This document shows, piece by piece, positions 1 to 64,000 of a DNA stretch of 64,000 nt (positions are counted from its first letter, which is position 1; every line of letters begins with the position of its first letter). Where the stretch lies: NCBI RefSeq assembly GCF_011762155.1, contig NZ_JAASQL010000001.1, positions 310,001-374,000 of the forward strand. The letters run 5' to 3'. The position numbers were made by a program, and so were the translations under genes. Below the pieces are notes generated by a model. That model was not told where the DNA came from and made no database searches. It saw nothing but the letters and a program-made list of their open reading frames with translations. Source of the stretch: Wenyingzhuangia heitensis (GTDB lineage: Bacteria; Bacteroidota; Bacteroidia; Flavobacteriales; Flavobacteriaceae).

Positions 1-836
1 TTGTTCGTTTTTGCTTTTACTTTTTGAGCATTTACTTTTTTCTGTGTTTTTTGCTCTTCATTACTCATAGACTCTAACAACTGCTCCATTTGTTGCGGGG
101 ATAATTTAGACTCTTTTGGCTGACCAGGTTGTTGTTCATCTTTCTTATCATCTCCTTTATCTCCATCCTTTTTATCAGAATTTTGATCTTTTTTGTCTTC
201 ATTTTCTTTATCATCCTTCTTGTCTCCGTCTTTGTTGTCTTTTTTGTCTTTTTTGTCACTATCTTTATCTCCTTTGTCGTCCTTATTATCTTTATCGTCT
301 CCCTTATCGTTTTTATCTTTGTTCTTATCTTTATTTTTATCGTCTTTGTTGTCCTTGTTATCTTTATTGTCTTTGTTCTGCTTGTCTTGATCTTCTTTTT
401 GCTTTTTAGCAGCAATAAATTTTTGACGTAAAATATCGTCTTTAGGATTTTTTAACAACGCTTGTTTGTACGATTCTAGAGCCTTTTCTAACTCTTTTTG
501 TTTTTTAAAAGAATCTCCTATCAACTCATTCGTTTTGGCTTTATCACCTTTATTTTTGGCCAGTTTATTTGCCAATTGGTATTGCTCTATTGCTTCTTTG
601 TACTTTTTTTGATTAAAGTAAGAATTTCCTAAATTATAAGCTCCTTTATAATAGGTACCATCTTCTGCCAAACTTTTTTGATAAGCAATAGCAGCATCTG
701 CATAATTCTTCTTCTCGTACGCGTTGTTTCCGCTTCGTAATTGTTTTTTTGCTTCGTATAATTTTTCTTTTGGCAAATCTTGACCGAAAGTTATACACGT
801 AACTAAAACTATAAATAAGGATAGTATTTGTTTCAT
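1..836 (-). CDS. batC: BatC-like TPR protein (3' end beyond the window)
   Basis: The open frame starts at the ATG at 834-836 and runs without a stop to the left edge, so at least 278 residues are present and the C-terminus is missing. Residues 1-19 are a signal peptide ending TFGQ. Residues about 20-145 are TPR-type helical repeats with motifs such as GAYNLGNSYFNQKKYKEAIE. From about residue 150 to 235 follows an extremely Lys/Asp-rich linker built of KDNKD and KDKNK words, then a Gln/Lys-rich helical stretch. TPR proteins in this position of Bacteroidota bat operons are named BatC and are thought to scaffold the VWA proteins BatA and BatB at the envelope. The start lies 1 bp after the batB stop, so it is the last gene visible in the moxR-bat operon. 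The family call is firm; the role is known mainly from genetic context. Confidence 0.85.
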   Translation of the reverse strand, partial: MKQILSLFIVLVTCITFGQDLPKEKLYEAKKQLRSGNNAYEKKNYADAAIAYQKSLAEDGTYYKGAYNLGNSYFNQKKYKEAIEQYQLANKLAKNKGDKAKTNELIGDSFKKQKELEKALESYKQALLKNPKDDILRQKFIAAKKQKEDQDKQNKDNKDNKDNKDDKNKDKNKDKNDKGDDKDNKDDKGDKDSDKKDKKDNKDGDKKDDKENEDKKDQNSDKKDGDKGDDKKDEQQPGQPKESKLSPQQMEQLLESMSNEEQKTQKKVNAQKVKAKTN

Positions 837-837
837 T

Positions 838-1878
838 CTACTTTTCATTTTCATTAAACAAATTCACACTTTTCACCCATTTTGTTTTCTTTTCAAAAAC
901 AAACAAATCTAACAATAACCACAAAACCCCTAGTCCAATAAACCATTGGAATTGACTTTTATAATCTGAAAATTGTTTGGTTTCAAATTCTGTTTTTTTA
1001 GCTTTAGACAACACATCTATAATTTTATTTACCGACATAGCTGTTCTGTTTCCATCTACATAAAAACCACTAGCACTTTCCGCTATTTCTTGTAAAACCT
1101 GAGCATGCCTTTGGGTAATTACAACTTCTCCATTTTTATCTTTTTTTAAGCCTTTTTTATAACCGTTAATCATGTCTGGAATTACACCTCCTTTTTCGGT
1201 TCCAACTCCAATGGTAATAACTTTTATTCCTTCGTCAGCTAATTCTTTTGCTTTTTCAATGGTGTTTTCTTCATGATCTTCTCCGTCAGACAAAATCACT
1301 AAATATTTATTGGTTTGTTCTTGATTATTGTAGTAATTTTTAGCAGAACTTAATGCTTCATTAATAGCTGTTCCTTGACTAGAAACCATATCTGGTGTTG
1401 CATTTTTTAAAAACAACTTAGCTGCTGCATGATCTGTAGTAATAGGCAATAAAGGATAAGAATTACCTGCATAAATAATAATTCCAATTCTATCGCTCCC
1501 TAGTTGATCAATGGTTTTTAGAATAATTTGTTTTGCTTTTTCCAATCGGTTGGGTGCAATGTCTTCTGACAGCATACTTTTAGAAACATCTAAAGCAAAC
1601 ACAATATCTACCCCTTCTCTTTTAACAGTTTCTAGCTTTGTTCCTATTTTTGGGTTGACCAACGCAATTACCAAACTTGCAATTGCCAAAGCTAAAAACA
1701 CATACTTTATTGTGGCTTTGTATACCGAGAAATCTGGAGCTAATTTTTGTAATAACCCAGCATTTGCAAAAGCTTTTTGTGTGCGTTTTTGCCACCAAAA
1801 TTTGTATAGCAAAACCACCAATAAAAATGGAAGTAATGCAAGGGCATAAAAATATATAGGTTCTTCTAATCTTTGCAT
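838..1878 (-). CDS. batB: VWA-domain membrane protein BatB
   Basis: The protein has 346 residues. Two hydrophobic segments lie near the N-terminus (about residues 10-28 and 58-76). A von Willebrand factor A domain begins at about residue 90 and has an intact metal-ion-dependent adhesion site, DVSKS at residues 97-101, followed by the bat-type sequence APNRLEKAKQ. A last membrane segment lies at about 311-330. This is the usual BatA/BatB layout: the VWA domain faces one side of the inner membrane between anchors. It follows batA with a 2-bp gap and precedes batC with a 1-bp gap, so the three are almost certainly co-transcribed and translationally coupled. Bat proteins were first linked to aerotolerance in Bacteroides; the biochemical partner of the VWA domain is not evident here. 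Confidence 0.92.
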   Translation of the reverse strand: MQRLEEPIYFYALALLPFLLVVLLYKFWWQKRTQKAFANAGLLQKLAPDFSVYKATIKYVFLALAIASLVIALVNPKIGTKLETVKREGVDIVFALDVSKSMLSEDIAPNRLEKAKQIILKTIDQLGSDRIGIIIYAGNSYPLLPITTDHAAAKLFLKNATPDMVSSQGTAINEALSSAKNYYNNQEQTNKYLVILSDGEDHEENTIEKAKELADEGIKVITIGVGTEKGGVIPDMINGYKKGLKKDKNGEVVITQRHAQVLQEIAESASGFYVDGNRTAMSVNKIIDVLSKAKKTEFETKQFSDYKSQFQWFIGLGVLWLLLDLFVFEKKTKWVKSVNLFNENEK

Positions 1879-1880
1879 AA

Positions 1881-2882
1881 CTATATAAAACTTTTAAATA
1901 AAGTGTTTTTTAACAAATACTCTAAGGCCAATAAAGCCAATGCTGCTAAAACTAAATTTCTATACAGCTCTTGGTAATTGTAATATTTAAACTCTTCTAT
2001 TTCTGTTTTTTCTAACTTATCAATTTCATCATAAATAGTTTTTAACTTGGTGTTAGAGGTTGCTCTAAAATATTTACCACCTGTTTCTTCTGCTATGTAT
2101 GTTAATAATTTTTCATCTATTTCTACTTGCATTGGTTTGTATAACAATCTACCCTGATAGTCTTTAGCATAAGGCATTTCTGCCATTCCGTTAGTACCAA
2201 TACCAATTGTATATACTTTAACACCAACTCCTTTTGCCAATTCTGTAGCGAGCTTAGGGTCTACAGATCCTGCTGTGTTTACACCATCTGTTAACAAAAT
2301 AATTACTTTACTTTTGGCTTTGCTATCTTTTAATCTGTTTACAGCAGCACCCAAACCCATACCTATAGCGGTACCATCTTCTATACCTCCATACTCTATA
2401 CTTGCAATGGTTCTTTTTACAATTGATTTATCGCTTGTAATGGGAGTTTTGGTATAACTTTCTCCCGCATACAATACCACACCAATTCTATCGTTAGGAC
2501 GTTTGTCTACAAATTTTTCTGCAACATCTTTTAATGCTTCTAATCTATTTGGCTTTAAATCTTTTGCCAACATAGATCCAGAAACATCGGTTGCCATTAC
2601 AATATCTATTCCCTTATTTTTTTTGTTTTTGGTTGTAACTGCAACATTTCTAGGTCTTGCCAATGCCACTATTAACAAAGTAAGTGCTAACAATCTAAAT
2701 GCCCACAAACCACGGTACAAATATGTATAAAGCCCTGATTTTTGAATGGATTTAACAGAGGAAACAGATAATTTTGCTTGATTTCTATTTCTGCTGACAT
2801 ATAACCATGCCGCTAACAAGGGTATAATGATTAATCCCCATAAAAACAATGGGTTTGTAAATTCAAAATTACTGTACTTCAT
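1881..2882 (-). CDS. batA: VWA-domain membrane protein BatA
   Basis: The protein has 333 residues, with membrane segments at about 11-29 and 57-75. A VWA domain from about residue 90 carries a complete MIDAS motif, DVSGS at residues 99-103, with LKPNRLEALKD just after it. A C-terminal hydrophobic segment, LVLAALALLALEYLL, closes the protein. It is paralogous to the downstream BatB and has the same topology. Its first 14 bp overlap the end of the upstream DUF4381-like gene, which is typical of tight coupling in this operon. The intact MIDAS predicts divalent-cation-dependent binding of a partner protein. The identity of that partner is unknown, though BatC and the MoxR ATPase are the natural candidates from family knowledge. 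Confidence 0.93.
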   Translation of the reverse strand: MKYSNFEFTNPLFLWGLIIIPLLAAWLYVSRNRNQAKLSVSSVKSIQKSGLYTYLYRGLWAFRLLALTLLIVALARPRNVAVTTKNKKNKGIDIVMATDVSGSMLAKDLKPNRLEALKDVAEKFVDKRPNDRIGVVLYAGESYTKTPITSDKSIVKRTIASIEYGGIEDGTAIGMGLGAAVNRLKDSKAKSKVIILLTDGVNTAGSVDPKLATELAKGVGVKVYTIGIGTNGMAEMPYAKDYQGRLLYKPMQVEIDEKLLTYIAEETGGKYFRATSNTKLKTIYDEIDKLEKTEIEEFKYYNYQELYRNLVLAALALLALEYLLKNTLFKSFI

Positions 2883-3804
2883 TTTCTTTTACCGTCTTTT
2901 TAGAGGTTACAATTTTATGAATGGTTTCTATCACCGCTTCAGCATCGTATTTATGCCCTTTGATATCTCTTTCTAGTGGTTTTTGTTTGGCAAATTTTAC
3001 AAAATCTGCTTGTGACAAAAGACCTTCTAGTTTTTCTAAAATATCTTTATCTAATCCTAATTTTTGTTGTTTGTTTTCTCCTTTTAATAAATCCATCAAT
3101 TCTTCTGTGGTAGTTTCTAAGGCCTGAACAAACAATTCATCTCCAATATATTTTCTTACAATATCTGTTAACTCAGAGTAGTATTCTTTTATCTGATTAT
3201 TTTGCCACAATTCTTTTTCTTCTAATTGTTTTAATTCTTTGGTTGCAGCTATATATGGTGGGATTTTAGGAATAACAACCTCTTCTTTTTCTTCTTTTTT
3301 ACGGAATAAAAAGTACAAGGCAACTATAAACAAAGCAATTCCCAAAAGAATGTATACGTAATTTTGATAGCGATACCAAACTTCTCCAAACGTATAACTT
3401 TCTGTTTCTTGCCCTTTGGTTTTGTAATAAGGAGCCAATTTAGTAGTATCTACAGCCACGGTGGCTACATTTATCAATAAAGAATCTGTAAAATAGGCTT
3501 TGGCATCTAAAAAAACTTGTTGTTTTTTAATATAAAAAGAACCACTATCAAAACCTGTAATTAAGTACTTTTTTAAAATTTTATTGTTTACTGTATCCGC
3601 TGGTAAATCCTCGGCTACCTCTAAACCTTCCAATTCTAATTTGGTAAACGTTACTTGTTTTCCTTTTGGAACTTGAATACTATACGTTAATTGTTCTCCT
3701 ATTTTAATATGGGTAGTATCTACTTTTATAGTGATAGATGGTTCTGTTTGAGCCATAATAACTACACTAAATATGCAACAAATACTAGTAATGAAATACT
3801 TCAT
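2869..3804 (-). CDS. DUF4381-like single-pass membrane protein of the bat operon
   Basis: The protein has 311 residues. A signal peptide covers about residues 1-19 (ending VVIMAQ). It is followed by a beta-rich extracytoplasmic domain of about 110 residues and one strong transmembrane segment at about residues 150-170 (YVYILLGIALFIVALYFLF). The cytoplasmic domain is charged and helical, with the pattern IKEYYSELTDIVRKYIGDEL seen in DUF4381-type proteins of MoxR/VWA operons. It sits between the DUF58 gene (1-bp gap) and batA (14-bp overlap). It probably links the periplasmic side of the Bat complex to the membrane, but this is inferred from gene position. No catalytic motif is visible. Confidence 0.8.
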   Translation of the reverse strand: MKYFITSICCIFSVVIMAQTEPSITIKVDTTHIKIGEQLTYSIQVPKGKQVTFTKLELEGLEVAEDLPADTVNNKILKKYLITGFDSGSFYIKKQQVFLDAKAYFTDSLLINVATVAVDTTKLAPYYKTKGQETESYTFGEVWYRYQNYVYILLGIALFIVALYFLFRKKEEKEEVVIPKIPPYIAATKELKQLEEKELWQNNQIKEYYSELTDIVRKYIGDELFVQALETTTEELMDLLKGENKQQKLGLDKDILEKLEGLLSQADFVKFAKQKPLERDIKGHKYDAEAVIETIHKIVTSKKTVKENEVQ

Positions 3805-3805
3805 A

Positions 3806-4672
3806 TTATCCTCGTTGTTTAAAGTATGTCAATAATTTTTTTGCGTAATTCTCTTCCGTTCTACAACTTAAGACTCCTGCACCACTCTTTTTAAAAGCAG
3901 TTTCAAAATTTTCTTTCCAGGTGTAGAACTGTTTTTCGTAATGGGTACGAACCTTTTTAGATGATGTATTTACCAAAACAGTTTCTCCGCTTTCGGAATC
4001 TAACATAGGAACCAATCCTAATTTTGGCAATGTTTCATCAAATTGATCATAAACTCTTACTCCGGTAACATCGTGTTTATTTCCTAAAATTTTTAAGGTA
4101 TGTTCATAACCATCATCCATAAAATCGGACAAAACAAAAACAATGGCTTTTTTTCTCATGACGTTAGACATGTATTTTAAAGCTTCGTTAATGTTTGTTT
4201 TTTGACTTTTAGGTTCAAATTCAATCATCTCTCTAATGATTCGTAGTACGTGACTTTTTCCTTTTTTGGGCGGAATGTACAATTCTATAGCGTCAGAAAA
4301 CAATAACAAACCTACTTTATCATTATTTTGAATAGCCGAAAAAGCTAGTGTTGCTGCAATTTCGGTAAGTGTTGCTCTTTTAAATTGTTCTTGAGTCCCA
4401 AAATTTCCAGAACCACTAATATCCACCATCAACATCATGGTTAGTTCTCGTTCTTCTTCAAAAACTTTTACATAAGGCTCATTGTAACGAGCGGTTACAT
4501 TCCAATCTATGCTACGGATATCATCACCAAACTGATATTGCTTTACCTCGCTAAAAGTCATACCACGTCCTTTAAAAGAACTGTGATATTCTCCTGAAAA
4601 AATATGATCAGACAAACGACGTGTCTTGATTTCTATTTTTCTTACTTTTTTTAAGATTTCTTTGGTATCCAT
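3806..4672 (-). CDS. DUF58 domain protein of the MoxR/Bat operon
   Basis: The protein has 288 residues and no membrane segment. It contains the DUF58 signature (EVKQYQFGDDIRSIDWN followed by RYNEPYVKVFEEERELTMML). It continues into a VWA-like fold with a MIDAS-type DISGS motif (MVDISGS), so it is a soluble DUF58/VWA protein. DUF58 proteins are almost always encoded next to MoxR AAA+ ATPases and are thought to be chaperone partners or substrates of them. The upstream moxR gene is separated by a 109-bp gap containing repetitive palindromic DNA, while downstream genes follow at 1 bp. The annotation is confident at family level; its molecular role is not established. Confidence 0.9.
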   Translation of the reverse strand: MDTKEILKKVRKIEIKTRRLSDHIFSGEYHSSFKGRGMTFSEVKQYQFGDDIRSIDWNVTARYNEPYVKVFEEERELTMMLMVDISGSGNFGTQEQFKRATLTEIAATLAFSAIQNNDKVGLLLFSDAIELYIPPKKGKSHVLRIIREMIEFEPKSQKTNINEALKYMSNVMRKKAIVFVLSDFMDDGYEHTLKILGNKHDVTGVRVYDQFDETLPKLGLVPMLDSESGETVLVNTSSKKVRTHYEKQFYTWKENFETAFKKSGAGVLSCRTEENYAKKLLTYFKQRG

Positions 4673-4683
4673 GTTTTTTTAGT

Positions 4684-4779
4684 AATGAGTATTAAGTACA
4701 AAGTATTAAGTCAAATATGAGTAGTATAAATATTAAGTACTTTTTAATCTATGTACTTAATACTATATACTCTGTACTA
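4684..4779. repeat. Repetitive palindromic spacer (TATTAAGTAC units)
   Basis: The spacer between moxR and the DUF58 gene is built from variants of the word TATTAAGTAC. Two direct copies occur at the left (near 4689 and 4703). A third copy near 4731 pairs with its inverse GTACTTAATA near 4753, giving a 10-bp hairpin arm with a short AT-rich loop. Nothing codes here. It resembles a small dispersed intergenic repeat, but only this one cluster is in the window, so dispersal cannot be shown. Confidence 0.55.
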
Positions 4780-4781
4780 AA

Positions 4782-5771
4782 CTAAGGTACTTCTACTACG
4801 TTTACTATTTGGTTAACAATATCTTCTGCAGTTACATTTTCTGCTTCAGCTTCATACGTAATTCCTATACGATGACGTAAAATATCTAACACAACAGCTC
4901 TTACATCTTCTGGAATTACATACCCTCTACGTTTGATAAAAGCGTGACATTTAGCGGCTTTGGCTAATGAAATACTACCACGAGGAGAGGCTCCAAAAGA
5001 AATTAATGGTTTTAAGTTTGCCAATCCATATTTTTCTGGATAACGAGTTGCAAAGATTAAGTCAAGAATATATTTCTCGATTTTTTCATCCATGTAAACC
5101 TCTTGAACAACTTTACGAGCATTTATAATTTGCTCTAAAGAAACCACAGGATTTACTTTTTCATAAGCTCCAGATAAGTTTGCTCTCATAATTAATTGCT
5201 CCTCTTCTAACTTAGGATAATCAATTACTACTTTTAACATAAAACGGTCTACTTGTGCTTCTGGCAGCGTATAAGTTCCTTCTTGATCTACTGGGTTTTG
5301 AGTTGCCATTACCAAGAAAGGTTCGTCTAATTTAAAGGTTTCATCACCAATGGTTATTTGACGTTCTTGCATGGCTTCTAACAATGCTGATTGCACTTTT
5401 GCAGGAGCACGGTTAATTTCATCTGCCAATACAAAATTTGCGAAAATTGGACCTTTCTTAATAGAAAAATCATTTTCTTTCATGTTATAAATCATCGTTC
5501 CTACAACATCGGCAGGCAATAAATCTGGAGTAAACTGAATACGACTAAAAGCTCCATCCACCGCCTTTGCAAGTGTATTAATAGCTAATGTTTTTGCCAA
5601 TCCTGGAACTCCTTCTAATAAAATATGTCCGTTTCCTAACAATCCAATCAACAACCGGTCAATCATGTGTTTTTGACCTACAATAACTTTGTTCATTTCT
5701 AGGGATAACAAATCCACAAATGCACTTTCTCTTTCGATTTTTTCGCTGATAGCTCTTACGTCTACTTCCAT
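4782..5771 (-). CDS. moxR: MoxR family AAA+ ATPase
   Basis: The protein has 329 residues, the full length of the AAA_3/MoxR family. Walker A is GVPGLAKT at residues 54-61, Walker B is LADEIN followed by RAPAKVQSALLEAMQE, and sensor 1 is in MATQNPVDQEGTY. The C-terminal lid domain contains ISFGASPRGSISLAKAA. MoxR ATPases act as chaperones for VWA and DUF58 partners, which are encoded immediately downstream here. It is the first gene of the minus-strand bat operon. An 11-bp inverted repeat and a near-consensus promoter lie 33-73 bp upstream of the start codon. The identification is secure; the substrate complex is inferred from the operon. Confidence 0.95.
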   Translation of the reverse strand: MEVDVRAISEKIERESAFVDLLSLEMNKVIVGQKHMIDRLLIGLLGNGHILLEGVPGLAKTLAINTLAKAVDGAFSRIQFTPDLLPADVVGTMIYNMKENDFSIKKGPIFANFVLADEINRAPAKVQSALLEAMQERQITIGDETFKLDEPFLVMATQNPVDQEGTYTLPEAQVDRFMLKVVIDYPKLEEEQLIMRANLSGAYEKVNPVVSLEQIINARKVVQEVYMDEKIEKYILDLIFATRYPEKYGLANLKPLISFGASPRGSISLAKAAKCHAFIKRRGYVIPEDVRAVVLDILRHRIGITYEAEAENVTAEDIVNQIVNVVEVP

Positions 5772-5803
5772 TATTTATAAGGTTTTATTCTTAATACAGT
5801 TGT

Positions 5804-5844
5804 TTGCAATCAATTTGTGTACCAAAATACAATATTGATTGCAA
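5804..5844 (-). promoter_or_regulatory. Inverted-repeat operator candidate upstream of moxR
   Basis: TTGCAATCAAT at 5804-5814 and its exact reverse complement ATTGATTGCAA at 5834-5844 are centred 30 bp apart, about three helical turns. On the minus strand the DNA between them reads TATTTTGG, a near match to the Bacteroidota -7 element TAnnTTTG. This is the arrangement expected for a dimeric regulator bracketing the moxR-bat promoter. The repeat is seen directly; binding is inference. Confidence 0.4.
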
Positions 5845-5878
5845 TTATGTAAATTTGACAGAATTTTTAAAAACAAAA

Positions 5879-5906
5879 AAAGTCAAGAAATAATCTTGAC
5901 TTTTTT
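5879..5906 (-). terminator. Rho-independent terminator of the GH3 gene
   Basis: A stem AAGTCAAGA/TCTTGACTT with a 5-nt loop is followed on the minus strand by a run of T. It lies 20 bp past the GH3 stop codon. Confidence 0.8.
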
Positions 5907-5926
5907 GATATCACAATAATAAGAAA

Positions 5927-8197
5927 TTATTTTACATAGTTAATTACGGTTTGTTTATTTCCAATTATTAATCTAAAATTTCCAGGTTCTGTAACTCTTT
6001 GTAATTGCTGATTTACAAAAGACATATCTTTGGCATTTAATTGAAATGTAACCGTTTTGGTTTCTCCTGCTTTTAGTGCTATTTTTTTATACTTTCTAAG
6101 TCTTTTTACACTAGGAGCAATGCTAGCATATTCATCTTTAGAATATAATTCTATCGCTTTTTTTCCATCTCTTTTTCCTGAATTTGTTACAGATATAGAA
6201 ATTTTTATAGTTTCATTTCCTTGAATTTCTTTAGATGATACTTGAATTTCTCCAAAACTAAACGTTGTATAACTTAGACCAAAACCAAATTCCCATTGAG
6301 GGTAAAAAACAGCAGGTTTATTTCCTTTTAAATCTTTATGAGTTTCCGAAAATTTATGATCGTAAGTTAAAAGATCTCCTGTAGCTCTAGGGTAGGTGTA
6401 GGGTAATATTCCGTTAGGGTTGTAATCTCCAAACAACACATCAGCTATCGCATTGGCTCCCTGACTTCCTGGCCAATAAGCTTGTAAAACACCTGCAATA
6501 TTATCTACAAAAGAACTTACAATTCTTGGTCTTCCTTCTGTCATTACTAAAATTACAGGTTTTCCCGTTTCTATAGCTGCTTTGGCCAATTCTATTTGAT
6601 TGGCATCTAAGGTCAAATCATCTATACTTCCTGGAGATTCTGCATATGCGTTTTCTCCCAAACACAACACAATATAATCTGCATTTTTAGCATTTTTATT
6701 TATTAAATCTGTCTTAAAATTCTTTGGATTTTTAAAATCTGAAAAAGAACCATCAATTACGTTTTTAGTTCCTATTTTTTCTTGAATTGCCTGTACAATG
6801 GTTACTTCTTGTTCAGGATATAAATCTTCTCGTTGTCCTTGCCAAGTATAAGACCAACAACCATTTAAGCATGCATGAGAATTTGCCCCAGGCCCCATTA
6901 CCAATACTTTTTTATTTTTTGATAAAGGCAAAATATGATCTGTGTTTTTTAACAACGTAACAGATTCTCTAGCCGCCTCTAAGGCTGCATTTTTATACGA
7001 TTCTTGTCCAAATAAATCAATAGCTTCTTTTTCTGGATAAGGATTGTCAAACAAACCTAGGTCAAACTTTAATTTTAAAATTCTACCTACAGCCTCATCA
7101 ATTCTTTGCATAGAAACTTCTCCGGCATTTACCAATTCTATCAACAAATGATAAAAAGAGTAGTTTGAAGGAACCATAGACATATCTATTCCGGCATTTA
7201 CAGCTATTTTAACAGCTTCTTTTGGGGTTTTGGCAATCTTGTGTTTGGTGTGTAATCTAATTATGTCTTCCCAGTCTGAAACAGCGACTCCTTTAAATTT
7301 AAACTGATCTCTTAATACTGTTTTTAATAAATATTCGTTTGCATGACCTGGCACACCGTTTAGGGTTCCCGAATTGATCATAATAGTTGCAGCACCTGCA
7401 TTTACAGCCGCTTTAAATTGAGGTAAGTAATATTCCCACAATTCAATATCTGATAAATAAGCAGGAGTTCTATCTTTTCCAGATTTTGGGGCAGAATATC
7501 CAACAAAATGCTTCATGCAAGAAGCTACGCTATTCACAGATTTTAAATCATCTCCCTCGTAACCTTTAATGGTTTCTATTCCCATATTTGTAACCAAAGT
7601 AACATCTTCTCCAAACGTTTCTGGAAAACGAGACCACAATTGCTGACGACCCACATCTAAAACAGGATCAAAATTCCAACGGATTCCAGAAGCTCTAACT
7701 TCTTTAGCGGTAATTTGTGCAGCTTGTTTTACCAAGGCATCATTTCTAGTAGCTGCCATTCCTATATTATGAGGAAATAGGGTTGCATTTAAAGTATAAC
7801 CTGCTCCGTGAATAGCATCTATTCCATACAAAACAGGAATATTATGTGGTGTCTTTTTTGTAGCATTTTGTAATTGGGTAATTACATTTCTCCAAGCACC
7901 TGCTTCTAAAGCATGGTTCACAGAATTTAACACAGAACCAATATTGTATTTTACAATACTATTTTCAAGATTTTTTTTAGGAATTACCGTATGTTCTGTA
8001 ATTTCTTTTGTTCTAAAAACTTTGTTTAACGTTAACTGAGTCATTTGACCCACTTTTTCTTCTAAAGACATTAATTTTAAAAGACTGTCTACCTTAATAT
8101 CTGTTTTACTTTTGATGGGTTTTTTAGTATCCGAACAAGATGTTACCGTTAAACAAAATAGAAAAATGAAAAAAAGACTCTGAAAAAAAAACTTCAT
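5927..8197 (-). CDS. bglX: Glycoside hydrolase family 3 beta-glucosidase-like lipoprotein
   Basis: The protein has 756 residues. The N-terminus is a lipoprotein signal with lipobox LTVTSC followed by S, so it is probably membrane-anchored on the periplasmic or outer face. The GH3 N-terminal barrel covers about residues 35-380, with the nucleophile motif GVAVSDW; conserved KHFVGYS also fits the family. The GH3 C-terminal sandwich domain follows (about 410-630), then a fibronectin-III-like domain to the end (KKAIELYSKDE, LRKYKKIALKAGET). This is the full BglX-type three-domain architecture. It should release beta-linked glucose or xylose from oligosaccharides; the exact linkage cannot be read from sequence. 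No SusC/SusD pair is nearby, so it is not part of a recognisable polysaccharide utilisation locus. It is transcribed alone, with its own terminator. Confidence 0.92.
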   Translation of the reverse strand: MKFFFQSLFFIFLFCLTVTSCSDTKKPIKSKTDIKVDSLLKLMSLEEKVGQMTQLTLNKVFRTKEITEHTVIPKKNLENSIVKYNIGSVLNSVNHALEAGAWRNVITQLQNATKKTPHNIPVLYGIDAIHGAGYTLNATLFPHNIGMAATRNDALVKQAAQITAKEVRASGIRWNFDPVLDVGRQQLWSRFPETFGEDVTLVTNMGIETIKGYEGDDLKSVNSVASCMKHFVGYSAPKSGKDRTPAYLSDIELWEYYLPQFKAAVNAGAATIMINSGTLNGVPGHANEYLLKTVLRDQFKFKGVAVSDWEDIIRLHTKHKIAKTPKEAVKIAVNAGIDMSMVPSNYSFYHLLIELVNAGEVSMQRIDEAVGRILKLKFDLGLFDNPYPEKEAIDLFGQESYKNAALEAARESVTLLKNTDHILPLSKNKKVLVMGPGANSHACLNGCWSYTWQGQREDLYPEQEVTIVQAIQEKIGTKNVIDGSFSDFKNPKNFKTDLINKNAKNADYIVLCLGENAYAESPGSIDDLTLDANQIELAKAAIETGKPVILVMTEGRPRIVSSFVDNIAGVLQAYWPGSQGANAIADVLFGDYNPNGILPYTYPRATGDLLTYDHKFSETHKDLKGNKPAVFYPQWEFGFGLSYTTFSFGEIQVSSKEIQGNETIKISISVTNSGKRDGKKAIELYSKDEYASIAPSVKRLRKYKKIALKAGETKTVTFQLNAKDMSFVNQQLQRVTEPGNFRLIIGNKQTVINYVK

Positions 8198-8313
8198 ACT
8201 TAAAATATTTGAAGTCTAAAAATACTGTAAATAACAACAGTATAAATTTTTAAAAGAATATGAGTTAGGTATTTAACCTTATGTTGCTTAAATACTATTT
8301 TTATCTTTACTTT

Positions 8314-9753
8314 TTATTTTTTTTCAATAGAAATAGCACTAATTTGATATTCACAATCTTTAATTAAAGTTTCATCAGCAGGTTCTATCCTTATCTGAAT
8401 AGAGTTTAAGCCTAATTGTAAATAATCATGATAATTTGAAGCATGATTTTGGTTTCTTAAAGCAAAAGACAAAATGTTTTTTTTACCTCCTTTATCCTTT
8501 GTTACATTTACAAATTTGACAATGTCATTATCCCTATTGTTGTTAAATGTAAAAGTCAACTTAATAGATTTATTCCCTATTTTACAGTGTTTTATACATA
8601 ATTGGTAATCGTTTACTACATCTGCCACTTTAAAGTAAATGTTTAGATTTAATACTTTGTTTGTTTCTGAAAACTTTGCCACTAATGAAGTTTCTACCAC
8701 ACTAAAAAGAGCAGGAGTTGGATATTTTCCTCCGTTATAAGTAGTATTATCTTCCATTAATAAAGTATTACAAGAAGAAGCTATTTTAAACGGTGCACTA
8801 ATAGGAAGTGTTGTAAATTTATTAGAGATAAAATTAACGATCGGGCTAGATGAAACTATAACATCTAATGCCATTATTGGTAAATTAATTGTAGTAGTTA
8901 AATCTATATTGTCTTTTTTTTGCAATAAAATAGGTTGTTTTTCAGCGTAAATATTTATTTCCTTATTTTCAATAAAATGTGATGCTTTGCTATAAAAAAT
9001 ATTATGCATAATTTCTATTTCGTCTGATGCCGAGTTTTTAAGTGAAATTAACCATGTACCCATCCTAACAAAATTAGATCCAAACAATAAAGACTGAGAA
9101 GGAGGCACTAGGTTACCTACATCAAAAAGATGAGTATTAGTATCTGTTGGGGCAATTAACTTGTGTTTTTTCTTATTATTTAGAGTGGTGTTTTTTGTTT
9201 TTGATTTAATTACACCCCACGGATGTTCTTCTGCAAAAACACGATTAGTCTCTTCATTTAATGAATCTGCAACTCCATGTGCTTCTAAATCTATAACACT
9301 CATTAAATTAGAGTTTAATACATTCTGATTTTTATAAATAGAAAACCCTGTCTCAGAAATACCATCATCGATGAATTCTACTGAACCAGATTGCTTTACT
9401 TTTGTCTTTACTTTTTTAGAAGTGTAATCTAAAAATTGCGATCTACTAACTACGTTATCTCTATTATTAATATCAATAAATGTTTTAACTAGAGTGGGGT
9501 AGTTCTTATAAGAGTTTTTTTGGTTACTTGAAGTAATACTTAAGTTATTTGTAATAACTATTCTTTGTGTAGAGTGTAATACAAACTGTCTATTTGAAAA
9601 TTTATTTACAGAATTAAATTCTTTAGCTTGTATATTGTCATATTTGCTTACTCTATAATCTACAACTAAATAGCCTAATATGTTTGTTTTATTATCTGGG
9701 TCTGGTAGCTTATAATAAACAGAAAACGAATTTGGATCACTTTTTTTAAACAT
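8314..9753 (-). CDS. Hypothetical protein, 479 residues, unrecognised
   Basis: I do not recognise this family. The predicted product has 479 residues with no signal peptide, membrane segment or sorting domain. The start ATG at 9753 has an in-frame stop shortly upstream, so a longer form is unlikely. The sequence is polar, rich in Asn, Ser and Lys and in beta-strand-like alternation, with little obvious helix. Its C-terminal 150 residues (LNIYFKVADVVNDYQLCIKH onward) look like a beta-sandwich. Codon use and base composition match the neighbours. The informative feature is upstream: a 78-bp segment 148 bp before the start is 88% identical to one upstream of the giant LRR gene. The two genes therefore probably respond to the same regulator. 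Function unknown. Confidence 0.75.
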   Translation of the reverse strand: MFKKSDPNSFSVYYKLPDPDNKTNILGYLVVDYRVSKYDNIQAKEFNSVNKFSNRQFVLHSTQRIVITNNLSITSSNQKNSYKNYPTLVKTFIDINNRDNVVSRSQFLDYTSKKVKTKVKQSGSVEFIDDGISETGFSIYKNQNVLNSNLMSVIDLEAHGVADSLNEETNRVFAEEHPWGVIKSKTKNTTLNNKKKHKLIAPTDTNTHLFDVGNLVPPSQSLLFGSNFVRMGTWLISLKNSASDEIEIMHNIFYSKASHFIENKEINIYAEKQPILLQKKDNIDLTTTINLPIMALDVIVSSSPIVNFISNKFTTLPISAPFKIASSCNTLLMEDNTTYNGGKYPTPALFSVVETSLVAKFSETNKVLNLNIYFKVADVVNDYQLCIKHCKIGNKSIKLTFTFNNNRDNDIVKFVNVTKDKGGKKNILSFALRNQNHASNYHDYLQLGLNSIQIRIEPADETLIKDCEYQISAISIEKK

Positions 9754-10041
9754 ACTGAAAAGACTTAAACGATTAAATTAACAACTTGAAAAGGCCGTAT
9801 TTTACTATGATGTTTATTTGTACTATTATTTTTCATATTAAACACCCGTTTAACAAACCTCTTATGAATTAGTAAACTAATACCTTACTTAAAATTTATA
9901 TTAAGTATTAAAACAAAAGTAGTCTCTTCAAAAAAAAAGCAATAGACCATTCAGACAAATCAATAGCCTAATCAGACACCTTGATGATATTTTAAACAAT
10001 AAAATCACTCTAGCTTAAAATTATCTATAAAACTAACTTTT
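9754..10041. other. Non-coding leader of the unknown gene
   Basis: This stretch, with the terminator that follows it, separates the two minus-strand genes. It holds the 78-bp shared upstream element at 9901-9978 and an AT-rich untranslated leader of about 145 bp. No further ORF or RNA is apparent. Confidence 0.6.
9901..9978 (-). promoter_or_regulatory. Shared 78-bp upstream element, copy A
   Basis: This segment aligns without gaps to 17523-17600 with 69 of 78 positions identical. Read on the minus strand it begins TGTCTGATTAGGCTATTGAT, then has a T-run, then GACTACTTTTG, in which TACTTTTG fits the Bacteroidota -7 element TAnnTTTG. No TTTG sits at the normal -33 distance. In this copy TGATTAGGCTATTGATTT recurs 21 bp later as TGAATGGTCTATTGCTTT (14 of 18 matching). 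A two-turn tandem spacing is typical of an activator binding one face of the helix. Confidence 0.65.
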
Positions 10042-10078
10042 ATAAAAAAATCCCATTTAGTTGTCACTAAATGGGATT
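10042..10078 (-). terminator. Rho-independent terminator of the LRR gene
   Basis: A 13-bp stem (AATCCCATTTAGT paired with ACTAAATGGGATT, 4-nt loop) is followed on the minus strand by seven T. It begins 25 bp past the stop codon of the LRR gene. Confidence 0.9.
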
Positions 10079-10102
10079 CTTATAATTTGTATTAGTTCTT
10101 CT

Positions 10103-13100
10103 CTATTGTTTTATAAACCTTTTTAAAATAGTTCCTTTATTCGTTTCTATTTTAATTAGATAAACTCCGTTTTCTAATGTTGTTATATTAACTTGATTGT
10201 TATTAACAACTGTTGAATACAATCTTCCTAAATTAGTTATTACTGTTATTCTGTTTACCGTTACAGTAGTGTTACCTATAATCTCAATTTGGTTACTTGT
10301 AATTTTAACACTAATTTCTTTATTAATTGTATTGTTATCAGTATTCAAAGTATCCTCCTCAGTAGTTTTAAAATCTTTCCAAACTTCAGCTAATTGATAC
10401 GTGTCTTTAGCAGATGTACTAGGTGTTTTTAAGGTTATGTTATTTAATGTAAGTCCCTCAAAAACATTTTTACCGCTAATATCTACAGGGTTTGGGTTTT
10501 CAACAATAATTGTTTCTAATTTGTTACAATTTGCAAAAGCCCCTTCTCCAATACTTATTACTGCTTCTGGAATTGTAATACTAACCAAACCACTAGAAGA
10601 AAAAGCGTAGTCACCAATACTTGTTAAAGAATTACTAGTTTCTGTAGTAGTTTTGTTTACCCTACTGTATTGATTCGTAATTTTAGATGATGAAGTCTCT
10701 TTGTTTTGTTCACCAAAAGTAACAACTTCTAAACTAGTAGTGTCTGCAAAAGCACTTTCTCCAATACTAGTTACTGTATCTGGAATAAGCACTGTTTTTA
10801 AATTGGTCGCATTTTTAAAAGCTGATGCCCCTATTGTTTTTAAATTAGTAGCTCCTGATAAATCTATACTTGTAATATCGGTATTATCTTTAAAAGCATC
10901 GTTTGCAATAGCAGTTACCTTATAAACATTACCATTAAAAGTAACTGTAGCAGGAACTGTAACAGAACCTGTATGGAGACTATTAAAACCTAACTCTACA
11001 TTATTAGTAGTTTCATCTGTAATATTAAAATCAAGATTGTTTGCTGTAAATGACACACAAATTCTAAAATCTTGCCAAACACTTGCTACCTCATAAAGTT
11101 CTTTTGATGCAATATTAGGTACTTTTAATGTTATATTCTCTAATGTAAGACTATTAAAAACATTAGAATTAAGACCTGCAATTGGTGTTGTGTTTTTTAC
11201 AATAACATTTTTTAAACTACTACAACCAGAAAAAGTATAGGATCCAATACTAGTAACTGCACTACCAATGGTAACACTCACTAAACTACTACAGTTATTA
11301 AAATTAGAGGATTTAAGATCTGTTAATGAATTTCCTATAACAGCTGTGGTTAAACTAGTACAACTAGAAAAAACACCATTCCCTATACTTGTTACTGAGT
11401 CTGGAAGAATAATACTTGTTAAACTACTAGAACCTCCAAAGGCAAAATCATCTAAATTGGTTACTGAATTTGGAAGCGTTACCGTTAATAAGTTGGTACA
11501 ACCTGAAAAGGACTCTTGACCTATTGTTTCTAAATAAGTTGCTCCTGATAAATCAACACTTATAATATTGCTGTTTTGTCTAAAGGCTTTGTCTGCAATA
11601 CTAGTTACTTTATAAGTCGTTTTACCATCAGTAACCGTACTAGGAATGGTAACTGTTGTTCCTGCATATTCAATATTATCTCCTAATTCTACCGTTTTAT
11701 TCGCTAAATCTGTAACCTTATAAGTAATACTCTCAAACATAAATATGGGTGCTACTATAGGATTAAAATCTTTCCAAACAGCTGCAGTTGAATAAGCAGA
11801 TATTGCAGAGCCACTAGAAACATTTAACGTAATGTTACTTAAAGTTAATCCTTCAAAAACAGTAGCATTGATACTTACGGGTATTGGATTTTTTGCTGTT
11901 ACGCTTGTAAAACCTGTACAGTTTTTAAAGGCAGCATCTCCTATAGTATTTAAGGTATTTGGAAGCGTTAATTCTCCAGTTAATTTACTACAATTTAAAA
12001 AAGCAGAGGCTTCAATAGTTGTTACTAAACTAGGAAAACTTAACGCTCCTGTTAATTCTGTACAACCTGAAAAAGCAGCCGCTCCAATCGTTTTTAAACT
12101 TGCTGCTGCTGATACATCAAGAACTGTAATCGTGGTATTGTTTTTAAAAGCATTTTTAGAAATACCTACAACATTGTAAGTAACACCTCCTTCGTTACCT
12201 CCTCCAACATCACCAAGACCTCCGTCATCGTAACCTCCGTCTCCAAAGCCACCATCACCTCCAAAGCCACCATCATCAATACCATCTCCACCACCTTGGT
12301 TGGTCGTTGTGTTAGGGTCGGTTACCGAATCTGGAATGCTAACCATTGAGTCTGCAAAAGAAGTATTATCTCCTACTTCTACGGTATGATTGATAGGATC
12401 CACAATTGTATAAATAAGACCTCCAACGGTAAATTCTGGTACTGAAATAGTCTTAAAATCTTGCCAAACTAAAGCTAACTCATATGCTGTTTTAGCCGTT
12501 GCATTAGGAACATTTAAATCAACAGTACTTAGTGTAAGTCCTTCAAAAACATTTGATTCTATAGACACTGGCACTGGGTTTCTTACGGCAACACTAGTAA
12601 TAGCAACACAGCCTGAAAAAGCACGCTCTCCAATACTTGTAACCAAACTAGGAATACTTAAAACCCCAGATAATTGTGTACATCCTGAAAATGCAGCTTC
12701 TCCAATTGTTTCTAATCCAACAGCTTCTGAGATGTCAAGATAGGCAATATTAGTATTGTCTTTAAAAGCATTCTTTGTGATGGCTGTTACTTTGTACGAA
12801 ATGTCTGTACTTGGGTCTGTTACTTTTTCTGGAATTTTAACTGTTATTTGAGTATAATTAGTATTATCTGCTACTGCTACCGTATTATTAGCAGAATCTA
12901 CAATACTATAAACAAGACCGTCAACAGTAAATTTTGTGTTTAAATTATCATCTTCTTCAATACTTTTAAAATCTTGCCATACTGATGCTGCCTCATACAA
13001 TGCTTTGGCTCCTCCTGGAACTTTTAAAGCTATATTCGCTAAAGTAACATTGCTAAAAACAGCAGTATTAATAATTACTGGTGTTGGATTTTTTACCTTT

Positions 13101-16100
13101 AAACTAGTTAAACCTGTACAAAGCGTGAAAGCATTTGTTCCAATAGCAGCCACCATACCCGGAATGGTAAGAGAGGTTAAACTATTACAATTGTAAAAAG
13201 TATAAGATCCAATACTCTTTATTGCTTCTGGAATATTAATACTTGTTAGAGCACTACATTCCGAAAAAGCAGCTTCTCCAATAGTAGTTAAAGACTCTGG
13301 TAACGTTAAATCACCTGACAATCCTGATTTATAAAAAGTTCCTGTTCCTATAGCTGTTATTGAACTACCTAGTGTTAGACTGGTTAAATTACTAGTTTCC
13401 ACAAAGGCATAATCTCCTATACTTGTTACTGCATCTGGAATATTTAAAGTTGTTAAACTTGAACAACCATAAAAAGCATTACTACCAATAGTTGTTACCG
13501 TATCTGGAATATTAATACTTGTTAAACCTGAACACCCATAAAAAACATACGGCTGAACACTTGTAATAGCTTGTGGAATGTTAATAGCTGTTAAACCACT
13601 ACATTCTGAAAAAGCAGCATCTCCAATACTAGTTATAGACTCTGGTAATGTTAAACTACCTGACAGTCCTGATTTATAAAAAGCTCCTTTTCCTATAGTA
13701 GCTATAGAAGTACCTAATGTTAGATTGGTTAAATTACTAGTCTCAACAAAAGCATAGTCTCCAATATTTATTACTGCATTTGGAATGGCTAAAGTTGTTA
13801 AACCTGAACAACCATAAAAAGCATAATTTTCTATATTTGTTAAAGATTCTGAAAGAACAAGACTTGTTAATCCATTGCACTCTGAAAAAGCAGCTTCTCC
13901 TATTTTTACTATAGAATTTGGAAGAATTAAATCTCCGCTTAATCCTGATGTATAAAAAGCTCCCAAACCAATGGTTTTTATAGAGTCACCTATTGTTAAA
14001 TTAGTTAAATCTTTGTTTCCTACAAAAGCATAATCTGCAATACCTGTTACAGTATATTCAATACTACTATCAGTATCTGTAACAGAGTTAGGAATGTTTG
14101 CAGCTCCAGTATAAGATCTATTATTTCCTACTATTGCTGTTTTATTTGTTTTACTTGTTACAATATAATTGATGTTATCAACCGTAAATAACGTACTTAA
14201 ACTTTCGTCTTCTATTATACTTTTAAAATCTTTCCAAACAGCTGCTACCTGGTACAAAGCTTTAGTTGTATAAGGTATTTTTAACTCTATTTCAGCTATA
14301 TCAACATTATTAAACACAGCAGGGTTAATACTTGTTGGTGTAAACATTTTTACACTTACACTTGTTAATCCTGTACAAGAATCAAAAGAAAAATCTTTAA
14401 GACTTGTTAGAGATTCTGGAAGCACAATATTTGTTAATCCCGTACAACCACTAAAAGTGTAAGTTTCAATACTGGTTAAAGATTCAGAAAGCTCTATACT
14501 TGTTAAACCAACACATTCTGCAAATGCATACTCTCCAATACTAGTTACAGACTTTGGAATAATAATATCTCCTGTTAACCCTGATTCTTTAAATGCATTT
14601 TTTTCAATACTTGTTATAGCATCTCCTATCGTTATACTTGTTAAACTACTAGCTTCTGAAAATGCATTTTTTCCTATACTAGTTACTGAATATTCTATAA
14701 AAGTATCTGAATTTGTAATTTTATTAGGAATTATTGCTACCCCTACAAAACCTGTATTAATTCCTACTTTAACTTTTTTATTAGCTGAATCAGTAATAAT
14801 ATATTTAATTCCATCCACTGTAAATTGTGGACTTAAACTTTCATCTTCTGTAATCGTTTTAAAATCTTGCCATACAGCTGCTGCCTCATACAATGCTTTG
14901 GTTCCAATAGGAACATTTAAATCTATAGCACCAATAGTAACATTATTAAAAACACTACTGTTGATACTAATAGGAGTTGACATTTTTACCCCTATACTAG
15001 ATAAATCAACACATCCTGAAAACGCATTATTTCCTATACTTGTTATTGTTTCTGGAAAAACTATATTTGTTAAACCTATACATCCTGAAAATGCAGAGTC
15101 TCCTATACTAGTTACAGAAACAGGCAATGTTATTCCTGTTAAATTAGTATCATCTAAAAAAGCAGAATTTCCTATACTATTTACAGTGTACTCAATAGTA
15201 GAATTTTCATCTATAACAGTACTAGGAATTACAGCCGCTCCCACATAAGCAGTGTTTTTTGCCACAGCTACTATCTTGTCAACTGTGTTAATTACAATAT
15301 AATTGATTCCATTAACTGCAAATTGTGTACTTAAACTTTCGTCTTCTGTAATCGTTTTAAAATCTTGCCAAACTGGTGTCGCTTTATGTAAGTCTTTAGA
15401 ATTAACAAGTACTTTTAAATCTACATTTTCTATAGCAACATTTTCAAAAACATTCGCATTGATAGTTATAGGTTTCAGTATTTTAGAACTTACTGTAGTT
15501 AATCCTGTACAATTAGAAAAAGCATTTTCTCCTATTGTTTTTATGGAGTTTGGAATGGTTAAAGTGGTTACCGTTGTATTCCCTAAAAATGCTCCTGTTC
15601 CAATACTAGTTACTGTATATTCAATATTAGAATTTGCATCTGTAACTGTATTAGGAATGGTTAAACTTACACCACTATAAGCAGTATTAATATGTACTTC
15701 TACTGTTTTTTTAGCAGAGTTTGTAACTACATAATTAACACCATTATCCGTAAAAAACGTACTTACGTTTTCACTATCTACTCCGTTTTTAAAATCTTGC
15801 CAAACTGCTGCTCCAGCATATACTGACTCAGTTCCAACGGGTACACTTAAATTTATATTATTAAGTATTGCATTTGCAAAAACAGTATTACTAATATTTA
15901 ATGGAGTTCTAAGCTTTACCGTTACTTTGGTTAAGCTTGAAGAATAATCTCCCGTAAAATAATCTCCTTTATTCACCATCTCAAAAGCATAGTTTCCAAT
16001 ACTTGTAACAGCATCTGGAATAATTAAGCTTACTAAGTTATTACTCCCTTTAAATGCAGAACCCCCAATACTTGTTAATGAATTCCCTAAGGTTAAACTT

Positions 16101-17413
16101 GTTAAGTTTAAAGGTTTACTGTCATTAAATAAACTAGATGAATTAGTTGTTGAAAATGCAGAGTCACCTATGCTTATTACAGAGTCTGGAATTACTAAAC
16201 TTGTTAAATTAATACAACCTTTAAATGCATTAGCACCAATACTTGTTAATGAACTCCCTAAGGTTAAACTTGTTAAATTTAAAGGTTTATTGTTATTGGA
16301 ATAACTAGAAGAATTAGTTGTTGAAAATGCTGAATCTCCTATGCTTATTACAGAATCTGGAATGGTTAAACTTGTTAAATTGGTACAACCTTTAAATGCG
16401 GAAGCTCCAATACTTGTTAATGAATTCCCTAAAGTTAAACTTGTTAAAGTTAAAGACTTATTACTAGACAAACCGTAATCATTAATTGTTGAAAATGCAG
16501 AAGCCCCAATGCTTATTACCGAATTTGGAATGGTTAAACTTGTTAAATTAGTACAACCTCTAAAAGCATTGTCTCCAATACTCGTTATTGAATTCCCTAA
16601 AATTAATGTGGTTAATTTTAAACTAGATTCTTCACCAATAAAAATATGATCCTTAACGGCTTCAAAAGCAGAAGCTCCAATACTAATTACGGAATTTGGA
16701 ATGGTTAAACTTGTTAAATTAGTACAACCCTTAAACGCAGCAGCCCCAATATTTATTACTGAGTTTCCTAATGTTAAACTGGTTAAGTTATTATACCTAA
16801 AATGTAGGGAATTAGAAGTTTCAAAAGCAGAAGCCCCTATGTCTGTAACAGAATCTGGAATGGTTATGCTTTCTAAACGATGACAATTTTTAAACGCAGA
16901 AATACCAATCGTTTTTAAGGAACTACCTAATGTTAATGATCTTATAGAGGAAGAGTTATCTATCGAAGATATTAAAGAACTTCTGATTCCTCCTCCTCCT
17001 CCTTCAAAAGCAAAGTCTCCAATACTTATTACAGAATTTGGAATGGTTAAACTTGTTAAAGCTGATTGCTTATAAAAAGCATATTCTTTAATTGTTGTTA
17101 CCGTATTAGGAATCGTTAAACTTGTCATATCTCCACAATCCTTAAATGCACCTACTCCAATACTAGTTACTGTATAAGTAGTTCCTCCATTAGCAACAGT
17201 ACTCGGTATATTTACACTATATCCTCTAAAAAAACTTCCAAATCGATCAAGATTATTAACATATTTATAGTAAGAAGTATTGTCTCCAACCTCTACGGTT
17301 TTGTTAGCTTCATTGGTAATGTTATAATTAATACCGTCTGCCGTAAATGTTTGTGCCTGTAAGCTTATGATGCTAAACAATAGCAATAGTTTAAAAAGTA
17401 ATTTTTGTTTCAT
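10103..17413 (-). CDS. Giant BspA-like leucine-rich-repeat surface protein with T9SS sorting domain
   Basis: The product has about 2436 residues from the ATG at 17413. This start is chosen because it opens directly into a signal peptide (MKQKLLFKLLLLFSIISLQAQ); an in-frame ATG 54 bp upstream only adds a charged extension. The body consists of LRR_5/BspA repeats of the form LTSLTIPNSVTSIGxxAF. They are organised in nine modules, each opening with a header like FTVDGINYxVTxxxNKTV and closing with AVWQDFK or a variant. A glycine/aspartate-rich insert interrupts the sixth header. The last 75 residues (NTINKEISVKI to LKRFIKQ) form a type A T9SS sorting domain. Proteins of this class are exported through the outer membrane and attached to the surface, often for adhesion. 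The ligand is unknown. Its promoter region shares a 78-bp element with the downstream unknown gene. Confidence 0.92.
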   Translation of the reverse strand: MKQKLLFKLLLLFSIISLQAQTFTADGINYNITNEANKTVEVGDNTSYYKYVNNLDRFGSFFRGYSVNIPSTVANGGTTYTVTSIGVGAFKDCGDMTSLTIPNTVTTIKEYAFYKQSALTSLTIPNSVISIGDFAFEGGGGGIRSSLISSIDNSSSIRSLTLGSSLKTIGISAFKNCHRLESITIPDSVTDIGASAFETSNSLHFRYNNLTSLTLGNSVINIGAAAFKGCTNLTSLTIPNSVISIGASAFEAVKDHIFIGEESSLKLTTLILGNSITSIGDNAFRGCTNLTSLTIPNSVISIGASAFSTINDYGLSSNKSLTLTSLTLGNSLTSIGASAFKGCTNLTSLTIPDSVISIGDSAFSTTNSSSYSNNNKPLNLTSLTLGSSLTSIGANAFKGCINLTSLVIPDSVISIGDSAFSTTNSSSLFNDSKPLNLTSLTLGNSLTSIGGSAFKGSNNLVSLIIPDAVTSIGNYAFEMVNKGDYFTGDYSSSLTKVTVKLRTPLNISNTVFANAILNNINLSVPVGTESVYAGAAVWQDFKNGVDSENVSTFFTDNGVNYVVTNSAKKTVEVHINTAYSGVSLTIPNTVTDANSNIEYTVTSIGTGAFLGNTTVTTLTIPNSIKTIGENAFSNCTGLTTVSSKILKPITINANVFENVAIENVDLKVLVNSKDLHKATPVWQDFKTITEDESLSTQFAVNGINYIVINTVDKIVAVAKNTAYVGAAVIPSTVIDENSTIEYTVNSIGNSAFLDDTNLTGITLPVSVTSIGDSAFSGCIGLTNIVFPETITSIGNNAFSGCVDLSSIGVKMSTPISINSSVFNNVTIGAIDLNVPIGTKALYEAAAVWQDFKTITEDESLSPQFTVDGIKYIITDSANKKVKVGINTGFVGVAIIPNKITNSDTFIEYSVTSIGKNAFSEASSLTSITIGDAITSIEKNAFKESGLTGDIIIPKSVTSIGEYAFAECVGLTSIELSESLTSIETYTFSGCTGLTNIVLPESLTSLKDFSFDSCTGLTSVSVKMFTPTSINPAVFNNVDIAEIELKIPYTTKALYQVAAVWKDFKSIIEDESLSTLFTVDNINYIVTSKTNKTAIVGNNRSYTGAANIPNSVTDTDSSIEYTVTGIADYAFVGNKDLTNLTIGDSIKTIGLGAFYTSGLSGDLILPNSIVKIGEAAFSECNGLTSLVLSESLTNIENYAFYGCSGLTTLAIPNAVINIGDYAFVETSNLTNLTLGTSIATIGKGAFYKSGLSGSLTLPESITSIGDAAFSECSGLTAINIPQAITSVQPYVFYGCSGLTSINIPDTVTTIGSNAFYGCSSLTTLNIPDAVTSIGDYAFVETSNLTSLTLGSSITAIGTGTFYKSGLSGDLTLPESLTTIGEAAFSECSALTSINIPEAIKSIGSYTFYNCNSLTSLTIPGMVAAIGTNAFTLCTGLTSLKVKNPTPVIINTAVFSNVTLANIALKVPGGAKALYEAASVWQDFKSIEEDDNLNTKFTVDGLVYSIVDSANNTVAVADNTNYTQITVKIPEKVTDPSTDISYKVTAITKNAFKDNTNIAYLDISEAVGLETIGEAAFSGCTQLSGVLSIPSLVTSIGERAFSGCVAITSVAVRNPVPVSIESNVFEGLTLSTVDLNVPNATAKTAYELALVWQDFKTISVPEFTVGGLIYTIVDPINHTVEVGDNTSFADSMVSIPDSVTDPNTTTNQGGGDGIDDGGFGGDGGFGDGGYDDGGLGDVGGGNEGGVTYNVVGISKNAFKNNTTITVLDVSAAASLKTIGAAAFSGCTELTGALSFPSLVTTIEASAFLNCSKLTGELTLPNTLNTIGDAAFKNCTGFTSVTAKNPIPVSINATVFEGLTLSNITLNVSSGSAISAYSTAAVWKDFNPIVAPIFMFESITYKVTDLANKTVELGDNIEYAGTTVTIPSTVTDGKTTYKVTSIADKAFRQNSNIISVDLSGATYLETIGQESFSGCTNLLTVTLPNSVTNLDDFAFGGSSSLTSIILPDSVTSIGNGVFSSCTSLTTAVIGNSLTDLKSSNFNNCSSLVSVTIGSAVTSIGSYTFSGCSSLKNVIVKNTTPIAGLNSNVFNSLTLENITLKVPNIASKELYEVASVWQDFRICVSFTANNLDFNITDETTNNVELGFNSLHTGSVTVPATVTFNGNVYKVTAIANDAFKDNTDITSIDLSGATNLKTIGASAFKNATNLKTVLIPDTVTSIGESAFADTTSLEVVTFGEQNKETSSSKITNQYSRVNKTTTETSNSLTSIGDYAFSSSGLVSITIPEAVISIGEGAFANCNKLETIIVENPNPVDISGKNVFEGLTLNNITLKTPSTSAKDTYQLAEVWKDFKTTEEDTLNTDNNTINKEISVKITSNQIEIIGNTTVTVNRITVITNLGRLYSTVVNNNQVNITTLENGVYLIKIETNKGTILKRFIKQ
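12180..12300 (-). repeat. Glycine/aspartate-rich coding insert in the LRR protein
   Basis: The bases encode about 40 residues composed almost only of G and D with a few F, Y and N, in words such as GGFGGDGG and DDGGLGD. The insert falls inside the header of the sixth module, directly after a TDPNTT sequence, where other modules have a short loop. It is locally far more G/C-rich than the surrounding DNA. Confidence 0.75.
16077..16589 (-). repeat. 171-bp tandem repeats within the LRR gene
   Basis: Near-identical units begin at 16077, 16248 and 16419 (171-bp period, 57 codons), with a diverged 168-bp continuation toward 16587. Each unit encodes two LRRs separated by a linker containing STTNSSS-like serine/asparagine runs. 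High nucleotide similarity implies recent duplication or gene conversion. Confidence 0.75.
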
Positions 17414-17467
17414 TTTTTTAGTTTTTAGCTCCCCTTTATACATATAAATAATACTAGTTTTATACAA

Positions 17468-17777
17468 ATATTTTTATCTATATGATTGTTTATTAAACCA
17501 ATACCTACTATTAAGATTAGTATTAAGTTCTAAAACAAAAGTAGTCGCTTCAAAAAAAAAGTAGTAACCCATTCGGACAAATCAATAGCCCAATCAGACA
17601 TTATAATAAAAATTAAAAAAAAAATTACTCTTAGTTAAAATAGAACTAGAAAATAAAAGGGCATTCTTAGTGTAAAAGAATAAAATTCCATCTTTTATTA
17701 CTCTAAATTGTACGCTAAATATTAGTGTTTCAGTATCTAAATCTAGATTAGATTTATTGTTTTTAAAAAGTAGTCTT
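17468..17777. other. Non-coding spacer between lpxH and the LRR gene
   Basis: The spacer contains the second copy of the 78-bp shared element at 17523-17600. The remainder, 17601-17777, is AT-rich with no convincing gene, and I see no clear terminator for lpxH. Confidence 0.5.
17523..17600 (-). promoter_or_regulatory. Shared 78-bp upstream element, copy B
   Basis: This is the partner of 9901-9978 (69/78 identical, ungapped), ending 110 bp upstream of the LRR start codon. The minus strand carries CTATTGATTTGTCCGAATGG, a T-run, and the -7-like TACTTTTG. The 21-bp tandem half-site of copy A is more degenerate here. Confidence 0.65.
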
Positions 17778-18524
17778 CTATTTGTATTCTTTAATATCAA
17801 ACACACCATTTTCTAATACTCCGTAAGTAAAATAGCTAATCCAGTCTCCTGTGTTGATATATTGGGAATTGTGTGGTAAATCAAAAATCATGGGTAAATG
17901 ACGATGACCAAACACAAAATAATCGTAGTGTTTTTCTTTTAAAACTTCTTTGCAATAAAGTATTAAATGCTCTTTGTATTCTCCTAAAAAGTGAACATCT
18001 TCTGCTCCAGAAATGGTTTTGTTTTCTACCGATAAATATTTTGCCAATCCCATTCCTAAATCTGGATGTAACCATTTAAACAACCAGTTAGACAAAGGGT
18101 TTACAAAAATTTTTTTTAGAAATTTGTAACCCTTATCACCCGGTCCTAAACCATCTCCATGACCAATTAAAAAAGTTTTATTGTGTAACGTAAATTCTGT
18201 AGGTTCTCTATAAACAGGAATGTTTAATTCTTTTTCAAAATAGTCGATCATCCATAAATCATGGTTTCCTACAAAAAAATAAATAGGAATTCCGGCATCT
18301 CTAATTTCTGCTATTTTTCCTAAAACACGTACAAATCCTTTAGGAACAACATGTTTGTATTCAAACCAAAAATCAAATAAATCGCCTAATAAAAATATTG
18401 CTTCTGCATCTTTTTTTATGGTATCTAACCACTTTACAAACACTTTTTCGCGTTGTAAACTTTTTTCTGCATTGGGAGCTCCAAAATGTTGATCGGAAGC
18501 AAAATATATTTTTTTAGCCTTCAA
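17778..18524 (-). CDS. lpxH: UDP-2,3-diacylglucosamine diphosphatase LpxH
   Basis: The product has 248 residues and is a calcineurin-like metallophosphoesterase that cleaves UDP-2,3-diacylglucosamine to lipid X in lipid A synthesis. All family metal-binding blocks are present in order: ASDQHFG (residues 9-15), GDLFDFWFE, VGNHDLW, GHGDGLG and FGHRH. The start must be the TTG at 18522-18524, because an in-frame stop lies only two codons upstream and no ATG precedes the first metal motif. The gene follows the S41 protease with a 3-bp gap, so it is probably translated by coupling. Lipid A synthesis is consistent with a Gram-negative envelope. Identification is strong; the paralogous LpxH2-type phosphatase is the only alternative. 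Confidence 0.9.
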   Translation of the reverse strand: MKAKKIYFASDQHFGAPNAEKSLQREKVFVKWLDTIKKDAEAIFLLGDLFDFWFEYKHVVPKGFVRVLGKIAEIRDAGIPIYFFVGNHDLWMIDYFEKELNIPVYREPTEFTLHNKTFLIGHGDGLGPGDKGYKFLKKIFVNPLSNWLFKWLHPDLGMGLAKYLSVENKTISGAEDVHFLGEYKEHLILYCKEVLKEKHYDYFVFGHRHLPMIFDLPHNSQYINTGDWISYFTYGVLENGVFDIKEYK

Positions 18525-18527
18525 TAC

Positions 18528-20081
18528 TTAATCGTTTTGATGTAATATTTTTACTTTTTCTATATAAGAATCTCTTAGTTGTATCAACTTAAAATAAACT
18601 TCATCGCTAGTTAATGTAGTAGCAAAGTTTTCTTTTAAAAGTTCTTTTACTATTTCTTGATTTGAAAATTTATAAGGAGCTATGTAGTTTTTAAATTCTT
18701 TTAAAATGCTAGCTGTTATTTTAAATTCTTCTATAAAATTAGCATCTGTGTATTTTAATAATTCTTTTCTGTTTTTATCTACGTAATTGTACACAAAATT
18801 ATTGATTAAATTTAACTCGTAATAATTACTAGAATTGGTTGTGTCTAAAGGAATAAATACATCGGGAGTAATACCACCACCACCATATACAATCTTTCCT
18901 TTTGGAGTGGTATATTTTAAAGAATCTATTACTTTAATACTATCTCTAAAAAATAATTCTCCACTTTTATATCTGCTTGCTACTTCATCATCGTAATTGT
19001 TATTTCCGTATGGTTTTTGAATAGATCTACCAGTAGGAGTGTAATATCTGGCAATGGTTAAACGCATGGCAGAACCATCATTAAAATCTATTTCTTGTTG
19101 TACCAATCCTTTTCCAAAAGTTCTACGACCAATAATGGTACCTCTGTCATTGTCTTGTAAAGCTCCCGAAACAATTTCGCTTGCCGATGCTGAATTTTCA
19201 TCAACCAACACATAAATATGTCCTTTTTCAAAAGAACCTTTACTTGTTGCTACCGAATTTTTTTGACGTCCTTTTTTATTTTTTGTGTATACTATTAACT
19301 TACCATCTGCTAAAAATTCATCTGCCATTTGGTCTGCAATGTGCATATATCCTCCAGGATTTCCTCTAAGATCTAACACCAAATCTTGAATTCCATTATT
19401 TTGTAAACTGTCTAAAGCCGTTTTAAATTCATCATATGTAGTCATGGCAAATCTGTCTACTTTTATATACCCTAAATTTTGGGTTAATTTAAAAGCAACT
19501 GGTACACTTTTTATAGCAACTTTACCTCTGGTTATGTTAAAATCTATCAAACTTGATTCACCAGGTCTGTATACTTTTACCAATACCTGACTGTCTTCTA
19601 TTCCTTTTAATTTACTAACAATGTCGTTAGAATTTAGTCCTTTTCCGTAAATGGTATCTTTATCTGCTGTTAACAATCTATCTCCAGCTCTTAATCCTGC
19701 ATTTTTACTAGGTCCATCTGGCAATACTTTTACCACTACAACCGTATCTTTTTTAACTACAAATTGCACTCCAATTCCTACAAAGTTACCCTCCATAGTT
19801 TCTCTAGCATATTGCTGTGCATCTTTAGATAAATAACTAGAGTGGGGGTCTAATTTGTCTAATAAATCTGTAATTAATTCTTCTGTAATTTTATCAGCAT
19901 CTACATCATCTACATATTCACTTTCTATGTATTTAAGCACTGAACTTAATTTACCTCCTTCTGTTGTATAACTTGGGTTGTATATTTTTCCAACATTTCT
20001 AATGTTAAAAAAGCTTCCTAAAATAATACCAAAAGCGATAGACAATCCTATAAAAATAGGAAGGTTGTTATTTTCTTTCAT
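18528..20081 (-). CDS. S41 family C-terminal processing peptidase
   Basis: The protein has 517 residues from the ATG at 20081; one codon earlier there is only a TTG. A single N-terminal membrane anchor (IFIGLSIAFGIILGSFF) places the enzyme in the periplasm. A PDZ domain (about residues 85-170) is followed by the S41 catalytic domain, with LVLDLRGNPGGY, the nucleophile-bearing ENSASASEIVSGALQD and the lysine in GRRTFGKGLVQ. The Ser/Lys dyad is therefore intact. Such tail-specific proteases process or degrade envelope proteins from their C-termini. Its 5' end overlaps the dCMP deaminase gene by 14 bp and lpxH follows 3 bp downstream, making a compact three-gene operon. Confidence 0.92.
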   Translation of the reverse strand: MKENNNLPIFIGLSIAFGIILGSFFNIRNVGKIYNPSYTTEGGKLSSVLKYIESEYVDDVDADKITEELITDLLDKLDPHSSYLSKDAQQYARETMEGNFVGIGVQFVVKKDTVVVVKVLPDGPSKNAGLRAGDRLLTADKDTIYGKGLNSNDIVSKLKGIEDSQVLVKVYRPGESSLIDFNITRGKVAIKSVPVAFKLTQNLGYIKVDRFAMTTYDEFKTALDSLQNNGIQDLVLDLRGNPGGYMHIADQMADEFLADGKLIVYTKNKKGRQKNSVATSKGSFEKGHIYVLVDENSASASEIVSGALQDNDRGTIIGRRTFGKGLVQQEIDFNDGSAMRLTIARYYTPTGRSIQKPYGNNNYDDEVASRYKSGELFFRDSIKVIDSLKYTTPKGKIVYGGGGITPDVFIPLDTTNSSNYYELNLINNFVYNYVDKNRKELLKYTDANFIEEFKITASILKEFKNYIAPYKFSNQEIVKELLKENFATTLTSDEVYFKLIQLRDSYIEKVKILHQND

Positions 20082-20511
20082 CAATTTCTATTTTCAATAA
20101 TTCTACACCAGCTTTTCTTAAAAAATCTACCCCTGTAGTATCTTTATATTCATTTGCATACACTACTCTTTTAATTCCCGATTGGTGAATTAATTTGCTA
20201 CAATCTTTACAAGGTGATAGTGTAATGTATAAGGTAGCTCCGTTGGTAGATTGTGTAGAAGCTGCTACTTTTAAAATAGCGTTAGCCTCGGCATGTAAAA
20301 CCATCCACTTAGTGTCAAAATGTTCGTCTTCACAACAGTTATCAAACCCAGAAGGAGTCCCGTTATAACCATCAGAAATAATCATTCTATCTTTTACAAT
20401 TAAAGCTCCAACTTGTTTTCTTTTGCAATGTGACAATTTTGCCCACTCAAAAGCCATTCTTAAATAGGCAGTATCGTATTTTAATTGTTTTTCATCCAGC
20501 ATTAAACTCAT
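20068..20511 (-). CDS. dCMP deaminase / ComE operon protein 2 family
   Basis: The product has 147 residues and the cytidine/deoxycytidylate deaminase fold. The zinc site is complete: HAE at residues 73-75 supplies the His ligand and the proton-shuttling Glu, and PCKDC at 100-104 supplies the two Cys ligands. An additional cysteine/histidine cluster (NCCEDEH) is typical of dCMP deaminases. It should convert dCMP to dUMP for thymidylate synthesis. It is the first gene of the operon with the S41 protease and lpxH; the 14-bp overlap with the protease suggests translational coupling rather than a shared pathway. Confidence 0.9.
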   Translation of the reverse strand: MSLMLDEKQLKYDTAYLRMAFEWAKLSHCKRKQVGALIVKDRMIISDGYNGTPSGFDNCCEDEHFDTKWMVLHAEANAILKVAASTQSTNGATLYITLSPCKDCSKLIHQSGIKRVVYANEYKDTTGVDFLRKAGVELLKIEIDERK

Positions 20512-20629
20512 TTCAATTCTTTTCTTTTTTGTTTAAACCATTCAACAAAAATAGTATCTTATTGTTACTTCTTACTAAAATATAGATATAAATAGATAAT
20601 ATTGCATTTATAATAAATAAATAAATAAA

Positions 20630-21538
20630 ATGAACTACTTTTTAGCCATACTTACCACTGTTTTTATATTAACATCTTGTAAAAATGATAAAAAAAACAA
20701 AACAACAACTGTTAAAACTGAAACAACTAAAGAGCAAAACACATCTATTAAAAATGTAGACACTTCTAAAATGGTTTTATTTAAAGGAGGATCTATAACC
20801 ATTGGTGCTAATGATAGAACTGAACTAGAAGCTCCTGCTTTTGAAACTAATGTGCAACCTTTTTATTTAGATATTAATTTGGTGAGCGTAGCTGATTTTA
20901 GAAAATTTGTTGAAGCAACAAATTACACTACCGAAGCAGAAAATTTTGGAGATTCTGGAGTTTTTGATTTTGAAAATATTGGATGGAATTTAGTAAAAGA
21001 AGTTACTTGGGAATATCCTTTTGGAGTACATGGAGAAAAAGCTAAAAACAACCATCCTGTAACTCATGTAAGTTGGAATGATGCTGTTGCTTTTGCCAAT
21101 TGGGCTGGTAAAAGATTACCAACAGAGCTAGAGTGGGAGTTTGCAGCAAAAAACGGAAAAAATTTAAAATATCCTTGGGGAAATTCCGTTACAAAAGAGA
21201 ATAAAATTATGGCCAATACTTGGGATGGAAAAACCATACAAGATCAAACGGTAAAAGATGGTTATCTATTTACTTCACCCGTAGCTAGTTTTCCTAAAAG
21301 TAATAGTGGTATACATGATATGGTTGGAAATGTATGGCAATGGACCAGTACTATTTTTGCTCCTTATGATAAAAATATACCTTTTCAGAAAAACACAAAT
21401 GTTGTTGTTACCAGAGGAGGGTCTTTTATGTATGATCAAGCTTTGGAGTTAAGTTTTACCACCACGTTTAGAGCCCAAAACACTAAAGAATCTTCTTTGT
21501 TTAATACCGGATTCAGATGTGCAAAATCTGCTAATTAA
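20630..21538 (+). CDS. SUMF1/formylglycine-generating-enzyme-fold lipoprotein, probably non-catalytic
   Basis: The protein has 302 residues. Lipoprotein signal: LTSC lipobox at about residue 17, followed by a short Lys/Thr-rich linker. A SUMF1/FGE-sulfatase domain covers about residues 50-300, with HPVTHVSWNDAVAFANWAGKRLPTELEWEFAA, GNVWQWTS, TRGGSFMYD and the terminal GFRCAKS. In true formylglycine-generating enzymes two cysteines follow the RGGS motif (as in RGGSYMCHRSYC). Here that stretch reads RGGSFMYDQALELS, so both catalytic cysteines are missing. It is therefore unlikely to activate sulfatases, and no sulfatase gene is in the window. It is followed 58 bp downstream by an octahaem cytochrome lipoprotein, which suggests a structural or maturation role there. 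A TTAT/AAAT-rich leader precedes the ATG. Confidence 0.88.
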   Translation: MNYFLAILTTVFILTSCKNDKKNKTTTVKTETTKEQNTSIKNVDTSKMVLFKGGSITIGANDRTELEAPAFETNVQPFYLDINLVSVADFRKFVEATNYTTEAENFGDSGVFDFENIGWNLVKEVTWEYPFGVHGEKAKNNHPVTHVSWNDAVAFANWAGKRLPTELEWEFAAKNGKNLKYPWGNSVTKENKIMANTWDGKTIQDQTVKDGYLFTSPVASFPKSNSGIHDMVGNVWQWTSTIFAPYDKNIPFQKNTNVVVTRGGSFMYDQALELSFTTTFRAQNTKESSLFNTGFRCAKSAN

Positions 21539-21596
21539 ATAAAATACTTTTTAGTATTTTATTATTATATTTGACTATCTTTTAAATCCATCTCTT

Positions 21597-23828
21597 TTGA
21601 AAAACATTTATATACTACTATTCACAACTTTGTTATTTATTTCGTGTAAAAACACTAAAGATGAAGGCTATAAAAAAGTAGATCCTATGTCTATTTTTAC
21701 CAATACAGATAGCATTCCAAATAAACATTATGTAGGTAGTCAAAAATGTAAAGAATGTCATGCAGATCAATTTCAACAATGGGAAGGATCTCATCATGAT
21801 AAATCTATGCAAAAAGCAGCTAGAGAAAATATTTTAGCCCCGTTTAAAGGAGAAGTTTTTAAAAGTCAAGGAGTAACTTCTACCTTTTTTCAAAAAGAGG
21901 GAAAATTCTACGCAAATACAGAAGGTAGAGATGGAAAAAATCATGATTATGAAATTATTTACACGTTTGGATTAACACCTTTACAACAATACATAGTTTT
22001 GTTTCCCGATGGACATTACCAATGTTTAAGAACTGCCTATGATACCGAAAAAGAAAAATGGTTTGACTTGTATCCAGATTTTAAAGTAGTACATAGTGAA
22101 TGGTTGCATTGGAGTAGAGGAGGATTAAATTGGAATACCATGTGTTCTGATTGTCACAGTACCAACGTAAAAAAGAATTACAACGAAAAAGACCATAGTT
22201 ACGATACCAATTATGCTATTATAAATGTAAGTTGTGAAGCTTGCCACGGACCGGGAAAAGACCATGTTTCTAATGCCGTAATTAAAGGAAATAATTACAA
22301 AAATGATGGAACCATGCAAATGACCAATTTGGGTTCTAAAGAATTGGTAGATGCTTGTGCTCGCTGTCATGCTCGTAGAGAAAACATTAGTTTATTTCAC
22401 ACTCCACAAGGTACTTTTTTAGATCATTATTTTCCACAATTAATACGTGAAAATTTATACCACGCAGATGGTCAAATTTTAGATGAAGATTATGTGTATG
22501 GTTCTTTTGTACAAAGTAAAATGTACCATGAAGGAGTAAGTTGTAAAGACTGCCACAATGTACACTCTACCCAACGAAAATTTAATGACAATAGATTGTG
22601 TTTACAATGTCATGAAGGACCTAAATACGATACTGAAACGCATCACAAACACCCAATGGGAACTGAAAGTGCTTTATGTATTAATTGTCATATGCCAGGG
22701 AAACATTATATGGGAAATGATTTTAGAAGAGATCATAGTTTTAGAATTCCTAGACCCGATTTAAGTTTAAAATACAACAATCCAAATGTGTGTTCTGGTT
22801 GTCATAAAGACAAAGACGATCAATGGGCATATGATAATTTTGTAAAATTGTATGGAGAGCCTAAAAAAGATCATTTTTCTGATAAATTAGCTCCAGGAAT
22901 TACAAGAGCAGTAGGTGGTAAGGATAGTTTAATCGCTTTAGTAAAAGACACAACTTATCCTGATATTGCTAGAGCATCGGCAGTATCTAACCTAAATAAT
23001 TATGTTTCTGAAATAAATATTAATGAAGTTCTTAACTTTTTAAAAGACAAATCGCCGTTAGTAAAAGGAGCTACAGCAGATTTGCTATTTGAATTAAAAG
23101 CAGGTACTGATAATTACAAAGTTTTATTGCCTTTATTAAAAGACAAAAAACGAGCTGTTAGAGTAAAAGCCTTTTTTGCATTAAGTGCAGTGCCTAGCTC
23201 TAAAATACCAGAAGAATACAAACCTTTTTATGACAAAGTAAGAATTGAATTTGCACAAAATTTAAAAGTAGGAGGAGAGTTTTCTGGTGGTAAAATGAAA
23301 CGTGCACAATACTACATGGGAGTTGGTAAAATTAGTAGTGCTATTAAAACCTTAGAAGAAGCTTTGGTATTAGATCCAATAAACAATATAGTACGTACTA
23401 CATTGGCTAATTTATATTATCAGAATAAACAGTATACAGATGCAGAAAATGCCTATAAAACCATTTTAAAACAAGAACCAGGTTTTGGATTGACCAACTT
23501 TGATTATGGTTTGTTATTAAATGAAATAGGAAAACCTAAAGAAGCTATTTTACAATTAAAAAAAGCATTAGAGTTTATGCCAGAGAATGATAGAATTGTC
23601 TATAATTTAGCTTTGTTATATTTCCAAAATAAACAAACAATTAATGCTGTGAGTGTTTTAAAAGTGCAATTAAAAAGAAACCCAACTAATACCGATTTAA
23701 TGTATTTGTTAGCATATATCTACAATCAAAACAAACAAGTGGGATTGGCAAAAAAACAGGTTGAAAAATTATTACAATTAGATCCAAACAATCAACAATA
23801 TTTGCAATTTTATCAAGCATTAAATTAA
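21597..23828 (+). CDS. Octahaem c-type cytochrome lipoprotein with HEAT-like and TPR repeats
   Basis: The product has 743 residues. The start is the TTG at 21597, chosen because it opens a clear lipoprotein signal (lipobox LLFISC); the next ATG is about 30 codons inside. Eight CxxCH haem-binding motifs occur in the first 410 residues: CKECH, CSDCH, CEACH, CARCH, CKDCH, CLQCH, CINCH and CSGCH. Nearby histidines can serve as distal ligands, as in cytochrome c554-type proteins. The C-terminal half has no haem: a HEAT-like stretch (about 440-540) is followed by TPRs (about 555-743). Maturation would need periplasmic cytochrome c assembly. The upstream SUMF1-fold lipoprotein is probably co-transcribed. 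The redox partner and substrate cannot be deduced. Confidence 0.9.
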   Translation: MKNIYILLFTTLLFISCKNTKDEGYKKVDPMSIFTNTDSIPNKHYVGSQKCKECHADQFQQWEGSHHDKSMQKAARENILAPFKGEVFKSQGVTSTFFQKEGKFYANTEGRDGKNHDYEIIYTFGLTPLQQYIVLFPDGHYQCLRTAYDTEKEKWFDLYPDFKVVHSEWLHWSRGGLNWNTMCSDCHSTNVKKNYNEKDHSYDTNYAIINVSCEACHGPGKDHVSNAVIKGNNYKNDGTMQMTNLGSKELVDACARCHARRENISLFHTPQGTFLDHYFPQLIRENLYHADGQILDEDYVYGSFVQSKMYHEGVSCKDCHNVHSTQRKFNDNRLCLQCHEGPKYDTETHHKHPMGTESALCINCHMPGKHYMGNDFRRDHSFRIPRPDLSLKYNNPNVCSGCHKDKDDQWAYDNFVKLYGEPKKDHFSDKLAPGITRAVGGKDSLIALVKDTTYPDIARASAVSNLNNYVSEININEVLNFLKDKSPLVKGATADLLFELKAGTDNYKVLLPLLKDKKRAVRVKAFFALSAVPSSKIPEEYKPFYDKVRIEFAQNLKVGGEFSGGKMKRAQYYMGVGKISSAIKTLEEALVLDPINNIVRTTLANLYYQNKQYTDAENAYKTILKQEPGFGLTNFDYGLLLNEIGKPKEAILQLKKALEFMPENDRIVYNLALLYFQNKQTINAVSVLKVQLKRNPTNTDLMYLLAYIYNQNKQVGLAKKQVEKLLQLDPNNQQYLQFYQALN

Positions 23829-23850
23829 TAGTATAAAACATTCATTCATA

Positions 23851-23882
23851 AAAAAAGCCACCAAAATTTGGAGGCTTTTTTT
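23851..23882. terminator. Bidirectional terminator between the cytochrome and ndh genes
   Basis: The arms AAAAAAGCCaCC and GGaGGCTTTTTTT pair with one mismatch around an AAAATTT loop. An A-run on the left and a T-run on the right let it work for both converging genes. Confidence 0.75.
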
Positions 23883-23899
23883 TATATTATAATTAATTT

Positions 23900-25207
23900 T
23901 TACAATTCTGCATTGGTTCTTACTCTACGTTTTGTTACACTAAATCGTCTAATAATAACTCTAGATCCTTTGTTGTAATTTGCGTAATTGTAAATCCAAG
24001 TAATTAGAATTACCAATCTATTTTTAAAACCTACTAAAGAAATTAAGTGAACTGCCATCCAAATAAGCCAAGCAAAAAATCCACCAAATTTTAGTTTGTT
24101 AATATCTGCAACGGCTTTGTTTCTACCAATAGTAGCCATAGAACCTTTGTCTTTGTAAACAAATGGTTTTAGATTGTGATTTCCTTTTAAAATTTTAGGA
24201 AAGTTTTTAGCCAAATTATGAGCTTGTTGTATAGCCGGTTGTGCTACTTGCGGATGTCCTCTTGGATAATCTTCAGAAATCATAAGCGCTACATCACCTA
24301 AAGCAAAAACATCTTTAAAACCTTTTATTTGATTAAATTCATTTACAAAATATCTTTTACTTCTAGGTTCAGAACATTCTTCATCAAAACCATTAATTCT
24401 GTTGGCAATAACTCCAGCAGACCAAATTAAAGTTCTGCTGGCAAATTCTTTACCGTCTTTAGTTTTTGCCAATTTACCATCGTATTCTGTAACTATGGTA
24501 TTGGTATAAATTTGTACCCCTAATTCTTTTAAAAATTGAGTCGATTTTTTAGAAGCATTTTCACTCATAGGAGGTAAGACTCTACCAGCTCCTTCTAACA
24601 AATTAATTTGCATTAAACTAGTGTCTAAATCCGGATAATCCAATGGCAACACACTTTGTTTAAATTCTGCAATAGCACCAGCTAATTCAACCCCCGTAGG
24701 ACCAGCACCTACAATTACAAAATTTAATAAAAACTTTTGAACCTCTACATCCGTTTCTACAGTTGCACGTTCAAAATTTTGTAAAATTAAACTACGTAAA
24801 TTTAATGCCTGAGGAATGGTTTTCATAGGCATTGCGTGTTTTTTAATTTCTTTGTTTCCAAAGTAATTAGTCTTGGTTCCTGTATTGATGATTAAATAAT
24901 CATAAGACAAGTCTCCAATGTCTGATTTTACAATTTTATTTTGAGTATCAATCTCTTTAACATCGGCCATTCTAAAATAAAAATTCTGTTGCTTTTTGAT
25001 AAACATTCTTAACGGATACGCAATAGAATCTGACTCTATACCACTGGTAGATATTTGATACAATAAAGGTTGAAAAGCATGATAATTGTGTTTGTTAACC
25101 ATTACCAATTGTATAGGCAACTTACGCAATTTTTTTACCAAATTAAGTCCTGCAAAACCACCACCAATAACTACTACTCTAGGTAAATCTACTTTAGGTA
25201 TATTCAT
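23900..25207 (-). CDS. ndh: Type II NADH:quinone oxidoreductase (NDH-2)
   Basis: The protein has 435 residues. The FAD-binding dinucleotide fold is at the N-terminus (VVIGGGFAGLNLVKKL, residues 12-27). The second, NADH-binding fold is FVIVGAGPTGVELAGAIAEF at about residue 165. The FAD-contacting VFALGDVA motif is at about 300. The C-terminal region is hydrophobic (FGGFFAWLIWMAVHLISLVGF, then a second segment), matching the membrane anchoring of NDH-2. It should oxidise NADH and reduce menaquinone without pumping protons. It is a monocistronic gene by the look of the flanking terminators. No alternative function is likely, though related sulfide:quinone reductases share the fold. Confidence 0.92.
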   Translation of the reverse strand: MNIPKVDLPRVVVIGGGFAGLNLVKKLRKLPIQLVMVNKHNYHAFQPLLYQISTSGIESDSIAYPLRMFIKKQQNFYFRMADVKEIDTQNKIVKSDIGDLSYDYLIINTGTKTNYFGNKEIKKHAMPMKTIPQALNLRSLILQNFERATVETDVEVQKFLLNFVIVGAGPTGVELAGAIAEFKQSVLPLDYPDLDTSLMQINLLEGAGRVLPPMSENASKKSTQFLKELGVQIYTNTIVTEYDGKLAKTKDGKEFASRTLIWSAGVIANRINGFDEECSEPRSKRYFVNEFNQIKGFKDVFALGDVALMISEDYPRGHPQVAQPAIQQAHNLAKNFPKILKGNHNLKPFVYKDKGSMATIGRNKAVADINKLKFGGFFAWLIWMAVHLISLVGFKNRLVILITWIYNYANYNKGSRVIIRRFSVTKRRVRTNAEL

Positions 25208-25234
25208 GTTTTAAAAAATTTATAGGGATATAAA

Positions 25235-25266
25235 TAAAAAAACTGTATTGAAATTTCAATACAGTT
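25235..25266 (-). terminator. Terminator of rpiB
   Basis: A perfect 26-bp palindrome (AACTGTATTGAAA and its complement) at 25241-25266 is followed on the minus strand by six T. It lies just past the rpiB stop codon. Confidence 0.8.
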
Positions 25267-25287
25267 TATAGTTAATTTATTTTTTAT

Positions 25288-25719
25288 TTATGAGCAAGAA
25301 ATTTTATCTACTCTATTTTGGTGACGACCTCCTTCAAAATCGGTAGCTAAAAAAGTTTCTACCATTTCTATAGCTTGTTCTATAGCTGTAAAACGAGCAG
25401 GAATACATAAAATATTAGCATTGTTATGTTGTCTTACTAAAGAAACTATTTCTTTTGTCCAACATAACCCAGCTCTTACATTTTGATATTTATTTGCAGT
25501 CATAGCAACACCATTTGCGCTACCACAAATTAAAATTCCAAAATCTACAGCTTTTGTATCTACTGCGTTTGCAACTTTATGAGCATGGTCTGGATAATCT
25601 ACACTATCAAAAGTATCAGTTCCATAATTTACTACTTCAATACCTTTTTCTTCTAATAATTTTACGATAGCTAATTTATAAGCTGGTCCAGCGTGATCGT
25701 TTCCGATTGCTATTTTCAT
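25288..25719 (-). CDS. rpiB: Ribose-5-phosphate isomerase B
   Basis: The product has 143 residues and is full length for the RpiB/LacAB family. It shows the N-terminal substrate-binding GNDHAG (residues 6-11) and YPDHAHKVA. The catalytic-cysteine block ILICGSANGVAM has Cys65, and RQHNNANIL carries the conserved histidine. The C-terminal GRHQNRVDKI motif binds the phosphate. It interconverts ribose 5-phosphate and ribulose 5-phosphate in the pentose phosphate pathway. It is the last minus-strand gene before an 880-bp non-coding region with origin-like features. It has its own terminator, so it appears to be transcribed alone. Confidence 0.95.
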   Translation of the reverse strand: MKIAIGNDHAGPAYKLAIVKLLEEKGIEVVNYGTDTFDSVDYPDHAHKVANAVDTKAVDFGILICGSANGVAMTANKYQNVRAGLCWTKEIVSLVRQHNNANILCIPARFTAIEQAIEMVETFLATDFEGGRHQNRVDKISCS

Positions 25720-25739
25720 AACTGTTGTTTTATAATTTA

Positions 25740-26550
25740 AAACAAATTTACAAAAACAACCCTTATAAGGACTAACTTTAAATATACAAATAGCTATCTA
25801 CAATTGTTTATATCCATACTTGATAAAATGCTAACAACTATACAATGTATTTTTAAATGAATTTTAAGGTAAATAATATCTTTGTATTTAGTTAAAATAC
25901 TGACTGTAAACAATTCATAAAAAGATAGATTATTTTACAAAAACCAACTAACTATAAATCAATACATTACACTTTTATCATTTACTAAATATTTAATAAT
26001 CAGTAAGTTTTATTATATAATTCACATTATAAACAGTTATTAACATACTAAATAATAAGTATTCGTAAAAACCTTTAAAATCAGCTAATTACAAAAACTA
26101 GTAAATTGTTGATAAACTGTGGTTAAATAAACGAAACTAAATTTTGTAATATGACATTAAAAAACAATACGTGACAGACCTAATACAAAGCAAATTTATT
26201 TAACACAAAGTTATAAACGGTTATTAACAATTTATCCACGGTTTATTAATAATCAACACTTAAAATTTTATACCTAAAAAAAGATAAAAGCAGGTTGTTA
26301 ACAACTGTGAATAACTAACATTAATATGTTTATTTTAAACAAATTAAGAATCTAATAAGATGTTAATAAAGTAAATTTAATGTTAAATCAAAATTAAATT
26401 AAGTGGAGTTATTGTATAAATCAACACCTAATAATACCCTATCATTTGTTTTATAAATTTTAAAAAAGAAAAAATTAGATATTATATAGGTGTTGATAAG
26501 GTTTAAAATAAATTTTTAATCTATTTAAATTTCAGTTAACATAGGTTATA
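25740..26550. other. Putative chromosomal replication origin (oriC)
   Basis: This 880-bp gap between divergent rpiB and the next gene has no ORF and is the most AT-rich stretch I see in the window. It contains nonamers resembling the DnaA box TTATNCACA: TTATTCACA (26306-26314, minus), TTATCCACG (26232-26240), TTAACCACA (26118-26126, minus) and TAATTCACA (26018-26026). There are also three TTATTAACA (26037-26045, 26221-26229, 26361-26369 minus) and two TTATCAACA (26107-26115 and 26491-26499, both minus). Two pairs sit 11 bp apart in tandem and face each other across about 95 bp. AT-rich DNA at 26320-26550 could be the unwinding element. Gene orientation on both sides diverges from here. The motifs are observed; origin function is inferred. 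Confidence 0.65.
26420..26497. repeat. 11-bp inverted repeat in the putative origin
   Basis: ATCAACACCTA at 26420-26430 is the exact reverse complement of TAGGTGTTGAT at 26487-26497. The right copy overlaps a TGTTGATAA nonamer. The arms are 56 bp apart, inside AT-rich DNA just before the promoter of the next gene. Confidence 0.6.
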
Positions 26551-26553
26551 ATG

Positions 26554-26561
26554 TACCTTTG
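26554..26561 (+). promoter_or_regulatory. Promoter core (TAnnTTTG) of the T9SS protein gene
   Basis: TACCTTTG fits the Bacteroidota -7 element exactly, 39 bp before the start codon. The leader that follows contains three direct copies of AAAATAAAAC up to the ATG, typical of an A-rich leader without a Shine-Dalgarno sequence. Confidence 0.6.
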
Positions 26562-26600
26562 CAAAAAATAAAACAAAAATAAAACAAAAATAAAACAAGA

Positions 26601-28043
26601 ATGAAACAAAAACTACTCTTTGTATTAATGTTAATTACACAATCTTTTTTTGCACAATGGAATCAAGTAGGATCCGATATAGATAGTGATAAACAAGATA
26701 ATTTTTTTGGAAAATCTATAGCTATAAATAATTTAGGAGATATTGTTGCTGTAGGTGCTACAGATGATGATGAATCATCTACTATTTTTAATAATGGTGT
26801 GGTAACTGTATATAAAAAAAATGAAGCCAATGAATGGATTCAATATGGAAATAAAATAATTGGAGAATCAGCTAATGATGAATCTAGTTATTCTTTAAGT
26901 ATAAACGGAGCAGGAACTATTGTAGCTGTAGGAAGTATAAAGAATAATGATGCTGGTATTAATTCAGGTCATGTTAGAGTTTATGAATACAATGCTGGAA
27001 CTTGGACTCAAATAGGTGCTGATTTAGATGGTTTATCTGGAGATTTTTCTGGAACTTCTGTTAGTTTAAATCAATCAGGAACTATTTTAGCTGTAGGAGC
27101 TCCTAAAAATTCTACAAATGCATTAGAATCTGGAGCTGTAAGAATTTATGAATATTCTTCAGGTAATTGGACTTTAAGTTCTGTTTTTTACGGACAAACA
27201 GCTGAAGATAACTTAGGATTTTCTGTTAGTTTAAATGGACAAGGAACTAAGTTGGTAGTAGGTGCTCCAGGTAATTCTACAAACGGAAATTTTGCAGGTT
27301 TGGTAAGAATTTATGAATATTCTTCTGGATCTTGGGCTTTACATTCAGATTTATACAATCAAACAGCTGAAGATTATTTTGGAGTTTCTGTTGATATGAA
27401 TGAACTGGGAAATATAATTGTTATTGGAGCTAGCAAAAGTGATGGAGAAGCAGGTGTAGATACTGGACATACAAGTGTTTATCAATACAACTCAGGAGCA
27501 TGGTCTAAAATAGGAAATAATATTCAAGGAGAAGGATCTCAAGATGAATCTGGTAGTGTAGTTAGTATAAATAGCAATGGTTCTATTATTGCTATTGGAG
27601 CCAAAAGAAATGGAGAGTCTGCTAGTAAGCATGGACATGTTAGAGTTTATAAAAATGAAAGCGGTACTTGGTTACAACAAGGGAATGATATTGATGGAGA
27701 AGCAAATTTTGATGAATCTGGAATTTCTATAGATCTAAATAATGAGGGATCGATAGTTGCTATTGGAGCTTCTTTAAATGATGGAGTAGGACCTAATAGT
27801 GGTCATGCAAGAATTTTTAAATATGAAGAAGTTCTGTTAACAAATTCAACTTCTGTTATAAATGGTTTAACTATTACGTTTGTAAATAATTCTTTTAAAA
27901 GTAATTTACCGAATATTAAACTTTTAATTAAAAATATTTTAGGCCAAGAATTACCAAATCATTCAATTCAATCTGGAGTTTATTTTGTACAAGCTCAAAA
28001 CTCTACAGGTGCTATTCAATTGTTTAAATTGCTAGTTAAATAA
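26601..28043 (+). CDS. Secreted FG-GAP/beta-propeller-like protein with T9SS sorting domain
   Basis: The product has 480 residues. The signal peptide is MKQKLLFVLMLITQSFFAQ. The body has about seven repeats of roughly 55 residues, in the pattern GxSVSLNxxGTIxAVGAxxxxxxxxxxGxVRVYEYxSGxW. This resembles FG-GAP/integrin-alpha-like blades and would close into a beta-propeller. The last 65 residues (GLTITFVNNSFKSNL, NILGQELPN, SGVYFVQAQ, QLFKLLVK) form a type A T9SS sorting domain, so the protein should be surface-attached or released. It is the first plus-strand gene to the right of the proposed origin and is flanked by its own promoter and terminator. The ligand is unknown. Confidence 0.88.
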   Translation: MKQKLLFVLMLITQSFFAQWNQVGSDIDSDKQDNFFGKSIAINNLGDIVAVGATDDDESSTIFNNGVVTVYKKNEANEWIQYGNKIIGESANDESSYSLSINGAGTIVAVGSIKNNDAGINSGHVRVYEYNAGTWTQIGADLDGLSGDFSGTSVSLNQSGTILAVGAPKNSTNALESGAVRIYEYSSGNWTLSSVFYGQTAEDNLGFSVSLNGQGTKLVVGAPGNSTNGNFAGLVRIYEYSSGSWALHSDLYNQTAEDYFGVSVDMNELGNIIVIGASKSDGEAGVDTGHTSVYQYNSGAWSKIGNNIQGEGSQDESGSVVSINSNGSIIAIGAKRNGESASKHGHVRVYKNESGTWLQQGNDIDGEANFDESGISIDLNNEGSIVAIGASLNDGVGPNSGHARIFKYEEVLLTNSTSVINGLTITFVNNSFKSNLPNIKLLIKNILGQELPNHSIQSGVYFVQAQNSTGAIQLFKLLVK

Positions 28044-28069
28044 ATTATTTTAAATAAAAAATGTATATA

Positions 28070-28102
28070 AAAAAAACACAACCAAAATGGTTGTGTTTTT
28101 TG
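28070..28102 (+). terminator. Rho-independent terminator after the T9SS protein
   Basis: The 9-bp stem AACACAACC/GGTTGTGTT (28075-28097) has a 5-nt loop and is followed by a T-run. Confidence 0.85.
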
Positions 28103-28198
28103 TTTTATAAAAGCTTCTTTATAAAAAATTAATTTTAGATAAACATTCGGTACTTCTATTTGCAGTACCTTTATCAACGATAAAATAAAGAGAGAAAT

Positions 28199-30418
28199 AT
28201 GCCAAGAGGTAAAAAGACAGGTATTTTTAAGAAAAAAGGAGGAGTTATTAAAGATCTTACTCGTAAGGTGTTTAAAGTATTAAACGAGAATAGTGGAAAT
28301 CCTTTAAACTATAAACAAATTGCCGCTAAGTTACAATTAGAAGATCACGGTAGTAAACAACAACTATTGTTAAAATTGGAAGAGTTAAAAGCTCAAAAAA
28401 AAATAAAAGAAGAGGATAGAGGCAAGTTTGTGTTAGATGCTGAAAAAAATTATCACATAGGAACTTTAGACGTAACCAGTACTGGTAATGCTTACTTTAT
28501 TTGTGATGATTTTGAAACTGATGCTTTCATCAATAAAAATAGCGTAAACGGAGGTTTAAACGGAGATACCGTTAAAGCTTATGTTTATAAACGCAAACAA
28601 CGCAACAAATTAGAAGGTGAAGTTGTAGAAGTTTTAGAACGCAAAAAAACAGACTTTGTAGGAACCCTACAATTAAGTGCTCGTTTTGGTTTTGTGGTTG
28701 CTGATGATAGATCTATGAACAACGACATTTTTATTCCTAAAGATAAAATAGGGGAAGCTGTTGATGGAGACAAAGTAGTGGCAAGTATTACAGATTGGCC
28801 ATCAGACTCTAAAAATCCTTACGGAACCATAACTAGAGTTTTAGGTAAAGCAGGTGAACACAATACAGAAATTCATGCCATTCTTGCAGATTATAATTTG
28901 CCTTATGAATTTCCTGAAGAGGTTGAAGCTGCAGCAGAACAATTAGATGTTACTATTACCGAAGAAGAAATAGCCAAACGTAGAGACATGAGAGATGTGT
29001 TAACATTTACCATAGATCCACGTGATGCTAAAGATTTTGATGATGCATTGTCTTTTCAAAAATTAGAAAATGGAAATTACGAAATAGGAATTCACATTGC
29101 AGATGTTTCTCATTATGTAGCCGAAGGTTCTATTTTAGACGATGAAGCTTATACCCGTGCAACTTCTGTTTATTTGGTAGATAGAGTAGTACCTATGTTG
29201 CCAGAAATGTTATCTAACGGAGTATGTTCTTTACGACCTGAAGAAGAAAAATTAACTTTTTCTGCTATTTTTGAATTGAATGATAAAGCAGAAATTAAAA
29301 AAGAATGGTACGGTAGAACGGTTACTTATTCTGACAAACGTTTTGCTTATGAAGAAGCTCAAGTTATAATAGAAAATGGAACTTTAGAAGAAGGTGAAAT
29401 TCATACCATTCCTGCAGAAATATCTATTACTGATGAAGCTTATGATGTAGCTCCAGAAATTGCTGATGCAATTTTAAAAATGGATACTTTGGCTAAAATT
29501 ATGCGTGGCAAACGTATGAAATCTGGTGCTTTGGCTTTTGATAAAGTTGAAACCAAATTTAATTTAGACGAGAATGCCAATCCAATAGGAGTGTTTTTTA
29601 AAGAATCTAGAGATGCTAATAAATTGATTGAAGAATTTATGTTATTAGCCAATAGAAAAGTGGCAGAATTTGTTGGAAAAACCAAATCTGGTCAACCTAA
29701 AAAAACATTTATATACAGAACTCACGATGAACCTAATACGGATAAGTTAGAAGCTTTAGGAAACTTGGTTCAAAAATTTGGATACGGAATAGATACTAGA
29801 TCTAGAATGTCTACATCATCATCTTTAAATAAATTATTAAGTGATGTGCATGGAAAAGCAGAATCTAACATGATTGAGACCTTAACCATTCGTTCTATGA
29901 GTAAGGCAGAATATACGACTGAAAATATTGGGCATTACGGTTTGGCTTTTGATTATTACAGTCATTTTACATCGCCAATTCGTAGATATCCAGATGTAAT
30001 GGCTCACAGGTTGTTACAACATTATTTAGACAAAGGTAAATCTGTATCTGCAGAAGAATACGAAGAAAAATGTGCACATTCATCAGAAATGGAAATGTTA
30101 GCCTCTAAAGCAGAAAGAGATTCTATTAAATACATGCAAATTAAATACATGCAAAACTTTACAGGAAAAGCTTTTAAAGGAGTAATTTCTGGAGTTACAG
30201 AGTGGGGTATTTATGTAGAAGTGATGGAAAACAAATGTGAAGGAATGGTAAGAACTAGAGATATTACTAGTGATCATTTTGTTTTTGATCAAGAAGAATA
30301 TGCTTTGATAGGTAGAAAACACGGAGACGTTTATCGTTTGGGTGATGAAGTTTGGATTAAAGTTAAAAATGCCGATTTAGAACGTAAGCATTTAGATTTT
30401 TATTTGATAGAAGAGTAG
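28199..30418 (+). CDS. rnr: Ribonuclease R
   Basis: The product has 739 residues. In order: a basic N-terminus with a winged-helix-like segment (residues about 15-80), two cold-shock/OB domains (about 85-240), the RNB catalytic domain (about 265-590) and a C-terminal S1 domain (about 640-735, GVISGVTEWGIYVEV). The RNB active site TIDPRDAKDFDDALS carries the aspartates that bind the two metal ions. It is a processive 3'-to-5' exoribonuclease able to degrade structured RNA and to take part in rRNA and tRNA quality control. Length and domain order are those of Bacteroidota RNase R. It is followed by a DUF2807 gene 47 bp downstream. Confidence 0.96.
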   Translation: MPRGKKTGIFKKKGGVIKDLTRKVFKVLNENSGNPLNYKQIAAKLQLEDHGSKQQLLLKLEELKAQKKIKEEDRGKFVLDAEKNYHIGTLDVTSTGNAYFICDDFETDAFINKNSVNGGLNGDTVKAYVYKRKQRNKLEGEVVEVLERKKTDFVGTLQLSARFGFVVADDRSMNNDIFIPKDKIGEAVDGDKVVASITDWPSDSKNPYGTITRVLGKAGEHNTEIHAILADYNLPYEFPEEVEAAAEQLDVTITEEEIAKRRDMRDVLTFTIDPRDAKDFDDALSFQKLENGNYEIGIHIADVSHYVAEGSILDDEAYTRATSVYLVDRVVPMLPEMLSNGVCSLRPEEEKLTFSAIFELNDKAEIKKEWYGRTVTYSDKRFAYEEAQVIIENGTLEEGEIHTIPAEISITDEAYDVAPEIADAILKMDTLAKIMRGKRMKSGALAFDKVETKFNLDENANPIGVFFKESRDANKLIEEFMLLANRKVAEFVGKTKSGQPKKTFIYRTHDEPNTDKLEALGNLVQKFGYGIDTRSRMSTSSSLNKLLSDVHGKAESNMIETLTIRSMSKAEYTTENIGHYGLAFDYYSHFTSPIRRYPDVMAHRLLQHYLDKGKSVSAEEYEEKCAHSSEMEMLASKAERDSIKYMQIKYMQNFTGKAFKGVISGVTEWGIYVEVMENKCEGMVRTRDITSDHFVFDQEEYALIGRKHGDVYRLGDEVWIKVKNADLERKHLDFYLIEE

Positions 30419-30465
30419 TTAGGTATTAATTTTGATACTTCTTTTTGAATTGAATTTTATAAAAA

Positions 30466-31134
30466 ATGAAAAAAATATTTTTAGCAATTCTATTGATTAG
30501 TCAATTTACTTTTGCTCAAGATTTGGTTAAAAATTTAAAACCTTTTAAAGCTATTACCATAAATAGTGCTATGGAGGTAGAGTTAATTTTAGCCAATGGT
30601 TTTAAAATTGAAGTTTTTGGAAACGATGTAGATAAATTATCTATTAGTGATAAAAACAAAGAATTAAAATTATCTACTTCTTTAAAAAAGAAATTTAAAA
30701 GCGATTTAAAAGTAAAAATATATTACAACAACGGTTTAAGGCATATAAAATTAGCCAATCAAGTTGTATTTACTTCTAAAGAACCTATAATTGAGAAATT
30801 TTTAGAAATAGAAGCAATTAACAATGTTAAAGCCGATTTAACGGTTCAAACTGATGATTTTATAGCTAACCTAGACTTAGGAAGTAATTTGCTTTTAAAA
30901 GGCTTTACAGAAAGCCAAAAAATTAAGGCTAAAAGTAAAAGTTTGTACGATGCTTTTAATTTTAAAAGTAAAAAAGCATTTGTAGAAGTTAAAGCTGCTC
31001 AAGCTGGAATTTATGTATCAGAATTTTTAGATGCAACAGCAAAATACAAAGGAGATGTAACGTATATGGGAACTCCTTTTTCTGTAAATGAAAAAACTTT
31101 TTTAGGAAATGTAATTCATAAAAAAGAAGAGTAA
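30466..31134 (+). CDS. DUF2807 (head GIN) domain secreted protein
   Basis: The product has 222 residues, with a signal peptide MKKIFLAILLISQFTFAQ. The rest is a beta-helix-like DUF2807 domain, opening FKAITINSAMEVELILANGFKIEVFGN and continuing with short repeated beta strands (KELKLSTS, DLKVKIYY, RHIKLAN, VKADLTVQ, IANLDLGS). Such proteins are common in Bacteroidota and are assigned to the periplasm or surface. No enzymatic role is established. The short spacing after rnr suggests co-transcription, but a tatA promoter follows. Confidence 0.85.
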   Translation: MKKIFLAILLISQFTFAQDLVKNLKPFKAITINSAMEVELILANGFKIEVFGNDVDKLSISDKNKELKLSTSLKKKFKSDLKVKIYYNNGLRHIKLANQVVFTSKEPIIEKFLEIEAINNVKADLTVQTDDFIANLDLGSNLLLKGFTESQKIKAKSKSLYDAFNFKSKKAFVEVKAAQAGIYVSEFLDATAKYKGDVTYMGTPFSVNEKTFLGNVIHKKEE

Positions 31135-31165
31135 TCTTCTGCATATTATTTATTATTAAAAAATG

Positions 31166-31173
31166 TATATTTG
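31166..31173 (+). promoter_or_regulatory. Promoter core (TAnnTTTG) of tatA
   Basis: TATATTTG lies 22 bp before the tatA start and matches the Bacteroidota -7 consensus; the leader is A-rich. Confidence 0.5.
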
Positions 31174-31195
31174 TAATTCTTAAAATACACAAGAA

Positions 31196-31393
31196 ATGAA
31201 CACTTTAAATATATCTTTAGGATTTGTAGGACCAGGACAATGGGTAATTATAGCAGTTATTGTATTGTTGTTATTTGGAGGTCGTAAAATTCCTGAATTA
31301 ATGAGAGGCCTTGGAGGAGGAATCAAAGAGTTTAAAAAAGCAACTCAAGATGAAGAAGAAGATAATAAGAAAATAGATGACGATAAAAAATAA
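31196..31393 (+). CDS. tatA: Twin-arginine translocase subunit TatA
   Basis: The product has 65 residues. A short N-terminal membrane segment ([20 protein letters not shown]) is followed by the hinge and an amphipathic helix ([17 protein letters not shown]), then an acidic/basic tail of D, E and K. The FGxxKxPEL-like motif is diagnostic for TatA/TatE. It would polymerise to form the channel for folded Tat substrates. The tatC partner is not in the window. A terminator follows immediately. Confidence 0.93.
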
Positions 31394-31417
31394 TTTATTT
31401 CTTATTTTTAACAATAT

Positions 31418-31448
31418 ACCTATTCTGTAAAGAGTAGGTTTTTTTTTT
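31418..31448 (+). terminator. Terminator of tatA
   Basis: ACCTATTCT pairs with AGAGTAGGT (one G:T wobble) around a 4-nt loop and is followed by ten T. It ends only 5 bp before the next start codon. Confidence 0.8.
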
Positions 31449-31453
31449 ACTTT

Positions 31454-32029
31454 ATGAATATTATTCCTCTTATTAAAAAATCTATTTTAGATTTACGTGG
31501 CTATTTTGGTTTACTCTTATTAGCCTCTTTGCCTTTAAGTTTTTTACCTCTATTAATTCAACAAAATAAAATTTTAGGAATGTTATTGTTGTTAATTTTT
31601 TCTGGACCTTTAAAAGCAGGTTTGTCAAAAATTTCTTTAGCAATAGTTAAAAAACAAACGTTACAATTTTCTTTTTTGTTAGAAGGTTTTACTTATTTTA
31701 AAAATTCTTTAGGAGTATTTTTACTTTCATTAGTTTTTATCATAGGAGGATTGTTTCTATTAATTATTCCAGGAATAATTATAGGAATATGGTTATCTCA
31801 ATCTTATTTTATATTGTCAGAAAACCCAACAATGGAACCTATGGAAGTATTTAAAAAAAGCAAAGAATTGATAAAAGGAAATGAAATTCAGTTCTTTTTA
31901 ATTATGTTATTTTTCACTTCAATATCTTTATTATTAATTTTAAGTAAATTAACGTTAGTTAGTTTGTTAATTGTTCCTTTACAATATGTAACCTTATCTA
32001 ATTTTTATCAATTTTTAAAACATAAATAA
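31454..32029 (+). CDS. Polytopic membrane protein (DUF975-like)
   Basis: The product has 191 residues with about five hydrophobic helices (residues about 18-36, 44-60, 83-112, 146-168, 170-183). The segment LSQSYFILSENPTMEPMEVFKKSKELIKGN, placed before the last two helices, resembles the conserved block of DUF975-type integral membrane proteins. No signal peptide or catalytic motif is evident. The start codon lies directly after the tatA terminator, so it may depend on read-through or on an internal promoter in the T-rich spacer. Function unknown. Confidence 0.75.
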   Translation: MNIIPLIKKSILDLRGYFGLLLLASLPLSFLPLLIQQNKILGMLLLLIFSGPLKAGLSKISLAIVKKQTLQFSFLLEGFTYFKNSLGVFLLSLVFIIGGLFLLIIPGIIIGIWLSQSYFILSENPTMEPMEVFKKSKELIKGNEIQFFLIMLFFTSISLLLILSKLTLVSLLIVPLQYVTLSNFYQFLKHK

Positions 32030-32070
32030 GAAAAATTATTATAGCTTTAGTGCACCCCGTTTGTACTACT

Positions 32071-33570
32071 ATGCTTAAAAAAATATACCCCCTAGTTTTT
32101 TTTATTTCTCTTTATTCCTATGCTCAAACATCTGTAAATTTTACAGATAATTTTTCTGGAATAGAAAGTGTATTATATAATCCTGCTAATATTGCCGATT
32201 CATTTTATAAAGTTGATATAAATATTTTATCATCAAGTACCACAACAGGTAATACCTATTCTACCGTTAAGCCTTTAACTATTCTAAAAGACAATAAATT
32301 TGGTTTAAATGATTTAGATGTATTTAAAAAAATATCTTCTCTAGATGCTACGATAGATACTATTTTTAAAATTTCCAAATTAAAAGATCTTGATAGTTAT
32401 GTTTCTAAAAAAGAATTTTCTGAAGATTCTAATTTTTATGGAAATTCTACTATACTAGGACCTTCTTTTTTATGGACTGTTAACAATTACAATACAGTTG
32501 GTTTTACTACTGCAATTCGTTTTAACGGTTATGCTTATAACTTTAATAGTGAATTGTATAATCAGTTCACAGAAAAAACATATTTAAACAATCCAAAAAA
32601 ATTGTTAGATAACAATTTTGGAAACTTAACCGGATATGGTCAAGCGTTTGCTTGGTATGAAGTTGGTTTTACTTACGCAGGTGTTCCTATCCATACTCCA
32701 ACAGAATTTTTTAAAGTAGGGGTTAGCCTTAAATTTTTAAGGGGAATTAAAACGTATTCTTTTTTATTAAATGATTTTACGTCTAATTTTTCTTTAAATG
32801 AAGATGTTCCCGAAGACAGTGTTTTAGATTTTAATGGATCTGTTTCCGTTAGTTCATCTGATACAGGTGCTAATTACGGTCAAGGTTTAGATATTGGTAT
32901 TGTGTATGAAAAACGAAATAAAACTTTACCTATAAATAATATAGATAAACACGGTAATATTTATTACAGCAAAGCACCTTATTCTTTTAAAATTTCAGCT
33001 TCTATTACTGATATTGGATTTATAAGTTTTAACAATATCAAAACTCAAACAAATAATGTTGATTTAAATTTAGCCAATAGTAATTTTGCTATCTCTGATT
33101 ATTTATCAATAGGTTCTAATAAAAACCAAAAAGAAACCTATTTATTACCTACTACAGGTCATCTTAATTTTGATTATAATTTAAATAATCATTGGTATTT
33201 AAACACTAATTTAGATGTATATCTTTTTTCTAAAGATAGAATAAATGCCATGAAAACAGTTTCTAATATTAGTTTTACTCCACGTTATGAATCTCAACAC
33301 ATTTCAGCTTTTTTACCATTAAGTATAAATAATTTTGGAATTTACAAAGCTGGGTTTGGAATTAAAACTGGTTTATTTTATGCTGGAAGTTCATCTGTAT
33401 TAACTAATTTAACAAACCTATCTAAAGAAGGTGATTTTTTTATAGGTTTAAAAATACCTATATACAATTCTAAAGTTGTTAGTGAGTATAAAAAGGGAAT
33501 TAGAAAATATTCTCTATTAAAAATAATAGAAAATATAGATGAAGAAGAAAACACAGATTCTGAACTATAA
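32071..33570 (+). CDS. DUF5723-like outer-membrane protein
   Basis: The product has 499 residues from the ATG at 32071. An in-frame GTG at 32050 would add seven residues ahead of the signal peptide and is less likely. The signal peptide is MLKKIYPLVFFISLYSYAQ. The mature protein begins TSVNFTDNFSGIESVLYNPANIADS, an opening shared with Bacteroidota outer-membrane beta-barrel proteins of the DUF5723/PorV-like type. It continues as alternating beta-strands with aromatic residues at strand ends, and ends in a short acidic tail. It is probably an outer-membrane barrel. Function is not known. Its stop codon is within the arm of its own terminator. Confidence 0.78.
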   Translation: MLKKIYPLVFFISLYSYAQTSVNFTDNFSGIESVLYNPANIADSFYKVDINILSSSTTTGNTYSTVKPLTILKDNKFGLNDLDVFKKISSLDATIDTIFKISKLKDLDSYVSKKEFSEDSNFYGNSTILGPSFLWTVNNYNTVGFTTAIRFNGYAYNFNSELYNQFTEKTYLNNPKKLLDNNFGNLTGYGQAFAWYEVGFTYAGVPIHTPTEFFKVGVSLKFLRGIKTYSFLLNDFTSNFSLNEDVPEDSVLDFNGSVSVSSSDTGANYGQGLDIGIVYEKRNKTLPINNIDKHGNIYYSKAPYSFKISASITDIGFISFNNIKTQTNNVDLNLANSNFAISDYLSIGSNKNQKETYLLPTTGHLNFDYNLNNHWYLNTNLDVYLFSKDRINAMKTVSNISFTPRYESQHISAFLPLSINNFGIYKAGFGIKTGLFYAGSSSVLTNLTNLSKEGDFFIGLKIPIYNSKVVSEYKKGIRKYSLLKIIENIDEEENTDSEL

Positions 33571-33590
33571 TCTGTGTTTTCTTTTTTATT
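33548..33590 (+). terminator. Terminator overlapping the stop codon of the DUF5723-like gene
   Basis: AAAACACAGATT (33548-33559) pairs with AATCTGTGTTTT (33569-33580) around a 9-nt loop, followed by CTTTTTT. The stop codon TAA at 33568-33570 lies at the start of the right arm. Confidence 0.8.
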
Positions 33591-33591
33591 T

Positions 33592-34485
33592 TTATGAATT
33601 ACTTTTCATTTTATCTGCAGCAACCAAACTTGTTACCATGTCGTTTAGCATACTACTTGCAGCATTAGGATTGTTTGGTAGCAATATTAAATTACTCTTG
33701 CTATCAGATCCTATAGATTGTAACGTATCGTAATGTTGTGTAATTACAATTAAAGCAGAAGCTTCTTGACTATTAATACCTGCTTTGTTTAATACATCTA
33801 CAGATTCTTCTAAACCACGAGCAATTTCTCTACGTTGATCTGCAATTCCTTGTCCTTGTAAACGTTTACTTTCTGCTTCTCCACGTGCTCTTTCTACAAT
33901 TGCAATACGTTGTGCATCTCCTTCAAATTGAGCTGCAATTTTTTCTCTTTCTGCTGCATTAATTCTGTTCATGGCTGCTTTTACTTGTGCATCTGGATCT
34001 ATGTCAGTAACTAATGCTTTTACAATGTCGTATCCGTAGTTTAACATCGCTTCTTTTAATTCTCTTTGTATTGCTAAGGCAATATCATCTTTTTTCTCAA
34101 AAACATCATCTAGCTTCATCTTAGGAACTTCTGCACGTACTACATCAAAAATATATGCTGTAATTTGATCATGAGGATTTTGTAATTTATAAAAAGCATC
34201 TTCTACCTTTTCTCTTAAAATTTGAAATTGCACAGATATTTTCATTTGTACAAACACATCATCTTTTGTTTTGGTTTCTACCAATACATCTAATTGCTGA
34301 ATTTTTAAACTTACTCTTCCTGCAATTTTATCAATAAAAGGAATTTTAAAATTAAGTCCGGCTTGTCTTGTTCCTACAAATTTTCCAAATCTTTCTACAA
34401 TTGCTGTTGTTTGTTGTTGTACGGTAAAAATACCTAGTACTAGTGTTACTACTATAAATGCAATAATAAAATAGGATGCTGTCAT
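33592..34485 (-). CDS. SPFH/Band 7 (stomatin-like) membrane protein
   Basis: The product has 297 residues from the ATG at 34485. A 13-residue in-frame extension precedes it but is polar and probably untranslated. One N-terminal membrane helix (YFIIAFIVVTLVLGIF) is followed by the Band 7 domain (QQQTTAIVERFGKFVGTRQAGLNFKIPFIDKIAGRV) and a long charged coiled coil (AAEREKIAAQFEGDAQRIAIVERARGEAESKR). This is the stomatin/QmcA layout, distinct from HflK and HflC. Such proteins form large membrane rings or microdomains, often with an NfeD partner or a protease. No NfeD gene is adjacent. The gltX terminator lies in its leader. Confidence 0.9.
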   Translation of the reverse strand: MTASYFIIAFIVVTLVLGIFTVQQQTTAIVERFGKFVGTRQAGLNFKIPFIDKIAGRVSLKIQQLDVLVETKTKDDVFVQMKISVQFQILREKVEDAFYKLQNPHDQITAYIFDVVRAEVPKMKLDDVFEKKDDIALAIQRELKEAMLNYGYDIVKALVTDIDPDAQVKAAMNRINAAEREKIAAQFEGDAQRIAIVERARGEAESKRLQGQGIADQRREIARGLEESVDVLNKAGINSQEASALIVITQHYDTLQSIGSDSKSNLILLPNNPNAASSMLNDMVTSLVAADKMKSNS

Positions 34486-34524
34486 AATGAATGTTTTTGT
34501 TTTAAAGATACTATTTTTTAACAC

Positions 34525-34556
34525 AAAAAGTCCTGAGTTTTAACTCAGGACTTTCT
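34525..34556 (-). terminator. Rho-independent terminator of gltX
   Basis: The 13-bp stem AAAGTCCTGAGTT/AACTCAGGACTTT with a 2-nt loop sits 26 bp past the gltX stop. The stem's A-rich foot supplies a T-run on the minus strand. It also occupies the leader of the Band 7 gene. Confidence 0.85.
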
Positions 34557-34581
34557 AAATTTTAATATTTTAAGAAAATAA

Positions 34582-36096
34582 TTATCCTAATTTTTGAATA
34601 GCATTTTCTATTCTTTTTATAGCATTTTCTTTTCCAATCATTTCTATAATTTCAAATAAATCTGGACCTTTCATTGCACCTACTATACTTAAACGTAAAG
34701 GCTGTAAAACTTTTCCAAAACCTAATTCATTTGCTGTAATATATTCTTTTACTTTTCCTTCAATGTTTTTACTATTAAATTCTGTTACGTTTTTAATAGT
34801 TTCTAATACTGCTGTCATAATAGCAGAAGTATCTTCTTTCCATTGTTTTCTGGCTGTTTTTTCATCATAACTTGTAGGGTTTACAAAATAATAATCAGAC
34901 AATTCCCATAGATCTTTCGTAAAAGTTGCTCTTTCTCTTACAGATGTTATTACTTTATAAATGTAATCATCATCATAATCAGATATTAAATCTTTGTTTA
35001 ATATTTTAAATTCAATTACAATTTTTGATACATCTGTAGACATCATGTATTGTTGATTGAACCATTTTGTTTTATCAATACTAAATTTTGCTCCAGATTT
35101 TGATACACGTTCTATGCTAAATTCTTTACACAATTCTTCTAAAGAAAAAAGTTCTTGCTCCGTTCCAGGATTCCACCCTAACAAAGCCAACATATTTATA
35201 AAAGCATCATTAAAATAACCTTCTTCTTTATAACCAGTAGAAACTTCGTTTGTCTCTTTATTTATATAATCTAAAGGAAAAACAGGAAATCCTAATTTAT
35301 CACCATCACGTTTGCTTAATTTTCCTTTACCAACAGGTTTTAAAATTAAGGGTAAGTGAGCAAATTTTGGAGCAATCCATCCAAAGGCTTCATATAATAA
35401 ACTATGTAATGGTAAAGATGGTAACCATTCTTCACCACGAATTACATGGCTAATTTCCATTAAATGATCGTCTACAATATTTGCCAAATGGTAGGTAGGC
35501 ATTCCGTCAGATTTAAATAAAATTTTATCATCTAATGTATTTGTATCAATGGTTATTTCACCACGAATCATATCATCTAAAATTAGTTTTTGATCTTTTG
35601 GTGTTTTAAAACGGATGACATATTTTTCACCAGCAGTCAATTTGTTTTCAACTTCTTCTTTAGATAAGTTGATAGAATTATTTAATGTTTCACGTGAAAC
35701 ATTGTTGTATACAAATACGGTTTTATTAGCTTCAGCTTGATTGCGTATATCAGTCAATTCTTCAGCAGTATCAAAAGCATAATAAGCTTGGTTACTTGCA
35801 ACCAAAGCATCCGCATATTTTTTATAAATATCTTTCCTTTCGGATTGACGATAAGGACCAAATTTTTCATTCTTACCAGGACCTTCATCAAAAGGAATTC
35901 CACACCATTCTAAAGATTCAGTAATATAGTTTTCTGCATTTGCAACGTATCTAGTTTGATCGGTATCTTCTATTCTTAATACAAACGTTCCGTTGTGTTT
36001 TTTAGCAAATAAGTAGTTAAACAATGCTGTTCTTACTCCTCCAATATGTAAAGGACCTGTAGGGCTTGGTGCAAATCTTACACGTACATTTTCCAT
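34582..36096 (-). CDS. gltX: Glutamyl-tRNA synthetase
   Basis: The product has 504 residues, a class I synthetase. The nucleotide-binding HIGH motif appears as PLHIGG near residues 15-20 (FAPSPTGPLHIGGVRTALFNYLFAKK). The KMSKS-type loop appears as KLSKRDGDKLGF in the middle of the protein. The C-terminal half is the all-helical anticodon-binding domain (ITANELGFGKVLQPLRLSIVG). It charges tRNA-Glu, and possibly tRNA-Gln if a GatCAB amidotransferase is present elsewhere. The coding sequence contains an exact 16-bp parS-like palindrome at 35686-35701, within codons for NVSRET. Transcription is monocistronic with a strong terminator. Confidence 0.96.
   Translation of the reverse strand: MENVRVRFAPSPTGPLHIGGVRTALFNYLFAKKHNGTFVLRIEDTDQTRYVANAENYITESLEWCGIPFDEGPGKNEKFGPYRQSERKDIYKKYADALVASNQAYYAFDTAEELTDIRNQAEANKTVFVYNNVSRETLNNSINLSKEEVENKLTAGEKYVIRFKTPKDQKLILDDMIRGEITIDTNTLDDKILFKSDGMPTYHLANIVDDHLMEISHVIRGEEWLPSLPLHSLLYEAFGWIAPKFAHLPLILKPVGKGKLSKRDGDKLGFPVFPLDYINKETNEVSTGYKEEGYFNDAFINMLALLGWNPGTEQELFSLEELCKEFSIERVSKSGAKFSIDKTKWFNQQYMMSTDVSKIVIEFKILNKDLISDYDDDYIYKVITSVRERATFTKDLWELSDYYFVNPTSYDEKTARKQWKEDTSAIMTAVLETIKNVTEFNSKNIEGKVKEYITANELGFGKVLQPLRLSIVGAMKGPDLFEIIEMIGKENAIKRIENAIQKLG
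35686..35701. other. parS-like ParB binding site within gltX
   Basis: TGTTTCACGTGAAACA is a perfect 16-bp palindrome identical to the canonical chromosomal parS consensus known from Bacillus and other phyla. It lies in the gltX coding sequence, about 9.5 kb from the proposed origin. The match is direct; ParB binding is inferred. Confidence 0.75.
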
Positions 36097-36212
36097 GGTT
36101 ACTTTTTTAGAATTTTATATTTGTTTTAATTGCTTGCAAATATACTTTATCTACCCATTAATATGATTGATATACTTTAATTTATTGTCTTTCAATGTAC
36201 CAAGTTATTTAG

Positions 36213-36220
36213 TACCTTTG
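36213..36220 (+). promoter_or_regulatory. Promoter core (TAnnTTTG) of ybeY
   Basis: TACCTTTG lies 17 bp upstream of the ybeY ATG, with a TTG about 25 bp further upstream as a possible -33 element. Confidence 0.55.
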
Positions 36221-36237
36221 CAAATCAAATTTTTACA

Positions 36238-36651
36238 ATGATAGATTTTACTTACGAAGCTGATTTTGAATTGGTTAATACAAAGCAACATGTAGAGTGG
36301 ATACAAAATGCTTTATTAGAAGAGGGTTTTGAAGAGGGAGATATTAATTATATTTTTTGTGATGATGAATATCTTCATAAATTGAATGTAGAATTTTTAA
36401 AACATGATACTTTAACAGATATAATTAGTTTTGATTATACGATGGGTAAATTAATTTCTGGTGATATTTTTATATCTGTAGAGCGTGTTTTTGATAATGC
36501 AAAAGATTTAGGTATTGAGTTTAGTGAAGAAATTAATCGTGTTATGATTCACGGTATTTTACATTATTGTGGTTATAAAGATAAACAAGAAGACGATGTA
36601 AAATTGATGCGTAGCAAAGAAGAATATTATATATCTAAAATTGCTAAATAG
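36238..36651 (+). CDS. ybeY: rRNA maturation endoribonuclease YbeY
   Basis: The product has 137 residues, the usual length. The family core is present: LNVEFLKHDTLTDIISFDY, SGDIFISVERV and the metal-binding segment HGILHYCGYKDKQEDD. In most YbeY proteins the metal site is HGxLHxxGYDH with three histidines. Here His105 and His109 are kept, but residue 115 is Asp where the third His usually is. The protein should still act in 16S rRNA 3'-end maturation and ribosome quality control. The Asp ligand may be a lineage variant. The stop codon overlaps a parS-like palindrome, and mnmG follows 73 bp downstream. Confidence 0.92.
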   Translation: MIDFTYEADFELVNTKQHVEWIQNALLEEGFEEGDINYIFCDDEYLHKLNVEFLKHDTLTDIISFDYTMGKLISGDIFISVERVFDNAKDLGIEFSEEINRVMIHGILHYCGYKDKQEDDVKLMRSKEEYYISKIAK

Positions 36652-36664
36652 TTCCACGTGGAAC
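36651..36664. other. parS-like ParB binding site between ybeY and mnmG
   Basis: GTTCCACGTGGAAC is a perfect 14-bp palindrome sharing the CACGTG core and the outer GTT/AAC of canonical parS. Its first base is the last base of the ybeY stop codon. An identical copy lies at 38611. Confidence 0.75.
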
Positions 36665-36724
36665 AAATATAAAAAGATAAATAAGATTGAATTTTGATTC
36701 GGTTTTTTAATAGAAAATAAATAT

Positions 36725-38602
36725 ATGAGTTTATTTACGGATACTTACGATGTAATTGTTGTTGGAGCAGGTCATGCTGGTTCTGAAGCTGCGGCAGCTT
36801 CTGCTAACATGGGTGCTAAAACTTTGTTGGTAACTATGAGTTTACAAAACATTGCTCAAATGAGTTGTAATCCTGCTATGGGTGGAATTGCAAAAGGACA
36901 AATTGTTAGGGAGATAGATGCATTAGGTGGATATAGCGGAATTGTTACTGATAAAACAGCTATACAGTTTAAAATGTTAAATAAGTCTAAAGGTCCTGCA
37001 ATGTGGAGTCCAAGAGCACAATCTGATAGAATGCGTTTTGCGGAGGAATGGAGAAATATGTTAGAGCAGACAGATAATTTAGATTTTTATCAAGATATGA
37101 TCAAGGGTTTGATTATTGAAGATGGAGAAATTAAAGGTGTAAAAACAGGATTGGGTTTTGAAATTAAAGCAAAATCTGTAATTATTACTGCGGGTACTTT
37201 TTTAAATGGATTGATTCATATTGGTGAAAAATCTTTTGGAGGAGGTAGGTCTGGTGAAAGTGCTTCTACAGGAATAACCGAAGATTTGGTAAAAGTTGGT
37301 TTTGAGGCTGGAAGAATGAAAACAGGAACACCACCAAGAGTAGATGCTAGATCTTTAGATTTTTCTAAAATGATAGAACAACCTGGTGATGAAAATCCTG
37401 AGAAATTTTCTTATTTAGAATCTACCAAACCTTTAGTGGAGCAACGTTCTTGTTATATGAGTTATACTTCTCAAGAAGTGCATGATTTGTTGCGTACCGG
37501 TTTTGATAGATCTCCTATGTTTAATGGTAGAATTCAATCTACTGGACCTCGTTATTGTCCATCTATAGAAGATAAAATTGATCGTTTTGCAACAAAAGAT
37601 AGACATCAAATTTTTGTAGAACCAGAAGGTTGGAAAACAGTTGAAATTTATGTGAATGGATTTTCTACTTCTTTACCAGAAGATGTTCAAGATAAAGCAC
37701 TTCGTAAAGTTGCTGGTTTTGAGAATGTAAAATTCTTAAGATATGGATATGCAATAGAGTATGATTTCTTTCCACCAACTCAATTAACACATTCTTTAGA
37801 GACTAAGTTGGTAAAGAATTTGTTTTTTGCTGGACAAATTAATGGTACTACTGGTTACGAAGAAGCAGGAGCACAAGGTTTAATGGCAGGAATAAATGCT
37901 GCTTTAAAAGTTCAAAAGAGACCTCCTTTTATTTTAAAAAGAGATGAAGCTTATATTGGTGTTTTGATTGATGATTTGATAACGAAAGGTACAGAAGAAC
38001 CTTATAGGATGTTTACTTCTAGAGCAGAATATAGAACTTTATTACGTCAAGATAATGCAGATATTCGATTAACTCCATTGTCTAACGCAATTGGTTTGGC
38101 TTCTGATGATCGTTTAGAAAGAGTAAAAGAAAAAGTATTAAAATCTGATTTATTGGTTCAGTTTTTACACGATACAAGTATAAAACCGGAAGCTGCTAAT
38201 CCTATTTTAGAAGCTAAAGGATCGGCAATAATCAATCAATCTGTTAAAATGTTTAAGGTAGCTTCTCGCCCTCAAATAGATTTTAAAGACGTGATTACTT
38301 TTCCTGGAGTATCAGAATTTGTAGCGCAAAATAATATTAATGCAGATGCTCTAGAGCAGGCAGAAGTAAAGGTTAAATATGCAGGTTATATAGAAAAAGA
38401 AAAGAACAATGCAGATAAGTTACAGCGTTTAGAAAATATATCTATCCCTAAAACTTTTGATTATTATAAAGTTAAATCATTATCTACAGAAGCTCAACAA
38501 AAACTAACTAAAATACAACCTGTAACTATTTCTCAAGCGAGTAGAATTAGTGGTGTTTCACCATCTGATGTTTCAGTTTTATTGGTTTATATGGGAAGAT
38601 AA
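36725..38602 (+). CDS. mnmG: tRNA uridine-5-carboxymethylaminomethyl modification enzyme MnmG (GidA)
   Basis: The product has 625 residues. The FAD-binding motif is VVGAGHAGSEAAAASANMGA near residue 13. Family blocks include QMSCNPAMGGIAKGQIVREIDALGG, MKTGTPPRVD, GPRYCPSIEDK and FFAGQINGTTGYEEAGAQGLMAG. The helical C-terminal domain that binds MnmE begins at about residue 550. With MnmE it installs carboxymethylaminomethyl groups at the wobble uridine of several tRNAs. In many bacteria mnmG (gidA) lies near the replication origin; here it is bracketed by two identical parS-like sites and is about 10 kb from the proposed oriC. Confidence 0.97.
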   Translation: MSLFTDTYDVIVVGAGHAGSEAAAASANMGAKTLLVTMSLQNIAQMSCNPAMGGIAKGQIVREIDALGGYSGIVTDKTAIQFKMLNKSKGPAMWSPRAQSDRMRFAEEWRNMLEQTDNLDFYQDMIKGLIIEDGEIKGVKTGLGFEIKAKSVIITAGTFLNGLIHIGEKSFGGGRSGESASTGITEDLVKVGFEAGRMKTGTPPRVDARSLDFSKMIEQPGDENPEKFSYLESTKPLVEQRSCYMSYTSQEVHDLLRTGFDRSPMFNGRIQSTGPRYCPSIEDKIDRFATKDRHQIFVEPEGWKTVEIYVNGFSTSLPEDVQDKALRKVAGFENVKFLRYGYAIEYDFFPPTQLTHSLETKLVKNLFFAGQINGTTGYEEAGAQGLMAGINAALKVQKRPPFILKRDEAYIGVLIDDLITKGTEEPYRMFTSRAEYRTLLRQDNADIRLTPLSNAIGLASDDRLERVKEKVLKSDLLVQFLHDTSIKPEAANPILEAKGSAIINQSVKMFKVASRPQIDFKDVITFPGVSEFVAQNNINADALEQAEVKVKYAGYIEKEKNNADKLQRLENISIPKTFDYYKVKSLSTEAQQKLTKIQPVTISQASRISGVSPSDVSVLLVYMGR

Positions 38603-38610
38603 TATATAAA

Positions 38611-38624
38611 GTTCCACGTGGAAC
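38611..38624. other. parS-like ParB binding site after mnmG
   Basis: This second copy of GTTCCACGTGGAAC begins 9 bp after the mnmG stop codon and is identical to the copy in front of the gene. It is non-coding. Confidence 0.75.
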
Positions 38625-38636
38625 AAATAGATAATT

Positions 38637-38674
38637 AAAACCAATATTTTTATAATAAAATATTGGTTTTTTTG
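38637..38674 (+). terminator. Terminator of mnmG
   Basis: AAAACCAATATTTT pairs with AAATATTGGTTTT around an AT-rich loop and is followed by further T. It follows the parS-like site directly. Confidence 0.8.
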
Positions 38675-38698
38675 TTTCTTTAGTATGAATTATTTAAG

Positions 38699-39322
38699 AT
38701 GAAAAGAAAACTTATATTTTTAGCCATTGTTATAATTACATCTGTTTTTTTACCTAATTACATTGTTAATATAAAAACAGAAAATGAGGTTTATAATGAT
38801 GTGAATATAATTCCAAAAAACAAAGTTGGACTTGTATTAGGTACTTCTAAGTGGAGTAAAGGAGGGGGTGTTAATTTGTTTTTTAAATATAGAATAGATG
38901 CTACTGTAGAACTTTATAAAAAAGATAAAATAGATTTTGTTTTGGTTAGTGGAGATAATGCATTAATGGAATATAATGAACCAATTTTTTTTAAAAATGA
39001 ATTGGTAAAAAGAGGAATACCTGCAGATAAAATCTATTTAGATTTTGCAGGATTTAGAACTTTAGATTCTGTTATAAGAGCTAATAAAGTTTTTGGACAA
39101 ACATCCTACACTGTAATTTCTCAAGAATTTCATAACAAAAGAGCTATCTTTATAGCTTCATTAAATAACATAGATGCAATAGGATATAATGCAAAAGACG
39201 TAAGTAATGATTATGGTTTTAAAGTATATTTGCGTGAGTATTTAGCAAGAACTAAAGTTTTTGTTGATGTGTTGTTTAATGTAAAACCTAAATTTTTAGG
39301 ACCTAAAATTGAAATAAAATAA
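38699..39322 (+). CDS. SanA/YdcF-like DUF218 membrane protein
   Basis: The product has 207 residues. A single N-terminal membrane anchor (LIFLAIVIITSVFLPNYIV) is followed by a DUF218 domain: VGLVLGTSKW, IDATVELYKKDKIDFVLVSGDN, GIPADKIYLDFAGFRTLDSVIRA and VISQEFHNKRAIFIA. The layout matches SanA, implicated in envelope barrier function in enterobacteria. The DUF218 fold is also found in ElyC and YdcF. The methyltransferase ATG follows the stop codon with no gap, so the two are probably translationally coupled. Confidence 0.88.
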   Translation: MKRKLIFLAIVIITSVFLPNYIVNIKTENEVYNDVNIIPKNKVGLVLGTSKWSKGGGVNLFFKYRIDATVELYKKDKIDFVLVSGDNALMEYNEPIFFKNELVKRGIPADKIYLDFAGFRTLDSVIRANKVFGQTSYTVISQEFHNKRAIFIASLNNIDAIGYNAKDVSNDYGFKVYLREYLARTKVFVDVLFNVKPKFLGPKIEIK

Positions 39323-40327
39323 ATGGCATTAGAAACTTATATAAAAACTAAAGATTTTTCTGTTTCAAAAGAAAATTTTGATTTATTATTAGATGATAGA
39401 ATTGATTTGTTAATAACAAACCCAAGGCCTGAAAAAGAAAAACTAGGGAAATACTACGAAACTGAAAACTATATTTCTCATACAGATCGTATAAAATCGG
39501 TAACAGAAATTGTATATAGTTTGGTTAAAAAATATACATTAAATAAGAAGTTACAACTATTAAACTCTTTTACTACTAAAGAAAAAAAACTTTTAGATAT
39601 TGGTTGTGGTACCGGAGATTTTTTAAATGTTTGTCAAAAAGAAGGATGGAAAGTAACCGGAATTGAACCTAGTGAGAAAGCAAGACAAAAAGGTTTAGAA
39701 AAATTAGATAAAGGAACTTATATTTATTCAGATGTGCATGCTTTTTTTGAAGAAGACTTTGCTGGTGAAGAAAAAGATTTGGATTACAAACAAAGTTATA
39801 AGCAAACAAAACTATATCATCATTCTGAACATGAAACTAAAAATGTTGAAAAAGAAATTTTAAAATTTGAGGAATCTTATACTCCAGAAAATAAACCTTA
39901 TCAATTTGATGTAATAACCTTATGGCATGTTTTAGAGCATGTACATGATTTGGATATGTATATTTATAGATTAAAACAATTGTTAAAACCAGATGGGGTA
40001 TTGGTAATTGCAGTTCCTAATTATAAAAGTTACGATGCAGAAATTTATAAAGAACATTGGGCTGCTTTTGATGTACCAAGACATTTGTGGCATTTTTCTC
40101 AAACTGCTATTCATAGATTGTTTGCAACCGAATTAATGAAAGTGGTAAAAACTATTCCTATGAAATTTGATGCCTTTTATGTTTCTTTATTAAGTGAAGA
40201 ATATAAATATGGAAAAAAGAATTTTATAAAAGCTGTAATTAACGGAATGAAGTCAAATAAAGAAGCAAAACGAACAGGAGAATATTCTTCTCTAATATAT
40301 ATATTAAAAAACATGAAAAAAGAATAA
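39323..40327 (+). CDS. Class I SAM-dependent methyltransferase with acidic insert
   Basis: The product has 334 residues. The SAM-binding motif I is KLLDIGCGTGDFLNVC, with acidic loop GIEPS after it. Motif post-II is FDVITLWHVLEHVHD, and PNYKSYDAEIYKEHWAAFDVPRHLWHFS is typical of Methyltransf_23 proteins that act on envelope or sugar substrates. Between motif I and the EHV motif lies an unusual insert of about 50 residues, rich in E, K, D and Y. Such methyltransferases often modify glycans, quinones or small molecules; the substrate is unknown. It abuts the SanA-like gene with no gap and is closed by a strong terminator. Confidence 0.88.
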   Translation: MALETYIKTKDFSVSKENFDLLLDDRIDLLITNPRPEKEKLGKYYETENYISHTDRIKSVTEIVYSLVKKYTLNKKLQLLNSFTTKEKKLLDIGCGTGDFLNVCQKEGWKVTGIEPSEKARQKGLEKLDKGTYIYSDVHAFFEEDFAGEEKDLDYKQSYKQTKLYHHSEHETKNVEKEILKFEESYTPENKPYQFDVITLWHVLEHVHDLDMYIYRLKQLLKPDGVLVIAVPNYKSYDAEIYKEHWAAFDVPRHLWHFSQTAIHRLFATELMKVVKTIPMKFDAFYVSLLSEEYKYGKKNFIKAVINGMKSNKEAKRTGEYSSLIYILKNMKKE

Positions 40328-40382
40328 TAAAGACTTTTAAGCGTTTATTAAAAATATATAAATAAAAACCCTTATTAAAAAT

Positions 40383-40420
40383 AAAACCCCTCTTAAAATT
40401 GTTTTAAGAGGGGTTTTATT
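40383..40420 (+). terminator. Strong terminator after the methyltransferase gene
   Basis: A 16-bp perfect stem AAAACCCCTCTTAAAA/TTTTAAGAGGGGTTTT with a 3-nt loop is flanked by A- and T-runs. It could also stop transcription from the converging gene at 40637. Confidence 0.9.
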
Positions 40421-40636
40421 TTATGATACAATCTATTGTGAAAATAAAAATAATCAATTTTTCTTATAGTAGATAAAAAGCGATCGAAGAAGTATATACT
40501 ATATTAAAACCATGTTATTTTTTAGAATTACTATTTCTTAAAATAAATAAATTTTTAAATGAAGTTTATTTAGCAATCTATTTTTTGCTAAATATTTAGA
40601 TATTATTTATTCATTTTAAAATGTTTATAATTCTTT

Positions 40637-42643
40637 TTAATCTACTAAAAATTTATAGCTAAGTCCCTTTTTGGTTGTAAGTATATAAATTCCGTTAGTT
40701 AAGTTTTTAATAGAAATCTTATTACTTATTTCGCTGTCAAAATCTATAATTTTTTGTCCTGTTATCTTGTAGATATTTCCTTTTAAAGGTGAATTAGTTT
40801 TGTTAAATAATATATAATCGTTCTCAATTTTAAAAATATTATTTGATAGATTATCTATATAACTATTAGATAAAGTCTCATTATTAAAACTTACAATTTT
40901 ATTAGAAATAGATGCATATGCTGTGTTTGTATCTACTGTAAGACCATTAAAAGAACTACAATAGGTGGTGTTATAAGTGCTTTGTTCAAAAACACTTCCA
41001 TTAACAGCAATTTTTTCTATACTAGCGTTTGGATTTATACTGTTTAAGTTAACTTTTTTAATTTCTTGATTAATTGATAAATAAAGAATACCATCATTAA
41101 TAGTATAATGTTGTATGTATTGATTGTTTGCATTTAAAAATACAGAAGGAGTATTTGTTAAATTATTTAGGTCTCCTTTTAAAATTTGATTGTCATCATC
41201 ATTAGTGTAATAAATATCATCTCCAGTTATAGCAAACTCTTCTATGTAATAATTAAAACTAAGACCAGTATCTGTAACGGTATTGTTTGTGGTGTTTAGT
41301 GTATGTATTGTTACAATAGGATCATCATTGGTATCATCTATTTTACTAAATAAAATATCAGTTCCATTAATTTCTAGAGCCTGTATGGTTTCTGATTCTA
41401 AGCTAGAGCTTAATATAGTTGTTGCAGTAAATGGAGTACTAGATAAATTTATTTTTTTAATATCAGAAGAAATAAAATCGAAGGTAGAAACATTTATTGT
41501 TCTTGATGTAAAATAAAGGTTGTTATTAAGAATTATAAACCTTTGTAAAATTTCATAATTATTTCCGGTTTTTAACGCTGTGTATATTTCTGTTTTAGCT
41601 TTTGTGTTGATGTCTATTTTAGAAATACCTTTTATTTGCTCTATTAAATAAAGATCATTATTATGCTTTGTTAATTGCCTAGGACCCTCTAAATTATTTA
41701 CAAAATTATTAAGTGTTGAGCCTGAATTTTCACAATTAGAATCACTTGATATTTCTTCTGTTTTTACAATTAGGCCACTGTCTGCAATAGTCATATAAGC
41801 AACACCTTTGTAAATAAAAACATCATTAAAATTTTTATTATTTACTCCATCTTTATAAGTGGTGTTTTCTATAAGTGCATATATGTCTATGTTTACATTT
41901 TTATCGTATAAATAACCTTCATAAATTTTATTGTTAGCAGCTATAAATAGCCCATCATTTATTACTTGTATACCTGTATTTCCATTTATGGTTTCTCCTA
42001 AATTTAAAGGTAAATAAGAAGGAGTATTTGCTGTGATATCTACAAAATTAACACCTCCATTTCTGGTAGAAATAAGAATTAAATTTTTAAATATATCGAT
42101 ACTGGTTACCACACCATTAAAGCTTGTAATATTGCTGTAGCTTGATGCTGGAATAGCGGTGTCTCTAACAGATAATATACTAAGATCATTTATTTCATCT
42201 TCAGTAATTCTATAAAGTAAACTGCCATTAAAAGTTGCAGCACTTACATAATTATTTTCTGTTTCTAAAAGAGTGGTGTTTGCTAAGTTGCCTAGCTCAA
42301 TTTTTGTTATTTTACTTGCTACAAATACATCATCTACAAAGTTTACTTTTTCATGACCCACATAAATAAAACCATTATTTATGTTAAAAAAAGTAATATA
42401 TTCTTCAGTAGTTTCTGTAGCGCTAGGTGCAGTAAAAATAACATTAGCACTTGGGTTTTCTGTAGTTATATTATAGCTTAATATTTGTGTTTCTGTAGCT
42501 ACATATAATATGTCATCTAGAATATTTAAGTCGTTAGGACTGTTTAAATTAGTAACAATTTCTGTTAGGTTGCTGTATTCAGTTTGCGCTTTTATAAAAC
42601 CTGTTGTTAAAAGCATTAAAATTAAAAGTAGTGTTTTTTTCAT
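40637..42643 (-). CDS. Secreted propeller-like protein with T9SS sorting domain
   Basis: The product has 668 residues. The signal peptide is MKKTLLLILMLLTTGFIKAQ. The body is a series of short beta-strand repeats such as LNDILYVATETQILSYNI, GNLYFTSRT and ISKIDINTKAKTEIYTALKTG. They resemble the blades of a six- or seven-bladed beta-propeller of the YWTD/DUF5050 sort. The last 65 residues (GNIYKITGQKIIDF, ISIKNLTNGIYILTTKKG, YKFLVD) are a T9SS type A sorting domain. The start codon is the 3' arm of a perfect 9-bp inverted repeat in the leader. It should be exported to the cell surface; the ligand is unknown. Confidence 0.85.
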   Translation of the reverse strand: MKKTLLLILMLLTTGFIKAQTEYSNLTEIVTNLNSPNDLNILDDILYVATETQILSYNITTENPSANVIFTAPSATETTEEYITFFNINNGFIYVGHEKVNFVDDVFVASKITKIELGNLANTTLLETENNYVSAATFNGSLLYRITEDEINDLSILSVRDTAIPASSYSNITSFNGVVTSIDIFKNLILISTRNGGVNFVDITANTPSYLPLNLGETINGNTGIQVINDGLFIAANNKIYEGYLYDKNVNIDIYALIENTTYKDGVNNKNFNDVFIYKGVAYMTIADSGLIVKTEEISSDSNCENSGSTLNNFVNNLEGPRQLTKHNNDLYLIEQIKGISKIDINTKAKTEIYTALKTGNNYEILQRFIILNNNLYFTSRTINVSTFDFISSDIKKINLSSTPFTATTILSSSLESETIQALEINGTDILFSKIDDTNDDPIVTIHTLNTTNNTVTDTGLSFNYYIEEFAITGDDIYYTNDDDNQILKGDLNNLTNTPSVFLNANNQYIQHYTINDGILYLSINQEIKKVNLNSINPNASIEKIAVNGSVFEQSTYNTTYCSSFNGLTVDTNTAYASISNKIVSFNNETLSNSYIDNLSNNIFKIENDYILFNKTNSPLKGNIYKITGQKIIDFDSEISNKISIKNLTNGIYILTTKKGLSYKFLVD

Positions 42644-42666
42644 AAAATGGGATTTATCATTTTATG
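42641..42666 (-). promoter_or_regulatory. Hairpin enclosing the start codon
   Basis: CATAAAATG (42641-42649) and CATTTTATG (42658-42666) are exact inverted repeats around an 8-nt spacer. In the minus-strand transcript the ATG start codon is the end of the right arm. The hairpin could mask initiation of the downstream T9SS protein. Seen directly; the regulatory role is inference. Confidence 0.35.
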
Positions 42667-42692
42667 CGAAATTTAAGTATTAATATATTTAC

Positions 42693-43058
42693 TTATATAA
42701 TACTTAAGTACCATCCTAAAATTGTTAAAATCATATAAATTCCTAGGTTGGCTGCTCCTTGAAAATCTCCAGCGATTCTTTGACCTAAAAGTAAAATTAA
42801 AATGGTGATGGCACTTATTTTAAAATTAATAACAATTGGAAATAAATAACAATTTAGCAAAGTAGAAAAGAGTCCTGTAAATAAAACAATAGTTGTTACA
42901 GAATTTATACAAACTAAAAACCACCAAAATAGATTTGCTAATTTTTTGTTTTTTAAGTGATTTGCTAAAAATAAAGTATAGCCCTTTTTATCTTTTAATT
43001 TTTCGAAAAGAGAGTAGCCAAAAGAAATAAATAAAAAGCATAAAAGAGATAAAGTCAT
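42693..43058 (-). CDS. Small polytopic membrane protein
   Basis: The product has 121 residues and four hydrophobic segments (about residues 1-18, 42-65, 72-92 and 101-119). Charged loops include LKDKKGYTLFLANHLKNKK. It has a DoxX-like size and topology, but I cannot confirm that family from the sequence. It lies between the T9SS protein gene, whose leader starts 49 bp further on, and the terminator of the four-repeat lipoprotein. It appears to be monocistronic. Function unknown. Confidence 0.65.
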   Translation of the reverse strand: MTLSLLCFLFISFGYSLFEKLKDKKGYTLFLANHLKNKKLANLFWWFLVCINSVTTIVLFTGLFSTLLNCYLFPIVINFKISAITILILLLGQRIAGDFQGAANLGIYMILTILGWYLSII

Positions 43059-43090
43059 TACATGTGTTTAATGCAAATTTGACTAAAAAT

Positions 43091-43130
43091 AAAAGGGCTT
43101 GCAAATTTTTTAAATTTACAAGCCCTTTTT
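43091..43130 (-). terminator. Terminator of the four-repeat lipoprotein gene
   Basis: AAAAGGGCTTGCAAATTT pairs with AAATTTACAAGCCCTTTT (one mismatch), with a T-run on the minus strand. It is 19 bp past the lipoprotein stop codon. Confidence 0.85.
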
Positions 43131-43148
43131 ATTCTAGCAGTTAAAAAA

Positions 43149-43742
43149 TTATTTTTTCTCTGGTTTTTTACCTTCAAAATAAGCTTCTAAATCTTCTTGA
43201 CTTTCAATTTCTACAACTGTTTCGTCTTTTTCTTCAATAGAAATAGGAAATTCAAAAGCGGGTTTAACTCCTTCTTCTAAGGTTTCACGATACGCTTTCA
43301 TTGCTTCTCTATCTTCAATAACTGTGGTTGTTTCATCAGAATTAATAATATTTATAGGAAACACTAAATGTAATGGGAACCTTCTGTGTTTTCTTTTATT
43401 AAAAAGTATCATTAATTCCTTTTTAGATTCAATTATAACTTCTTCTCCGTTTATTGTAATGGTAATAGGAAATTCTATTTTGGGTTCATTTGTTGTTTCT
43501 CCATAATCATTTAATTCTTCATCAGAAGTAATAATTTCATCTTCACCATTATCATTTACCGTAGTAATTGGGTAACTAATACTTAATGTTTCAACTACAG
43601 ATGTTAAATCGTCTTGGGTAAGATCGTCGCTTAATTGAGAACTAATTTCTGATTCATTTTCAATAGAAGAATCGTTGTTTTCACAACTAGCAAATAATAA
43701 AGTTGCTGTTGCAATTGCTAAAATAGATTTTGATAATTTCAT
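43149..43742 (-). CDS. Lipoprotein with four FPI repeats, divergent from the ECF sigma gene
   Basis: The product has 197 residues. The lipobox is LLFASC at about residues 15-20, followed by an acidic Ser/Asp/Glu region. Four repeats follow, of the pattern (Y/F)PI - strand - E - I - xS - EEL - xxY. They open with ISYPITTV, IEFPITIT, LVFPINII and FEFPISIE, and each ends with a charged helix start (SDEELNDY, SKKELMIL, DREAMKAY, SQEDLEAY). The gene points away from the ECF sigma/FecR/TonB receptor module across a 146-bp spacer. It could be a regulated partner of that module or an unrelated surface protein. I do not recognise the family. Confidence 0.8.
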   Translation of the reverse strand: MKLSKSILAIATATLLFASCENNDSSIENESEISSQLSDDLTQDDLTSVVETLSISYPITTVNDNGEDEIITSDEELNDYGETTNEPKIEFPITITINGEEVIIESKKELMILFNKRKHRRFPLHLVFPINIINSDETTTVIEDREAMKAYRETLEEGVKPAFEFPISIEEKDETVVEIESQEDLEAYFEGKKPEKK

Positions 43743-43888
43743 TATATAAATTTTTTTGGGTTATATATCTTAAACCGATTAGTTTTAAAATACCCTACCC
43801 TAATTTTAATATTTTTTAAATAATTACTGTTATTATTAAACTTATTCTAATTTTAAATGATTTATTTTGGATAATATAATTATATAAT

Positions 43889-44404
43889 ATGTTAAAAAAA
43901 CCTTCAGTTTGTGAAGCTAAAATTTATGAATCTCTCTATAAAAAGTACAGTAAATCTTTATATAGCTTTATGTATTTTAAGTGTGGAGATAAGGATAGAG
44001 CAGAGGATTTAGTACAAGAAGCTTTTATAAAATTATGGAATAATTGCGCAAAAGTAATTTATAACAAAGCAAAATCTTATTTATATACCATAGCCAATAA
44101 TCAGTTTTTAAACGAAGTAGCTCATTTTAAAGTAAAATTAAAATATCAGCAAAATGCGAATGGTGAAGATGCTAATATAGAAACTCCAGATTTTGTTTTA
44201 GAGGAGAAAGAATTTATGAATAAACTTGAAAAAGCAATAGATAATTTAACTCCTGGTGAGCGTGAAGTTTTTTTATTAAATAGAATAGAAGATGCTAAGT
44301 ACAGAGAAATTGCTGAAATGTTAAATATATCGGTAAAAGCTGTAGAAAAAAGAATGCACGGAGCTTTGGTTAAGCTTAGACAAACTATAGGAAAAGATAT
44401 TTAA
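43889..44404 (+). CDS. ECF-type RNA polymerase sigma factor (FecI-like)
   Basis: The product has 171 residues. Region 2 (LYSFMYFKCGDKDRAEDLVQEAFIKLW) and region 4 (LTPGEREVFLLNRIEDAKYREIAEMLNISVKAVEKRMHGALVKL) are both intact. The arrangement is that of Bacteroidota FecI-type sigma factors. It is followed by a FecR-like anti-sigma regulator and a TonB-dependent receptor with a signalling domain. By analogy with FecIRA, ligand binding by the receptor should relieve FecR inhibition and let the sigma factor transcribe its targets, probably including this operon. The ligand is unknown. Confidence 0.94.
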   Translation: MLKKPSVCEAKIYESLYKKYSKSLYSFMYFKCGDKDRAEDLVQEAFIKLWNNCAKVIYNKAKSYLYTIANNQFLNEVAHFKVKLKYQQNANGEDANIETPDFVLEEKEFMNKLEKAIDNLTPGEREVFLLNRIEDAKYREIAEMLNISVKAVEKRMHGALVKLRQTIGKDI

Positions 44405-44455
44405 ATATAAAGTAGGGTAAAAGACTTGTAATTGGTTATATATATAAAGCACGGA

Positions 44456-45361
44456 ATGAATAAAAATTACCATATAGACGATACTTTTTTAGCCAAATGG
44501 TTAAATAATGAATTAACAGAAGAGGAATTAACAGCGTTTAAAAAATCTGAAGATTATGCGTTGTATCAAAAAATTGCTGATAAAAGTAGACAGTTTAAAG
44601 TTCCTGTTTTTAATCAAAATAAAGTATATCAAAAAATACAAAATCAGTTAGAGCAACAAAATTCTGTTAAAAAATTAGTGCCTATCTGGTTTTATGCAGT
44701 GGCAGCTTCTGTCCTAATTTTATTAGGAACAACATTCTTTTTTACAAATAAAACCAATTATAATTCTGCAATAGGTCAACAAATTTCTTATGTTTTACCA
44801 GATGGATCTAATGTTCAATTAAACGGAGAATCTTCTATTAGTTTTAGTAAAAGACAATGGGAAAAAGGAAATAGAAACTTAGAATTAGATGGAGAGGGGT
44901 TTTTTAAAGTTAAAAAAGGATCTGTATTTTCTGTAACAACCAAAGAGGGGGTAGTTACAGTTTTGGGGACTCAATTTAATGTACAAACAGTAAAAAAATA
45001 TTTAGCTGTAGAGTGTTATGAAGGAAAAGTTAATGTAAAAAGTGACTTAGCAGAATTTGTATTAACACCAGGTAAAGGAGTTAGATTTTTAGATAATAAC
45101 ACAAAAAAATACAATACAGTAAATACAGAACCTAATTGGTTAACAAAACAATACCAATACAATGCAATTCCGTTGTCTGTGGTTTTTAAAGATATAGAAA
45201 ATGTATATAAAGTTAAAATTATAAATAAAGGCGTAAATTTAGAAAATAAATATTCTGGGGTTCTTATTAAAAAGGATTTAGAAAAAGCTTTAAACGTTAT
45301 TTCTAAGTCTATGAATTTTAAGTATGTTGTTAAAAGAAATGAGGTAATTATTTCTAACTAA
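44456..45361 (+). CDS. FecR-like anti-sigma regulator
   Basis: The product has 301 residues from the ATG at 44456; an in-frame TTG 24 bp upstream is less plausible. The cytoplasmic N-terminal segment (YHIDDTFLAKWLNNELTEEELTAFK) is followed by one membrane helix (IWFYAVAASVLILLGTTFFF). The periplasmic FecR domain carries LPDGSNVQLNGESSISF, LELDGEGFFKVKKG and VLGTQFNVQ. A C-terminal DUF4974-like domain (YNAIPLSVVFKDIENVYKVKI) completes the protein. This is the standard transmembrane signal carrier between an outer-membrane receptor and an ECF sigma factor. It lies between the sigma and receptor genes, with a 1-bp gap to the receptor. Confidence 0.94.
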   Translation: MNKNYHIDDTFLAKWLNNELTEEELTAFKKSEDYALYQKIADKSRQFKVPVFNQNKVYQKIQNQLEQQNSVKKLVPIWFYAVAASVLILLGTTFFFTNKTNYNSAIGQQISYVLPDGSNVQLNGESSISFSKRQWEKGNRNLELDGEGFFKVKKGSVFSVTTKEGVVTVLGTQFNVQTVKKYLAVECYEGKVNVKSDLAEFVLTPGKGVRFLDNNTKKYNTVNTEPNWLTKQYQYNAIPLSVVFKDIENVYKVKIINKGVNLENKYSGVLIKKDLEKALNVISKSMNFKYVVKRNEVIISN

Positions 45362-45362
45362 A

Positions 45363-47939
45363 ATGAAACATTTTTTATGCTATTTTTTATTTTTTACACT
45401 AGGTGTTTTTTCACAAGAAAAAACAAGTTTAAAAAATGCTTTATTTCAACTTTCTACAAAGTATAAAATACAGTTTTCTTACAAAGATAGTAGTGTAGAA
45501 AAATTTAAAAATATTTCTTTTAATAACTCACAATCTATTGATAGTATATTACTTAGTTTGTCTTTACAAACACAGTTAGTTTTCGAAAAAATAGACAATA
45601 AAAACTATGTTATTCGTTTTTTAAATACTAAAAAAAAATCGATATGTGCTTATGTAGTAAGTTCAAAAAAACACACAAAATTACCATTTGTAACCGTTTA
45701 TTATAACGCTCAAAACAAGTATACAAACGCAAGTGGTTTTTTTAAAATAAAAAACGTTATATCAGATGGATTTATCACTTTAAGCTCAGTAGGATATCAA
45801 TCTAAAACAATAGCAATAAATACGTTTACTAAGGAGTGTAATATAATTGTTTTAGAAGAAGAAATAAACTATTTAAACAAAATTGTAATTACAGATTATT
45901 TAACTAAAGGATTCTTAAAAAAGAAAGATGGAAGTATTACGTTAAATTCTAAAAAAATGGGAATTTTGCCCGGTGTTATAGAACCAGATGTATTACAATC
46001 TTTACAATTAATACCAGGAGTACATAGTCCTAACGAAACCGCATCTGGAATACATATAAGAGGAAGCACCCCTGATCAAAATTTGGTGATTTTTGACGGG
46101 ATGAAAATGTATCATTTTTCACATTTTTTTGGATTTATTTCTGTTTTTAATCCCTATATAACCAATCAGGTAAAGTTATATAGATCTGGAACCCATGCAA
46201 AATACGGAAACAATGTAGGTGGAGTTTTAGACATTAGTGTAGACAATCCTTCTCTCCAAAAAACAACTATCGGTTTTGGAACTACTTTTACACATTCTGA
46301 TTTTTTTATTAAAACACCTTTATTTAAAGACAAGGTAGGTATCGTTTTTTCTGCCAGAAGATCTATTACCGATTTTATAAACAGCATTACTTATCAAAAA
46401 TATTCAGAAGTTGCATTTCAAAACAGTAAAATTTCTGAAGGTTTAGATGATGAGAGTTTAAAAATAGTAAATGCAAAGAATAATTTTTATTATGAAGATT
46501 ATCACACAAAAGTGATGGTTCAGCCAAGCCAAAACAGTAAAATATCTTTCAGTTATTTGTACAATTTAAATGATTTAAATTTTACAGGAAATACACCAAA
46601 TATCAACCAAAATTTTGAGGATGATATTCGCATAAAAAATCAGGGTTTTAGAATAGATTGGAAACAAGGATTGCTTAAAAACGGAATACATCAAATAGGA
46701 TTTACATCGACCAATTTTGATAAAAATTACCAAGGTTTTAGAGATAGAACATTAAGAAACGGAAATAGTGAAATAGCAAATTATGGAAAAGAAAATGGAG
46801 TTAAAGAACATAGTTTTGAATATCTTTTTGAAAAATTAACGACTAAAAATAATAGTTGGCAATTAGGATATCAATTTCATAAATACCATGTAAATTATCT
46901 TTTTTACAGAGAAATTCCAGGTGATAGTAATACAATAAATGACCTTATTGATGAACAAGCCAATAGCTCTGCTTTTTTTACAGAATACCAATATAACAAC
47001 AAGCATAATTGGCTGTTAAATTTAGGTATAAGATTACAGCGTTTTAACAAACCCAGTAAGAGCTATTTAGAGCCAAGATTAAATGTAAATTATAAACTAA
47101 ATAAAAGTTTAAATGTTAGTTTTTCTACAGAAGTAAAGCATCAATCTATAAGCCAAGTAGTAGATTTTAGAGAGGATGGTTTAGGAGGTGTTTTTGATCG
47201 TTTTTGGACCTTATCTAACACTCAAACATTTCCTGTTTTAAAAAATACTCAAATAAGTTTTGGAGCTAATTATCAAAAAAATAACTGGACTTTTGATTTG
47301 GAATTTTATCAAAAAAATATAGAAGGTATTGTATTGTTGATAGATGAAAATATAAAATCAGAAAAATATTATAGTGGAACAAATATCGTTTATGGAATTG
47401 ATTTTTTGATAAAAAAACAATGGAATAATTATAATACTTGGGTTAGTTATACCTGGTCTAATAGTCAATATCAATTTAAAAATTTAAACAATTCTAATAA
47501 GTTTGATGGGTCTTATGACATTCCCCATAATTTTATTTGGTCTCACACATATAGTAAAAATAAAATGCAGTATTCTTTAGGATGGAGATTTAGATCTGGA
47601 TTGCCTTATACTGTAAAAACAGCTGTTCAAAACAAGAAAAATGAAGGACTTAAAATTAATTTTGAAGATTTAAACACAGAAAGATTATCCAATTATCAAA
47701 GAATAGATTTTTCTACAGCCTATAAATTTTACATAGGAAAAAAGAAGAAATACAACGGTGTTTTAGGATTAACACTTCAAAATTTATTAAACAAAAGAAA
47801 TATTTTAAGTAAAGATTACGAAATACAAACCGTAATTATAGAACAAGGAACTAGTAGAGAAGAAAAGCAAGTTTTGGTAGAAACCAATAGTCTTTCTATG
47901 GGGTTTGTACCTAATGTTATGTTTAGAGTAAATTTTTAA
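45363..47939 (+). CDS. FecA-like TonB-dependent receptor with STN signalling domain
   Basis: The product has 858 residues. The signal peptide MKHFLCYFLFFTLGVFSQ is followed by a secretin/TonB short N-terminal (STN) domain at about residues 20-85 (KNALFQLSTKYKIQFSYKD). A carboxypeptidase-regulatory-like domain lies at about 92-175, the plug at about 205-300 (VLQSLQLIPGVHSPNETASGIHIRGSTPDQNLVIFDG), and then the 22-stranded barrel. The C-terminus ends in phenylalanine (FRVNF), as outer-membrane barrels do. The STN domain is the part that signals through FecR. No SusD follows, so this is a signalling/transport receptor rather than a classic SusC. Ligand unknown; siderophores are one possibility. 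Confidence 0.93.
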   Translation: MKHFLCYFLFFTLGVFSQEKTSLKNALFQLSTKYKIQFSYKDSSVEKFKNISFNNSQSIDSILLSLSLQTQLVFEKIDNKNYVIRFLNTKKKSICAYVVSSKKHTKLPFVTVYYNAQNKYTNASGFFKIKNVISDGFITLSSVGYQSKTIAINTFTKECNIIVLEEEINYLNKIVITDYLTKGFLKKKDGSITLNSKKMGILPGVIEPDVLQSLQLIPGVHSPNETASGIHIRGSTPDQNLVIFDGMKMYHFSHFFGFISVFNPYITNQVKLYRSGTHAKYGNNVGGVLDISVDNPSLQKTTIGFGTTFTHSDFFIKTPLFKDKVGIVFSARRSITDFINSITYQKYSEVAFQNSKISEGLDDESLKIVNAKNNFYYEDYHTKVMVQPSQNSKISFSYLYNLNDLNFTGNTPNINQNFEDDIRIKNQGFRIDWKQGLLKNGIHQIGFTSTNFDKNYQGFRDRTLRNGNSEIANYGKENGVKEHSFEYLFEKLTTKNNSWQLGYQFHKYHVNYLFYREIPGDSNTINDLIDEQANSSAFFTEYQYNNKHNWLLNLGIRLQRFNKPSKSYLEPRLNVNYKLNKSLNVSFSTEVKHQSISQVVDFREDGLGGVFDRFWTLSNTQTFPVLKNTQISFGANYQKNNWTFDLEFYQKNIEGIVLLIDENIKSEKYYSGTNIVYGIDFLIKKQWNNYNTWVSYTWSNSQYQFKNLNNSNKFDGSYDIPHNFIWSHTYSKNKMQYSLGWRFRSGLPYTVKTAVQNKKNEGLKINFEDLNTERLSNYQRIDFSTAYKFYIGKKKKYNGVLGLTLQNLLNKRNILSKDYEIQTVIIEQGTSREEKQVLVETNSLSMGFVPNVMFRVNF

Positions 47940-47943
47940 AAAG

Positions 47944-47985
47944 AGTCCTACGCGTATTAATATACCCCTATATTTGCGTAGGACT
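47944..47985 (+). terminator. Stem-loop after the TonB receptor gene
   Basis: AGTCCTACGC and GCGTAGGACT form a 10-bp perfect stem with a 22-nt loop, unusually GC-rich for this genome. It starts 5 bp past the receptor stop codon, but lacks an immediate T-run. Confidence 0.55.
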
Positions 47986-48187
47986 TAAGGTATCCCTTTT
48001 TTCACTTAACACCCTTGCAGGTTTAACAACATAATTAAGCTGTATATTAGTAAGAAAATAATCCTAACTAATTATTAAACAAATTAACTATTTATCTTAA
48101 TCATTAATCATTCAATTTTAATCACAAATTGGTCAAAAAATAGAAATAGATAAAAAGGGTTGTTTGTGAAAAATAATTGTCAATCAG

Positions 48188-50260
48188 ATGTTTAACCGTA
48201 TGATTAAAAATATTTCTATCATAAATAGACTTTTTATAGACAGTAATATGTCTAAAACTACTTTAAAAAGGGTAAACCTTTTATTGCTGTTTTCTTTTGT
48301 TTGGATGCTAGAAGCTTTGGTGTCAATTCCACTATCCTCTACTCAAAGCAATCCAGAATTGGTTGTTAAAGGACATGTGTTTAATTTAATTACAGTAAGT
48401 ATTGTTTTGGTTTTTTTATATTTTAAAAAATACAATTGGGCTCTTGTTGTATTTATGCTTTCGGTGGTTTTAACCATTTTATTATTCACAAATTTTATTA
48501 CACCAGGAACTTATTCAGAAATTCATTACTTGCATGTTCCTTTGTTAATGCTTGTGTTAACAGATAATAAAAAGTTAATATTTATAAGTTTAATAATATC
48601 TTATTTAGGTTTTGTGTTGCCCAATAAATATTTAAATATTTATTCAGATTCAAATTATATGGATCCGTTTTCTAGCTTTATTTTCTTTTTAATTTCATTT
48701 TTATTAGTTTACTTTTTTAAGGTAAATAATCTTAAAAACGAAAAATTATTAGAAGATAAAAAAACAGAATTAGAAGAATTAAATAAATTTCAATCTCAAT
48801 TTTTTATCAATATTTCTCACGAAATTAGAACACCATTAACAATTATAAAAGGGGAGGTTGATAAGTTAAAAGAAATACCATCAGCTAAAAAAATAGAAGA
48901 AAAATTAAACCAACAAATAGATAGAATTAAAAATATTGTAGATGATGTTATAGACCTTTCTAAAATGGACAACACTTCTTTTAATTTAAATTTAGAGTTG
49001 GTAGATTTAAAAGATATTATCACCAAAGTATTTGTGTCTTTTCAGCCTTTGTTTGATCAAAAAAAAATACAATTTAAGTTTATATCTTCATTAGAAAGTT
49101 ACATCATTAATGGAGATGAAGTATACTTAGAAAGAGCCATTAACAATTTGGTGTTAAATGCATATAAATTTACAGACTATAAAGGAACTGTAACATTAGA
49201 ACTTATTACAAATGATGATACGGTGTCTTTAATGTTAACGGATAATGGAATAGGAATATCTAAAAAACACATTTCAAAAGTATTTAAAAGGTTTTATCAG
49301 GTAGATAATGATATTAATAAAAGTGGAGGTAGTGGTGTTGGGCTGTCTTTTAGTAAGGAGATAATAGATTTACATAACGGAACATTTGTAATAAATAGTA
49401 AGCCTTGTGTAGGAACCAATATAGAGTTAAAATTTATAAAAGAAAACACACCTGCAAATGCGAATTATAAAGTTGTTATAAACACAGAAAAGACAATAAC
49501 GCAGCAGTTAGATTTACAAAACGAAACAAGTAACAACTACACCGTTTTAATTGTAGACGACTCTTATGATTTAAGAATTTATTTAAAAGAAATTTTAAAC
49601 AATTACAATTGTATAGAAGCTAAAAACGGAATGGAGGCTTTGTCCATATTAAGAACTTCTAAAATTAAATTTGATTTGATTATAAGTGATTATATGATGC
49701 CTAAAATGGATGGTTTAGAACTGTTAACCAACATCAAATCTTTTTTGCATACAATTCCCGTGTTAATGCTTACAGCAAGAACAGATCAACAAAGTAAAAT
49801 AGATCTTTTAACGTTAGAGGTAGATGATTATTTAAACAAACCTTTTGAAAAAGAAGAGTTTTTAATAAGGGTTAAAAACCTATTAAAACAAAACAAAAAA
49901 AGAATTCAGTATTTAGAAAAAGAAAACATATCTAAATCAGAAATAAAAGTAAATAGTGTTTGGGTAAAAAAGTTAAAAACTTACATAAAAGAAAATTACT
50001 CAAACCCTAAGTTAAATCAAGAAGAAATAGCAGAGCATTTTAATTTGTCTAAAAGTTCTTTTTATAGAAAAGTAAAAATAGAAACAGGTTTAACTCCTAA
50101 TGGATTTATTACAGAAATTAAATTGCAAGAAGCTAGAAGTATTGTAGAAAATAAAAAAGAAATTACGTTAAAGGAGCTTTCATTACAGGTAGGATATTTG
50201 CATACCTCTTATTTTGTAAATAAGTATGAAAAAAGATTTGGTAAACACCCCTTAAAATAA
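48188..50260 (+). CDS. Hybrid histidine kinase / response regulator with AraC DNA-binding domain
   Basis: The product has 690 residues if the first ATG is used; in-frame ATGs at codons 5 and 21 are also possible. Five or six membrane helices lie in the first 185 residues. A HisKA domain follows, with the phosphoacceptor in FFINISHEIRTPLTII at about residue 210. HATPase_c has DNGIGI and GGSGVGLSFS. A receiver domain has its phosphoacceptor Asp in DLIISDYMMPKMDG (about 500), and an AraC-type helix-turn-helix is at the C-terminus (about 595-690). The one-protein layout recalls HTCS regulators, but the input domain is a membrane bundle rather than a periplasmic propeller. Its signal and target genes are not evident. 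It follows the FecA-like receptor by 248 bp. Confidence 0.93.
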   Translation: MFNRMIKNISIINRLFIDSNMSKTTLKRVNLLLLFSFVWMLEALVSIPLSSTQSNPELVVKGHVFNLITVSIVLVFLYFKKYNWALVVFMLSVVLTILLFTNFITPGTYSEIHYLHVPLLMLVLTDNKKLIFISLIISYLGFVLPNKYLNIYSDSNYMDPFSSFIFFLISFLLVYFFKVNNLKNEKLLEDKKTELEELNKFQSQFFINISHEIRTPLTIIKGEVDKLKEIPSAKKIEEKLNQQIDRIKNIVDDVIDLSKMDNTSFNLNLELVDLKDIITKVFVSFQPLFDQKKIQFKFISSLESYIINGDEVYLERAINNLVLNAYKFTDYKGTVTLELITNDDTVSLMLTDNGIGISKKHISKVFKRFYQVDNDINKSGGSGVGLSFSKEIIDLHNGTFVINSKPCVGTNIELKFIKENTPANANYKVVINTEKTITQQLDLQNETSNNYTVLIVDDSYDLRIYLKEILNNYNCIEAKNGMEALSILRTSKIKFDLIISDYMMPKMDGLELLTNIKSFLHTIPVLMLTARTDQQSKIDLLTLEVDDYLNKPFEKEEFLIRVKNLLKQNKKRIQYLEKENISKSEIKVNSVWVKKLKTYIKENYSNPKLNQEEIAEHFNLSKSSFYRKVKIETGLTPNGFITEIKLQEARSIVENKKEITLKELSLQVGYLHTSYFVNKYEKRFGKHPLK

Positions 50261-50262
50261 AG

Positions 50263-50439
50263 TTATTCCTTTTTTGGTAGACAAAAAGACCGATTCATTA
50301 ATTTAGAAAAGTAATATTTTTCATTACAATTTGCACACCTGTAAACAGCTACTAATATTAAAGAATGATAAGCTTTTCTCTTCCTGCTTTTATATCTTTG
50401 TAAAGATCCACAAGAGGGACATTTTTTTTTTCGCAACAT
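50263..50439 (-). CDS. Small zinc-ribbon protein
   Basis: The product has 58 residues from the ATG at 50439; a longer in-frame start 45 bp upstream is unlikely because it adds a hydrophobic, uncharacteristic stretch. Two CxxC pairs (KCPSCGS at residues 6-12 and RCANCNEKY at about 34-42) are separated by a basic region (YKSRKRKAYHS), which fits a zinc ribbon. It overlaps nothing; its stop lies 3 bp from the stop of the converging kinase gene. The role is unknown; a nucleic-acid-binding function would be the usual guess for this type. Confidence 0.6.
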   Translation of the reverse strand: MLRKKKCPSCGSLQRYKSRKRKAYHSLILVAVYRCANCNEKYYFSKLMNRSFCLPKKE

Positions 50440-50538
50440 TATTACCTTAAATTTAGGGTGGTAAAACATTACAAAGATAAACATAAAATTACTTATGTAT
50501 TTACTATTAACACATTAAGTAATTATAAACAAGTTGGT

Positions 50539-51666
50539 TTATTCTTTTGCATGTAAAAGTCTAGTTAGTTTTATAGAGGTGTCTAGTAATATTAATTTTG
50601 CATTACCATTTCTTTCAACATGGTAAATAGCATCATTTAATTCTTTGTTTATAGCTTCTATATTTGCACTATGAATAAAAGGAGCAAACTTATCAATACT
50701 AAATCCACTAGTTTCTGGCTGCATAAAGACCAATTCCTTCGCTCCGTAATTCCATAATAACGCTTGTCTAAAAAATTGCAAACAAAAATTTAAAAATTGT
50801 TTTTGTTTTTCTCTACCCATAGCACCAATAGTGTCGGACCAAGCAATTAAATCTTGAATTACACTTGCGTTACCTTTTGCTTTAAAAGCAGCTCTAACCC
50901 AAAGAATAAATAATTGTTCAAACTCTAAATCATCTCCTTCTTTTTTTAAAAGTTCTAAAGCTTTTTTATAATTTCCTTCTGCTCTATGTGCAATTTTTTG
51001 AGCTTCTGCCGGAAAAGAATTTTGTCTCTCTATCAAAGCATCAGCAATATTTTCTTCACTTAATAATGGAAACTCTAAAAGTTGACAGCGAGAAAGAATG
51101 GTGTTAATTAACAATTCTTTTTGTTCTACCACCAAAATAAAAATGGTTTTTGCAGGTGGTTCTTCTATTAGTTTTAACAATTTGTTGGCAGCAGCGTTGT
51201 TCATTTTTTCTGCCATCCAAATAATCATAATTTTGTAACCACCTTCGTAAGATTTTAACTTTAAAGATTTTACAATTTCCTCAGCTTCATCTACCCCAAT
51301 TTGACCTTGTTTGTTTTCTATTCCTAAATGTTGATACCATTGAAACAAACTTCCATAAGGTTGTTCTTTTACAAAAGACCTCCAATCTTCTAAAAATAGT
51401 TTACTAACTGGGTGTTTTTTAACTTTATCATTAATAGCGGTAGGAAAAGAAAAATGCAAATCAGGATGTTGTAATTTTTCTGTTTTTAGGTTGCAAGTTT
51501 CATCATTATTACACAAAATATATTGTGCATAAGCAATTGCTGTAGCCAAGGTACCAACACCTTCTTTACCCACAAAAAGCTGAGCGTGTGCAATTCTACC
51601 ATTATCAACCGTAGTTTTTAAATGGTTTATAATATGTTTCTGACCAATAATTTTGTTAAAAAGCAT
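50539..51666 (-). CDS. holB: DNA polymerase III subunit delta'
   Basis: The product has 375 residues from the ATG at 51666; the codon two earlier is a TTG. The clamp-loader fold is evident: IGQKHIINHLKTTVDNGRIAHAQLFVGKEGVG, the GVDEAEEIVKSL helix, and NNAANKLLKLIEEPPAKTIFILVVEQ with LLINTILSRCQLLEF. The Walker-A position reads GKEGVGTLATA and lacks the lysine of GKT, as expected because delta' does not hydrolyse ATP. It forms part of the clamp loader with DnaX and delta. It appears to be transcribed alone. Confidence 0.92.
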   Translation of the reverse strand: MLFNKIIGQKHIINHLKTTVDNGRIAHAQLFVGKEGVGTLATAIAYAQYILCNNDETCNLKTEKLQHPDLHFSFPTAINDKVKKHPVSKLFLEDWRSFVKEQPYGSLFQWYQHLGIENKQGQIGVDEAEEIVKSLKLKSYEGGYKIMIIWMAEKMNNAAANKLLKLIEEPPAKTIFILVVEQKELLINTILSRCQLLEFPLLSEENIADALIERQNSFPAEAQKIAHRAEGNYKKALELLKKEGDDLEFEQLFILWVRAAFKAKGNASVIQDLIAWSDTIGAMGREKQKQFLNFCLQFFRQALLWNYGAKELVFMQPETSGFSIDKFAPFIHSANIEAINKELNDAIYHVERNGNAKLILLDTSIKLTRLLHAKE

Positions 51667-51760
51667 AAGCAAATATAGTAGATTCTAAATTCTTACAATA
51701 GATATACAACTGACAAGAAAAAATTAAAAATCTTTTTTATCTTTAAGTTAAATTAATATC

Positions 51761-52441
51761 ATGAAATACAATGTTTTATGTTTTTTGTTAATGTGGCTTA
51801 CTCTCTGTTTTTCTCAGAAAAAAGAAGTTAAAGGTACCGTTGTTACTTTTAAAGAATATCCGCTAAATAATGTAAAAATAAAATCTAGCAAAACCAATCA
51901 TGTGGTGTATACAGATAGTTTAGGTCATTTTAGTATAAAATGCAAAAAGAAAGATTATCTATACTTTTATGCCGATGGGTTTTTTCAAGATAAAATAAGA
52001 ATAGATTCAGACGTGCAAAGTCCAGTAGATATTAACCTCTATTATGATGAAAATAGTAGTGGTTCATTTTTAAGAGCAACCAAATCTAAACACGTTGCAA
52101 CAAAAATATTAACGCACGCTTTAGAATACAAAAGAGCACAAAATAATATTTTAGAAACACTAGCCTCTATATTTGATATTATTCAATACAAATACCCCGG
52201 AGCCAAACTAATGGACTATAACGGAACCACACAAGTATTGTTAAACGCTAGAGGAGAAAATTCTTTATTTGCAGACATTCATGCACTATTAGTTATCGAT
52301 GGATATGTTGTAAATGACATTTCAGGAGTAATGCCTATGGAGGTTAAAGAGGTAAAAATCCTTTTAGGAAACCAAGCAGCACACTGGGGAATGAGGGGAG
52401 GAAATGGAGCAATAGAAATTAGTACAAAGTACAGTCCTTAA
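51761..52441 (+). CDS. Barrel-less TonB-receptor plug protein with a carboxypeptidase-regulatory-like domain
   Basis: The product has 226 residues. The signal peptide MKYNVLCFLLMWLTLCFSQ is followed by a beta-sandwich domain resembling CarboxypepD_reg (KEVKGTVVTFKEYPLNNVKIKSSK to YTDSLGHFSIKC). A C-terminal block resembles the plug of TonB-dependent receptors: ALLVIDGYVVNDISGVMPMEVKEVKILLG, then WGMRGGNGAIEISTK. In SusC-type receptors about 600 residues of barrel follow; here the gene ends with a stop at 52441 and no barrel fragment follows. Free-standing proteins of this kind occur in Bacteroidota, but their function is unclear. Confidence 0.8.
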   Translation: MKYNVLCFLLMWLTLCFSQKKEVKGTVVTFKEYPLNNVKIKSSKTNHVVYTDSLGHFSIKCKKKDYLYFYADGFFQDKIRIDSDVQSPVDINLYYDENSSGSFLRATKSKHVATKILTHALEYKRAQNNILETLASIFDIIQYKYPGAKLMDYNGTTQVLLNARGENSLFADIHALLVIDGYVVNDISGVMPMEVKEVKILLGNQAAHWGMRGGNGAIEISTKYSP

Positions 52442-52537
52442 ATTAAAAAAATAATAAGGTGATAAGAATTTTTAACGCTTATTATAACGTTTTAGTTAAT
52501 TTACTTATTAAGTAAATTTATAAAAACAAACAAGTAT

Positions 52538-52545
52538 TATATTTG
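52538..52545 (+). promoter_or_regulatory. Promoter core (TAnnTTTG) of pgk
   Basis: TATATTTG lies 26 bp before the pgk ATG and matches the Bacteroidota -7 element. Confidence 0.5.
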
Positions 52546-52571
52546 TAATCAATCAACTTAGATTTGACAAT

Positions 52572-53759
52572 ATGAAAACAATTAAAGATTTTAATTTTCA
52601 AGGTAAAAAAGCCTTAGTAAGAGTAGACTTTAACGTTCCTTTAGACAAGGATTTTAACGTTACAGACACAACAAGATTAAAGGCTGCTAAGCCAACAATT
52701 ATTAAAATTTTAGAAGACGGTGGTGCTGCTGTATTAATGTCTCACTTAGGACGTCCAAAAGGAGTAGAAGATCAATTTTCTTTAAGACATATTGTTAAAA
52801 CTACTTCAGATATTTTAGGAGTAGAGGTTAAGTTTGTACCTGCAACAGTTGGAGCAGAGGCAGAAGCTGCAGTTGCTGCCTTAGAGCCAGGAGAAGTGTT
52901 GTTATTAGAAAACTTACGTTTCTTTGCAGAAGAGACTAAAGGAGATGTAGCTTTTTCTGAGCAATTATCTAAACTAGGAGACGTTTATGTAAACGATGCT
53001 TTTGGTACTGCTCACCGTGCACACGCATCTACAACTATTGTAGCGCAATTCTTTAAAGATAAGTTAGCTGGTTTTGTAATAGAAGCAGAATTGGTAAATG
53101 CAGATAAAGTTTTAAAAGGAGGAGTTAAGCCTGTAACAGCAATTATGGGAGGTGCTAAAGTTTCTGATAAAATTTTAATTATCGAAAAATTATTAGACGT
53201 TGCTGATAACATTATTATTGGAGGAGGAATGTCTTACACATTTGCAAAAGCAGAAGGTGGTAGTATTGGTAACTCTTTATGTCAAAACGATTTATTAGAC
53301 TACGTTTTAGAATTAGAAGAAAAAGCAAAAGCAAAAGGAGTTAAATTAATTTTCCCTATTGATAACTTATTAGGAGATGATTTTTCTAACACGGCAAATA
53401 CACAAGTTGTATTAAGAGGAAACATTCCTGATAATTGGGAAGGATTTGATATTGGACCTCAAACAATAGAATTGTTCTCTAAAATTATTAAAGAATCTAA
53501 GACTGTAATTTGGAATGGACCAATGGGAGTTTCAGAAATTCCTTTATATGCAACAGGAACTATAGAAGTTGCTAAAGCGGTTAAAGCTGCAACAGAAAAT
53601 GGTGCATTCTCTTTAATTGGAGGTGGAGATTCTGCTGCTGCAATTAACAACCTAGGTTTTGGAGATGATGTATCTTACGTATCTACAGGTGGTGGAGCAT
53701 TATTGGAATACATGGAAGGTAAAACATTACCAGGTATTGCTGCTTTAATGGAAGTTTAA
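52572..53759 (+). CDS. pgk: Phosphoglycerate kinase
   Basis: The product has 395 residues, the bacterial standard. Signature blocks: KKALVRVDFNVPLD near the N-terminus, MSHLGRPKG, LLLENLRFFAEE and DAFGTAHRAHAST. The hinge/nucleotide region has PVTAIMGGAKVSDKI, IIGGGMSYTFAKA and VIWNGPMGVSE, and the C-terminal loop has GGGDSAAAINNLGFGDDVSYVSTGGGALLEYMEGK. It transfers phosphate between 1,3-bisphosphoglycerate and ADP in glycolysis and gluconeogenesis. It has its own promoter and terminator. Codon use is notably rich in preferred codons, consistent with high expression. Confidence 0.98.
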   Translation: MKTIKDFNFQGKKALVRVDFNVPLDKDFNVTDTTRLKAAKPTIIKILEDGGAAVLMSHLGRPKGVEDQFSLRHIVKTTSDILGVEVKFVPATVGAEAEAAVAALEPGEVLLLENLRFFAEETKGDVAFSEQLSKLGDVYVNDAFGTAHRAHASTTIVAQFFKDKLAGFVIEAELVNADKVLKGGVKPVTAIMGGAKVSDKILIIEKLLDVADNIIIGGGMSYTFAKAEGGSIGNSLCQNDLLDYVLELEEKAKAKGVKLIFPIDNLLGDDFSNTANTQVVLRGNIPDNWEGFDIGPQTIELFSKIIKESKTVIWNGPMGVSEIPLYATGTIEVAKAVKAATENGAFSLIGGGDSAAAINNLGFGDDVSYVSTGGGALLEYMEGKTLPGIAALMEV

Positions 53760-53789
53760 GAAAGTTAACATACTTTTATAAATAAAATC

Positions 53790-53823
53790 AAAAACGTTTC
53801 GAATTTTTCGAAGCGTTTTTTTT
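53790..53823 (+). terminator. Terminator of pgk
   Basis: AAAACGTTTCGAA pairs with TTCGAAGCGTTTT (one G:T wobble) with a 3-nt loop, then a T-run. Confidence 0.85.
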
Positions 53824-53850
53824 ATGTAATTTTAATCACTTAAATTTAAG

Positions 53851-54894
53851 ATGAATATGAAGTATACAAAAATCCCTAATACAGACATTAAAGTTTCTAA
53901 AATTTGTTTAGGAAGTATGACTTGGGGGGAGCAAAATACCGAAGCTGAAGGTCACGAGCAATTAGACTATGCTTTTGATAATGGAGTTAATTTTATTGAT
54001 ACTGCAGAATTGTATTCTATTCCAGGTAGAAAAGAAACTCAAGGAAATTCAGAAAGAATTATAGGGACTTGGTTAAAAAATCAAAAAAGAGAAGAGCTTG
54101 TTATTGGAAGTAAAATTACAGGACCTAACCCTGGGCTTTCATACATTAGAGAGCCACAACAATACACAAAGAAATTAATTCTAGAAACTGTAGAAAATAA
54201 TCTTAAGCGTTTACAAACGGATTATATAGATGTGTATCAGTTGCACTGGCCAGACAGAAATGTTAACTTTTTTGGAAAGCTAAATTACAAGCACAACCCA
54301 GAAGAAAAATGGGACGACAAGATTGCTGAAATAGTAGAAGCAATGAATATTTTAATCAAAGAAGGAAAAATTCGTCACTATGGATTGTCTAACGAATCTC
54401 CTTGGGGAACAATGAAACATTTAAACGAAGCAGATCAAAAAGGACTGTCTAGATGTAAAACGATGCAAAACCCATATTCGTTACTAAACAGAAGTTATGA
54501 AGTAGGAATGGCAGAAGTAGGAATGAGAGAAAATGTTGGTTTATTAGCATATTCTCCTTTAGCTTTTGGAGTGTTAACAGGAAAATACTTTAACAATAAT
54601 TTACCAAAAGGATCTAGAATAGAAAAATTCCCAAACTATAACAGATATAGCAATCCACAAGCTATGTTTTTGGCCGAAAAATTTAGCGAATTGGCTCAAA
54701 AACACAATTTAAGTTTAGCAGAACTATCATTGGCTTTTATAGAACATCAGCCTTTTGTTACTTCTACAATTATTGGGGCAACCAAAATGAGTCAGTTAAA
54801 AGAAAATATAGATACTATCAACATTAAACTAGCTAAAGAACTTTTAGAAGAAATAGATGAGGTTCATAAACTGCAACCTAATCCAGCTCCATAA
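53851..54894 (+). CDS. Aldo/keto reductase (Tas-like)
   Basis: The product has 347 residues and is a TIM-barrel NADP(H)-dependent oxidoreductase. The family motifs are KICLGSMTWGEQN near the N-terminus, GVNFIDTAELYSIPGR (active-site Asp and Tyr) and the barrel strand with YIDVYQLHWPDRN (active-site His). Also present are IRHYGLSNESPWG and VTSTIIGATKMSQLKENI (cofactor phosphate loop). The long loop around residues 120-150 and overall length fit the Tas/YghZ-like group. The substrate is unknown. The gene has its own palindromic terminator and lies 91 bp after pgk. Confidence 0.93.
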   Translation: MNMKYTKIPNTDIKVSKICLGSMTWGEQNTEAEGHEQLDYAFDNGVNFIDTAELYSIPGRKETQGNSERIIGTWLKNQKREELVIGSKITGPNPGLSYIREPQQYTKKLILETVENNLKRLQTDYIDVYQLHWPDRNVNFFGKLNYKHNPEEKWDDKIAEIVEAMNILIKEGKIRHYGLSNESPWGTMKHLNEADQKGLSRCKTMQNPYSLLNRSYEVGMAEVGMRENVGLLAYSPLAFGVLTGKYFNNNLPKGSRIEKFPNYNRYSNPQAMFLAEKFSELAQKHNLSLAELSLAFIEHQPFVTSTIIGATKMSQLKENIDTINIKLAKELLEEIDEVHKLQPNPAP

Positions 54895-54901
54895 CAAACC
54901 A

Positions 54902-54931
54902 TAAAAAGCACCTTAATTAAGGTGCTTTTTC
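54902..54931 (+). terminator. Terminator of the aldo/keto reductase gene
   Basis: AAAAAGCACCTTAA is followed directly by its reverse complement, giving a 28-bp perfect palindrome that ends in five T. It starts 9 bp past the stop codon. Confidence 0.85.
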
Positions 54932-55053
54932 GTTTAAAGAGAATAAAGTGTAATTATCAGTTAATAAAAATTAAGATATTGCTCTGTTAATAATAGATTT
55001 TTGAGGTTCTGATGTTATTATGATAATTATAAGACAACAAAACCAAAACCATT

Positions 55054-57549
55054 ATGAAAAGTTTATACACACTACTTTTTTTATTTATGAGCTTTACAAG
55101 CTTATTTTCTCAGCAAATAGATCTTTTAAAAAATTGGAAATTTTCCAATTATGATTACGGAGCTGCTTTTCAAGAAAATTTTAACGATGCCGATTGGGAA
55201 ACTGTAATCGTGCCCCATGATTGGGCTGTAAAAGGAGATTTTGATTTTGCCAATGATTTGCAATTAACCATGGTGGTGCAAGATGGAGAATCTAAACCAA
55301 AATACAGAGCAGGTAGAAGTGGAGCTTTGCCATATGTTGGTATTGGCTGGTATCGTACTAAATATAAAGTTACCGCTGCCGAGTTAAAAGAAAAAGTACA
55401 GTTACTTTTTGATGGTGCCATGAGCAATGCAAAAGTATATATAAACGGAAGTTATGTAGGGGAAAGACCTTTTGGATACATATCTTTTTACTTTGATATT
55501 ACTCCATTTTTAAAAGAAGGAAAAAATAGTATTGCTGTTCGTTTAGAAAACTTTAACAGTCAGTCTCGTTGGTACCCAGGAGCTGGTTTGTATAGAAAAG
55601 TATCGGTAATTAAAACCAATAAAACACACGTTAAAACTTGGGGAACTTTTGTGTCAACACCTCTAGTTACCAAAAGAAAAGCCATTGCAAATCTAAATTT
55701 AGAGTTGTTAGGAAATGGAACTTATACTATCAAAAATCAAATTGTAAACCCTAAAGGAAAAGTAGTTACTACCAAAGTACAAAAAGTAATTATTAAGGGA
55801 GAAACTAATGTTAAAGAAGATTTTAAAATAACCAGACCTGCATTGTGGAGTATAGAAAAGCCTAATTTATACAAATTAAAAACGTCCATTTTAAAAGGTG
55901 ATACAGAAATTAATACCTACACAACTACTTTTGGAATTAGAGATATTAATTTTAAGGTGGATGGTTTTTATTTAAACAATAAAAAAGTAAAGTTTAAAGG
56001 AGTAAACATGCATCATGATTTAGGTCCTACTGGAGCAGCATTTTACAAAAATTTGTTTTTAAGACAGATGGTAAAAATGAAAGAAATGGGGGTAAATGCG
56101 ATTCGTTTTTCTCATAATCCACCAGCACCAGAAGCTTTAGATATTTGTGATTCTATAGGTTTATTAGCTATTGACGAAGCTTTTGATGAATGGCAAGTGG
56201 GTAAAGTAACCAATGGTTATGCAATTCATTTTGATAAGTGGGCTAAAACAGATTTAACAGATATGATTTTAAGAGATCGTAACCACCCAAGTGTAATTAT
56301 GTGGAGTATTGGAAACGAAATTTTAGAGCAATACAAACAAGATCCTAATCACATAACAAAATACTTAAACGATATTGTAAAATCGGTAGATACAACAAGA
56401 GCTACCACAGCCGGTTTTAACGCTGCAAAAGGAGCTTTAGTAAGCGGAATGGCTAGTATTGTAGATGTTGCAGGTTTTAATTACAAGCCGGGAATTTACG
56501 GAGCTATTCGTAAAGAATATCCAAATTTAAAATTTTATGCTAGTGAAACAGGTGGAACTGTAAGTGTGCGTAATGCATATAAGTTTCCTGTTGTTTTTGA
56601 TACGCTTCATAACAAGAGAGGAAATTCACTAAATACAAAAGTATTTGCTGATGGTCTTCCTGGAAATTTTGAAACGACTCAAGTTCCGTGGGGATATCCA
56701 CCGTTTAAAGAATTTGCATCGCAAGAAAAAAACACCACGGTGTACGGAGAGTTTGTTTGGACAGGTTACGATTATTTAGGAGAACCATCTCCATACCATG
56801 AAGCAAAGTCTAGAAGTTCTTATTTTGCTCCAGTAGATTTTGTAGGTCTAGAAAAAGATAAATTTTATTTATATCAAACACAATGGAAAAAAGAGAAAGA
56901 AGTACTTCATTTCTTTCCGCATTGGACATGGCCAAAGTTAGAGGTAAAATCTTTTCCCGTAGTTTGTTATACATCTTATGAAAAAGCAGAATTATTTGTT
57001 AACGGTAAGAGTTACGGAGTACAGACTAAAAAGGCTTTAAAAGATTTAAAGTTTGAAAACAATACAATTGACATTCCTGCTTCTGGAGGTGGAAATTGGG
57101 ATTTACTAAAAGCTTATGCTATTGTTTGGGATGATGTGGTGTATGAGCCTGGAGAAATAAAAATAGTGGCTTATAACAAAAGAGGTAAAAAGGTTGCAGA
57201 AAAAATAAGAGTAACTGCAGGAGCTCCTTATGCAATAAAAATAGAACCAGAAATTAAAACCATTAAGAATGGAGAGGTTGGAGTTTATGTAATTTCTGTA
57301 GTAGATAAAGACGGTAATCTTTGTCCGCATTACAACAAAAACATGACGATTGATGTAGATGGGGCGGCTATGTTTTTAGCTTCTGGAAATGGAAATCCTA
57401 CCAACATGCAAAACTTATCTATACCTAAAAGAAAGTTCTTAAATGGACAAGCGGTTGTTTTTGTAAAAGCAGTTAAACAAGGAAATGTGATAATAAAAAC
57501 AGTTTCTGATGAATTAAAACAAGAAAACAATAGTTTAAAAGTTAAGTAA
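55054..57549 (+). CDS. Glycoside hydrolase family 2 beta-galactosidase-like enzyme
   Basis: The product has 831 residues. The signal peptide is MKSLYTLLFLFMSFTSLFSQ. The GH2 sugar-binding domain (VPHDWAVKG, GIGWYRTKYKV) and the Ig-like domain precede the TIM barrel. The barrel has FKGVNMHHDLGPTGAAF, GVNAIRFSHNPP, the acid/base Glu422 in WSIGNE and the nucleophile Glu498 in ASETGG. After about residue 615 come DUF4982-like and Ig-like domains (ELFVNGKSYG, YEPGEIKIVAYNKRGKKVAE). This is the periplasmic GH2 type common in Bacteroidota, with beta-galactosidase, glucuronidase or mannosidase activity all possible. No SusC/SusD pair is adjacent. Confidence 0.93.
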   Translation: MKSLYTLLFLFMSFTSLFSQQIDLLKNWKFSNYDYGAAFQENFNDADWETVIVPHDWAVKGDFDFANDLQLTMVVQDGESKPKYRAGRSGALPYVGIGWYRTKYKVTAAELKEKVQLLFDGAMSNAKVYINGSYVGERPFGYISFYFDITPFLKEGKNSIAVRLENFNSQSRWYPGAGLYRKVSVIKTNKTHVKTWGTFVSTPLVTKRKAIANLNLELLGNGTYTIKNQIVNPKGKVVTTKVQKVIIKGETNVKEDFKITRPALWSIEKPNLYKLKTSILKGDTEINTYTTTFGIRDINFKVDGFYLNNKKVKFKGVNMHHDLGPTGAAFYKNLFLRQMVKMKEMGVNAIRFSHNPPAPEALDICDSIGLLAIDEAFDEWQVGKVTNGYAIHFDKWAKTDLTDMILRDRNHPSVIMWSIGNEILEQYKQDPNHITKYLNDIVKSVDTTRATTAGFNAAKGALVSGMASIVDVAGFNYKPGIYGAIRKEYPNLKFYASETGGTVSVRNAYKFPVVFDTLHNKRGNSLNTKVFADGLPGNFETTQVPWGYPPFKEFASQEKNTTVYGEFVWTGYDYLGEPSPYHEAKSRSSYFAPVDFVGLEKDKFYLYQTQWKKEKEVLHFFPHWTWPKLEVKSFPVVCYTSYEKAELFVNGKSYGVQTKKALKDLKFENNTIDIPASGGGNWDLLKAYAIVWDDVVYEPGEIKIVAYNKRGKKVAEKIRVTAGAPYAIKIEPEIKTIKNGEVGVYVISVVDKDGNLCPHYNKNMTIDVDGAAMFLASGNGNPTNMQNLSIPKRKFLNGQAVVFVKAVKQGNVIIKTVSDELKQENNSLKVK

Positions 57550-57569
57550 TATTTACGATGGTAGTATGT

Positions 57570-57608
57570 AAAAAAAGAGCAGATTCTAATTAGAATCTGC
57601 TCTTTTTA
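57570..57608 (+). terminator. Terminator of the GH2 gene
   Basis: AAAAAGAGCAGATTCTAA is followed by its reverse complement, making a 36-bp palindrome ending in a T-run. Confidence 0.9.
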
Positions 57609-57653
57609 TGTAGTTTTAAAACCTTAAAACAAACAGACTAGATACTTGTTAAA

Positions 57654-59927
57654 ATGAAATTATTAAAATTGTTTTTATTGCTTCCTTTTTTAGCATATAA
57701 CCAAAATTTTAATTTTTCTGGAAATCTTTTTTCAGACAAAACTAAGGAACCTATAGCTGGAGCAATTGTTAAATTTAACAATAAAGAAAGATTAGTAGTA
57801 ACTAATCTTAATGGTGTTTTTAAAATAAAATCAGAGTCTAATAAAATAGAAATTACTTGTGTTGGATATGCTACTTCAGTTTTTTATTTACATAATGGAA
57901 ATAATACACTGTATTTAACACCTAATATTGAAGTTTTAAATAAAGTTATATTAAAAAATACACTTAAAAGTTCTGGTTCAAAAGTGGTTTCTGGTCAAAT
58001 AGTGTTGGATGAAGGTTATATAGAAAATGCTCCTGTAACTTTAGGAGAAAAAGATGTTTTTAAAGTTTTACAATTAACACCAGGGGTTCAACAAGGTAGT
58101 GAAGGACAATCTGGTTTGTTGGTTAGAGGTGGTAATCAAGGAATGAATTTGGTTTATATAGATGAAGTATATTTACATAATTCATCACACTTAGGGGGAC
58201 TGTTTAGTTTGATTAATTCTGATTTTGTACAAAAAATAACCTTTTTTAAAACAAGTTTTGATGCTTCGTATGGAGGTAGAATTTCATCAGTTACAAATGT
58301 AGACACAAAAAACAATTTTAATAATTTCTTTTTAAAAGGAAGCTTAGGTCTGATAACATCAAAATTAACATTAGGAATACCTATAAAAGAAATAAGGACT
58401 AAAGTTTTAGTTTCTGGAAGAAGAACCTATTTAGATCTGATACAACCTTTGTTTGAAAATAGTATTGATACTGAAAATGAAAATTCTGCTTTAGGTAAAG
58501 GAAAGAGTTATTTTTTTTATGATTATTTAATAAAAACATCAACAAGGCTGAATAAAAAACATGAAATAAATTTTTTGTACTACAACACAGTAGATAAGTA
58601 TACAGATACAGATGGAATAGATAAAAGTAATTCCTCTTGGCAAAATAATATTTATGGATTTAACTGGAAATATAAACTAAACAGTACTTTTAGAAATGAA
58701 TTTTATGTTTCTAAGAGCGATTATCAATTAAACTTTAAGGGAGCTTTTTTTCCTATAGACTTTAAAGTAAGTTCTTTTTACAAACAAAATACTATTAAAA
58801 ATCAGATACTGATTCGTAAAAATAAACACTTTATAAAAGTAGGAATAGAGTACAAGCAAATAGAAAACTTGCCTAAAAAACTAAATGCAAGTCAAAATAA
58901 TATTGACTATGATATTCCTAATCAAGAAAAATACAGCTATGCTTTCACCAGTTTGTATATAGATGATAAATTTAGGTTAACAGACAATTTAAATTTAAAA
59001 CTAGGATTAAGAAAAACATTTTTTAATTTAAAAGAATCATCCATTTTTAAAGACTATTCAAATTCTGTTTTAGAACCTCGAATTAGTGTTAATTATGAAT
59101 TTAAAGAAGATGAATATTTAAAATTTGCTTACCAAGATTTGTATCAATTTATACATCAATCTCATATAGCATCATATAGTACTCCAGTAGATTTTTTTAT
59201 TCCTAGTCAAAATAATTTAAAGCCACAAAGAGGTTTTCAATACTCTTTTAGTTATGCCAGAGATTTAGAAAATTTAAATTTAGAAATAGCAGTTTACTAT
59301 AAAAAAGTTAAAAATTATTCAGAGTTTGTAAACGGTTCTATCAATACCTTATTTTTAGAAAATATTTATGATGATATTATTACAGGAGAATTAAATTCTA
59401 AGGGAATTGAATTTTCTACAAGTTTTCGATTTTCAGATAAGTTAAAAGGAAATTTAAACTATACTTTTTCTAAAACAGAAGCACGATTTAAAGAATTAAA
59501 TAAAGGAAATCGATTTCCTGTAATTTTTGATCGTCCACATAATATAAATATGGGTTTAAATTATGATTTAAATAAGAAAATAGAATTAGGAACAAATTTT
59601 ATTTTTACAAGCGGACAAAATTTTACTCCACCTATAGATATTAGAATTGTTGACGAGACCCCTATTATTACCTATGGAGAGAGAAATAGTGTAAGGTATC
59701 CTAGTTATCATAGAATGGATGTATTTGTTTCATATCTTTTTAGAAACACTGAAAAGTACAATTCTAAATTAAGTTTAACATTGTATAATATCTACAACAG
59801 ACAAAATCCATTTTTTATAAAGTATCTTGTGGGTGATTTTGAAGAAAGTTCAGAAGGTGTTAAAGCTGAAGTAGAAACACTTTTTCCTTTTGTTCCATCT
59901 ATTAGTTGGTCATTTTCATTTCAATAA
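57654..59927 (+). CDS. TonB-dependent receptor (DUF4249-associated type)
   Basis: The product has 757 residues. The signal peptide (MKLLKLFLLLPFLAYNQ) is followed by a carboxypeptidase-regulatory-like domain (FSGNLFSDKTKEPIAGAIVKFNN). The plug follows (KDVFKVLQLTPGVQQGSEGQSGLLVRGGNQGMNLVYIDEV) and then the beta-barrel. The C-terminus ends SISWSFSFQ. There is no STN domain, in contrast to the FecA-like receptor at 45363, and no SusD. The next gene starts 4 bp after its stop codon and encodes a DUF4249 lipoprotein. This pairing is common in Bacteroidota, and the lipoprotein is likely to be a receptor partner. Ligand unknown. Confidence 0.92.
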   Translation: MKLLKLFLLLPFLAYNQNFNFSGNLFSDKTKEPIAGAIVKFNNKERLVVTNLNGVFKIKSESNKIEITCVGYATSVFYLHNGNNTLYLTPNIEVLNKVILKNTLKSSGSKVVSGQIVLDEGYIENAPVTLGEKDVFKVLQLTPGVQQGSEGQSGLLVRGGNQGMNLVYIDEVYLHNSSHLGGLFSLINSDFVQKITFFKTSFDASYGGRISSVTNVDTKNNFNNFFLKGSLGLITSKLTLGIPIKEIRTKVLVSGRRTYLDLIQPLFENSIDTENENSALGKGKSYFFYDYLIKTSTRLNKKHEINFLYYNTVDKYTDTDGIDKSNSSWQNNIYGFNWKYKLNSTFRNEFYVSKSDYQLNFKGAFFPIDFKVSSFYKQNTIKNQILIRKNKHFIKVGIEYKQIENLPKKLNASQNNIDYDIPNQEKYSYAFTSLYIDDKFRLTDNLNLKLGLRKTFFNLKESSIFKDYSNSVLEPRISVNYEFKEDEYLKFAYQDLYQFIHQSHIASYSTPVDFFIPSQNNLKPQRGFQYSFSYARDLENLNLEIAVYYKKVKNYSEFVNGSINTLFLENIYDDIITGELNSKGIEFSTSFRFSDKLKGNLNYTFSKTEARFKELNKGNRFPVIFDRPHNINMGLNYDLNKKIELGTNFIFTSGQNFTPPIDIRIVDETPIITYGERNSVRYPSYHRMDVFVSYLFRNTEKYNSKLSLTLYNIYNRQNPFFIKYLVGDFEESSEGVKAEVETLFPFVPSISWSFSFQ

Positions 59928-59931
59928 AATT

Positions 59932-60768
59932 ATGAGGAAAATAATTTATTCTATTGTATTTGTTTTTTTAAGTTGCAATACTGACAATTTAGAGTTTTTA
60001 GATATAACTAAAGAGGGCTTAACTGTTGAGGCATATATTGAGGCTAATAAAACTCCAGTTGTTTATCTAACAACAAGTTTACCTTTAAATGGTTTTAAAG
60101 AAATAGATTTTTTAAAAGCAATAGAAAGTACTGCTAAGGTTGAAATCTTCGAGAATAATAAAAATGAAATTGCTGTTTTTTCTAAAGATAACTCTAGATA
60201 TCCTTCAAGATATTATGGTTTTGAGGAACTAAAAGGTAAAACAGGAGAGTTGTATACTTTAAAAATTACTGTTGGAGATAAAGTATATACTTCTGAGGCT
60301 AGTGTGCCAGAAAAGCCTATTATGTCTAAAATTACAATAGTAAAGCAATCTGCTCTTAAAAAGGGTACTTACAATCTTAAAATTGATTTAATGAACCCTA
60401 AAGTAGATAGTTATTTTAAGTTTTATATAAAGAAAAGTAAAGATGATGTTTATAAAAAAACATCTCTTTTTGTAGTCTCTAATGAGTTAATTAATGCTCC
60501 TGTTTTAACTATTTATAACGATTTTTTGGGTCTTGATGAAAATGATAAAACAATTAGTTTGTTAGAAAATAATGAATCTTATGATTTAAGAATTGTATCC
60601 ATAAGCAAATCAGAATTTAGATTTTGGGATAAAATTTTAGTTTCTCAAACTCAAATAGTAAATTTACCTAGTACGGCAAAAGAGGTGCCTACTAATATTT
60701 CTAATGATGCTTTTGGTTTTTTTAGTGGAAATTCTGAAGTATTTAGTTTGATAAGAATTGAAAAATAA
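59932..60768 (+). CDS. DUF4249 family lipoprotein
   Basis: The product has 278 residues from the ATG at 59932. A longer in-frame start inside the receptor gene exists but would place a polar segment before the signal. The N-terminus is a short lipoprotein signal ending VFLSC, followed by NTDNLEFLDITKEGLTVEAYIEANKTPVVYLTTSLPL, the DUF4249 opening. A two-beta-domain body follows (GELYTLKITVGDKVYTSEASVPEKPIMSKI, then FKFYIKKSKDD). It starts 4 bp after the TonB receptor stop, so it is certainly the same operon. It probably sits on the outer membrane next to that receptor. Confidence 0.9.
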   Translation: MRKIIYSIVFVFLSCNTDNLEFLDITKEGLTVEAYIEANKTPVVYLTTSLPLNGFKEIDFLKAIESTAKVEIFENNKNEIAVFSKDNSRYPSRYYGFEELKGKTGELYTLKITVGDKVYTSEASVPEKPIMSKITIVKQSALKKGTYNLKIDLMNPKVDSYFKFYIKKSKDDVYKKTSLFVVSNELINAPVLTIYNDFLGLDENDKTISLLENNESYDLRIVSISKSEFRFWDKILVSQTQIVNLPSTAKEVPTNISNDAFGFFSGNSEVFSLIRIEK

Positions 60769-60800
60769 AAAAGCCCACTTTAACTAAAGTGAGCTTTTTT
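60767..60800. terminator. Bidirectional terminator between the DUF4249 and lipoprotein genes
   Basis: AAAAAAGCcCACTTTA pairs with TAAAGTGaGCTTTTTT with one mismatch, serving both converging genes. Confidence 0.85.
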
Positions 60801-60821
60801 ATTTGGTGCTTAGAGTGCTAA

Positions 60822-62015
60822 TTATTCGCTATATGCATTTAATGTATTGTCAGCAGTATCCATCATATCTTCAAAACCAAATTCAAAATAAGCTTCTAAA
60901 GTAGATTTACTTCCATCCTTAAAAACCAATCTAACATCTGGTGTTTCATATTCTACTTCTTCGGATACATATCCATTACCAGTATAGTAATATTCCATTT
61001 GAGAGTATGTTCCTATGTAAAACTCTCCATCAGCAATTTTATTTTTTCCAGATTTAATAGTAATATCAAATGTTTCGTTTAAAATTGAAACTTCATTCTC
61101 AACTGTTTTAATTTCTTCGTTTAGTTTATCAGATATTTTAGCATCAACTGATAAAGAAATTTCACCAACATATAAGGTGGCATTTGCAGAGTTAAGTAAT
61201 AAATCAATTGTTTTATTGCTCTCACCAGAATTGTTGATTTCTGCATAATTCCCTTTACCACTAAGGTCTAATCCTAAAACTTTAGTATTTCCAATATTTA
61301 AAGATTGATTGACAGAACCATCAGTATTATTGTTAGTTACTACAGCATTGTAAGATAAAACTCCTAATGATAATGAACTAGATACTTTGGTAGGAATGTA
61401 TTCATTATCAGCAATGGTTGCGCTATAATCTATTCCCATTATTTTATTGTTATTAACTTTCAGTTCAACTTTAATAGATTTTGGAGCTTCTTCCCCTGAA
61501 GCGTGTTCGTATGCAGAGAAGTTAGAAATAGTTAAAACTGCTGTTTTATTATTTTGAGTTACAGAAAAATTGATTTTCCCATCATTTGATTCTGAAAAAT
61601 CAAAATCATCACTATTACTATTCCAAGTGTGTGTCCCAACAGATTCGTTAAACTCTTTTTCTAGTTCTGTTTGACTAGGAGCCGAAATTGCTGCGAATAA
61701 TGTACTAGGATAGTTAACAGTAGAAATTTTATTTTGTTTTACTTGAGTAGAAATATAAAGAGTATTTTTTACTTTTTTTAAAATCTCTTTATTTTTGGTG
61801 TTTTCTTCAGTTGTTAAAAACTCTAAAAATTCTTCTATTTCTTGTAAAGCAGAATCATTTCTAAATTCTTCAAATTTATTTAAAACAGCAATACTATTGT
61901 CTTCTAAACTTTGTTTTCCTTGATCTTCACTTAAAGCGTTGTCTTTTTTACTAGATTTAGAGCAAGATGTTAATAACGAGATACATAGTAATAATAATCC
62001 TAATAATTTTTTCAT
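60822..62015 (-). CDS. Unrecognised lipoprotein
   Basis: The product has 397 residues. The lipobox is LLTSCS at about residues 14-19, followed by a Ser/Lys/Asp linker. An N-terminal helical region (NKFEEFRNDSALQEIEEFLEFL) precedes a large beta-rich domain with many short strands and Asn/Ser/Gly turns (VELKVNNNKIMGIDYSATIADN, LSLGVLSYNAVVTNN). The C-terminus is acidic (FEFGFEDMMDTADNTLNAYSE). I do not recognise the family. It appears monocistronic. It is followed across a 31-bp gap from its start by the 3' end of trpS. Confidence 0.75.
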   Translation of the reverse strand: MKKLLGLLLLCISLLTSCSKSSKKDNALSEDQGKQSLEDNSIAVLNKFEEFRNDSALQEIEEFLEFLTTEENTKNKEILKKVKNTLYISTQVKQNKISTVNYPSTLFAAISAPSQTELEKEFNESVGTHTWNSNSDDFDFSESNDGKINFSVTQNNKTAVLTISNFSAYEHASGEEAPKSIKVELKVNNNKIMGIDYSATIADNEYIPTKVSSSLSLGVLSYNAVVTNNNTDGSVNQSLNIGNTKVLGLDLSGKGNYAEINNSGESNKTIDLLLNSANATLYVGEISLSVDAKISDKLNEEIKTVENEVSILNETFDITIKSGKNKIADGEFYIGTYSQMEYYYTGNGYVSEEVEYETPDVRLVFKDGSKSTLEAYFEFGFEDMMDTADNTLNAYSE

Positions 62016-62078
62016 AGTTTATTTTTTTAGACAAAAATAATTATAATTTACTGACAAATGTTATTTAAAGATTAATTT

Positions 62079-63047
62079 TTAATAACCTAGTTTGGTTCTA
62101 ACTCTATTTAAAGTCTCGTTGGCTATTTTGTTTGCTTTTTCTGCTCCTATAGCTAAGGCTTTGTCAATTTCTTCAAGGTTTTCTATGTAGTAATTATATT
62201 TGGCTCTTTGTTCTTTAAACTCTTCAATTAGCAATTCATAAAAAGCTTGTTTAGCATGTCCGTAACCATAATTACCTCCTTCGTAATTGGCTCTCATTGC
62301 TGCAATTTGTTCATCAGAAGCAATAATTTTATACAAGGCAAATAAGTTACAAGTATCTGGGTTTTTAGGCTCTTCTAGCGGAGTACTATCCGTCTCAATT
62401 TTCATGACTTGCTTTCTCAATTTTTTATCATCTTGAAAAAGGTTTATAATGTTTCCTTGAGATTTACTCATTTTTCCACCGTTAGTTCCGGGTACATACT
62501 TTGTTCCTTCTTGAATTTTGGCATCTGGTAACACAAAAGTTTCTCCCATTTGATGGTTAAATCTACTGGCTACATCACGAGTTATTTCTAAATGTTGTAA
62601 TTGATCTTTTCCTACGGGTACTACTTCGGCATCGTATAATAAAATATCGGCAGCCATTAACATTGGGTAGTCAAATAAACCAGCGTTAACATCTTCTAAT
62701 CTGTCTGCTTTGTCTTTAAAAGAATGTGCAAGCGTTAATCTTTGATAGGGAAAAAAACAGTTTAAATACCAAGTAAGTTCAGTAGTTTGTGGTACAGAGC
62801 TTTGACGGTAAAAAACAGTTTTGTTTATGTCTAAACCAAATGCCAACCAAGCAGCCGCAGTACTATATGTGTTTTCTTTTAATGTTTTTCCGTCTTTTAT
62901 TTGGGTTAATGAATGCATGTCTGCTATAAACAAAAAGGATTCATTTACAGGATTATTTGCCATTTCTATAGCTGGTATAATTGCTCCTAATAAGTTTCCT
63001 AAATGTGGAGTTCCTGTACTTTGTACACCTGTTAAAATTCTTGCCAT
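62079..63047 (-). CDS. trpS: Tryptophanyl-tRNA synthetase
   Basis: The product has 322 residues from the ATG at 63047. An earlier in-frame start adds 14 residues not matching the family and is rejected, because the conserved opening MARILTGVQSTGTPHLGNLLGA begins here. HIGH-type motif: TPHLGN. KMSKS motif: GGKMSKSQGN. Other blocks are FIADMHSLTQ, GLFDYPMLMAADIL and GKDQLQHLEITRDVA. It charges tRNA-Trp. It is a class I synthetase of the usual bacterial length. It lies between an unknown lipoprotein gene and a divergent hemolysin-III-family gene. Confidence 0.96.
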   Translation of the reverse strand: MARILTGVQSTGTPHLGNLLGAIIPAIEMANNPVNESFLFIADMHSLTQIKDGKTLKENTYSTAAAWLAFGLDINKTVFYRQSSVPQTTELTWYLNCFFPYQRLTLAHSFKDKADRLEDVNAGLFDYPMLMAADILLYDAEVVPVGKDQLQHLEITRDVASRFNHQMGETFVLPDAKIQEGTKYVPGTNGGKMSKSQGNIINLFQDDKKLRKQVMKIETDSTPLEEPKNPDTCNLFALYKIIASDEQIAAMRANYEGGNYGYGHAKQAFYELLIEEFKEQRAKYNYYIENLEEIDKALAIGAEKANKIANETLNRVRTKLGY

Positions 63048-63191
63048 ATTCTTAAAAAAATAATGTTTTGCACAAAAGTACACTTTCATTAAAAATAAGC
63101 GATGATACGCTGTAGTTTATTTAGTAAATACAGAATATAACAGTAGTTAATTGGTCTGTTTTTTTGTAAATTATAGAGTAAAATATAAATA

Positions 63192-63836
63192 ATGGACTTT
63201 AAAGTGAAATATTACGAAGAAGTTGAGGAAAAATGGAATGTATGGTCCCATGCAATTGGTTTTTTTTTAAGTCTTTTTGTATTTCCTTTTTTAATGTATA
63301 AGGCCATTGTGTCTAAAGACACCAACACAATTATAAGTTATGCTGTTTACGGAATTAGTATGATGTTGTTATATGCAGCATCTACTTTATACCATAGTGC
63401 GGTGAACAGAAAAATACGTTACTATTTAAATATTTTAGATCATTCAGCTATTTATGTATTAATAGCAGGGTCTTATGCACCAATTTGTTTAATAGTGTTA
63501 AACGGAAAGTTAGGTTGGCTTGTGTTTGGTGTTTCTTGGACAGTAGCTATATTGGGGGTTGTTTATAAAATCTACTTTATTGGTAAATATAAGTTACTGT
63601 CGGTCTTATCTTATTTAATAATGGGATGGTTGATTCTTTTTTTTCTAAAACCCTTAATGCAAAATTTACCTCTTTGGGGACAAAGGTGGCTGCTATTTGG
63701 TGGGATTTTTTATTCTGTTGGTGCCTTTTTTTTTGCGTCGAATAAAATAAAATACAACCATGCAATTTTTCATATACTAGTTCTGTTAGGGAGCCTGTGT
63801 CACTTTATTACCATTTACTATCACACAATAAAGTAA
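63192..63836 (+). CDS. Hemolysin III / PAQR family membrane protein
   Basis: The product has 214 residues with seven membrane helices. PAQR-family motifs: EKWNVWSHAIGFFLSLFVFPFLMYK near the N-terminus, AASTLYHSAVNR, LDHSAIYVLIAGSYAPICLIVL, and HAIFHILVLLGSLCHFITIYYH at the end. These contain the Ser/His/Asp zinc-binding set of the family. The protein is the TrhA/YqfA type; a link to membrane homeostasis is known for some relatives, and haemolytic activity is not implied. Its stop codon lies 1 bp from the stop of the converging CYTH gene. Confidence 0.92.
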   Translation: MDFKVKYYEEVEEKWNVWSHAIGFFLSLFVFPFLMYKAIVSKDTNTIISYAVYGISMMLLYAASTLYHSAVNRKIRYYLNILDHSAIYVLIAGSYAPICLIVLNGKLGWLVFGVSWTVAILGVVYKIYFIGKYKLLSVLSYLIMGWLILFFLKPLMQNLPLWGQRWLLFGGIFYSVGAFFFASNKIKYNHAIFHILVLLGSLCHFITIYYHTIK

Positions 63837-63837
63837 T

Positions 63838-64000
63838 TTACCAGTTTTTAAAGGGGTTTTTACTTAGTTGAGAGTTGTAGTATTTTACCTGACCTGTAAC
63901 CTCATCACCTAGCCAGCTTGGTTTTGTAAAAATTTCGTTTTCACTACTTAATTCAATTTCGGCAACAATTAATCCTTTGTTATCTCCATCAAAAACATCA
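63838..64000 (-). CDS. CYTH domain protein, C-terminal fragment (5' end beyond the window)
   Basis: The minus-strand frame enters from the right edge and ends at the stop codon at 63838-63840, giving the last 53 residues. They read DVFDGDNKGLIVAEIELSS, then WLGDEVTG, YYNSQLSK and the terminal NPFKNW. This is the C-terminus of the CYTH/triphosphate tunnel metalloenzyme family (Bacillus YjbK and NeuTTM-like proteins), with the conserved acidic-rich strand EIELSS and the YYN motif. Substrate prediction needs the missing N-terminus; inorganic triphosphate is the usual one. Confidence 0.85.
   Translation of the reverse strand, partial: DVFDGDNKGLIVAEIELSSENEIFTKPSWLGDEVTGQVKYYNSQLSKNPFKNW

Follow-up and report, generated by a model that had tools for sequence, protein, structure and literature searches.

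For Elizabethkingia meningoseptica, an Ori-Finder prediction has been described in which oriC and its DnaA boxes lie remote from dnaA (PMC8994065), and within the Flavobacteriaceae Ori-Finder has placed oriC at mnmG in Mariniflexile litorale (PMC11278836) and Algorimicrobium (PMC12843772). The dnaA of M. litorale is inconsistent with the skew plot (PMC11278836), and in one of the two papers with the mnmG placement (PMC12843772, PMC11278836) the text and a figure legend are in conflict over the gene marking oriC or ter; an Ori-Finder prediction has likewise been reported for Tenacibaculum dicentrarchi (PMC4759079). As for origin unwinding, the basal unwinding system (BUS) of Bacillus subtilis has been described as tandem boxes 6/7 combined with DnaA-trios (PMC8287927, PMC6669920). 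Among the papers listed in our searches, none dealt with the origin of Wenyingzhuangia or with the box TTATNAACA in Flavobacteriaceae; DoriC, which was outside the scope of this search, may already hold a prediction for this genome or a relative.

The DNA analyzed herein is a stretch of 64,000 nucleotides of the marine bacterium Wenyingzhuangia heitensis (contig NZ_JAASQL010000001.1, positions 310,001 to 374,000), hereafter the window, in which a sequence-only reading had proposed a candidate chromosomal origin within a gene-free gap, the most AT-rich stretch it saw. The ORF list of the window agreed with this description, leaving an ORF-free intergenic gap of 881 bp (25720-26600) with a GC content of 0.197 in 25740-26550 against 0.294 in the whole window, and the lowest-GC 800-bp stretch of the window starts at 25851 (0.191; runner-up at 40101, 0.2025). 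The gap is flanked by divergent genes, on the left by a minus-strand gene (25288-25719) which we take to be rpiB, as named in the sequence-only reading, and on the right by a plus-strand gene for an FG-GAP-repeat protein (26601-28043; FG-GAP_2 match). Beyond the latter lies a plus-strand gene (28199-30418) for ribonuclease R, as judged by its sequence, which we presume to be rnr and which stands beside the origin in relatives. The cluster of DnaA boxes in the gap beyond chance, the GC-skew minimum within it, the conservation of its core in relatives, its recurrence at the same place in them, and the nearby parS-like sites together support the proposed origin, and we thus predict with a probability of about 0.95 that the gap represents the chromosomal oriC.

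GC skew, which the sequence-only reading had named as a check on its proposal, was computed from the window and 24 sampled stretches of its contig in the assembly, a draft of 26 contigs. The cumulative minimum of the window fell at 26274, inside the gap. All six sampled 20-kb stretches to the left of the gap showed negative skew (one at -0.001) and all 18 sampled stretches to the right showed positive skew, the surroundings of dnaA included, and the only sign change among the 24 was located at the gap. At third codon positions and fourfold sites, the skew of single genes scattered too much for the switch to be located. The one-contig genome of a congener (G002; 3,427,057 bp) gave a consistent picture, in which the conserved core described below lies at 3276096-3276622 and the skew of a 60-kb stretch reaches its minimum at 3276027, 69 bp from the core. 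Among the 20 stretches sampled in this genome, the ten at 1.8-3.26 Mb were negative and that at 1.6 Mb gave -0.012, while those at 3.28 Mb and 0-1.4 Mb were positive except for two at zero or -0.001; positive skew thereby gives way to negative skew between 1.4 and 1.8 Mb of the 3.43-Mb genome. A switch in gene orientation had also been noted at the gap, and it was observed within the window (13 of 15 genes to the left on the minus strand and 20 of 28 to the right on the plus strand, per the gene list) but not outside it on the left, since the ORF bias further left on the contig was plus in four of the six sampled stretches and did not follow the skew. The orientation argument is thus local, while the skew itself continues. 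Among the minus-strand genes to the left, two adjoining genes are on the plus strand, encoding a sulfatase-modifying-factor-like protein (20630-21538) and a cytochrome-c-like protein with TPR repeats (21597-23828).

The gap carries ten matches to the DnaA box TTATNCACA with at most one mismatch, in line with the at least nine nonamers counted from the letters, and the single exact one is TTATTCACA at 26306 on the minus strand; position 6 is A in six of the ten boxes and C in four. When the gap was dinucleotide-shuffled, the mean was 2.4 boxes and none of 500 shuffles reached ten. Over 864 kb examined, consisting of the 64-kb window and 40 sampled 20-kb stretches, the gap was the densest box cluster, with the best 600-bp stretch outside it holding seven boxes. 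Other AT-rich DNA was of no comparable density, as 190 other overlapping windows with a GC content of at most 0.235 held 1.09 boxes on average and five at most; the check on box clustering thereby came out in favor of the proposed site. The second-best box density of the window was seen at 48023-48640 (seven per 600 bp), a region without phased pairs.

The spacing of the boxes was also examined. With a broad pattern, fitted to the boxes of this very gap, five pairs of same-strand boxes spaced by 10-11 bp were detected there and none elsewhere in the window or in 800 kb of sampled stretches. With the general pattern at no more than one mismatch, which was used for the genome-wide and family pair counts, the whole genome contained eight 11-bp tandems (two in the gap) and six 10-bp tandems (three in the gap). 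As the reversed-pattern controls gave two and seven matches, respectively, it is the clustering of the tandems rather than their genome total that stands out.

Pair I on the plus strand (26027..26045; TTATAAACA and TTATTAACA, starts 10 bp apart), identified as pattern matches like pair II, is unevenly kept among six aligned genomes, all nine columns being invariant in the box at 26037 and just four of nine in that at 26027. Pair II on the minus strand (26107..26126; TTAACCACA and TTATCAACA, 11 bp apart) points leftward, with six and eight of nine columns invariant in the six genomes. Triple III on the plus strand (26211..26240; TTATAAACG, TTATTAACA and TTATCCACG, 10 and 11 bp apart) points rightward, and its 26221/26232 pair is recognizable in the six aligned genomes with eight and seven of nine invariant columns. 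The two 11-bp tandems at 26107/26118 and 26221/26232 had been described as facing each other; they do exist, but they point apart. Pair IV on the minus strand (26296..26314; TTATTCACA and TTGTTAACA, 10 bp apart) overlaps a 12-bp invariant run at 26298-26309, and a single box TTATTAACA follows at 26361..26369 on the minus strand, with eight of nine columns invariant.

Two further elements could bear on unwinding. A BUS-type module calls for three or more trios (NTN, read on the strand of the boxes) no farther than 16 nt behind tandem boxes, and a candidate DnaA-trio tract of six NTN triplets begins 2 nt past pair II on its strand (26087..26104, minus). Six triplets were found at this place in four of six genomes, and two and one in the other two, while only 1.4% of AT-rich control positions reached six. 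Compared with this tract, those behind pairs I, III and IV and behind the single boxes proved weaker or recurred less consistently. The other element is an imperfect inverted repeat (26418..26499), a candidate for an unwinding or architectural role, which ends in the box TTATCAACA (26491-26499, minus) and in which 26420-26497 matches itself on the opposite strand at 78%. It encloses a near-invariant AT-rich tract (26441-26490), and 51 of the 60 columns of 26441-26500 are invariant. An alternative assignment of 26418-26499 as an RNA hairpin was dropped because its arms, in an alignment judged by eye, seem to vary without compensation.

A BLAST search with 25950-26560 gave one long match in each of five of the six other genus genomes (74-86% identity), and together with the alignment these defined a conserved oriC core of about 490 bp (26018..26510). 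The exception, G006, is 85% complete and carries neither rpiB nor the core. In the six aligned genomes, invariant columns across 26010-26510 made up 76 of 99 in the boxes versus 214 of 402 in the remainder, and the longest invariant run, of 18 bp (26444-26461), belongs to the AT-rich tract adjoining the box at 26491. In the window and in one congener (G001), the core has rpiB as its left neighbor; in the remaining four congeners this place is taken by an NADH-dehydrogenase-like gene, and rnr directly follows the core. The best match of the ribonuclease R among the best 80 of at least 578 was that of Wenyingzhuangia marina (89%); the W. marina locus L042, identical over the region to L132 and to the locus of G004, was omitted from the six-genome counts.

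The comparison was then extended to the family loci, comprising the best 80 of at least 578 confirmed ribonuclease R stretches from Flavobacteriaceae and near kin, some of which are titled only Bacteroidia or Bacteroidetes; 15 without a minus-strand rpiB to the left of rnr were dropped, leaving 65. Within this best-80 selection, the densest 600-bp box window lay between rpiB and rnr in 48 of the 65 loci (4.6 expected by length) and elsewhere in 17, and exact TTATN[AC]ACA occurred at 4.28/kb in the gaps, compared with 0.31/kb in the remaining noncoding DNA. In the same loci from the best 80 of at least 578, pairs of one-mismatch boxes at 10 or 11 bp were found in 42 of 65 gaps versus five of 65 in a background 3.2 times as large, and the most enriched 9-mers of the gaps, obtained with no box assumed, were led by TATTAACAA, CTATTAACA and TTATTAACA, with TTATCAACA in the top five. 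The exact triple III showed no family-wide signal, since its 20 bases with up to two mismatches were matched in 13 of 120 genomes, our own included, fewer than the 22 of 120 matched by the reversed pattern as a control. A near-identical 20-mer, GTATTAACAATTTATYAACG, which is a variant of pair III, was seen in five genomes of different genera (G024, G032, G074, G104 and G118).

With a length of 22 kb, the family loci did not extend far enough for skew minima to be reliable. In 200-kb stretches the minimum fell inside the rpiB-rnr gap for Polaribacter irgensii and for Aquimarina sp. AU474, and off the gap with a flat bottom in T. dicentrarchi (by about 11 kb) and Mariniflexile gromovii (by about 35 kb, near a contig end). 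The gap of Aquimarina sp. AU474 (L080) has no box cluster by the motif used, and its DnaA box may differ. Stretches around rnr were also examined in four one-contig genomes of the family, and in all four the top cluster of boxes lay near rnr, in or beside the rpiB-rnr gap. It was inside the gap in G026, G033 and G037 (11, 17 and 16 boxes per 600 bp, respectively), and in G035 a cluster of ten lies beside rnr despite an rpiB 37 kb away, which suggests that the origin keeps company with rnr. The local skew minima were off the cluster by about 13 kb in G033, 21 kb in G026 and 23 kb in G035, the last with noisy skew. In G037, the skew changes from -0.12 to +0.17 across the gap (6 kb spanning the record start); the best window in its first 40 kb holds eight boxes at 8.5 kb, and the cluster of 16 precedes base 1. 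The position of base 1 in the gap suggests that the depositor may already have taken this site as the origin. Many relatives seem to have retained a similar site next to rnr.

The presence of mnmG and parS-like sites in the vicinity raises the question of whether the origin lies there (35.7-38.7 kb) and the gap is merely a regulatory cluster that binds DnaA. We take the plus-strand gene at 36725..38602, about 10 kb from the predicted oriC, to be mnmG, as named in the sequence-only reading. The three parS-like palindromes reported along with it within 13 kb of the gap were confirmed at 9-13 kb: an exact match to TGTTTCACGTGAAACA, the parS consensus (35686..35701), and two sites with a palindromic inner 14 bp, one of them 59 bp upstream of mnmG (36650..36665) and the other at 38610..38625. 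When as many as three mismatches to this consensus were allowed, no other CACGTG-centered site turned up in the genome, and three parS-like sites were also found in G002 (3265650-3268569). By our reading, mnmG is preceded by a parS-like site no more than about 60 bases away, both in the window and in 17 of 18 family loci where an mnmG match was present (L042, L043, L045, L048, L053, L054, L055, L057, L058, L059, L063, L064, L066, L071, L075, L095 and L119), and mnmG therefore seems to mark parS rather than oriC. In favor of the mnmG site are the Ori-Finder placements cited above, a distance of 10 kb that coarse skew would not resolve, and the scatter of the skew minima of relatives by 11-35 kb. 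Against this, the skew minimum of the window lies at 26274 and the region 36000-36800 contains no exact TTATN[AC]ACA and four one-mismatch matches; moreover, the top box cluster of M. gromovii is in its rpiB-rnr gap, 31 kb from mnmG, with the skew falling on past mnmG, and the G035 cluster beside rnr has no mnmG within the 80 kb fetched (L251-L254). The data for Mariniflexile thus favor the rnr side over the published mnmG placement, and the origin at mnmG was rejected as quite improbable.

A role of the gap as a promoter or small-RNA region, with the conserved repeats serving as sites of a transcription regulator, might be suggested by its AT-richness and divergent flanking genes but is still less probable. 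An RNA element was rejected because no Rfam match was found inside the gap when 25000-27000 was searched (the one weak match, E 0.93 and below the gathering score, lay outside it), and a promoter/terminator region because promoter-like sites numbered 10 versus 9.2 in shuffles; in addition, the core is kept while the neighboring genes differ among congeners, and the agreement with the skew minimum would have to be a coincidence. The origin at dnaA (contig 1.712 Mb), commonly assumed in default annotation, was rejected as having a negligible chance, for despite a few upstream boxes, one exact, dnaA is 1.38 Mb from the gap and its skew minimum and is flanked on either side by sampled stretches of positive skew, without any change there. 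The region upstream of dnaA (contig 1711374-1711773; L022 11374-11773) holds the palindromic TTGTTAACAA and an exact TTATTCACA, possibly for autoregulation.

Returning to the rpiB-rnr gaps as origins, we compared the boxes by position 6. In the 65 family loci from the best 80 of at least 578, TTATNAACA gave 214 matches in 62 gaps (3.70/kb versus 0.24/kb in other noncoding DNA; its reversed control, 0.50 versus 0.24/kb), and TTATNCACA gave 34 matches in 33 gaps (0.59 versus 0.06/kb). Both boxes were thus enriched in this best-80 selection, with an A:C ratio at position 6 of 6.3 in the gaps and 3.8 in other noncoding DNA, and the latter value indicates that AT-rich composition already explains much of the preference for TTATNAACA. 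The recognition helix of the own DnaA reads RDHATV, compared with RDHTTV in the DnaA of PDB 8btg, that of B. subtilis, and in 30 family loci of 31 genomes, our own included, it reads DHAT in 29 and DHST in one. T435 of E. coli is listed among the box-contacting residues (PMC7561715), and we infer that the helix Ala may be linked to A at box position 6. A Flavobacteriaceae origin with a shifted initiator code, combining the box TTATNAACA, same-strand 10-11 bp pairs upstream of rnr and a matching change of the DnaA helix (E. coli T435 to A), is accordingly put forward only tentatively, with the odds somewhat against it and lowered by the composition effect on the A:C ratio. If true, the E. coli box would be unreliable for finding origins in this family, which could explain why published predictions landed at mnmG, and a joint change of box and helix would offer a handle on the evolution of DnaA specificity.

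DnaA binding, the strand-opening site and segregation at the predicted oriC can be envisaged as follows. DnaA on tandem boxes 10-11 bp apart would place neighboring molecules on one face of the helix, and the outward-pointing pairs II and III could seed DnaA filaments. The strands would probably open beside a pair, 26087-26104 being the first candidate and the AT-rich 26441-26490 the second; this step is the weakest part of the mechanism. Helicase loading would then yield two forks that depart in opposite directions, so that the contig is replicated leftward on the left of the gap and rightward on its right, and ParB bound at parS would aid the separation of the new copies of the region. The predicted origin is ordinary in kind and well resolved, and the possible family-wide box variant is the part worth following. 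The predicted site provides a precise and testable origin for the genus Wenyingzhuangia and, for a large family where dnaA offers no guidance, the practical rule of looking for box pairs upstream of rnr. Correctly placed origins are important when growth rates are estimated from metagenomes, strand bias is studied or replicating vectors are built.

The gap shares with the E. meningoseptica prediction its intergenic location, a box cluster, skew-aided placement and a far-off dnaA, but differs in that the latter has three boxes near TTATCCACA whereas the gap has ten or more, with phased pairs and A over C at position 6. The M. litorale and Algorimicrobium predictions, in the same family, put oriC at mnmG, whereas the gap of Wenyingzhuangia lies beside rnr. 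With respect to the BUS of B. subtilis, the likeness is in the boxes of pair II, which are 2 bp apart and followed 2 nt further on by the triplet tract, and in the spacer of 13 nt that separates the upstream box from the tract, a length given as the commonest in the BUS survey (PMC8287927, PMC6669920). Unlike in the BUS, the triplets after pair II are mostly non-GAT and the tract is not kept in two of the six congeners.
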